NCBI GenBank assembly: GCA_018650085.1
Contig: JABIGQ010000033.1
Span: forward strand, 1-36,071
Source of the DNA: Candidatus Magasanikiibacteriota bacterium
GTDB lineage: Bacteria; Patescibacteriota; Patescibacteriia; Magasanikbacterales; UBA922
DNA length: 36,071 nt
Reading direction: 5' to 3'
Shown: piece after piece, positions 1 to 36,071 of the stretch
Numbering within the stretch: position 1 is the first letter of the stretch
Layout: the number at the start of each line of letters is the position of its first letter
Notes under the pieces: generated by a model
Database searches by the model: none
The model's input: only the letters and a program-made list of their open reading frames with translations
Told to the model about the DNA's origin: nothing
Translations under genes and position numbers: made by a program

Positions 1-1851
1 GCTATTGTTTCTCGTGAATTAGGAGTTCCTTGTATTGTAGGCGCAAAAAAAGCAAGAAGTATTTGTAAAACAGGATCTCCAGTAACGGTATCATGTGCAG
101 AAGGAGATGAGGGAGTAGTATATAAAGGGGCATTGCCATTTGAAGTAAAAAAGACAACTATTACCAATTTACCAAAAACAAAGACAAAAATCATGATGAA
201 TATTGGGGATCCAGATAACGCTTTTGCATTGTCTGCTCTTCCTCATGATGGTATTGGACTGGCAAGAGAGGAATTTATTTTTTCTAATTTTATTCGTATC
301 CATCCGTTGGCGCTTATTCATTATCATAAACTAAAGGATAAAAAAGCAAAGAAAAAAATAGCAGACATGACACGTGGTTATAAAAAGAAATCAGATTATT
401 GTGTAGATAAACTTGCAGAAGGAATAGCACGTATTGCTGTAGCTACTTATGATAAACCAGTTATTATTCGCTTGAGTGATTTTAAAACAAATGAATACGC
501 GACGCTTATTGGTGGAAAAGAATTTGAACCAAAAGAAGAAAACCCAATGCTTGGGTGGAGAGGGGCAAGTAGATATTACTCAAAAGAATATAAAGAAGCA
601 TTTCGACTAGAATGTGAAGCTATAAAAAAAGTAAGAGATGATTGGGGACTGACCAATGTTATTGTCATGGTACCATTTTGTAGAACACCAGAAGAAGGAA
701 AAAAAGTCCTAAAGACCATGGCATCATTTGGGTTAAAACAAGGAGAAAATGGATTGCAAGTATATGTTATGTGTGAGATCCCTTCAAATGTTGTTCTTGC
801 AGATGATTTTGCAAAATTATTTGATGGGTTTAGTATAGGATCAAATGATTTAACACAGCTTGTATTAGGAGTAGATCGTGATTCAGCATCTGTGAGTCAT
901 GTATATGATGAAAATAATGAAGCCGTAAAGACACTAATAAGACAAGTCATAAAAACAGTTCATAAGCATAAGAAAAAGATTGGTATTTGCGGGCAAGCCC
1001 CAAGTGACTATCCTAAATTTGCAGAATTTCTTGTACGAGAGGGGATAGATAGTATTTCTCTAAACCCAGATACAGTCGTAGAAACAAAGAAACGTGTCGC
1101 TGCATTGGAAAAAACATTGGGAAGAAAAGGAAATAAAACACATAAGCCATTTTTAGGACTTGTCGTTGCACTTGGGATGATGGCGGCTGGTATTATGGCA
1201 TTGGGGGCTGGATGTGTGGGACCTACAGATGATATTGTCATGCAGACAAATAATTATGTGTCTCCTTCACAAATTCGTGAACGTGCTATTGAAAAGATAA
1301 CAGAACAAAAAGAAGAAGAATTAGCAAAACATCAATCAGTATTTGAAGATAATACATTCGCAGATCTAACATTATCATATCCAAGCACATGGGCGACAAA
1401 GAGATGGCCAAATGGTATTGTATTTGAAAATAAACAAACAGGAGAGTATGTTAGTTTATTTCAGCAATTGGTAGATCATCCTGTGGCAGAAGATAAAAAA
1501 GAACGTATAGCCATTGCCGGAAAAGATGCATGGAAGTTTCAAGATACTATAGGTGGTATTGATACCACAAGTACTATAATGATCGTAGAGATATCTAAAG
1601 ATGAAGATTCGGTATTAGAATTAAATGGAAATGGTGAAGAATTCCAACGTATACTTGACTCTATCATATTTGTGGGAGATGGAAATGATTCATGGAACCA
1701 TTGGGATGTTCGTGAAAAACGTGTGTGTGTCCAAATGATTACCTATGCAAAAGCTTCTGATGATGCTTCTTGTCAATTGTTTTCTACGCCGTGTGATGTT
1801 CCAGATAGCTGGCAGGTATGTGATAGTAGTGATTTAGAGGCAGAAGAATAA
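1..1851 (+). CDS. ppsA: Phosphoenolpyruvate synthase, C-terminal part, fused to a membrane-anchored extracytoplasmic domain (5' end outside window)
   Basis: The reading frame is open from base 1, so the gene starts upstream. The first visible residues AIVSRELGVPCIVGAKKA are the end of the phosphohistidine domain; the catalytic His should lie one or two residues before the window. The TIM-barrel PEP/pyruvate domain follows with GIGLAREEF, MVPFCRTPEEG, GSNDLTQLVLGVDRDS and the catalytic Cys in GICGQAPS. Family role: interconverts pyruvate and PEP with ATP. Around visible residue 375 the enzyme ends. A hydrophobic segment (about 383-404) then ends in GAGC, followed by about 210 residues that resemble an exported lipoprotein (LTLSYPSTW, FQRILDSIIF) and a Cys-containing tail (CVQMITYAK, STPCDVPDSWQVC). 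The fusion is in frame with no stop between the parts. A terminator follows directly. Confidence 0.9.
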   Translation, partial: AIVSRELGVPCIVGAKKARSICKTGSPVTVSCAEGDEGVVYKGALPFEVKKTTITNLPKTKTKIMMNIGDPDNAFALSALPHDGIGLAREEFIFSNFIRIHPLALIHYHKLKDKKAKKKIADMTRGYKKKSDYCVDKLAEGIARIAVATYDKPVIIRLSDFKTNEYATLIGGKEFEPKEENPMLGWRGASRYYSKEYKEAFRLECEAIKKVRDDWGLTNVIVMVPFCRTPEEGKKVLKTMASFGLKQGENGLQVYVMCEIPSNVVLADDFAKLFDGFSIGSNDLTQLVLGVDRDSASVSHVYDENNEAVKTLIRQVIKTVHKHKKKIGICGQAPSDYPKFAEFLVREGIDSISLNPDTVVETKKRVAALEKTLGRKGNKTHKPFLGLVVALGMMAAGIMALGAGCVGPTDDIVMQTNNYVSPSQIRERAIEKITEQKEEELAKHQSVFEDNTFADLTLSYPSTWATKRWPNGIVFENKQTGEYVSLFQQLVDHPVAEDKKERIAIAGKDAWKFQDTIGGIDTTSTIMIVEISKDEDSVLELNGNGEEFQRILDSIIFVGDGNDSWNHWDVREKRVCVQMITYAKASDDASCQLFSTPCDVPDSWQVCDSSDLEAEE

Positions 1852-1864
1852 GTTTATAAAGAAT

Positions 1865-1898
1865 AAAAAAACATCTCGCTAAGCGAGATGTTTTTTTT
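1865..1898. terminator. Bidirectional intrinsic terminator between ppsA and the convergent glucosaminidase-like gene
   Basis: The stem ACATCTCG/CGAGATGT (1871-1891) is flanked by an A tract on the left and eight T on the right, so it can terminate transcription on both strands. It sits between two convergent genes. Confidence 0.85.
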
Positions 1899-1901
1899 AT
1901 G

Positions 1902-2423
1902 TTATGCAGTTGGGTTTATTTCTGTTTTTTCAAATAAATCCATAATAGCCATAACTTCATCTGGATAACTTGGGAGTACTGTCCCATTATACCAGTATAG
2001 TTTTTCTGCGACGTCATTATCTTTATAATATCGTGCAGTACTTTCACGGTTTCCTGATAAATGCATTCCTACTACTTCAATAGATTCATTGAAATCTTCA
2101 AATGCAATTTTACATGAACCCCAACCAAAAGGGTTGTTATTCAAGAGGTGTCTCCCTCCAGATGATTCACGTACCGCAATGGCAGGAAGTAAACGCCAAT
2201 CCATGTCATATTTATCTGCTACAGCGATAAATTGTTCACCATAGCCTTCCAATGGCATATTTCGCTTTGCAAAGTATGCATCGATCTTTTCTGCACGAAT
2301 ATCTTCAACTGCTTCTACTGCATGAGCGGTTTCTATAATTGCAGGAATGTATTTTGGAACAGTATACGCTTGTTTCGTTGCAATATCTGTAAATCCTGCA
2401 AAGATAAGTAATAGTGTATTCAT
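1902..2423 (-). CDS. Secreted glucosaminidase / lysozyme-like peptidoglycan hydrolase
   Basis: 173 residues. The first 20 or so residues (MNTLLLIFAGFTDIATKQAY) are a weak signal or anchor segment. The core KYDMDWRLLPAIAVRESSGG followed by NNPFGWGS is the signature of bacterial glucosaminidase (GH73-like) and lytic-transglycosylase-like domains; the Glu of VRESSGG is the likely catalytic acid. The region after it (FNESIEVVGMHL, ARYYKDNDVAEKLYWYNG) fits the same fold. Likely role: trimming or remodelling of peptidoglycan outside the membrane. It has its own strong promoter at 2489-2517 and ends at a terminator shared with ppsA. The exact enzyme class (glucosaminidase or transglycosylase) cannot be decided from sequence alone. 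Confidence 0.75.
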   Translation of the reverse strand: MNTLLLIFAGFTDIATKQAYTVPKYIPAIIETAHAVEAVEDIRAEKIDAYFAKRNMPLEGYGEQFIAVADKYDMDWRLLPAIAVRESSGGRHLLNNNPFGWGSCKIAFEDFNESIEVVGMHLSGNRESTARYYKDNDVAEKLYWYNGTVLPSYPDEVMAIMDLFEKTEINPTA

Positions 2424-2455
2424 ATGTTTGAGTTAATAAATAAATGTATTATAAA

Positions 2456-2473
2456 AAGCCCCATATGGGACTT
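2456..2473 (-). other. Small hairpin in the leader of the glucosaminidase-like gene
   Basis: In the sense of the gene the leader contains AAGTCCCATATGGGGCTT followed by TTT. The near-palindrome lies between the promoter and the start codon and resembles a short terminator, so it could act as an attenuator or simply stabilise the 5' end. Confidence 0.4.
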
Positions 2474-2488
2474 GTTTTACAATAGTAC

Positions 2489-2517
2489 ATTGTATCACAT
2501 TTTCACACCCTTGTCAA
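2489..2517 (-). promoter_or_regulatory. Sigma-70-type promoter of the glucosaminidase-like gene
   Basis: On the minus strand TTGACA (2517-2512), a 17-base spacer and TACAAT (2494-2489). It lies about 65 bases upstream of the start codon at 2423. Confidence 0.85.
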
Positions 2518-2577
2518 TAGTTTTTCCTATTGACTTTGCTAAGATTAGCGAAGAATGTGGGCTTAAAAAATTGGGGT

Positions 2578-2604
2578 GGGCAGTGAGGGAGGAGCTCACT
2601 GCCC
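2578..2604. other. Perfect 10-bp hairpin downstream of the small minus-strand gene
   Basis: GGGCAGTGAG (2578-2587) and CTCACTGCCC (2595-2604) form a stem with a seven-base purine loop. It lies 18 bases beyond the stop of the 2622-2819 gene; on that strand a run of six T follows after seven bases, so it is a possible terminator of modest quality. Confidence 0.5.
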
Positions 2605-2621
2605 GTGTGGTACGTTGATAA

Positions 2622-2819
2622 TCAGGAAGGGTTCTTTTCTCCTTTTTCGATTTGTTGTAGTAGTTTTTCGGCTTCTTCTGGAGTCATCTGTTGGACAACT
2701 TCTTTAGCCTCCTGATGTTGTTTTATAATCCTGCGGTCTGTTATTGAATATGTAAGAGCTTTGTTTATTCTTCTTGGCATGATTCCCTTTTTGTTGTATA
2801 GGACAGCCATCTCCTCCAT
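2622..2819 (-). CDS. Small hypothetical protein, 65 residues
   Basis: I do not recognise it. It is highly charged and helical, basic in the middle (MPRRINKAL, DRRIIKQHQEAKE) and ending in an acidic/amphipathic helix (MTPEEAEKLLQQIEKGEK). A second possible start is the Met at 2780 (MPRRINK), which has AAGGGA six bases upstream and may be the real one. It is divergent from the Nramp-related transporter, with under 100 bases between the two starts. The downstream hairpin at 2578-2604 supports it as a separate transcription unit. Confidence 0.5.
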   Translation of the reverse strand: MEEMAVLYNKKGIMPRRINKALTYSITDRRIIKQHQEAKEVVQQMTPEEAEKLLQQIEKGEKNPS

Positions 2820-2912
2820 GACTGCAGTTGTAGTAGACGTACAATGACAGAAAAAGAGCAGTAAGTCAAGGATATATATGCTATACTACATACATTCTTA
2901 ACAAATTATATT

Positions 2913-4313
2913 ATGCAAACTATAGAAAAAAAAGTATTTCCTAAACCAATATCATTTAAAAAACTTATAGGACCTAGTTTTATTATTCTCGCTCTGGGGC
3001 TGGGATCTGGAGAAGTGATTCTCTGGCCATATATGGTAGCAAATTACGGTCTTGGGATTGCATGGGGTGCACTCCTTGGGATTACATTTCAGTATTTTAT
3101 AAATATGGAAATAGAACGCTATGCACTGGTAAAAGGGGAGAGTGTATTTGTAGGGATTGCAAAAATATTCCCAAAGGCAGTATATTGGTTTATTATCTCA
3201 ACGTTTATAGGATTTGGATTGCCAGGAATCATAGCTGCTTCTGCAAAAGTTCTAGGTGTTATTCTAGGAATAGAAAACTTCAAATGGTTAGCTATTGTTA
3301 TGCTTCTTATCATTGGGATTATTCTTTCATCTGGAAAAACGGTGTATAGTATGATGGAACGCCTGACAAAGAGTATCATTTTAATTGGTGTCCCATTTAT
3401 TTTCATATTGGCAGTATGGCTAAGTACAAAAATGGATTGGCAAGCTTTGGCTTCTGGATTAGTGGGTAGGGGAGAAGGATATACTTTTTTACCAATTGGT
3501 ATTGGGCTCGCTACATTTTTTGCGGCATTTGCATATTCTGGTGCTGGTGGAAATCTAAATTTAACCCAGTCAATATATGTGAAAGAAAAAGGATATGGCA
3601 TGGGGAAGTATTCTCAGAAAATTGCAGGATTGTTTGCAAAGAAAGATGGAGATCAACGTATCCGTTTATCTGGGACTCCATTTGTACATAATAAAGAGAA
3701 TTATGCACGATTTAAACAATGGTGGAAGATGATAAGCTTGGAGCATTTGCTGGTATTTTGGTTTGTTGGGTTATTATCTATGTGTGTGCTTATGCTTTTA
3801 TCTTATACTACTGTGTTTGGTCTGTCAGATAATGCAGAGGGAATTAATTTTGTGATTAGCGAAGGATTTGCTATTGGGGAGAACATATTCCCAGCTATGG
3901 GGACTTTATTTTTATTTGTCGTATCTGTGATGTTATTTCAAACACAGTTAGGCGTAATGGATTCTACCTCTCGTATTATGGCAGAAAACATTGCAATAAA
4001 AAAATTAGCACATGATAAAAAAAATACAGTGCAGTTAAGTAAGATATATTATATATTTGTCTGGACGCAAATTGCATTTGGGATTACATTGTTTCTCTTT
4101 AATATATATGAACCAAAGACCTTGATTATTTTAGGGGCTGTGATAAATGCATTTGCTATGTTTGTGCATACGGGGCTGGTGTTTATTATCAACCACAAGC
4201 TCCTAGAAAAGCCCTACAGGCCATCTTTATGGCGAAAGGTGATCTTGGTAGGTATATTTCTATTTTTCGGCTTTTTTAGCGGATTAGTGTTATTAGATAA
4301 GATTGGGTGGTAG
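2913..4313 (+). CDS. Nramp-related transporter lacking the canonical metal motif
   Basis: 466 residues with about eleven hydrophobic segments. The start IGPSFIILALGLGSGEVILWPYMVANYG is typical of Nramp-related proteins, in which the metal-binding DPGN of transmembrane helix 1 is replaced by GSGE. The helix-6 MPH motif is not visible either; the region reads FAAFAYSGAGGN. A divalent-metal role therefore cannot be assumed. A hydrophilic loop (residues about 222-265, YVKEKGYGMGKYSQK and onward) interrupts the helices in the middle. A -10 TATACT is at 2882-2887 with no good -35. No SD precedes the ATG, as for many native genes here. The substrate is unknown. Confidence 0.75.
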   Translation: MQTIEKKVFPKPISFKKLIGPSFIILALGLGSGEVILWPYMVANYGLGIAWGALLGITFQYFINMEIERYALVKGESVFVGIAKIFPKAVYWFIISTFIGFGLPGIIAASAKVLGVILGIENFKWLAIVMLLIIGIILSSGKTVYSMMERLTKSIILIGVPFIFILAVWLSTKMDWQALASGLVGRGEGYTFLPIGIGLATFFAAFAYSGAGGNLNLTQSIYVKEKGYGMGKYSQKIAGLFAKKDGDQRIRLSGTPFVHNKENYARFKQWWKMISLEHLLVFWFVGLLSMCVLMLLSYTTVFGLSDNAEGINFVISEGFAIGENIFPAMGTLFLFVVSVMLFQTQLGVMDSTSRIMAENIAIKKLAHDKKNTVQLSKIYYIFVWTQIAFGITLFLFNIYEPKTLIILGAVINAFAMFVHTGLVFIINHKLLEKPYRPSLWRKVILVGIFLFFGFFSGLVLLDKIGW

Positions 4314-4323
4314 GAATGATTTC

Positions 4324-4352
4324 TTGACTTTCTTTTTTATACATGGCATATT
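4324..4352 (+). promoter_or_regulatory. Promoter of the small zinc-ribbon-like gene
   Basis: TTGACT (4324-4329), a 17-base spacer and CATATT (4347-4352). The predicted start lies about 30 bases before a strong SD. Confidence 0.55.
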
Positions 4353-4388
4353 GTTGGTATTCTACATGATAGTGTAAAAGGAGGATTT

Positions 4389-4571
4389 ATGAAAAAAGAG
4401 GAAACTAGTTGTGGATATTGTGGTAGATCAGAAGATCAAGAGTGGGGGATGGTGCGGCCTTGTTGCGATCTGCGGCAGAATTTTTCTGCATCTAAGCCTT
4501 CTAAGGATCTTCCTCTACAAGTGGGGACTACACCTAAAGATTCTTATTTTACTGTTGTGCCGAGGAAATGA
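4389..4571 (+). CDS. Small Cys-rich protein, 60 residues
   Basis: MKKEETSCGYCGRSEDQE opens with a CxxC knuckle, and CC follows at residues 25-26, so zinc binding is possible. The rest is polar. The start is supported by AAAAGGAGG (4376-4384) four bases upstream, one of the strongest SD sequences in the window. The gene is richer in G and C than its neighbours and lies with the cold-shock-like gene in a small patch of foreign-looking sequence. No family recognised. Confidence 0.55.
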   Translation: MKKEETSCGYCGRSEDQEWGMVRPCCDLRQNFSASKPSKDLPLQVGTTPKDSYFTVVPRK

Positions 4572-4601
4572 TTTTTTTTCATCACACAGTATCTTTTTTA
4601 C

Positions 4602-4641
4602 TCCAGTGCACATGGGAGGTGTGTTGGGGTTTTTATTTTTT
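4602..4641 (+). terminator. Possible terminator after the Cys-rich small gene
   Basis: An interrupted stem (CCA...CACA/TGTGTTGG) is followed by GGTTTTTATTTTTT. The stem is weak, but the T tract is long. Confidence 0.4.
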
Positions 4642-4714
4642 GTTGGGCATTTATAACTTTTTATAGGTTGGTGGCATTTTTTACATCTGTTAGGTGTGTA
4701 AAATGGCATCTGCC

Positions 4715-4741
4715 TCAGTCTGCACTTTAGATGTAGGCTGA
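4715..4741 (+). other. Leader hairpin of the cold-shock-like gene
   Basis: TCAGTCTGCA (4715-4724) pairs with TGTAGGCTGA (4732-4741), ten pairs including two G-U. It lies 22 bases before the start codon and just upstream of the SD (GAAGGAG). A second, weaker hairpin (TTTTACA/TGTAAAA) lies at about 4678-4701. RNA-thermometer or cold-shock-type leader control is conceivable but unproven. Confidence 0.45.
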
Positions 4742-4763
4742 TTATCAAGTGAAGGAGTGAGTA

Positions 4764-5018
4764 ATGAGTGACGAAACCAAGCATGGCGCTGTTAAGTTCA
4801 GTAGAGAGTTGGCTAAAAAAGGTACGTTCTACGGGTATGTTACTGTAGACAGTAGTGGAGAGAATCTTTTCTTCTACAGCGGTGATTACAAAAGTTCTGA
4901 CATGCCGCCCCGTATGCCCGAGAAGGGGGATAGGCTTTCTTTTAAGGTTGTGCGAGGCCCCAAGGGGAGCAATGCCAGCCAGTGGACGTTTGTTGACGAG
5001 CTACTCATAAAGGAGTAG
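4764..5018 (+). CDS. Cold-shock-domain-like (OB-fold) small protein
   Basis: 84 residues. The pattern GTFYGYVTVDSSGENLFFY, then GDRLSFKVVRGPKGSNASQW, matches the order of elements in cold-shock proteins: strands 1-2 with aromatic residues, an FFxx strand, then a G-x-x-V/L-x-F-x-V strand and the KGxxA strand. It lacks the strict KGFGFI RNP1 motif, so it is a divergent member. Likely role: single-stranded nucleic-acid binding. The start is fixed by GAAGGAG eight bases upstream. It is GC-richer than its surroundings and ends before a large palindrome and two terminators. Confidence 0.6.
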   Translation: MSDETKHGAVKFSRELAKKGTFYGYVTVDSSGENLFFYSGDYKSSDMPPRMPEKGDRLSFKVVRGPKGSNASQWTFVDELLIKE

Positions 5019-5042
5019 CTTTACACTACACGGTCAGCAATC

Positions 5043-5097
5043 AAATCCGCTCCGCCAGGCGTTCGACTATAGTCGACCATTCTGGCGGGCGCGGTTT
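5043..5097 (+). repeat. Nested 55-base palindrome (REP-like or transcript-end structure)
   Basis: The outer arms 5043-5058 and 5082-5097 (CCGCCAG against CTGGCGG, extended by G-U pairs) enclose the perfect inner palindrome TCGACTATAGTCGA at 5063-5076. It is far more GC-rich than the flanks and lies 25 bases after a stop codon. The form suggests a dispersed palindromic element. Confidence 0.55.
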
Positions 5098-5107
5098 AGA
5101 TATTTTC

Positions 5108-5128
5108 CACTCTTTAGAGTGTTTTTTT
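5108..5128 (+). terminator. Intrinsic terminator of the cold-shock-like gene
   Basis: CACTC/GAGTG stem (5108-5112, 5117-5121) followed by seven T. Confidence 0.75.
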
Positions 5129-5132
5129 GTAC

Positions 5133-5164
5133 CAAAAAACCCACTTATTGTGGGTTTTTTATTT
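5133..5164. terminator. Bidirectional terminator, also ending the tRNA-Asp transcript
   Basis: AAAAAACCCAC, loop TTATT, GTGGGTTTTTT. It is symmetric, with A on the left and T on the right, and lies between the plus-strand gene and the minus-strand tRNA. Confidence 0.85.
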
Positions 5165-5165
5165 G

Positions 5166-5239
5166 CGGACTGGACGAGACTCGAACTCGCAACTTCTGCC
5201 GTGACAGGGCAGTGCTCTAACCAATTGAACTACCAATCC
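5166..5239 (-). tRNA. tRNA-Asp (anticodon GTC)
   Basis: A full cloverleaf can be drawn on the minus strand. The acceptor GGATTGG pairs with CCAGTCC (one G-U), the D arm holds TTCAATTGGTTAGAG, the anticodon stem is CTGCC/GGCAG with loop CTGTCAC, and the T arm reads GCGAGTTCGAGTCTCGT. The discriminator is G. The 3' CCA is not encoded; the sequence continues CAAA. It may be co-transcribed with the small basic gene upstream. Confidence 0.95.
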
Positions 5240-5341
5240 TCGTCTTCGCTTCTCCTATCGTCGAAGCTGCGCCGAGCAAGCTACTTATGTTTATTTGGCT
5301 TATGTCACCTGTGAGCCAAGTAGCTATACAATATCATTGAA

Positions 5342-5491
5342 CTATGCTTTTTTTTCGTGCATAAGCTCGTGTAACTTTTGACCTGATGTTTTTGCTTTTG
5401 CGGCACGTTTCAATTTCTTGATATTTCTTTTTGCTTTTGCAATCAAACGTTTTTGAAATCTTATTTGATTATTTTTCTTTCGAACACCCAT
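5342..5491 (-). CDS. Tiny Lys/Arg-rich protein, 49 residues, possibly ribosome-associated
   Basis: The protein begins MGVRKKNNQIRFQKRLIAKA and ends GQKLHELMHEKKA. It is very basic (about 40 % Lys/Arg) and predicted to be one long helix. It lies under a near-consensus promoter (5518-5546), at the edge of the bL20-bL35-IF3-tmRNA-SmpB cluster and just before tRNA-Asp. Small size, charge and position suggest an RNA- or ribosome-binding protein; I cannot match it to a named ribosomal protein. Confidence 0.65.
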   Translation of the reverse strand: MGVRKKNNQIRFQKRLIAKAKRNIKKLKRAAKAKTSGQKLHELMHEKKA

Positions 5492-5517
5492 AGATTTTGT
5501 TAACAAATTACAGGCAT

Positions 5518-5546
5518 ATAATACTTGATTTATACTATATTGTCAA
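5518..5546 (-). promoter_or_regulatory. Promoter of the 49-residue basic protein
   Basis: On the minus strand TTGACA (5546-5541), a 17-base spacer and TATTAT (5523-5518), about 27 bases before the ATG. Confidence 0.85.
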
Positions 5547-5563
5547 GAGAAAAATATGGGTAT

Positions 5564-5774
5564 AAAAAAACCTACATGATGTTCATACAGAGCAAGAGGA
5601 TAAAGGAGGGTATATCCTCGCTCATGTATGAACATGATATAGGCTTTTAGTATAGATTTTCTTAGGGGAGATCACCATGGTGTTCGTACAGAGCAAGAGG
5701 ACAAAGGAGGGGGTGTCCCCGCTCATGTACGAACACGATAGTGACCTATGTTTCATCAATATAAAAATTGATGA
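5564..5774 (-). ncRNA. Candidate small RNA with two anti-Shine-Dalgarno hairpins
   Basis: Not recognised as a known family. The promoter at 5781-5809 predicts a start at about 5774. From there the RNA is a 5' hairpin (TCATCAAT/ATTGATGA, 5774-5753), a long hairpin (5746-5670), a second copy of it (5643-5571), then seven T (5570-5564), so the last hairpin is also the terminator. Both long hairpins share the same plan: outer stem, a fixed C-C mismatch, GAGC/GCTC inner stem with a two-base bulge, and a loop containing CCCTCCTTT. The 64-base cores of the two copies differ at nine positions. Six form three compensatory pairs, one turns A-U into G-U on this strand, two are in the loop, and none breaks a stem. 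The G-U (A-C on the other strand) fixes the transcribed strand. Confidence 0.8.
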
Positions 5775-5780
5775 TGCAAC

Positions 5781-5809
5781 AGTCTAGCAGTTTTCAAGCA
5801 AGTTGTCAA
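5781..5809 (-). promoter_or_regulatory. Promoter of the anti-SD small RNA
   Basis: On the minus strand TTGACA (5809-5804), a 17-base spacer and TAGACT (5786-5781). The predicted start coincides with the first base of the 5' hairpin of the RNA. Confidence 0.8.
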
Positions 5810-5864
5810 GTATGTAGGGGCTGTCTTGTAGGGGAGATCTGTGGATAAACTACATTTTTGTAAT

Positions 5865-5886
5865 AAAAAATCCCCCAATTGGGGGA
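5865..5886 (-). terminator. Terminator of the rpmI-rplT transcript
   Basis: TCCCCCAATTGGGGGA followed on the minus strand by six T, 17 bases after the rplT stop codon. Confidence 0.9.
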
Positions 5887-5902
5887 AAGTTCTATATTGT
5901 TT

Positions 5903-6247
5903 TTATTTCACAAATTCAACAATCTTTTTAAACACTGCTGGATTTTCTGCAGCAATGTTAGAAAGCATTTTTCTGTTTAGTCCAACTTGTTTTTCTTTTA
6001 GCTTTCCTGTAAATACGCTGTAACTCATGTCATAGAGACGAGTTGCTGCGTTGATACGGGTTTGCCATAATCGTCTAAATGTACGTTTTTTTACACGACG
6101 ATCACGATATGCATGCATTCCTGCACGAGTATCTGCTGTTTTTGCTTGTTTTTGTAGTTTTCTTAGTCCACCACGAAATCCTTTTACGCGTTTCATTAGT
6201 GATCGGCGTTTTTTCAAGTGTCCTAAACCACGTTTTACTCTAGGCAT
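5903..6247 (-). CDS. rplT: Large ribosomal subunit protein bL20
   Basis: 114 residues. MPRVKRGLGHLKKRRSLMKR and GFRGGLRKLQKQAKTADTRAGMHAYRDRR are the classic bL20 N-terminal extension, followed by RLWQTRINAATR and the globular C-terminal part (FTGKLKEKQVGLNRKMLSNIA). It binds 23S rRNA early in assembly of the large subunit. It is encoded 10 bases downstream of rpmI in the usual infC-rpmI-rplT order and closed by a terminator. Length is normal for the family. Confidence 0.98.
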   Translation of the reverse strand: MPRVKRGLGHLKKRRSLMKRVKGFRGGLRKLQKQAKTADTRAGMHAYRDRRVKKRTFRRLWQTRINAATRLYDMSYSVFTGKLKEKQVGLNRKMLSNIAAENPAVFKKIVEFVK

Positions 6248-6257
6248 ATAATTTTAT

Positions 6258-6473
6258 TTATTTTGCGTATGGCATTGAGCGCATAACTGTTTGGTAACTC
6301 GTTTTTGCTGCATTAGCATCAACTCTTTTCGCTGTACCAGTATTGCCATCTTCTTTACCATTGAAATGGGCACGACCACCACGGGCATGCATCAACTTGA
6401 CCTTTGATTTGTTTTTTGGCTTGGTTGTGCGAAATCTTTTAGCTGTTGCCTTGTGTGTTTTTATTTTTGGCAT
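6258..6473 (-). CDS. rpmI: Large ribosomal subunit protein bL35
   Basis: 71 residues from MPKIKTHKATAKRFRTTKPK. I chose this start over an in-frame Met 17 codons upstream because the family begins MPK[IM]KTHK and because a promoter (6502-6531) lies across that longer version. KLMHARGGRAHFN occupies the place of the usual KRxxxxHLL region, so the protein is divergent in the middle. The C-terminus (TAKRVDANAAKTSYQTVMRSMPYAK) keeps a bL35-like tail. Component of the large subunit; co-transcribed with rplT. Confidence 0.93.
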   Translation of the reverse strand: MPKIKTHKATAKRFRTTKPKNKSKVKLMHARGGRAHFNGKEDGNTGTAKRVDANAAKTSYQTVMRSMPYAK

Positions 6474-6501
6474 ACAAATTCTCTTAGATAAGATGTGTGG
6501 G

Positions 6502-6531
6502 ATTATACAGTATATACCCCACATTAGTCAA
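6502..6531 (-). promoter_or_regulatory. Internal promoter ahead of rpmI-rplT
   Basis: On the minus strand TTGACT (6531-6526), an 18-base spacer and TATAAT (6507-6502), in the gap between infC and rpmI. It allows ribosomal-protein expression without infC. Confidence 0.85.
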
Positions 6532-6556
6532 GGGCTCCCTGTGTATTAATACTATT

Positions 6557-7105
6557 TTACGCTTTTATAATAATTGCTGTGATTTTATTTCCTTGGCGTT
6601 TTGCTTCTTGTTCGTATTTTAGTTGCATGTCTTCTGTGAGAAGTGCATGAAATTTTTCAATGACTTGATATGCAAGTGGTGTTTTATACCTCTCTGCTCC
6701 ACGGAGGATAATTTCTACTTTTACTTTATCTCCACGATCAAGAAACTTTGCAGCTTGTTTTTTCCTTGTGTCAAGATCTCCTGGACCAATGCGCATAGAA
6801 AGGCGGATTCCTTTTAGATCACTGACGTGAGATTTATTTTTTTGTTTTCTTGCTTCTTTTTCTTTTTGGTATTTAAAGTGTTTAAAGTCAAGAATTTTTG
6901 CAATAGGTGGCAGTGCTTTTGGGTTAATTTCTACTAAATCAAGTTCTTTTTCTTTTGCAAGATCTAGAGCTTCTTTCGTAGACATTACTCCCAAATTTGT
7001 CCCGTCTGCCCCAAGAACACGTATTTCTGTCGCTTCTATCTTATCATTGAGATTATATCTTGGGATAAGGGATTTTTGCGGTCGTCTTTTTCTAGATATT
7101 CTCAT
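6557..7105 (-). CDS. infC: Translation initiation factor IF-3
   Basis: 182 residues. The N-terminal domain (RYNLNDKIEATEIRVLGADGTNLGVMSTKEAL, then DLVEINPKALPPIAKILDF) and the linker (KYQKEKEARKQKNKSH) are followed by the C-terminal domain (KGIRLSMRIGPGDLDTRKKQAAKFLDRGDKVKVEIILRGAE). IF-3 binds the 30S subunit, discriminates initiator tRNA and start codon and prevents premature 50S joining. The start is an ordinary ATG, not the rare AUU used for autoregulation in enterobacteria. No clear promoter is visible between it and the tmRNA terminator. Confidence 0.97.
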   Translation of the reverse strand: MRISRKRRPQKSLIPRYNLNDKIEATEIRVLGADGTNLGVMSTKEALDLAKEKELDLVEINPKALPPIAKILDFKHFKYQKEKEARKQKNKSHVSDLKGIRLSMRIGPGDLDTRKKQAAKFLDRGDKVKVEIILRGAERYKTPLAYQVIEKFHALLTEDMQLKYEQEAKRQGNKITAIIIKA

Positions 7106-7151
7106 AATTTTTTAAATTAGGATGTCTGAAGTGTGTTAATTTATTTAATAC

Positions 7152-7173
7152 AAAAAATGGCGTAGCCATTTTT
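7152..7173 (-). terminator. Terminator of tmRNA
   Basis: On the minus strand AAAAATGGC, loop TAC, GCCATTTTTT, immediately after the tRNA-like 3' end. Confidence 0.85.
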
Positions 7174-7175
7174 CG

Positions 7176-7592
7176 TGGAGATGCCGGGAATCGAACCCGG
7201 GTCTAGATCGGGTTACCTATGTACTCTACATACATAGATGTTTTGTTATTTCATGTATTATCTAGAGAAAACATCAAAAAGATAATACACTAGTCCTGAT
7301 TTGGGTTCAGATCTCGTGTCAGGAGGCACAGAGATCCTACGCTCGCTGAGAGGGGAAACCCCTCTATGGTTGACACCGCTGATATGAATAGCGAGTATCT
7401 TCATGGCGATGGCTGTATGAACCCTTAGGCTACAGCAGGTGCGAATGCAGGGACGCTAAATGCTTGCGCAATAGCTCCTTTCACTCGACTGATAACGTTT
7501 GCACGTATCAAGTTGTCCCTGATTTACAAGAGAGAACAATCTTGGCATGCATACATAGATAACAAATCCGTCTATCGAAGCCTGTCATCCCC
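7176..7592 (-). ncRNA. ssrA: Transfer-messenger RNA
   Basis: On the minus strand the 5' end GGGGATGACAGGCTTCGA pairs with CATCTCC at the 3' end, and the T arm reads CCGGGTTCGATTCCCGG. The CCA is not encoded; the sequence reads ACGA. The tag frame runs from the resume codon GCA at 7502-7500 to TAA at 7427-7425. It encodes 25 residues, starting ANVISRVK and ending PAFAPAVA, a hydrophobic alanine-rich end typical of degradation tags. Pseudoknot-forming GC segments (for example GAGGGGTTTCCCCTC) lie between tag and 3' end. It rescues stalled ribosomes together with SmpB, whose gene lies directly upstream on the same strand. Confidence 0.95.
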
Positions 7593-7630
7593 GCGAAAAG
7601 TGGCGCTTGTGTGTAAGTATCACTTTTCGC
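7593..7630 (-). other. Hairpin abutting the mature 5' end of tmRNA
   Basis: GCGAAAAGTG (7630-7621 on the minus strand) pairs perfectly with CACTTTTCGC (7602-7593), which ends exactly at the base before the mature G of tmRNA. It probably helps define the RNase P cleavage site or shields the precursor. An alternative is a weak end structure for the smpB transcript, but no T tract follows. A possible tmRNA promoter lies further upstream (TTACAA, 19 bases, TATAAT, about 7684-7654). Confidence 0.55.
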
Positions 7631-7668
7631 AAGGACAAATGCTTATATATTAAATTATAATGAACTTG

Positions 7669-7739
7669 TAAGGGAGGTTTGTAAAATAGAACATAAATTA
7701 TAAAATTATAAATTCATGCTATTTTACAAACCTCCCTTA
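7669..7739 (-). repeat. Perfect 21-bp inverted repeat spanning the smpB stop codon
   Basis: Bases 7669-7689 and 7719-7739 are exact reverse complements separated by 29 AT-rich bases. The right arm contains the last three codons and the stop codon of smpB. The mRNA would end in a very stable hairpin that buries the stop codon. No T tract follows it on the minus strand, so it is not a standard terminator. Confidence 0.75.
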
Positions 7740-8173
7740 AACATTCGTCTGTCTTCTCGATCTTGCTCTCGTTTTTTTATGGTTTGACGTTTGTCAAATT
7801 GTTTTTTTCCACGTGCAATACCGATTTCCATCTTTATCTTTCGTCCCTTAGTATACACAGAAAGTGGGATGATTGTCAAGCCTTTTTCCTGTGATTTTCC
7901 TCTTAAATAAGCGATTTCTTTCTTTTTTAATAATATGGCTCTGGAGCGTTCTGGATCATAATCTGCTATATTACTTGCGTATTTGTATTTTGGAATATGT
8001 AGATTTGTTAATTGTGGGGTATTTTTATGAAAAGTGACATAAGATCCTGCCATGCGTATATTTCCTGTTCTAAGTGATTTTACCTCTTGTCCGGTCAATA
8101 CTAAACCAGCCTCGAGTGTATCTAGGATCTCATAATCAAATCGTGCTTTTTTGTTTTTTCCAAGTGTTGGCAT
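7724..8173 (-). CDS. smpB: SsrA-binding protein SmpB
   Basis: 149 residues from MPTLGKNKKARFDYEILDTL. I prefer this start to a Met 15 codons upstream because it matches the family start and the longer version would begin at or above the promoter (8190-8218). LEAGLVLTGQEVKSLRTGNIRMAGSYV, IPKYKYAS..YDPERSRAILLKKKEI and GLTIIPLSVYTKGRKIKMEIGIARGKKQFDKRQTIKKR are diagnostic. The C-terminal tail (REQDREDRRMFKGGL) is the part that enters the mRNA channel. It binds tmRNA, encoded just downstream. An AAGG precedes the ATG. Confidence 0.97.
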   Translation of the reverse strand: MPTLGKNKKARFDYEILDTLEAGLVLTGQEVKSLRTGNIRMAGSYVTFHKNTPQLTNLHIPKYKYASNIADYDPERSRAILLKKKEIAYLRGKSQEKGLTIIPLSVYTKGRKIKMEIGIARGKKQFDKRQTIKKREQDREDRRMFKGGL

Positions 8174-8189
8174 AGGACCTTGCTTATTG

Positions 8190-8218
8190 ATTGTATATAT
8201 TGTACTATATACAGCCAA
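8190..8218 (-). promoter_or_regulatory. Promoter of smpB
   Basis: On the minus strand TTGGCT (8218-8213), a 17-base spacer and TACAAT (8195-8190), giving a leader of about ten bases before the chosen ATG. A second candidate (TTGCAA, 17, TATACA) lies slightly upstream. It overlaps the divergent promoter of the membrane-protein gene. Confidence 0.6.
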
Positions 8219-8229
8219 TAATGTATACT
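8200..8229 (+). promoter_or_regulatory. Promoter of the 8257 membrane-protein gene
   Basis: TTGTAC (8200-8205), an 18-base spacer and TATACT (8224-8229). It overlaps the smpB promoter on the other strand, so the two could compete. Confidence 0.6.
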
Positions 8230-8256
8230 ATATTTATATTATTTTTGCAAGACAGT

Positions 8257-9027
8257 ATGAATACTCCATTGACAATAGGTACTGGCGTAGGTGTAATAAG
8301 TTTTATTGCATTGCTATTAATCCATAGATTTCCATCACTGGCAATATTTTTTCCTGTGATGATCTTTTTTATTGGGGGACTTATGCTAGCGTACTGGTAT
8401 ATAGATATTCGACATGGATGGAAGTATCCTGTATTTCCTCATATTATTGTGACGGTATTATCTCTATTTGCATTATTATCTATCTTGGAGTTGCCTCAAC
8501 TGCGTTATATGCTTATGCTCATTATAGCGGCAATACTGGGGATATGTTATGGATGGGGAATGAATCAAGAGGACGCTACATGGAAGAGTGAGAAACCTTT
8601 TCGTCGTTTTGTTGCTATTATTGTTGCTTTGGACGCATATGCAGTGATGTCATTCTTTTTTGCTCTGGCATCTTTTGATCCTTCTCCTAGGCTTCCTTTA
8701 ATATTTACTATACTTGGTGGAGCTTTATTTGCGGGTATGTCACTTCTTATGTGGCGATTGTATTTTTTTGTAAAAATAAAGGCTTTTATATTTTGGATGG
8801 TTATTATGGGGATTATGAGTGTAGAGATTATTTGGGTGGTGCACTTTCTTCCCTTTGGGCCTACTGTATTAGCCCTTCTTACTACTTGGCTTTGGTATGT
8901 TGCACAGTTATTGGTTCGGTTTCATTTTTCTTCTCGTGGGATTGTCTGGGAGCGTCAGAAATTCTTCCTTATTGCAAATAGTATACTATTTGTGTTATTG
9001 TTATGGCTATTCGTAAGGTGGGTGTAA
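8257..9027 (+). CDS. Polytopic membrane protein of unknown function
   Basis: 256 residues from MNTPLTIGTGVGVISFIALL. An in-frame Met 22 codons upstream lies inside the predicted promoter and is unlikely. About eight hydrophobic segments are spread over the whole length, with short loops (YWYIDIRHGWKYP, NQEDATWKSEKPFRR, FSSRGIVWERQK). No catalytic motif or transporter signature is visible. It is followed after 19 bases by the HtrA-like gene and probably forms an operon with it, so a role in envelope protein handling is possible but unsupported. Confidence 0.75.
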   Translation: MNTPLTIGTGVGVISFIALLLIHRFPSLAIFFPVMIFFIGGLMLAYWYIDIRHGWKYPVFPHIIVTVLSLFALLSILELPQLRYMLMLIIAAILGICYGWGMNQEDATWKSEKPFRRFVAIIVALDAYAVMSFFFALASFDPSPRLPLIFTILGGALFAGMSLLMWRLYFFVKIKAFIFWMVIMGIMSVEIIWVVHFLPFGPTVLALLTTWLWYVAQLLVRFHFSSRGIVWERQKFFLIANSILFVLLLWLFVRWV

Positions 9028-9046
9028 GTAATCATAATATAAATAC

Positions 9047-10141
9047 ATGAAAATATTTCCTCCACATTTGCCACCACGTGCATGTCGTGTGCCGTTTAGA
9101 AGAGCATATCAGTCTGTCCCTTTGATATTGGCATTTTTTTTGATTGCAATATTAAGCGCATTTACTACTACTATGGGAGCGATTGCTTGGTTTATGCCAT
9201 TTCAATATATGTCACAACCAGGTATAACTGTGGTTCGAGCGCCTGGGGAAGGAACAGAAGTTAAACTATTAGATGAATTGGTACAACAACAAGTAAAGAA
9301 GAGGATTGTTCATATATATGATACTCGTGAGAAGCTAGGTGGTGCGTATTATGCTACTGGAGCAAAAAAAGGTACAGCAATGATTCTGAGTGCAGAGGGT
9401 TGGGCAACCATGCTATTACCTACGTATACGTGGGGAGAAGAGTATTTTTGGGAGGTTGTAGATTATCAGGGACGTGTGTATAAGGTCTCATCTCTTGTGC
9501 GTGATTCTGCTACTGATATTGTGTATTTTCGTATGAATGGAGATAGATTCCGTGGAGATGTAAGTTTCCCAGATTGGGATATGCTAGATGTGAAAGATGT
9601 ATTATGGAGCCCAAATAATTTGGAGAGGTCAATGATGTTAGGTGATATAGATATATTATCTAATGAAAAATCATTTCTATTAACGAAAGAACATGCAGCA
9701 TATACAGTTTCTACTTTAGATGGAGATGAGTTGCCAGTATATGATCCTTTGATTTTAAAAAACGGAGCTTTTGTTGGATTTTTGAGAAAAGATGGGACAG
9801 TATTACCATCATGGTATGTATCTGCACAATTAGTATCCTTATTTGAAACAGGGACGGTAGGTTATAGTGGTATTCCTGTGAAGGGGACTGTTGTAGATCA
9901 TAGTGTAAATGGGGAGCATGTGTATGAAGTGGTTTCTGGATTTTTTGTGTCATTTCTTCCGTATCAGTTATATGGTGGTGGTTTGCTCCTGCATGATGTG
10001 ATTATAGAGGTAGAGGGACAGCCGTTTCATATATATGAAACACAAAGAGATATATTGTTAGATGAACATGATACTGTGCATATGCGTGTATTACGTGGTG
10101 GAGAGATGATAGATGTAGATGTAAAGAAGGTGCGGTTGTAG
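9047..10141 (+). CDS. Membrane-anchored HtrA/trypsin-like protein with PDZ domain, predicted inactive protease
   Basis: 364 residues. Positively charged N-terminus, one transmembrane anchor (about residues 26-49), then a trypsin-like double barrel and a C-terminal PDZ-like domain (LLLHDVIIEVEGQPFH, TVHMRVLRGGEMIDVDVKKV). Typical HtrA landmarks can be aligned. GTAMILSAEGWATMLLPTY replaces the motif holding the catalytic His (T-x-x-H-V), and DSATDIVYFRM keeps the Asp region. LPVYDPLILKNGAFVGF replaces GNSGGPLxxxxGxVxGI, so the catalytic Ser is lost. I therefore predict a pseudoprotease, perhaps a scaffold or sensor on the outer face of the membrane. Probably co-transcribed with the membrane protein upstream. 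Confidence 0.7.
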   Translation: MKIFPPHLPPRACRVPFRRAYQSVPLILAFFLIAILSAFTTTMGAIAWFMPFQYMSQPGITVVRAPGEGTEVKLLDELVQQQVKKRIVHIYDTREKLGGAYYATGAKKGTAMILSAEGWATMLLPTYTWGEEYFWEVVDYQGRVYKVSSLVRDSATDIVYFRMNGDRFRGDVSFPDWDMLDVKDVLWSPNNLERSMMLGDIDILSNEKSFLLTKEHAAYTVSTLDGDELPVYDPLILKNGAFVGFLRKDGTVLPSWYVSAQLVSLFETGTVGYSGIPVKGTVVDHSVNGEHVYEVVSGFFVSFLPYQLYGGGLLLHDVIIEVEGQPFHIYETQRDILLDEHDTVHMRVLRGGEMIDVDVKKVRL

Positions 10142-10196
10142 TTTTGTTTTATATAAGAGAAGAAAAATATTGAATATTTAGTTTAATTTATATTTT

Positions 10197-10400
10197 ATGT
10201 CTTATAAACAAAAAATACAATTATTATGGTTAGATGCATCAGAAGTTACTGATGATATGAGAAAGAAAATTATTGAAACAAAAAAAATGGCTAAATCTGA
10301 ATTTATTGATATAAATGAAGAGTGGGAAGAAGTAGTAGATTTTACACATATACAGGATGGGGGAGTTGGTATAGGAGATGTTATAACTGCATTGTCATAA
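10197..10400 (+). CDS. Small acidic hypothetical protein, 67 residues
   Basis: It begins MSYKQKIQLLWLDASEVTDD. The protein is hydrophilic and mixed-charge, with no signal peptide and no recognised motif. The start lies 55 bases after the HtrA-like gene with no SD. Its stop codon touches a dispersed repeat (10400-10445). Coding is plausible from length and composition but not certain. Confidence 0.45.
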   Translation: MSYKQKIQLLWLDASEVTDDMRKKIIETKKMAKSEFIDINEEWEEVVDFTHIQDGGVGIGDVITALS

Positions 10401-10445
10401 AGTATGGGATTGCCCGTTGTCCTATCGGCAACTCGCAATGACGTG
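10400..10445 (+). repeat. Dispersed palindromic repeat, copy R1
   Basis: This is the near-perfect reverse complement of 11169-11215 and contains GGGATTGC...GCAATGACGTG. It belongs to the CGTCATTGCGAG/GCAATCCC type of intergenic repeat that is seen in many bacterial genomes. Confidence 0.8.
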
Positions 10446-10450
10446 TGGTA

Positions 10451-10480
10451 TTGATTCATATTACATAGCTCTGATATAAC
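10451..10480 (+). promoter_or_regulatory. Promoter of the Wzz-like gene
   Basis: TTGATT (10451-10456), an 18-base spacer and TATAAC (10475-10480). The predicted start at about 10487 argues against the Met at 10485 as the initiation codon. Confidence 0.5.
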
Positions 10481-10538
10481 TAGCATGAGAACAGAAAATA
10501 ATGTATACTATAGATACATTATTTTTTTACATTTTTTT

Positions 10539-11144
10539 ATGCATTCACCTGTACGTATTTTAATAAAACGAAAGATTTTTTTATTGTTTGTTGGATTAAG
10601 TGTTGCGATATTATCTTTTCTAGTGACTATCATTATGCCACTGGAGTATCGTGCAGATGCAGATTTGTTAATTATTTCAAAAACAAGATATGGAGTAGAT
10701 CCATATACGGTTATAAAATCAGCAGAACGAGTGGGGGAGAATTTAGCACAAATTGTTTCTACAGATGATTTTTATAAAAAAGTAATTGATCAGCCGGGAT
10801 ATAATTTAGATACAGAAAAATTACAAGCGTTATCTCCTAGGGAAAGAAGAAAAAAATGGGGGAAAACAGTAAATGCGTCTGTAGTATTTGGGACAGGGAT
10901 ACTGCGTGTGAGTGCGTATAATGAAAATAATGAGCAGGCAAATGCATTTGCAGGGGCTGCGGTAGATGCGCTTGTGGCGCAAGGATGGGAATATGTAGGT
11001 GGAGATGTCACTATGAAGATAGTAAATCGTCCTGTGGTGACTCGTTTTCCTGTGCGCCCAAATATGATTGTTAATGTGGTGTTAGGATTTATTGTAGGTG
11101 TATTGCTTGCTGGAGTATTGGTGTTGAGAAAGAGGTTTTTGTAA
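10539..11144 (+). CDS. Wzz/YveK-like polysaccharide chain-length or export membrane protein
   Basis: 201 residues from MHSPVRILIKRKIFLLFVGL; an upstream Met at 10485 would extend it by 18 residues but coincides with the predicted transcript start. Two transmembrane helices bracket an extracytoplasmic domain (YRADADLLIISKTRYGVDPYTVIKSAERVGENLAQIVSTDDFYKKV, then GILRVSAYNENNEQANAFAGAAVDALV), the layout of chain-length determinant proteins. A proline lies before the second helix (VRPNMIVNVVLGFIVG). No tyrosine-kinase domain is attached. Role inferred: modulating length or export of a surface polysaccharide, together with the O-antigen-ligase-like gene at 34372. Confidence 0.75.
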   Translation: MHSPVRILIKRKIFLLFVGLSVAILSFLVTIIMPLEYRADADLLIISKTRYGVDPYTVIKSAERVGENLAQIVSTDDFYKKVIDQPGYNLDTEKLQALSPRERRKKWGKTVNASVVFGTGILRVSAYNENNEQANAFAGAAVDALVAQGWEYVGGDVTMKIVNRPVVTRFPVRPNMIVNVVLGFIVGVLLAGVLVLRKRFL

Positions 11145-11168
11145 AGATATATTTTTTATTTATGAAAT

Positions 11169-11215
11169 CACGTCATTGCGAACTGCCGATAGGACAGTGC
11201 GGCAATCCCATACTT
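11169..11215 (+). repeat. Dispersed palindromic repeat, copy R2 (inverted relative to R1)
   Basis: CACGTCATTGCGAACTGCCG...GCGGCAATCCCATACTT, nearly identical to the reverse complement of R1. R1 and R2 flank the Wzz-like gene as inverted copies about 725 bases apart; R2 lies 13 bases before the GIY-YIG gene. Confidence 0.85.
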
Positions 11216-11228
11216 AAGCACAATAAAC

Positions 11229-11519
11229 ATGAAATTATATTATACATATATTTTAACAAATACTAAAAAGACAGTATTGTATGTAGGAGTAACACAAAAT
11301 ATACAAAAAAGAATGATTGAACATAAACAAGGCAAAGGTTCTCATTTTACAAAAAAGTATAATGTACATGTCTTGGTTTATGTCGAAAGGTATTATAGTA
11401 TAAAAGATGCAATAAGTAGAGAAAAACAATTAAAATCTGGTTCACGTGCGAAAAAGGAGTTTTTAATTAATAAAAGTAATCCAAAATGGGATGATTTATA
11501 TGAAAAGTGGATTTGCTGA
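11229..11519 (+). CDS. Small GIY-YIG nuclease-superfamily protein
   Basis: 96 residues. YYTYILTNTKKTVLYVGVTQNIQKRMIEHK is the GIY-YIG core (YTYI ... YVG), with the catalytic Arg in KRMIEHK. SREKQLKSGSRAKKEFLINKSNPKWDDL carries the conserved Glu and the C-terminal part shared by small stand-alone UvrC-like domains. It is a complete single-domain protein of usual size. It is surrounded by CGTCATTGCGAG-type repeats on both sides (11169-11215, 11557-11643), suggesting that nuclease and repeats are functionally linked. Direct biochemical roles of these small proteins are poorly known. Confidence 0.9.
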   Translation: MKLYYTYILTNTKKTVLYVGVTQNIQKRMIEHKQGKGSHFTKKYNVHVLVYVERYYSIKDAISREKQLKSGSRAKKEFLINKSNPKWDDLYEKWIC

Positions 11520-11556
11520 GATTAAGTTTTGGATCGCTTCATTGTTTCTCTTTTTT

Positions 11557-11643
11557 ACGTCATTGCGAGGAGGTACGACGAAGCAATCCCAGAGTTAAAT
11601 GCGATAAAGCATGGGATTGCCGCGCTGCGCTCGCAATGACGTG
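11557..11643 (+). repeat. Dispersed palindromic repeats, copies R3 and R4 as an inverted pair
   Basis: ACGTCATTGCGAGG...GAAGCAATCCC (11557-11591) and CATGGGATTGCCGCGCTGCG...GCAATGACGTG (11610-11643) face each other and can form one large cruciform or hairpin just after the GIY-YIG gene. Confidence 0.85.
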
Positions 11644-11780
11644 ATATATTGAGTGGAAATTTAAAAAAATATTATTTCCAAATAAAAAGTTTGCCTCTTC
11701 TTTATATAAAATTTTACAACCTAGATATTTTGATTATTTGGGAAATGAAGGAGTGCGCAGAAAGATTGAATATAAAAAAA

Positions 11781-11820
11781 GAAGGGTTTCCTTAGGTAAT
11801 TAGCCGTTTGGATTCCCTTC
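11781..11820 (+). other. Hairpin in the gene-free stretch 11644-12075
   Basis: GAAGGG...CCCTTC with an inner TCC/GGA pairing, followed by GTCTTTATTATTT. Possibly a weak terminator. Besides this, the stretch holds the inverted repeat and promoter listed next and no convincing gene. Confidence 0.4.
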
Positions 11821-11913
11821 GTCTTTATTATTTATAATATACATGAAAAAAAGGTTTTTGTCAATTTGTTGTCAGGTTCTGATTAGTTACTTTTAGGGTA
11901 TATTTAGGAAAAT

Positions 11914-11993
11914 TGTGTTTACATAGCACAGACTATGAAAATATGGTATAATTTTACTGGAGATATAAAAGTCTTGTTTTTTATGTAAACACA
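11914..11993 (+). promoter_or_regulatory. Perfect 12-bp inverted repeat ending at the -35 box of the large operon
   Basis: TGTGTTTACATA (11914-11925) and TATGTAAACACA (11982-11993) are exact reverse complements 56 bases apart. The right arm touches the -35 TTGACA at 11994. The spacing suits either a dimeric regulator bound at two half sites with DNA looping, or a long RNA stem if transcribed from the upstream TATAAT at 11947. Confidence 0.55.
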
Positions 11994-12022
11994 TTGACAA
12001 AAGGGCTTTTTTATGCTATAGT
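11994..12022 (+). promoter_or_regulatory. Promoter of the 12076-22129 operon
   Basis: TTGACA (11994-11999), a 17-base spacer and TATAGT (12017-12022). Predicted start about 12029, 47 bases ahead of the first gene. Confidence 0.85.
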
Positions 12023-12075
12023 GTATCGTTAATTAGAGGAATAATTAGTCATTTATTTATATATAATATCGTCAT

Positions 12076-12402
12076 ATGGCAGAGAAAACAGCGCAATTTG
12101 ATTTTTTTGCTGAGTATGTCTTGGGGTTACTTGAATCTTTTGGGTTAGTGGGGCTTACTGAGGACCAAATAAATACATATTTACCACAGTTAGTGGCACA
12201 GCTAGAACAGCGGGTGGGTATTACATTATTACCTAAGTTAAGTGATAAAGATGGAGATACATTTGCTCGTATGATAAGTACTCCTGAGGTGAGTGGAAAA
12301 GATTGGCAAGAATTCTGGAATAAGGCCGTCCCAAACTTTGAAGAAGAATTACATAAGATTCTTATTGATTTTAAAGAGGAGATGAAGACGTTTTTAGTAT
12401 AA
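12076..12402 (+). CDS. Small helical protein (possibly DUF5663-like), 108 residues
   Basis: MAEKTAQFDFFAEYVLGLLE opens an all-helical, acidic protein with the repeating pattern GLVGLTEDQINTYLPQLVAQLEQRVG and ending in an amphipathic helix (NFEEELHKILIDFKEEMKTFL). The look agrees with small helical domains common in CPR genomes that I associate, from memory and without proof, with DUF5663. No signal peptide or catalytic residues. First gene after the strong promoter at 11994. Confidence 0.65.
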   Translation: MAEKTAQFDFFAEYVLGLLESFGLVGLTEDQINTYLPQLVAQLEQRVGITLLPKLSDKDGDTFARMISTPEVSGKDWQEFWNKAVPNFEEELHKILIDFKEEMKTFLV

Positions 12403-12434
12403 TAGACTTATTATGAAACAAATTTAATTAAAAT

Positions 12435-13469
12435 ATGAGTAAATTAGTAAATAACAATGGGTATAAAAAATTAGTTTTTTGTATTACTGATATACTGGAG
12501 TTTGGACGTAAAAAAGTTTATTTGCAAGTAAACGATGTCTTGGCAAAAACATACTGGAATGTAGGGAAGCAGATTGTTGAATATGAACAAAAGGGATATA
12601 AAAAGGCAGAGTATGGTTTTGGGGTATTGAAAAATTTATCAAAAGATCTGACTCAGAAATTTGGTAGGGGGTTTTCAGTAGATAATCTGGAAAACATGAG
12701 AAAGTTTTATATAGTGTATCCAATTTCCGAGACACTGTCTCGGAAATCTCAGACACAGGCTGATCAATCGTTTAAACTTAGTTGGTCTCATTATGTCCGC
12801 TTAATGGCAATGAAAGATAACGATGAGCGTAGTTTTTATGAGATTGAATGTATTGAAAATAATTGGTCACTCCGTGAACTGAATCGTCAATTTGACTCGG
12901 CATTGTATCAAAGATTAGCTTTAAGCAAAGATAAAGCTGGAATTAAGAAATTATCAGAAAAAGGACAAGTAATTGAAAAAACAAGCGATAGTTTAAAAGA
13001 ACCGTACATTTTAGAATTTTTAGGAATTGAAGATTCCCATCAATATTCTGAAAGTGATTTGGAAACAGCCATTATTAATAATTTGGAGAAATTTCTTTTA
13101 GAACTAGGGAAAGGCTTTACATTTGTAGCTAGACAACAACGTATCACAAATGGTCCAGACCATTATTTTATTGATCTTGTTTTTTATAATCGATTGCTTC
13201 AATGTTTTGTTTTAATGGATTTGAAAATTGGAAAAATCAAACATCAAGATATTGGACAAATGCAGATGTACACGAATTATTATGATAGAGAAGTTAAAAT
13301 CAAAAAAGAAAATCCAACTATTGGAATTATTCTTTGTAGAGAAAATGATCATTTTGTGGTGAAATATTCATTGCCAAAAGAAGAAAATCAAATTTTTGCA
13401 AAAGAGTACAAACTTTATTTACCCAAAAAAGAGGAATTGGAGGCAGAAGTGAAAAAACTTTTGGATTAA
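12435..13469 (+). CDS. YhcG/DUF1016-family protein with C-terminal PDDEXK nuclease domain
   Basis: 344 residues. The N-terminal DUF1016 part reads VNDVLAKTYWNVGKQIVEYEQKG, KAEYGFGVLKNLSKDLTQKFGRGFS, NMRKFYIVYP. KLSWSHYVRLMAMKDNDERSFYEIECIENNWSLRELNRQFDSALYQRL follows, all characteristic. The C-terminal PDDEXK-like domain has the acidic residues in HYFIDLVFYNRLLQCFVLMDLKIGK (D and D-x-K) and QMQMYTNYYD. Family members are suspected nucleases or DNA-modification-associated proteins found in variable genome regions. A perfect palindrome of about 22 bases (12722-12744) lies inside the gene in the variable loop before KLSWSHY. The gene interrupts an otherwise CPR-specific operon and may be inserted cargo. 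Confidence 0.9.
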   Translation: MSKLVNNNGYKKLVFCITDILEFGRKKVYLQVNDVLAKTYWNVGKQIVEYEQKGYKKAEYGFGVLKNLSKDLTQKFGRGFSVDNLENMRKFYIVYPISETLSRKSQTQADQSFKLSWSHYVRLMAMKDNDERSFYEIECIENNWSLRELNRQFDSALYQRLALSKDKAGIKKLSEKGQVIEKTSDSLKEPYILEFLGIEDSHQYSESDLETAIINNLEKFLLELGKGFTFVARQQRITNGPDHYFIDLVFYNRLLQCFVLMDLKIGKIKHQDIGQMQMYTNYYDREVKIKKENPTIGIILCRENDHFVVKYSLPKEENQIFAKEYKLYLPKKEELEAEVKKLLD

Positions 13470-13500
13470 AAATTATTTTGTAATTTACATTAACATATAT

Positions 13501-13698
13501 ATGTCTGTACAGTCTAAAAATAATAATTTAACAGATAAAGATCGTGAATTGGCTTTAGAGTTGTATGAGGAGTTAGGTATGGATATAGAAGAGCTTTTAG
13601 GAGAAATTCGTAGTGTGAAGAAAAAGATTCTGGAAGAAAAAAATAAAAAGGGTATTAAAAAAACACTTGAGGATATTATTTCTATTCAAGATTCTTAA
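13501..13698 (+). CDS. Small coiled-coil protein, 65 residues
   Basis: It is highly charged and predicted to be helical throughout (LTDKDRELALELYEELGMDIEELLGEIRSVKKKILEEKNKKGIKKTLEDI). It lies between the DUF1016 gene and the giant gene with 31- and 10-base gaps, so co-transcription is likely. It could be a partner or chaperone of the giant protein; nothing in the sequence proves this. Confidence 0.6.
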   Translation: MSVQSKNNNLTDKDRELALELYEELGMDIEELLGEIRSVKKKILEEKNKKGIKKTLEDIISIQDS

Positions 13699-13708
13699 TT
13701 TTTATAGT

Positions 13709-16700
13709 ATGGGTAACACTCGTGATAAAATACATAGTTTACGTAGTCTTGAAAAAAAGTCTATCCCTAAATTAGAAGAACATGTACAAAAAGAGAAAAG
13801 TGAAGAGAGTATTCGTGAAGTAAAAAAAGATGCTGGTACTGTTATTAGATCTTTAGAGACAGCAGGTAAAAATCTTAAGAAACATTTGGAAGCTGCAGGG
13901 ATTGAAAGTGGTGCTCAGGAGCAAATATTTGGAAGAGCAATTACAGAATTGAAAGAGCTGGTTGAATTAGTTGGTACTAATTTAGATACAGAAGGTGATA
14001 CATTGGAGGCTACTGCTTTTACAACATATATAAAACGTATAATAAAAAAAGCTACTGCAATTACAAAAAAAATGATACAGCTTGATGACATTCTTCGTCT
14101 TTCTAAACATAAAGAAAAATTAGAAAAGCTTCAAAAAGATATGGGGATAAAAAGTGTAGAGTCAGAATCTCCATCAGAAGGCGGTGAAGCACAAGAAGAC
14201 TCTGATGATTTAATAGATAATAATATGGCACAAGAACAAAATGAGGGAGAAAAAACACCTGAGGTTAAAGAAAAAATAAAATTATTGTTAGATCCGAAAG
14301 AGAATGCTATTTTTGATTATTCTGATCAAGACGATGGATGGAATTGGAAAAAAATAAAAATATTAAAAGAAAGAAAAATTGATGATGAACCAGCGATACA
14401 ATTTGAAATATTAGGAGAAAATGAAAAGATATTAGTAAGTTATGAAAATTGGAATTATTATGTAGATAATAAGATGATTGCTACAGAATTAGAAGATGAA
14501 GAAGAAGCGCCAGTAGAACCAGAAAGCGAACCAAAAATAAAAAGGAAAGATTATAAGGAGTTTAGAGAATTTAGAAAAAGTGATGATTTAAAAATGAAAT
14601 GGGAATATTTTGATTATCTTTTAGGACTTACAAAAAAAGAGGATGGTACTATAGATATCTCTAAGTTAAAAGCATTTGAGAAAATAGGTATTTTAGATGA
14701 AGGAGCATATCTTGGTAGAGATCGTGCAAAAAAAAGGCGTGAAGAATTTATTGGGGATGAGGAAGCTTTTCGTGCATGGAAGGATAAGAGGAAGGATGTG
14801 TTTAATCTTATTAATGATGAAAACGAAGAAAAAGAGAAAAAAGAAGCTGAAGAAAATGAAAAAATAAATAAAAAATATAAGGCTGAAAGTGAGTGGATTA
14901 CTTTAAAAGGTGGTAAAAAAATAATTAAGATAATAGGCTTTCGTGATGATGATATTATTTATACTATAGATGGAGGAGAAAATAACTCAGTTAGAATAGA
15001 AGATTTTAGAAAAAAATTGGAAAATAATAATGATTTAGCTGAATTAAAAGACATCTCTACTGGTTATTTTAAAAAGGATCCAAAAAAAGGAAGTGAGTTT
15101 GAGATTGTTTGGAATGAAGAGAAAATACAAGTTGAAGTAGTTGGTTTTATTTTTGATAATGGCGAAAATATAGTAATTAAACAAGGAAATAGGTTTCATT
15201 CTCCTTTATCTGCAGAAGATTGGGGGAAGTTTGAATTTGTAGATGGTGATGTGGCAGTGGAAGGTGGAGAAAAACAAGAGCTTGCAGAAGCGAAAAAACT
15301 ACTTGTGGATGCTATATCGACCATGGAAGGTGGAAAAGCACCAGAAGTAGAATTATTAGGACCTGAGGAAGGAGAAAAGACATTGGAAGAGTTGTTTAGT
15401 GATTTACATAAAGATATTGACATTGATAAAGTAAATGCTTTTGCTACAGTAATTAAAACACGTATAAATAGTGGTGAAATTCCTGGGATTGATTCTGAGA
15501 ATAAAAATATTGTGGCAGGACTGGATTTTGCAATAATAGAATTAATAAGAGGTGGGCAAAAATATAAAAAAGATTTAGTAAATTTTATAGCTACTCATAT
15601 ATCAACAATACAAAAATCAATAGAGAATGAAATCATACAAAAAAAAAGCAGAGGAGAAGAAATTGATGAACAAGTTTATCTTAAAGAGACGAAAGAAGAA
15701 ATCGATAAATTAGATCGTCTTATTCCTGTGACGATAGCTTTGCATGAGAAGGAATATTTAGCTATAAAAGTTCTAGCTTTTTCATTATTAGATGAATTTC
15801 GCAGTAATGAAGTAGAATTGAATAAAATGAAAAATTCTTCTGATGGAAGCAAACCTGTAAGTGAATCAGTAGATGCATCTCTTATGGATAATGTAGAAAA
15901 AGCGAAAGAAAATACACTAGAATTAGCAAAAGTATTTTTAGAAGATGTTTCAATTCGTTATATTACACCGAAGGGAAGTATAGAAAATCCATATTCTTCT
16001 GCAACAGAATTACAAAAAAATCTTTTAGAAGCAAAATTTGTTGCTATGGGTGATGCTCATGGATCAGCAAGAAAAATACTTGAAGTTGTTATTGCTTCAG
16101 GTATTGTTAAGTTTGATTCAAGAGAAAAACAACATAATTTTCTTAAGTTGTATCAGGAAGCTGTGGAGGCAAAACATGAGTTTCTTTATGAGGGAAATAA
16201 GTATATTGAAGCTGAAAAAAGAGGTATTGATTATCCATTAGAACAATATAACAAATCATATCTTGAACTTGAAAATAAAATTGTTACTCTTGTTAAACAA
16301 ATTGAAGATGATATATCAATAATAGATTCAGAAAAACTTCTTTTATTAGCAGGAGATACTATATTTGATCGTGGTTTAAGTGATGTGCTTACAATTGCGA
16401 TTATAAATAAAATAAGAGAAAAAAATAATAATGTAAAGATACTTGCATCAAATCATGATCTGCATTATTTTTTTACGAATGTGTCTTCGAATGATAGAGG
16501 TTCGATGTATCCTGATGATATAGAAAATATATTATATGAAGATTATTTAAAAAATACTACGCTTTTTCATTATCATTATGATGGGGATATTCCTATAATT
16601 TCTTCTCATGCATATCAAACTCAAACATATATAGACAAAATAAAATTAGAAATTAATTTTTCAGATGATATTAATAACACAAATATTGAAGAATTTGTAA

Positions 16701-19700
16701 ACCGAGCAAATAATTGGTATCAAAAAGAAATTTCAGAGATGATACAAGAAATAAAATCTGGCAAAAAAGGGAGGGATATAGAAAAAAAACATGTTCTTCT
16801 TTCTAATATTGTTTGGGGAGAATCTTATGGGGAAGGTGGAAGAAATAGAGATAGTGGTAAGATAAATTTAGACCCCTCATTTTCTAATGTAGATGGTATA
16901 CTATATTTAGTTGGTCATGACAATAAAGTGGATCAAGCAGATTCTGTAAGAGGAATCTCTTTAAATGATTATCATTTACAAATGGAAAAAAATGAAGAAA
17001 TGGCACTATCAATATTTATAGCAGATGTACCTAATTTAGAACAAAAAAAGGAAGTAAAGAAGCCAGCAGATGCACCACCTATAGCTAATGTAGAAAAAGA
17101 GAAAGAAATGCAAGAGATTATTGTAGATGGAGAAACATTTAGTGTGGGAGATAAATTTGTATATAAAAATGGAAAAGAGTTTGAAATTACAAGAATCGTA
17201 CCTAGCAGTCTTGATGCAAGTGTCATGAATATAATTTTGACAGATACTGATGGAAATGAGGAATCTTATGTGACTACAATGTTTATTCTGTCTTTAAATA
17301 CGGGTGTTTTCAACAAAAAAGAAGGTGGGCAAGCGTCAGTAGAAGCAAGATCAGAACCAGAAGAAAATAAATTTGGTTTAAATCCAAAGGAGGGAGAGAC
17401 ATTTTTTATCAAATTAAAGGGTAGTGATGTTTATGTTGGATTGGTTGTTAGTTCGATAGAAAATGGCAAAGTTTTTTTTAAGGATACTCGTGGAGATGCT
17501 GAGGTAATTCATGAATATTCATTTGAAATTTGGAATAATGCTGTGAGTAGTGGCGATGTAAAGAAAGAAGATCCAAAAATAGAGAACTTAAAAAAAGAAA
17601 AAGAAATTTCGGAAGGTTTTAAAAGTAGACTTGATACATTAGTTACTTCTGCGCGTGATGTGTTTCTTACCGGTGAAAATATTGAAAAAAATAAAATTGG
17701 AAATAAAGAAGAAATTAAATTATTAGAATATTTATACATCTTAAGAAGGATTAGTAATAAAGATGATATAGCTAGTAGGTTTTTTTCTGATGGTAAGTTT
17801 TCATTAAAATATGATGATCTTAGGAGTGATTCAGATGGGTTTTATAGTGAAATTATAGGGGGACAAAAAAACAACATAGATACTAATTTATATAAATTTG
17901 AAGAGGTTAAAGAATTTGATAAACGAGAAAAAAAAATAAAGATTATTATAGAAGCAGTGATAACTGGCATTGAAAGAAAGATTGATTTTTTAAAGAGACA
18001 GATTAATGAGTTAGTAAAAAAGGTAGAAGGACGAGAAGCTGCAGCAGAAAATCCTGCAAGTGAAACAGTAGAATTAGTTCCATTATTGGAATTAGTCAAA
18101 GATGATAAATTTACTATTTTGTTTAGTGATAATAGTGTTTGGAATGGGGTTTATGATAGAGTAGATAGAGGAAAAATTTTCATGATTGTAGAAAATGAAA
18201 ATAAAGAAATGGCAATAGAACGATGGAATCAATTATTTAAAGAAGGTAAAATTAATAAGGTGGAAACAAATGTGATTTCACCAGCACCAGAATCACAGCC
18301 TGTAGTAAAGAAGGAAATAAAAGATAAAGAACCCTCTGAAGAGGAAAAAAGGATTAATGATTTTTTCCTGAAACATAGTTCTGAAAATATAGAAGATAAT
18401 AGAGATGAGATTGTAAAATATTTTAAACAACTAAAAGAAAATAAATTAGAGATTAGTGTAGAAGAAAATGTCAAATCTTTAGATTTTGCCATGGCATTGC
18501 TGGATGTGGGTTCTGTAGGGGTTTTTGAATTGAAAGAAACTATAAATTTAATACTATTATTTGAGAAAAATCTTTTAGAGCAGATGAAATCAGATATTTA
18601 TTTAAAAAAAGAAGATTGGCAGAGAGAAATAAAAGGAAAATTTTCAGTTACAGTAAAAGAACATGAGGCTGCTTTTTTTGCTGTATTAGATTCTGTGGTG
18701 GAGAGTGTAGAAGAAAAAGAAGCTACAGCAATTAAGAAAAAATATCTAAAAGATAGTGAATGGATTGCTACTCCAGAAAATGAAGATCCTCAGAATATTA
18801 AAATCAAAGATGTTAGTGATAACTATGTTATATTAGAAGTTGATGGAGTAGAAAAAACAATGAGTATAGGAAATTTTGTTGGAGTGCTTTTGGAGACTCC
18901 ATTGGTTGCGAAGAAGAAAGCAGAGAAAGAAAAAGTAGAAGTTATCAATAAATTGGAAAGATTACAATCTCAAATAGATGATGCGGATACTTTAGCTGAA
19001 TTTAATACTATTATTATAGAGACAGCAAGAGAAAATCCAAGTACAGCTTTGAGTAGTTTAATTAAAAAAATTAATAAGATAACAACACCATTTAACGAAA
19101 AGAAGCTTTCAAAAGAGAATCTTATTGGTCTTGTTAAGTATCTGGAATTGGATAAAGGAATTAGACTAAAAACTGAAGAGAAAATTATAGAATTAATTGG
19201 AAAAGAGTATAGTCAAGTTGTAGAGCCTGATGTTGAAGAAGCTCCAGAACCAACTATACAAGAAATTCTAAGTAGAATAGGAACTTCAAAAATGATAGAA
19301 TTGTATAAGTCATTTTTTGCAGAAACAGAACCTACAGTACGGCAAGTAAAAGATTTGTTGAATGGAGAAAATAATGTTCCTGATGAATTTAAGGAAAAGT
19401 GGAATGAAAAATACGCTGATGGGATTTTTACGGCTATGCAGGCATTTGCGCAAATAGATAAACAAAACGCTATTATGCGTCAGGTATCAATGATAGAGCG
19501 TCAGGAAGAAAAAAATGAGAAAAAATCATTTTGGAAAACAGTATTTACAAAGAAAAACATGTTAAGCGCTGGGCTTGCTGGGTCAGTTGTTTTAGGTACT
19601 GGTGGGGCAGGATTGGGATTAGGTATAGGGGCTCTTGGTTTAGGCTGGGGGGCTAGCGCGGTAGCATCTAGCGCAGCAGCTGCAGGAGTCTGGGCTGGTA

Positions 19701-22129
19701 GAATGGTTGGGAGAAATGATATAAGAAAAGAAAATGAGAAAGATAAAAAAGCACGTGAAAGAGCAGAAGCTGAATTTTCATCAGAAGTTCAGGGATCATT
19801 GGATGAATTTTTTACTGATTCTTTAAAAACTCAGACAGAAGAAAGAATGCAGAAATTAATGGTAGAAGCTGTTACACATTTTAATACTGAGAATAATGGA
19901 TATATTGGATTTGAAGGTATTGATAAAGCAAAAAAAATATTGATAGATGCCGCAATAGAAGCAAAAGAGGTTGCTGATAAAGAGGGGGCAACAAAAGAAC
20001 AAACAAAGCAGTGGCAGAATAGTCAGTTAGAGCTTATGAACACTGGCTTTCAAGACAATTTAGATTCAAATTTCAATATAGAACATCCACGAATCCAACG
20101 AATTTTAGAGAAATGTGGTCCTATTAAACAGTTGCTAGAATCAGCGGCAAGTTCTCAATTATGGATGAATGATGAAAATCGTTATAAACGTATGGGTGGG
20201 CATCTAGTAGCTATGGGATCAGCAGCGAGCGTGGGGTATGCTGTCGCTGGTGTAGGGGCTGCTTATGCTGGTGCATCTACTTTAGGCGCAATTATTCAAA
20301 GATTTTCTATACGGACTGCTATTCGTGGTACTGTAGGTTTTGTGACAAAAGTATTAGAACAAACATTAAGTTATGAAGGAACGAAAAAGGATTTTGATAA
20401 AAAGAAAAAAGCTAACTTAGAGGCTCTTGCTATTCAATATAGTAAAGAAGAAGATGAAGGAAAACGAAAAGAAATCGCAAAGAAATTTCAAGAACTTGCA
20501 GAATTAGAGAGTTTAACAAAATCACAAAATCTTTTAAATGGAGTAAAAGCAGGTGCTTGGCGAGCTGGATTAGTTGTGGCTATTGGTGGAGCCTTTGAAG
20601 TTGCTAGAGCTGGGGTTGGTTTTGTGGCAGATACAAATTTTGGTGGAGCTGTAAAAGATTCTGTTAAGGGAATGCTTGGGATGGAGGATGACCCAGAGAA
20701 AGTTTTTGGCACTAGGGAAGAGTGGCAAGCTTATAAGAGTGCTTTGAGTGAATCATCTGCTGAATCTGGGATAGGGAATGAAGATCTTCAACCAGAATTG
20801 GAAGAAGGAGAAGGTTTAGAAAAACCACCAGAACTAACAGAAAACCAACAAGTAGAAGCGAAAGCTGAAAAAATTGGATTAAAGAATTTTGAGCTAAAAG
20901 GAAAAGCTATGCTGGGAAAAGGGCCACTTCATTTAGCAAATGAGCTAGATGATCCTAATACAAAAATAGGGAGGTTCATCATAGATACAGAAAAAGCTGC
21001 ATATGGATATAAGGATTTGAATGATAATCAAATAATCCATAAATGGCGTGTGCGTATAGCAGAAGAAGGTGGTACTGATTTTGCAAATGGAAAATATAGC
21101 AAGACGCTATATATGAAAAATGCTCATGGTGATGATCTCGTCATGAAACCATATTTGAAAGAAGTAAATGGTATGAAGGTAGTTTCTATAGGACCAGGCG
21201 GAGCAGAAGATGCTGCAGAGGGTGGTTTTTATAAGGATCACGAGGCTAAGGATATTCCTAGTTTGAAGAAGGTGGAAGTGCCTAAGCCGTCTGTAGAGGA
21301 TATGCCGCCAATAAAAATTCCAGAGAACACTGTGAATTTATTAGAAGGGACAGAAGATCCTGGGTATAAAATATTTGTTCCAGATGGTGGAAAAGAAAGT
21401 ATGGACACAAATGCATACATTCAGTTAGCAAATGGTGATGTTACAGTTGTTCCATTGGGTGGTGCGAGGGGAGCTGATGGATTGGTAAATGTAAACACAG
21501 CTGAATTAATAAAGCGTGCAGATGGGTTGGTTGCTTTGGATAGTGTGGGTAAAGAGAGTGTTTTGAAGGATTTTAAACTACAGTCTGTAGAAGGTGATAA
21601 TGATATAGTTATAGATGAAGATGCTCCACCTCCAAAAGAGTCTAAACCTGTTGGAGCGTTAGAAGCTTCTGCTGAAGTGCTTGAAGCTCCGAAGGTGTTG
21701 AAAGCGAATGCTAGTTATGATGATGTCAAAAAGTTTATTGATGGGAAGTATGAAAATAAATCTGATCAAAAAGCACTAAAGAATCTTTCTTTCTTTATTG
21801 ATAATGTTCGTACAAGAGTTTTTTCACCAGAGACTTTACTTGCTTCAAAAGTAATCCCTGATTATGATAGTGCTCTATATAATGAATATCTTTTAGCAAC
21901 ACAAAGAACTGAAAATGCAATTCATTTGGCATTAGAAAAAGGACAAACTCCTGCAGATATTATGAAGTTAGATGCAGTAAAAAAAGATCCAAATAGTACT
22001 TTACTTAATGCTATGTACAGCTCTCAGGTAGATTATGAAGATGCCAGTACACGACAAAGAAATTTGTTGATTACTGGAGAACTATCTAATATAGAAAAAA
22101 TTGTAAAAAAAGACATTGGTCAATCATAA
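13709..22129 (+). CDS. Giant 2806-residue protein with calcineurin-like phosphoesterase domain, repeated beta modules and glycine-rich membrane segments
   Basis: The start is MGNTRDKIHSLRSLEKK at 13709, 10 bases after the previous stop; an in-frame Met 14 codons upstream overlaps that gene. No signal peptide. Residues 1-150: coiled coil. About 190-250, 393-440, 452-510, 1136-1200, 1224-1285, 1463-1520 and 1682-1730: seven similar modules of about 60 residues (GxxF or SEW, strand, V/I-rich strand, acidic loop) resembling SH3-like barrels, joined by acidic Pro/Glu linkers. About 770-1100: metallophosphoesterase with the full set GDAHG (781), GDTIFDRG (882), NHD (915), His 967 and GHD (1069). 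Three glycine-rich hydrophobic stretches at about 1950-2005, 2169-2210 and 2282-2310. The C-terminal 500 residues contain further beta-rich sequence. Likely a protein or nucleotide phosphatase in a huge membrane-tethered scaffold. A strong terminator follows. Confidence 0.85.
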   Translation: MGNTRDKIHSLRSLEKKSIPKLEEHVQKEKSEESIREVKKDAGTVIRSLETAGKNLKKHLEAAGIESGAQEQIFGRAITELKELVELVGTNLDTEGDTLEATAFTTYIKRIIKKATAITKKMIQLDDILRLSKHKEKLEKLQKDMGIKSVESESPSEGGEAQEDSDDLIDNNMAQEQNEGEKTPEVKEKIKLLLDPKENAIFDYSDQDDGWNWKKIKILKERKIDDEPAIQFEILGENEKILVSYENWNYYVDNKMIATELEDEEEAPVEPESEPKIKRKDYKEFREFRKSDDLKMKWEYFDYLLGLTKKEDGTIDISKLKAFEKIGILDEGAYLGRDRAKKRREEFIGDEEAFRAWKDKRKDVFNLINDENEEKEKKEAEENEKINKKYKAESEWITLKGGKKIIKIIGFRDDDIIYTIDGGENNSVRIEDFRKKLENNNDLAELKDISTGYFKKDPKKGSEFEIVWNEEKIQVEVVGFIFDNGENIVIKQGNRFHSPLSAEDWGKFEFVDGDVAVEGGEKQELAEAKKLLVDAISTMEGGKAPEVELLGPEEGEKTLEELFSDLHKDIDIDKVNAFATVIKTRINSGEIPGIDSENKNIVAGLDFAIIELIRGGQKYKKDLVNFIATHISTIQKSIENEIIQKKSRGEEIDEQVYLKETKEEIDKLDRLIPVTIALHEKEYLAIKVLAFSLLDEFRSNEVELNKMKNSSDGSKPVSESVDASLMDNVEKAKENTLELAKVFLEDVSIRYITPKGSIENPYSSATELQKNLLEAKFVAMGDAHGSARKILEVVIASGIVKFDSREKQHNFLKLYQEAVEAKHEFLYEGNKYIEAEKRGIDYPLEQYNKSYLELENKIVTLVKQIEDDISIIDSEKLLLLAGDTIFDRGLSDVLTIAIINKIREKNNNVKILASNHDLHYFFTNVSSNDRGSMYPDDIENILYEDYLKNTTLFHYHYDGDIPIISSHAYQTQTYIDKIKLEINFSDDINNTNIEEFVNRANNWYQKEISEMIQEIKSGKKGRDIEKKHVLLSNIVWGESYGEGGRNRDSGKINLDPSFSNVDGILYLVGHDNKVDQADSVRGISLNDYHLQMEKNEEMALSIFIADVPNLEQKKEVKKPADAPPIANVEKEKEMQEIIVDGETFSVGDKFVYKNGKEFEITRIVPSSLDASVMNIILTDTDGNEESYVTTMFILSLNTGVFNKKEGGQASVEARSEPEENKFGLNPKEGETFFIKLKGSDVYVGLVVSSIENGKVFFKDTRGDAEVIHEYSFEIWNNAVSSGDVKKEDPKIENLKKEKEISEGFKSRLDTLVTSARDVFLTGENIEKNKIGNKEEIKLLEYLYILRRISNKDDIASRFFSDGKFSLKYDDLRSDSDGFYSEIIGGQKNNIDTNLYKFEEVKEFDKREKKIKIIIEAVITGIERKIDFLKRQINELVKKVEGREAAAENPASETVELVPLLELVKDDKFTILFSDNSVWNGVYDRVDRGKIFMIVENENKEMAIERWNQLFKEGKINKVETNVISPAPESQPVVKKEIKDKEPSEEEKRINDFFLKHSSENIEDNRDEIVKYFKQLKENKLEISVEENVKSLDFAMALLDVGSVGVFELKETINLILLFEKNLLEQMKSDIYLKKEDWQREIKGKFSVTVKEHEAAFFAVLDSVVESVEEKEATAIKKKYLKDSEWIATPENEDPQNIKIKDVSDNYVILEVDGVEKTMSIGNFVGVLLETPLVAKKKAEKEKVEVINKLERLQSQIDDADTLAEFNTIIIETARENPSTALSSLIKKINKITTPFNEKKLSKENLIGLVKYLELDKGIRLKTEEKIIELIGKEYSQVVEPDVEEAPEPTIQEILSRIGTSKMIELYKSFFAETEPTVRQVKDLLNGENNVPDEFKEKWNEKYADGIFTAMQAFAQIDKQNAIMRQVSMIERQEEKNEKKSFWKTVFTKKNMLSAGLAGSVVLGTGGAGLGLGIGALGLGWGASAVASSAAAAGVWAGRMVGRNDIRKENEKDKKARERAEAEFSSEVQGSLDEFFTDSLKTQTEERMQKLMVEAVTHFNTENNGYIGFEGIDKAKKILIDAAIEAKEVADKEGATKEQTKQWQNSQLELMNTGFQDNLDSNFNIEHPRIQRILEKCGPIKQLLESAASSQLWMNDENRYKRMGGHLVAMGSAASVGYAVAGVGAAYAGASTLGAIIQRFSIRTAIRGTVGFVTKVLEQTLSYEGTKKDFDKKKKANLEALAIQYSKEEDEGKRKEIAKKFQELAELESLTKSQNLLNGVKAGAWRAGLVVAIGGAFEVARAGVGFVADTNFGGAVKDSVKGMLGMEDDPEKVFGTREEWQAYKSALSESSAESGIGNEDLQPELEEGEGLEKPPELTENQQVEAKAEKIGLKNFELKGKAMLGKGPLHLANELDDPNTKIGRFIIDTEKAAYGYKDLNDNQIIHKWRVRIAEEGGTDFANGKYSKTLYMKNAHGDDLVMKPYLKEVNGMKVVSIGPGGAEDAAEGGFYKDHEAKDIPSLKKVEVPKPSVEDMPPIKIPENTVNLLEGTEDPGYKIFVPDGGKESMDTNAYIQLANGDVTVVPLGGARGADGLVNVNTAELIKRADGLVALDSVGKESVLKDFKLQSVEGDNDIVIDEDAPPPKESKPVGALEASAEVLEAPKVLKANASYDDVKKFIDGKYENKSDQKALKNLSFFIDNVRTRVFSPETLLASKVIPDYDSALYNEYLLATQRTENAIHLALEKGQTPADIMKLDAVKKDPNSTLLNAMYSSQVDYEDASTRQRNLLITGELSNIEKIVKKDIGQS

Positions 22130-22148
22130 AAATGAATAGACGCATGTA

Positions 22149-22184
22149 ACACAAAAAAATGCTGGAAATAGCATTTTTTTGTGT
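22149..22184 (+). terminator. Terminator of the giant-protein operon
   Basis: ACACAAAAAAATGCT, loop GGAAAT, AGCATTTTTTTGTGT, 19 bases after the stop codon. Confidence 0.9.
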
Positions 22185-22192
22185 TTGTATAC

Positions 22193-22221
22193 TTGACAAG
22201 ATCATAAAAATGTGGTATGTT
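22193..22221 (+). promoter_or_regulatory. Promoter of island unit 1 (TSP3 lipoprotein)
   Basis: TTGACA (22193-22198), a 17-base spacer and TATGTT (22216-22221). The context CTTGACAAGAT is shared with the promoter of unit 2 at 24007. Confidence 0.85.
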
Positions 22222-22257
22222 TTCTTGTCGTGTTCTTTTCATTATAAAAAGAAACAT

Positions 22258-22312
22258 AGAAATAAATCGGATATAGCATAGAAATATAATGTGTTGTATC
22301 CGGTTTATTTCT
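22258..22312 (+). other. Stable leader hairpin of unit 1
   Basis: Bases 22258-22273 and 22297-22312 form a 16-pair stem with one G-U near the start of the transcript, in a leader of about 160 bases. Further short stems (GATAG/CTATC, CTGTG/CACAG) follow before the SD. Confidence 0.7.
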
Positions 22313-22389
22313 AAATCGGAGATAGTGGTATATTGCCCTATCTACTAAGAACTGTGTGTATATCTACCACAGTACCAGAGGAGTTCGTC

Positions 22390-23814
22390 ATGTCCTTGAA
22401 GCCCATGTTTGTCCTTGGTCTTTTCGTCCTGTCATCTTTCGTTTTGAGTGGTTGTGGGGCTAGTAAGCCTCCTGTCCCTAGCTCGGAGAGTATCTGTGAG
22501 CACTATGCCTCCACAGAGGGGGGTATGAAGGCTATTCAACTCAGTGAAATCTATGCATGGTGTGCACAAGAAGTCGCTGAAGATGACATGCCAAAATCCT
22601 TGCGTTTCTATAAAATCTTAGAAGAAGCAGGGAGAAATGCTGGAGTTGACCCAAGAGTTTTGTCTGATCTCAAGCAAAAGAGTGTTATGGCTTCTTTAGG
22701 AAGGCCTTCATTTCTGGACGCTGATAAGGATGGGCTCTATATAGACAACTGTCCCATGAAATCAAATCTGGATCAAAAAGATACAGATGGTGATGGAGTG
22801 GGTGATGCCTGTGATAACTGCCCCAGGATGAAAAATCCAAGTCAGGCAGATTTGAATGGAGATGGCATAGGTAATCGCTGTGAGAAAGATAAAGATAAAG
22901 ATGGTATTATTGATCATATGGATAACTGTCCAAATGTCAAAAATACTAAACAAGGCGATGCTGATAAGGATAAAGTGGGGGATGCTTGTGATGATGATGC
23001 TGATATGGATGGTATTGTCAATAGCAAAGATAACTGTCCTACAAGGCATAATCCTGATCAAGCAAATGCAGATAGTGATACACAAGGCGATGTCTGTGAT
23101 GATGACCTAGATAATGACGGGAAATCTGATGAGGTAGACAATTGCCTAGACATCTCTAACCCGACTCAAAAAGATGCAGATGCAGATGGAGTAGGTGATG
23201 CCTGTGACAACTGTCCAGCAGTCCCAAATCCTGAGCAAAAAGGTGCAGATAAAGACAGAGATCGCATAGTTGATGACTGTGACAATGCTCCTAATATCTT
23301 TAATCCCGGGCAAGGGGATGAGGATCATGATGGCATTGGGGATGTGGCAGATAATTGTCCAATGGTTTCCAATACAGATCAAACTGATTCTGATGGAGAT
23401 CGTGTAGGCGATGTTTGTGATAACTGTCCAGCGGTTTCAAATACTCTGCAAAAGGAAAAAGATGCTTGTGCTTCCATAAGCATTGGTGTAGGAGAAGAAT
23501 CTTTCCTTATAAGAAACAGAGGGATACAAGTATACTTTATCTTGTCTCCTGGTATCTTTAAAAAGCATTCTTATGCCGAAGGGAAAGTTATAGAGGGATG
23601 GAAACTTCCATCTTCTCGTAATCTAAGACAGCTACGAACAGCTTGTGCCTCTAGGAAACTCCCAAAGAGGTTCAAGGAAATGTGTGTGTGTATTTGGACA
23701 AGTGATTCTCCCAGCAGTGGAAGAATCCAAACAATAAACGCACAAAGAGGGAGTCTGGGGTCCACAGTTTTCACTAAAAATGGAAAATGTGGAATTGGTC
23801 TAGTCCCCAACTAA
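22390..23814 (+). CDS. Lipoprotein with thrombospondin type 3 calcium-binding repeats
   Basis: 474 residues from MSLKPMFVLGLFVLSSFVLSGC, chosen because GAGGAG lies nine bases upstream and a lipobox (LSGC, Cys 22) follows a proper signal peptide. Residues about 25-115 are helical. From about 120 to 360 at least nine TSP3 units occur, of the form D-x-D-x-D-G-x-G-D-x-x-D-N-C-P-x-x-x-N-x-x-Q, rich in Ca2+-binding aspartates. The last 115 residues form a Cys-containing globular domain whose EGWKLPSSRNLRQL and CIWTSDSP resemble lectin-like DUF1566 domains; this is a weak match. A surface-anchored adhesin or spacer is likely. Composition is intermediate between the AT-rich genome and the GC-rich part of the island. 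Confidence 0.85.
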   Translation: MSLKPMFVLGLFVLSSFVLSGCGASKPPVPSSESICEHYASTEGGMKAIQLSEIYAWCAQEVAEDDMPKSLRFYKILEEAGRNAGVDPRVLSDLKQKSVMASLGRPSFLDADKDGLYIDNCPMKSNLDQKDTDGDGVGDACDNCPRMKNPSQADLNGDGIGNRCEKDKDKDGIIDHMDNCPNVKNTKQGDADKDKVGDACDDDADMDGIVNSKDNCPTRHNPDQANADSDTQGDVCDDDLDNDGKSDEVDNCLDISNPTQKDADADGVGDACDNCPAVPNPEQKGADKDRDRIVDDCDNAPNIFNPGQGDEDHDGIGDVADNCPMVSNTDQTDSDGDRVGDVCDNCPAVSNTLQKEKDACASISIGVGEESFLIRNRGIQVYFILSPGIFKKHSYAEGKVIEGWKLPSSRNLRQLRTACASRKLPKRFKEMCVCIWTSDSPSSGRIQTINAQRGSLGSTVFTKNGKCGIGLVPN

Positions 23815-23910
23815 GAAGACTAACTACACTGATATTGATTTTTCTAGGGGTAAAATGAGCGTCTTTTTTTTGGAAGTATTATCCATATGAAAGCGAAGAG
23901 AAATTAAACG

Positions 23911-23990
23911 TACCTGTCATGTAAATCTATTCATGACAGGGACAGAAATATGGTTATAAATAAGCATAAACATTTTGTAACTATATTCTG
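23911..23990 (+). repeat. RepC-like structured element, diverged copy 0
   Basis: Stem CCTGTCATG/CATGACAGG (23913-23921, 23932-23940) is directly followed by GGACAGAAAT and a second stem (ATATGGTTATAAA against TTTTGTAACTATAT, two G-U). This is the same order as hairpins 1 and 2 of RepC copies 1-3 (ACAGGGATAGGAAT, then GATTATAA). It lies downstream of a lipoprotein gene, as the other copies lie downstream of exported-protein genes. The 23815-23910 part has only a T8 tract after GTC. Confidence 0.6.
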
Positions 23991-24006
23991 AAAATCAAAC
24001 GTGCTC

Positions 24007-24035
24007 TTGACAAGATTTGAATTTTATGTTATGGT
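24007..24035 (+). promoter_or_regulatory. Promoter of island unit 2
   Basis: TTGACA (24007-24012), a 17-base spacer and TATGGT (24030-24035). Predicted start about 24042, leaving a 250-base leader. Confidence 0.85.
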
Positions 24036-24069
24036 GCTACGTTATGTCAATGAGAAATAAATTAGTTGT

Positions 24070-24108
24070 TGATTTTTATAGATAGATAAATGATGTCTAT
24101 AAAAATCA
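24070..24108 (+). other. First leader hairpin of unit 2
   Basis: TGATTTTTATAGA (24070-24082) and TCTATAAAAATCA (24096-24108) form a perfect 13-pair stem close to the predicted 5' end. Confidence 0.75.
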
Positions 24109-24214
24109 GCGGGTAATATATCTAAAAGCAAGTATATCTTGTTTACTAGATTATACCAACTGTATTGTACATTACAACATAATAAACCAGAGGAATAAAA
24201 ACCTTTTTTGAAAC

Positions 24215-24280
24215 TGTGTCCTTGCTTGACAAGCATACGCAGGGCACGCAACAAGCGTGTTCTGCGTAAAGCAGGACACA
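24215..24280 (+). promoter_or_regulatory. Three-way-junction leader RNA directly before the unit 2 SD
   Basis: The closing stem is TGTGTCCT (24215-24222) with AGGACACA (24273-24280). Inside it are a small hairpin TGCTT-GAC-AAGCA (24223-24235) and a 13-pair helix (24237-24249 with 24255-24267, two adjacent G-U pairs, loop AACAA). The junction ends three bases before AGGAGG. Such compact junctions are typical of riboswitches and protein-binding leaders. I do not recognise a known class. Confidence 0.65.
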
Positions 24281-24292
24281 CAGGAGGAAGAG

Positions 24293-24931
24293 ATGGCGAA
24301 AGAAAATGAACAACAGCCTGCAGAGGTTGTCGTAGTCCCAGAGTGGGCTACAAAGCTCTTGGCGAATCAAGAGGCTCAGGGGAAAATCCTTGATGTTCTT
24401 CAGAATAGAACAGATGTCGAATCTTTGATCTCTGGTACCAAAGGTATCTTGGAAACTCAAGGTGCTCAGATTATAGATATCAATAACAGCACTAAGAGTA
24501 TCTTGGAGGCTCAGAAAAAGAGTTCCCAGATGCTTGATAAAGCAAAAAAGGCTATTGAAGGGATCACAGCCAGTGATAATTGGTTCGTCCGTTTGGTAAA
24601 GTGGGTGTTTTCTCACGCTAAATGGACGGTCTTGATTGTGTTAGTAGCCTGGTTTCTGGGGAGCAAATTTGCCCCTGGATCGACCGATGCAGTAGAGAAC
24701 TTCGTTCTAGACATTCTTCCATTTGTGGAGTCTCAGGATACCGCAACTCCCGCCAAAAAGGAAGGATTCTCGGAAGAGGAGTCGAGTCCTAAGGGCGGAG
24801 AGAAGAAGATCCAAACGTTGATCCCTCTGAACCAAGAGAGTAGCTGTGTGCAAGAGTGTGCGGCGATCATGGTTTCAGCAGGCACCCCTAAAGCGGACGC
24901 TCAGGCAGACTGTAAAAAAGACTGCCCATAA
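24293..24931 (+). CDS. Membrane protein with coiled coil and C-terminal twin CX3C motif (family A, member 1)
   Basis: 212 residues from MAKENEQQPAEVVVVPEWAT, start set by AGGAGG. No signal peptide. Residues 20-90 form a coiled coil with a repeated phrase (GTKGILETQGAQIIDINNST, then TKSILEAQKKSSQ); one transmembrane segment at about 110-124 (WTVLIVLVAWFLG). The polar remainder ends in CVQEC-x17-CKKDC. The paired CX3C motifs should form a disulfide-linked helical hairpin, as in other twin CX3C proteins, if the C-terminus is outside the membrane. Members 2 and 3 (24984, 29565) share this tail. The gene is markedly GC-richer than the genome average. Function unknown. Confidence 0.75.
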   Translation: MAKENEQQPAEVVVVPEWATKLLANQEAQGKILDVLQNRTDVESLISGTKGILETQGAQIIDINNSTKSILEAQKKSSQMLDKAKKAIEGITASDNWFVRLVKWVFSHAKWTVLIVLVAWFLGSKFAPGSTDAVENFVLDILPFVESQDTATPAKKEGFSEEESSPKGGEKKIQTLIPLNQESSCVQECAAIMVSAGTPKADAQADCKKDCP

Positions 24932-24966
24932 GTTTTCTAACCCAGAGTCATCGATTGACTCATAGT

Positions 24967-24983
24967 GAGATAAGGAGTATCTC
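24967..24983 (+). promoter_or_regulatory. SD presented in a hairpin loop before the second unit 2 gene
   Basis: GAGATA (24967-24972) and TATCTC (24978-24983) form a perfect six-pair stem whose five-base loop is AGGAG, ending at the base before the ATG. Confidence 0.6.
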
Positions 24984-25352
24984 ATGTTCTATATCCTCAT
25001 GCTTATCGTTTCTTTGTTGAGTGGATCGTCAGCATTTGCAGGCGAGTCAAAGAAGACGAAGAAGAAGGCACCTTCTCTCGTGGCCGTGCAGGCCGTGATG
25101 AAGATCGCTATTAAGAAGGCTGTCGCTGCTGAGAAAAAGGCAGATGCCCTTGAGAAGAAGGTTAATGCCCTTGAGGAGAAGCTTTCTGGTAAGAAAGTTT
25201 CTCCTCCTGAAGAGAAAGTCTCTGCAAAGAGTGAAGAGAATAAGGAAGGGTGTGTAGAGATGTGTGTAGCTATCATGATGGAGGCTTCTTCTGATATGAC
25301 GAAGAAGATGGCTACTGCGGACTGTACGGCTGATTGTCCTGGAGGTAAATGA
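24984..25352 (+). CDS. Secreted coiled-coil protein with C-terminal twin CX3C motif (family A, member 2)
   Basis: 122 residues. Signal peptide MFYILMLIVSLLSGSSAFA, then a Lys-rich coiled coil (AIKKAVAAEKKADALEKKVNALEEKL) and a tail with CVEMC-x19-CTADC. The tail clearly resembles member 1 (CVAIM here, CAAIM there; ADC-x3-C in both). Because this member has a cleavable signal, the Cys tail acts outside the membrane, which supports disulfides. The stop codon overlaps the region of the next start codon, indicating translational coupling. Codon use is rich in AAG and GAG, unlike the AAA/GAA-rich native genes. Confidence 0.75.
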   Translation: MFYILMLIVSLLSGSSAFAGESKKTKKKAPSLVAVQAVMKIAIKKAVAAEKKADALEKKVNALEEKLSGKKVSPPEEKVSAKSEENKEGCVEMCVAIMMEASSDMTKKMATADCTADCPGGK

Positions 25353-26293
25353 TGAAAAAAGTCATTGTTATGATGATTTTTCTCCTCGGTTTTTGTGCCA
25401 CCGCTGAGGCACAATTGCAGGACGCTAAGATAGCTGCTGCTCTTAACCTTTCGCGTCGAGCCATAAAGACGATGGAAGTGCATGAGAAGGTGCACCCAAG
25501 CACTCCTGGACTGACTCCCTGCATGCTGGCTGTCCAAGCCGCGCAGAGGAGTTGCAATGGGCCCGGCTGTAACTTTACAGCAGTAGGTCCAGCATGTCAG
25601 CTGGCTGCTAAGAAGGTTCCGAACCTTGCCCCTGCGCTGTATCGCTTGAAGAGGCGAGTTGGTGATCTTGAAAAGACGGTCATTGATATTGGTCATCTGA
25701 GTATTAAAAACAGTGGTCGAATCGATGTCAACTCTGAGGCTATTAAAAAGCTGAAGAGTCGTGATTGTGAAAGTCTCCCTCCAGAAAGCATGAAACAGTG
25801 CTTTGCTTCTTTGGAGAAGCGTCAGAAATCGTTGAATAACGATGATGGTGGCCAGGTTTCTGGGGAGCAAATGGTTGAAGCTTTGCGGATTAAGAGAGGG
25901 CTACCTGCCTCGAACACTGTGTATAAGAGGACCGTCACTCATGCTGATGGGAGTCATACCACTGTTCGGAGAGGACCACAATCAATGAGTAATCTTGCGT
26001 TACTCGCGCAGATCGCTACTGCGGATAGCGGCGGAAGCGCCTTCAATGTCGGAGAGTTCGCTCTTTTGACGGCAGGAGGTGGTTTCGTAGGCTGTGGTCT
26101 GGGAGGAGTTATTGCTCCTCAGAATTTGGATAAGGATGGATTCGACGAGTCTGGCTGTGGATACGGCGCCTTGATTGGTGCTGGAAGCATGGCTATCGTT
26201 GATGTGTTTCTCCAAAACTCTCGCCTTTCATCCCGCGTCGCTTTCGCACCTACCGTAGGTGGGTTCGCGTTTGGATGGCACGGCTCTTTCTGA
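25352..26293 (+). CDS. Secreted Cys-containing protein with C-terminal glycine-rich hydrophobic hairpin (family B, member 1)
   Basis: 313 residues from MKKVIVMMIFLLGFCATAEA|Q. I prefer this Met to the one at 25349 because GGAGG is then six bases away; its A is the last base of the previous stop codon. Mature part: helical region, then a Cys motif SCNGPGCNFTAVGPACQ that aligns with CLNTKGCQPSLTISACQ of the 30174 gene. A central region with coiled coil follows, then two Gly-rich hydrophobic segments around two Cys (GGGFVGCGLGGVIA ... SGCGYGALIGAGSMAIVDVF), again as in 30174. Probably a membrane-inserting or pore-like C-terminus. GC-rich like the rest of the unit. Its stop codon lies in a hairpin (GGCTCT/AGAGCC, 26282-26298). 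Confidence 0.75.
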   Translation: MKKVIVMMIFLLGFCATAEAQLQDAKIAAALNLSRRAIKTMEVHEKVHPSTPGLTPCMLAVQAAQRSCNGPGCNFTAVGPACQLAAKKVPNLAPALYRLKRRVGDLEKTVIDIGHLSIKNSGRIDVNSEAIKKLKSRDCESLPPESMKQCFASLEKRQKSLNNDDGGQVSGEQMVEALRIKRGLPASNTVYKRTVTHADGSHTTVRRGPQSMSNLALLAQIATADSGGSAFNVGEFALLTAGGGFVGCGLGGVIAPQNLDKDGFDESGCGYGALIGAGSMAIVDVFLQNSRLSSRVAFAPTVGGFAFGWHGSF

Positions 26294-26319
26294 GAGCCAC
26301 CCCCCTCTGGTTTATTTTA

Positions 26320-26569
26320 CAAAATGACCGCTATTAATCGATCCTACCTGCACACCTTGTGCGTTATCGATTAGGCACATTTTGTCTAGCCCTGTTTCGT
26401 TCTGATTCAGGGCTCTCGAATTGTTATTTTTTCTTATATATTATATGATGAAGAAATAATTGACGGGAAATAACAATCCTAGCTCATTACAAATGAAATA
26501 ATATAATAGTGTGTTGTGTTGTCCCAGAAGGTGATTTGTCTCGTACAAAGAACTTTCTGGGACAACACA
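26320..26569 (+). repeat. Structured intergenic element RepA (first of two copies)
   Basis: About 250 bases, aligned over its whole length with 31049-31300. Part 1: nested stem CAAAATG/CATTTTG enclosing ATCGAT/ATCGAT and GCACA/TGTGC (26320-26384). Part 2: terminator-like GCCCTG/CAGGGC (26389-26413) followed by ATTTTTT. Part 3: a linker with TGACGGGAAA and TCATTACAAAT. Part 4: a long hairpin, 15 perfect pairs (26515-26529 with 26555-26569), with an inner TTTGT/ACAAA stem. It therefore ends the transcript of unit 2 and begins the leader of unit 3; a -10-like TATAAT lies before part 4. Confidence 0.8.
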
Positions 26570-26668
26570 AGCAGCTTCGCGAAAGCAAGTTGCTAACATA
26601 CGCCCCATAGGTCGACGTACTGTTTATCTATGGATGTTTGCACCCAGACGAGATGCATAGGAGAAATC

Positions 26669-29251
26669 ATGTCTCGTTTTACTTTGGCGCTTAGCGTCAT
26701 GTTCATCCTCCTCTTGGCCGCTTGCGGTCAGGATCACATTGACAGTAACACTTGGTCGGGGGAGACTTCAGAGTCTGCCCTGATCGACGAGGACGGGGAC
26801 GGTGTCCCTGATTCTATCGAGTCCGAGCTGTGTGGGAGGGAGGCTATCCTGTTGGATAGTGTCCACCCAGCCTACAACAGCGACGAGGGCTTCGTGCCCG
26901 CCGCTGATGAGATCTGTGATGGCCTCGACAACGACTGTGATGGTCGTGTAGATGAGGACGAAGATGAGATCGTCCGCGACCTTGACGGCGATGGAATCCC
27001 TGACTGCCGTGATGGTGATATCGACGGGGACTTTGTCCCAGAGTTTGATCCGCAGGGTAACGTCCTTGATTGTGACGGGACAAACCCAGACATTCACTTG
27101 AATGCGACTGAGGTTTGCGACGGTATCGACAACAACTGCGACGGCGTGATTGATGAAGAGAACGCTGCGGGTTGTACAGAGTTGTACTGGGATGAGGATG
27201 AGGATGGCTTTGGTCATTCTGATATTCCCGCCCTATGTCTCTGTGAGTCTGTTGATGATTACACTGCCACTCAGGCGGGTGATTGCAATGACGGTGAGCC
27301 CGGCACCTTCCCAGGTGCTGAGGAGCTCTGTAACGGCATTGACGATAACTGCAATGGCAGTATCGATGATGAGTATACAGATACCGACAGCGATGGAGTC
27401 GCTGACTGTATCGATGGAGATGATGATGACGATGGCGTTCTAGATGGGATCGACAATTGCATCCTCGTCTCCAATGCTGACCAGACCGACACTGATGGTG
27501 ATGGCCTTGGTAATGCCTGCGAGGCAGACAGCGACAACGATGGCGTTTGTGATGACGTCGTAGCGACTCTAGATGTTTGTTCTGCAGGTCCGGACAACTG
27601 TCTCCTGGTTTGGAACCAGGATCAGTTGGATACGGATAGCGATGGACTCGGTGATCTCTGCGATGATGATGACGATGATGATGGTGTTGAGGACGTCGAG
27701 GACAACTGTGTCTTTATTCCCAACCCAGATCAGAACGATAACGACGACGATGGACTTGGTGATCTCTGCGATCCTGATGACGACGATGATGGTGTTGTGG
27801 ATGGCGAGGACAACTGTGTCTTTACCCCCAACCCTAATCAGAACGATAACGACGACGATGGACTCGGTGATCTCTGCGATCCTGATGATGACAACGACGA
27901 GGTCTGTGACAGCGATGAGGCGATCCCAGGGATCTGCTCTCTTGGTCCAGACAATTGTCCCAACGTGGCAAACCCTGATCAAGCCGACACCGATGGTGAT
28001 GGCACAGGCGATGCTTGTGTAGATGACAATGACGGTGATGGCGATCCTGATGCAAGTGATTGCGACGATGCCGATCCGCTCATCCACCACGCTGCTCCTG
28101 AGATATGTGATGGTGTGGATAACGACTGCGACGGCGAAATCGACGAGATCTTCCCTGATAACGACGGGAACGGCGTTGCGGATTGCTTAGATGGTGATAT
28201 CGACGGTGATGGTGTTCCGAACGCTATGGACTGCAACCCTACGGATCCTGATATCTACCCCAACGCGCCCAACGATGAGTGCGATGGTGTGGATAATGAT
28301 TGTGATGGGGAGATTGATGAGAGTCCAACTGCCTTGACCGGCACGAGATTCTTCTTCGACGGTGATGTGGACACCTATGGTGTCTTGGACCGTAGTTTGC
28401 TCATGTGCGCTCCGAGCGGTCGCTTTTCTGCGATTGTGGCAGGTGACTGTCAGGACGGCATGGCAAGCATTAACCCAGGCGCAATCGACATCCCAGATAA
28501 CGGGATCGACGAGAACTGCGATGGTTTTGACGCCGATGGACAGTGCGTCCTCGATTGTGATAATCGGGTCTGCGGTGCTGATGGTTGTGGCGGAAGCTGT
28601 GGCGATTGTGATGCAGGGAACGTTTGTTCCCTTGACGGCCAATGCGAGATAATCCCTCTTACGGAGGGTTCTTGCGAAGACGGTCTCGACAACGATGGCG
28701 ACGGTCGCATCGACTGTAGTGACAGGGACTGCCATTCAGACCCCGTCTGTGAACAGTGTCAATCAGGCAGCGACTGCGAGGATAATAATCCCGGAACTGT
28801 CAATGTCTGCACGCTGGATAATCAGTGTGCGTTCATCTGGATAGATGGGCACTGTAATCAGGACAACCCATGTGATGGTGCTGATGAGGTCTGCGTGGAT
28901 AACTTCTGCGTGGATCCAGCACCTGAGTGTGTTGAGGATGTAGACTGCGCTGGTGGTGAGGTCTGTGATGATGGTGTTTGTGCGGAAGGGGCTGTTCCTA
29001 TCTCGCCAACTGCTCTCTGCTACACCCCTGACCCCGAATACGTCGGTGCAATGATCCACTTCTGGGGAGCCTCTGGCGCCCTGGGTCATGTGCCAGCTAT
29101 CGAAGGGCTGAACTGTACTCCTGAGGGGGTTGATTCAGCACTAGTGATGGCCATTGAGGTTGGACAAGTAGCGACAGGCGACTGTCGCAATGATCCCAAC
29201 GGTGTTCGTGTCCACGATCTGTCAGGTCCAGGGCGCGGCTGCCAACGTTAA
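26669..29251 (+). CDS. Lipoprotein with MopE-type and thrombospondin type 3 repeats
   Basis: 860 residues from [19 protein letters not shown], fixed by AGGAGA six bases upstream; the lipobox Cys is residue 19. The chain alternates MopE-type metal-binding motifs ([34 protein letters not shown] and several more) with TSP3 units ([19 protein letters not shown] type). It then has a Cys-rich segment ([14 protein letters not shown]), EGF-like Cys pairs ([31 protein letters not shown]) and a C-terminal Cys-containing domain. Such architecture is common in myxobacterial and related surface proteins and unexpected in a CPR genome; the DNA is strongly GC-rich. A Ca2+-stabilised surface fibre or adhesin is likely, and horizontal acquisition probable. 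Confidence 0.88.
27653..27895 (+). repeat. 108-bp tandem repeat inside the MopE/TSP3 lipoprotein gene
   Basis: GATCTCTGCGAT recurs at 27653, 27761 and 27869, exactly 108 bases (36 codons) apart, with two nearly identical units and a partial third. This indicates recent expansion of TSP3 units and a site where copy number can vary. Confidence 0.85.
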
Positions 29252-29349
29252 GTAAAACTTGCGTTTGTACACCCAAGGTGGGTATGCAAAGATACATCTT
29301 TCTGGAAGGTAAGATGTAGAGCAAACAAGAACAGAAAAATCCTTCTACA
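29252..29349 (+). other. 3' region of the MopE gene with two small hairpins
   Basis: TTTGTACACCC/GGGTATGCAAA (about 29263-29288) and ACATCTT/AAGATGT (29294-29317). They precede RepC copy 1, so the transcript would end in a row of about six stems. Confidence 0.5.
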
Positions 29350-29511
29350 GCTAAGCACATTTTGCTTCTTAAAAACAGCGAACGTGCTTGAAACCAAAAA
29401 ACAAGCTCCCTGTAATTTCGTAAGAACGTAATTACAGGGATAGGAATTGTGATTATAATATGGTATTATAGTCACATACCATAAAAAAGTCTTCTATATG
29501 AAGGCTTTTTT
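29350..29511 (+). repeat. Structured 3' element RepC, copy 1
   Basis: Hairpin 0: AAGCAC/GTGCTT with TTTGCT/AGCGAA and conserved loop CTTCTTAAAAA (29353-29389). Hairpin 1: a 32-base imperfect palindrome beginning CCCTGTAATT (29408-29439). Hairpin 2: TGTGATTATAATA/TATTATAGTCACA (29449-29477). Hairpin 3: AAAAAAG...CTTTTTT terminator. Copies 2 and 3 repeat the order with covarying stems. It follows the MopE-type lipoprotein gene. Confidence 0.85.
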
Positions 29512-29564
29512 ATTCGCTATTTACAACAGAGAATTCCTGTGAGACACAGGGAAAGGTATGTGAG

Positions 29565-30173
29565 ATGTCTTCTAAGAATGATAAAGAGGCAGCAAAGTTT
29601 GCTATCCTTGAGTTTTTGCTAGGTGTATTAAAAAACATACCTCTCATTGGTCCAGTGATAGAAGTGCTACTAGGCATAAAAGAGAGAAAGAAAAACAGTG
29701 ATAATTGTGGAGATGATGGAAATTTCAATGAAATTTCTAAAAAACGATCTGCACTTAACCTGTCATTTAGAGTTGTTTTTTTTGTTATTTTAATCTTTTC
29801 TGTATTTGCTAGAGAGATTGCGGCAGAAATTGTAAAAGATCATCTTTTTAGTTTTTTAAGTAAAATTCCTATCATTTCTAACTTGCTTCCAGAAAAAGAG
29901 AATAACTCTAAAAAGGAAGTGAAAAAAGAGATTGAGAATGTTAGGAAAGAAACGAAAAAAACAAAAGATGTAGTAGGGAAATTAAAAGAACGTACAGATA
30001 ATAGACTTGTGCGCATTGAAAGAGAAGTTCATCAAGTCACTAACAGAGTGGAGGAGGTTGGAGAAACTTATGAAGAATGCATGGAGGTTTGTGTGAAAGA
30101 TTCTAAAATGTATGGCATAAAAAAAGGTGAAGCTAAAACAGGATGCAACGAAGGTTGTAAGGAGTTAAGATAA
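29565..30173 (+). CDS. Membrane protein with C-terminal twin CX3C motif (family A, member 3)
   Basis: 202 residues. The N-terminus is amphipathic with a hydrophobic stretch (FLLGVLKNIPLIGPVIEVLLGI). A transmembrane segment lies at about 66-83 (FRVVFFVILIFSVFA), followed by a Lys-rich coiled coil (KKEVKKEIENVRKETKKTKDVVGKLKERTDNRLVRIEREV) and the tail CMEVC-x17-CNEGC. The tail spacing equals that of member 1. It is AT-rich, unlike members 1 and 2. AAAGG lies upstream, after a small hairpin CCTGTG/CACAGG. Its stop codon abuts the ATG of the next gene, a family B member, reproducing the A-B gene order of unit 2. Function unknown. Confidence 0.75.
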   Translation: MSSKNDKEAAKFAILEFLLGVLKNIPLIGPVIEVLLGIKERKKNSDNCGDDGNFNEISKKRSALNLSFRVVFFVILIFSVFAREIAAEIVKDHLFSFLSKIPIISNLLPEKENNSKKEVKKEIENVRKETKKTKDVVGKLKERTDNRLVRIEREVHQVTNRVEEVGETYEECMEVCVKDSKMYGIKKGEAKTGCNEGCKELR

Positions 30174-30258
30174 ATGAAGATGCTTACAGTTTTTTTGTTC
30201 TCGATCCTTGGTTTCTGCGCTACCATTGAAGCACAGGTAAGACGTGGTGAGTTTACTG
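30157..30258 (+). repeat. Duplicated secretion cassette, copy at 30157 (partner 31340-31441)
   Basis: From G30157 the sequence runs almost identically (about five differences in 102 bases) with that from G31340. It covers the last five codons of the 29565 gene and the signal peptide and first mature residues of the 30174 gene. Similarity stops abruptly after GEFTAVxMG. Confidence 0.9.
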
Positions 30259-31025
30259 CAGTAGAGATGGGAGTAAAGAAAGTATATCTCTTAATGAAAG
30301 ATATGCAAAAACAGATAGTTGTCTTAAAAGAAAAGGGAGTGAATGTTGTTAAGATTAATAAGTCTATTCAACGCATTACGCATTGTCTAAATACCAAAGG
30401 ATGTCAACCTTCTTTAACGATTAGTGCTTGTCAGCGGACGATTAATCGGACTGCTCATAGGTATAGTCGTATTAATTTCAAGCCTCTTATTTTAAAGCTC
30501 GAGCTAATGGCAAAGCAGGCAGAGGTTCGGCATGATGAAATCATCAATCAAGTTGATGAGCATGACAGGGATGTAAAAGAGAAGCTTGATTCAATGGATC
30601 AAAAGTTAGATAAATTGATCAAGCGTGGCATGTCTATCTCGTCTTGTCATTCTGCTGCTATGATATTGTTTACTATGAAAGAAGCCGGTGTTTCAGAAGA
30701 TGGGCTTGATAGTTTTGCTGAAGCAGTAAGAGTTTGTGTAGAAAGGGGGACAATTGATGTAGATAAGATTGTAGAATCTTGTTTAGATCATGGAGTGAAA
30801 TGTTCAATTACTTCAGGTAACGGAAGAAGACACTTTGTAGAACCTAAAAATAGGGGATCTGATGATACTATCTTTAAATGGGGTTTTCCAAGCCTTATTG
30901 GGAGTGGCGGTGCTCTTGCCATTTGTCTAGAACAGGATAATCCTACAACTTCTTGCAGCTCTTTTGTTCTGGTTGGATTAGCTTCTGGTCTTTTATTATC
31001 AGGCATTTGGGAAATTTTTGATTGA
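30174..31025 (+). CDS. Secreted Cys-containing protein with C-terminal hydrophobic hairpin (family B, member 2)
   Basis: 283 residues. Signal peptide MKMLTVFLFSILGFCATIEA, mature start QVRRGEFTAVEMGVKK. The Cys motif CLNTKGCQPSLTISACQ aligns with that of the 25352 gene. A coiled coil follows (HDRDVKEKLDSMDQKLDKLIKRG), then four Cys in a helical region and two C-terminal hydrophobic segments separated by a Cys-bearing polar loop (GSGGALAICLEQDNPTTSCSSFVLVGLASGLLLSGIWEIF). Overall architecture equals 25352, but the gene is AT-rich. GGAG lies in the last codons of the preceding gene. It is followed by RepB, as 25352 is followed by RepA. Confidence 0.75.
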   Translation: MKMLTVFLFSILGFCATIEAQVRRGEFTAVEMGVKKVYLLMKDMQKQIVVLKEKGVNVVKINKSIQRITHCLNTKGCQPSLTISACQRTINRTAHRYSRINFKPLILKLELMAKQAEVRHDEIINQVDEHDRDVKEKLDSMDQKLDKLIKRGMSISSCHSAAMILFTMKEAGVSEDGLDSFAEAVRVCVERGTIDVDKIVESCLDHGVKCSITSGNGRRHFVEPKNRGSDDTIFKWGFPSLIGSGGALAICLEQDNPTTSCSSFVLVGLASGLLLSGIWEIFD

Positions 31026-31048
31026 TATAATAATAGATGGTTCTTTTG

Positions 31049-31300
31049 CAAAATGATTGTTATTGATCGATCCTACCTGCACACCTTGTGCGTTATCGAT
31101 TAGACTCATTTTGTTTCGCCCTGTTTCGTTCTGATTCAGGGCTCTCGAATTGTTATTTTTTCTCATGTATTATATGATGAAGAAATAACTGACGGGAAAA
31201 TATATATAGTTCATTACAAATAATATGAGATGATATTTTATATATTGTGTTGTCCCAGAAGGTAATTTGTCTAGTGCAAAGAACTTTCTGGGACAATACA
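31049..31300 (+). repeat. Structured intergenic element RepB (second copy of the RepA family)
   Basis: Same four parts as RepA: nested stem with CCTACCTGCACACCTTGTGC, terminator-like GCCCTG/CAGGGC plus T tract, linker with TGACGGGAAAA and TTCATTACAAAT, and final hairpin TGTGTTGTCCCAGAA with TTCTGGGACAATACA. Relative to RepA the final stem changes one G-C to G-U and the inner stem one A-U to G-U, both pairing only on the plus strand. It lies between units 4 and 5. Confidence 0.85.
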
Positions 31301-31339
31301 ATTTTAGTATCCTGCTAATATTTTTTTGTCCACATGAGA

Positions 31340-31441
31340 GTAAGGAGTTAAGATAAATGAAGATGCTTACAGTTTTTTTGTTCTCGATCCTTGGTTTCTG
31401 TACTACCATTGAAGCACAGGTAAGACGTGGTGAGTTCACTG
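31340..31441 (+). repeat. Duplicated secretion cassette, copy at 31340
   Basis: Near-identical to 30157-30258. Here the fossil codons AAG GAG TTA AGA TAA of the family A gene are out of context and serve only as the SD (AAGGAG) for the 31357 gene. Confidence 0.9.

Positions 31442-36071: not shown

Follow-up and report, generated by a model that had tools for sequence, protein, structure and literature searches.

A predicted small RNA of Magasanikbacteria with anti-Shine-Dalgarno hairpin loops, and its relatives ahead of Shine-Dalgarno-led secreted-protein genes

The window analysed here, a stretch of 36,071 nt from contig JABIGQ010000033.1 of a Candidatus Magasanikiibacteriota bacterium (assembly GCA_018650085.1), carries on its minus strand, downstream of the infC-rpmI-rplT operon, a predicted small RNA (sRNA) with the following features.

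5564..5774, minus: predicted stand-alone sRNA of about 210 nt, with promoter and U-tract; fold z -13; kept in 40 of the family's 46 genomes
5781..5809, minus: sRNA promoter, -35 TTGACA at 5809-5804, 17-nt spacer, -10 TAGACT at 5786-5781; read directly
5753..5774, minus: 5' hairpin specific to the window genome; fold prediction
5669..5747, minus: hairpin copy 1, loop CCCCCUCCUU at 5704-5713; R1 model 93.3 bits
5566..5648, minus: hairpin copy 2, loop UACCCUCCUU at 5603-5612; R1 model 89.9 bits
5564..5570, minus: U7 terminator tract of the sRNA; read directly
5865..5886, minus: terminator belonging to the infC-rpmI-rplT operon and distinct from that of the sRNA, whose promoter lies downstream of it; inverted repeat CCCCCAATTGGGGG, then T6
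5903..6247, minus: rplT (bL20; Pfam PF00453), the conserved upstream neighbour; a same-strand rplT lies upstream in most homologous loci

The promoter, of sigma-70 type, and the U7 tract are present as an earlier note on this DNA had described them, and the two copies of one complex hairpin that it reported are borne out as 65-nt direct repeats, 86% identical with nine differences and 101 nt apart. The 5' hairpin that it placed ahead of them is there in the window but is missing in the same-genus genome G001. The transcript has a predicted folding energy of -95.6 kcal/mol; dinucleotide shuffles give -40.8, and none of 200 equalled it (z = -13). A plus-strand transcript was considered and rejected: its fold is weaker, and promoter and U-tract sit on the minus strand. 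The surroundings are as previously named for bL20, IF-3, SmpB and tmRNA; for bL35 the identity comes from sequence and place, there being no Pfam match. Between the sRNA and tRNA-Asp, at 5342-5491, lies a gene for a small basic protein of about 50 aa (MGxRKKN...) that matches nothing in Pfam and that many relatives keep.

Both 10-nt hairpin loops carry CCCUCCUU followed by U and, if the first base of the closing side is counted, expose CCCUCCUUU. The 3' end of the window genome's own 16S rRNA reads GGATCACCTCCTTTCT, so that CCUCCUUU is exactly common to loop and 16S tail; eight bases are the anti-Shine-Dalgarno (anti-SD) sequence. The claim that the loops display the 16S 3' end, for which a comparison with this genome's own rRNA had been proposed, is therefore upheld by an exact match.

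A plain DNA search of 59 related genomes gave matches in only four; the same-genus genome has three tandem copies and two others have one each. Because this search reached so few genomes, covariance models were needed. The first, built from seven hairpins of the genomes found by the DNA search, has matches in 40 of the 46 genomes of the family and in 58 of the order's 86. The hairpins, one to three copies per RNA, nearly always sit close behind rplT (in most loci 14-400 nt downstream on the same strand); the position near rplT, tmRNA and SmpB is conserved across the homologous loci. Named relatives from a pattern scan are nearly all Candidatus Magasanikbacteria. Scan matches in Planctomycetales, Exiguobacterium, Legionella, Rhodovibrionaceae, Azambacteria and Clostridia were taken as chance, since the covariance model reports just the Clostridia one, at E 0.59.

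Alignment of 61 hairpins establishes the structure: 94.4% of cells are paired, and 28 of 29 base pairs show two-sided, compensatory change, adding to the covariation noticed within the window. None of 500 shuffles reaches the observed pairing or covariation values, and sliding the register lowers pairing to 41-47%. The loop 8-mer CCCUCCUU is invariant in all 61. Relatives thus retain both loop and stems, the test on which the idea of an RNA gene had been staked. The lower stem keeps its sequence as well (GUGUUYGG/CCRAACAC), and the internal bulges are conserved; the C-C mismatch that the earlier note had singled out as retained in both copies is not a feature of the family. Rfam 15 contains no meaningful match for the sRNA or for six homologous loci, in keeping with the proposal that the RNA was undescribed; a mir-567 match was dismissed as chance (18.8 bits against a gathering threshold of 90). 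A mobile repeat of REP or MITE type was likewise rejected, there being as a rule one locus per genome, syntenic with rplT, with one extra in G019. That extra copy (L066; C26:16577-16649) is stand-alone, away from rplT, and precedes an aspartyl-tRNA synthetase-like gene. From sequence, the existence of an uncatalogued conserved RNA family is close to certain.

At 57 of 60 first-copy loci of the order there is a promoter that departs from consensus at no more than three positions, compared with 26.5% of shuffles; it usually lies 13-25 nt upstream of the hairpin, and a U-tract follows the last hairpin copy in 55 of the 60. The typical form is consequently a short sRNA with a single hairpin that resembles a terminator, and the two-copy form of the window is one among several cases with extra copies. 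The RNA has its own promoter and its own terminator, as a stand-alone trans-acting sRNA should. A body that ends in a U-tract, and that stands directly behind rplT in a few genomes, G019, G010 and G034 among them, could also serve the rplT operon mainly as a structured terminator or as a stabiliser of its 3' UTR, with the loop just a conserved terminator-loop motif. We consider this very improbable: in the window rplT already has its own terminator ahead of the sRNA promoter, and a promoter does intervene between rplT and hairpin, as it does at nearly all loci, the few genomes just named differing; a terminator has no need of an invariant 8-nt loop; and homologues in other orders lie in leaders, away from rplT and with no U-tract.

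Those homologues came to light with a second covariance model, which gave weak matches in other orders that shared a recurrent anatomy; phylum-wide, only one of 380 genomes outside the order passed 1e-4 with this model. A third model, built from the other-order matches and three sRNAs and applied to the genomes of the class (381) and of the order, matches 10 of 12 genomes of another order, 67 of 86 of the order itself and 82 of the 381 of the class, in many families. The hairpin measures 70-85 nt throughout. Outside the main Magasanikbacteria families its loop is mostly CUCCUCCU or similar, and it is mostly a 5' leader, in the order promoter, about 30 nt, hairpin, 64-310 nt, SD and the gene of a signal-peptide protein; a wzz-like gene usually lies upstream. 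One locus of this wider family (L285, G192 C1) has two divergently oriented hairpin copies about 140 nt apart. An SD of at least 5 nt precedes 26 of 38 genes downstream of leader hairpins, against 4 of 27 adjacent wzz-like genes, even with the latter scored more generously. Since the leader-linked genes are not translation genes, autoregulation by a ribosomal protein is unlikely. Homology between the window protein 33019 and the leader-linked proteins was not established by hhalign (E 0.064).

With 64-310 nt separating the hairpin from its SD-led start codon, and with internal bulges conserved, the leader might sense a ligand or temperature and switch access to the SD in cis, the stand-alone form being a derived, trans-acting version. 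Such a switch seems improbable to us. Covariation of loop and SD in cis was not found (permutation p 0.044 by length and 0.30 by energy, and none within families), a small single hairpin makes a poor ligand pocket, and in the stand-alone form there is no SD in cis for the loop to act on.

The association of the leader form with SD-led secreted genes has a counterpart in the window, whose surface locus and SD-led genes are as follows.

4389..4571, plus: SD-led ORF, candidate target; AAAGGAGG, 4 nt, ATG; predicted duplex with the loop -12.2 kcal/mol
4764..5018, plus: SD-led ORF, candidate target; AAGGAG
10485..11144, plus: Wzz/GNVR-like gene, start of the linked surface locus; Wzz E 4e-4 and GNVR E 2e-4, both below the curated Pfam cut-off; no SD
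22390..23814, plus: SD-led TSP_3 lipoprotein gene (Pfam TSP_3), candidate target; AGGAG; start is codon 19 of the listed ORF
24293..24931, plus: SD-led gene, candidate target; AGGAGG before codon 12 of the listed ORF
24984..25352, plus: SD-led signal-peptide gene, candidate target; AAGGAG
25349..26293, plus: SD-led signal-peptide gene, candidate target; GGAGG
26669..29251, plus: SD-led MopE/TSP_3 lipoprotein gene, candidate target; AGGAG; start is codon 13 of the listed ORF
30174..31025, plus: SD-led signal-peptide gene, candidate target; AAGGAG
31357..32745, plus: SD-led signal-peptide gene, paralogue of 33019; AAGGAG
33019..34161, plus: SD-led signal-peptide coiled-coil gene, candidate target; AAAGGAGG
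34372..35868, plus: Wzy_C O-antigen ligase gene (Pfam PF04932), far side of the linked locus; no SD

The strong SD AAAGGAGG is indeed found before 4389 and 33019, as had been pointed out, and the statement that most native genes lack an SD holds for the window and for the complete genome G028. Between wzz (10485) and wzy (34372) the genes for secreted proteins and lipoproteins are SD-led, and wzz, wzy and the core genes are not; start codons here were picked by script, so individual SD assignments may be wrong. Over the window as a whole AAGGAGG is not above chance (5 occurrences, 4.5 expected) and is informative only by its placement before starts. Within the SD-led secreted, lipoprotein and coiled-coil cluster (22390-34161) the products of 31357 and 33019 are paralogous, 36% identical over 206 aa, and the leader of 33019 contains a long near-perfect inverted repeat (32943-32990) unrelated to the anti-SD hairpin. 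The surface locus also contains a YhcG/DUF1016 nuclease-like gene beside a small ORF (12435-13469), and at 13667-22129 the window has a very large ORF of 2820 aa with a match to a WipA-like phosphatase domain (E 9e-10).

The linkage recurs elsewhere. A wzz-like gene accompanies rplT, at a distance of about 4-6 kb, in 19 of the 22 regions examined, and across the 22 an SD precedes 22 of 59 signal-peptide-like genes against 37 of 265 others (Fisher p 1e-4). In G028 the order is the same: the sRNA (100.5 kb) is followed by wzz (105 kb), SD-led secreted genes (109.6-112 kb) and wzy (114 kb). In that genome, read as 50 stretches and counting genes of at least 100 aa, AAGGAGG precedes 2.9% of genes, over a background of 0.08%. 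The SD-led genes are short, and 37 of their proteins match five Pfam families, compared with 103 for 74 SD-less length-matched genes; several stand in runs, for example near 376 kb and 740 kb. These short genes, almost devoid of Pfam families, are possibly acquired or accessory. The ribosomal-protein neighbours of the sRNA seem incidental, and the wzz/secreted-protein locus 4-6 kb away the more telling link.

The earlier note had proposed that the RNA sequesters strong SD sequences or an SD-binding factor. That SDs are the target is strengthened, because SD-led genes form a small accessory and secreted class and because in other orders the hairpin leads SD-led secreted genes; the evidence does not separate sequestration of SDs from the binding of a protein specific for the hairpin. 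An SD-directed function of the hairpin loop is our leading hypothesis, with a probability of roughly 0.45. The sRNA loop would pair in trans with the SDs of the small set of SD-led mRNAs, the candidates being mRNAs for secreted proteins and lipoproteins from the wzz-wzy locus close by and those of small accessory ORFs, and pairing would block 30S binding and repress initiation, leaving the SD-less majority of genes untouched; in other orders the leader hairpin could repress its SD-led secreted gene in cis. Expression of the sRNA, pairing and repression are what we infer from genomic data. That the loop copies the 16S tail and competes with the 30S subunit for SDs is the simplest reading of the invariant loop, of both architectures and of the link to SD-led genes. 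The mean number of strong SD-ATG sites is 14.2 (control 7.4) in genomes of the two main families with the sRNA, lower than the 24.2 (control 5.8) of 60 other genomes of the class, which fits avoidance of off-targets, in a comparison confounded by ancestry.

Other observations count against SD pairing. Genome-wide, the window's own genome has no excess of strong SD-ATG sites (14 against 12 controls); loops are predicted to pair with SDs no better (-7.7 to -12.2 kcal/mol) than the 16S tail does; apart from what relatedness brings, a loop does not vary with the SD of the gene that follows it; and the stem GUGUUYGG/CCRAACAC is more conserved than mere presentation of a loop requires. Conservation of the stem suggests possible protein involvement, and so keeps in play a model in which the entire hairpin, loop and conserved stem together, is the site of an RNA-binding protein, which would regulate the secreted gene through the leaders and be titrated by the stand-alone sRNA as a decoy; resembling the anti-SD, the hairpin could then act as a mimic of the 16S rRNA 3' end, recognised by a protein that attaches there on the ribosome. 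Bulges and stem sequence conserved beyond pairing speak for this model, as do the tandem array of one to three copies and the lack of loop-SD covariation; moreover the identical full hairpin type occurs in leaders and in sRNAs, and in family f54 the stand-alone U-tract form and the leader form adjoin, behind a wzz-like gene (L264, L269 and L274). We nevertheless hold this model to be rather unlikely, as no protein candidate was found, the stand-alone form is the only one in most Magasanikbacteria, and the invariant core exactly complements the SD and sits beside SD-led genes.

These bacteria may have two channels of initiation. Most genes would use one without an SD; secreted, surface and accessory proteins would have a small SD-led one, governed, perhaps with a dedicated protein partner, by a class-specific RNA domain with the anti-SD of the ribosome itself, acting as a cis leader in most orders and as a trans sRNA in Magasanikbacteria. 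The conserved, strongly covarying RNA family extends through many families of one class, and its association is with a locus for surface proteins and polysaccharide. With it, the question why some lineages retain a perfect anti-SD when few genes use it can be tested concretely: the SD-led genes are few, their products mostly lack known domains, and an RNA regulator of their own, present in a cis and in a trans form, seems to serve them.

Among known systems, CsrB and RsmZ are sRNAs whose repeated hairpins match elements of target leaders and titrate CsrA. The loops of CsrB carry GGA, the SD sense, whereas those of the Patescibacteria RNA carry its complement, CCUCC, with no GGA as in a sponge of the CsrB type. 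In Flavobacteriales, a lineage that rarely uses SDs, the 16S tail is sequestered and an SD-led rpsU is kept under special control (PMC9976891), which involves bS21 on the ribosome and no sRNA. Our literature search found no Patescibacteria or Magasanikbacteria sRNA with an anti-SD motif, in a coverage that leaves out many subscription papers, where an earlier description is possible. The closest known RNAs are the alpha-r14/NfeR1 cuckoo RNAs and the Neisseria NmsR pair, the Patescibacteria family being previously uncatalogued. In Alphaproteobacteria the cuckoo sRNAs hold an ultraconserved anti-SD motif unpaired in hairpins, several copies per RNA, and are proposed to pair with many mRNAs (PMC10746234). 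The Patescibacteria RNA shares with them an anti-SD motif in the loops of hairpins with varying stems. Their motif is CCUCCUCCC and their stems are highly divergent, whereas the Patescibacteria loops have CCCUCCUU (61 of 61) or, in distant relatives, mostly CUCCUCCU, on stems of partly conserved sequence; unlike them, too, the Patescibacteria RNA usually has one copy, exists in a leader form, belongs to a mostly SD-less host and matches no Rfam 15 covariance model. NmsRA and NmsRB of Neisseria meningitidis have conserved anti-SD regions, one of them in a loop, and mutagenesis implicates these in translational down-regulation (PMC5362039); they differ in their UC-rich partial complementarity, unrelated structure, arrangement as sibling genes instead of tandem hairpins, and phylum. 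By analogy, the Patescibacteria RNA would work like alpha-r14/NfeR1 and NmsR while being a member of neither.
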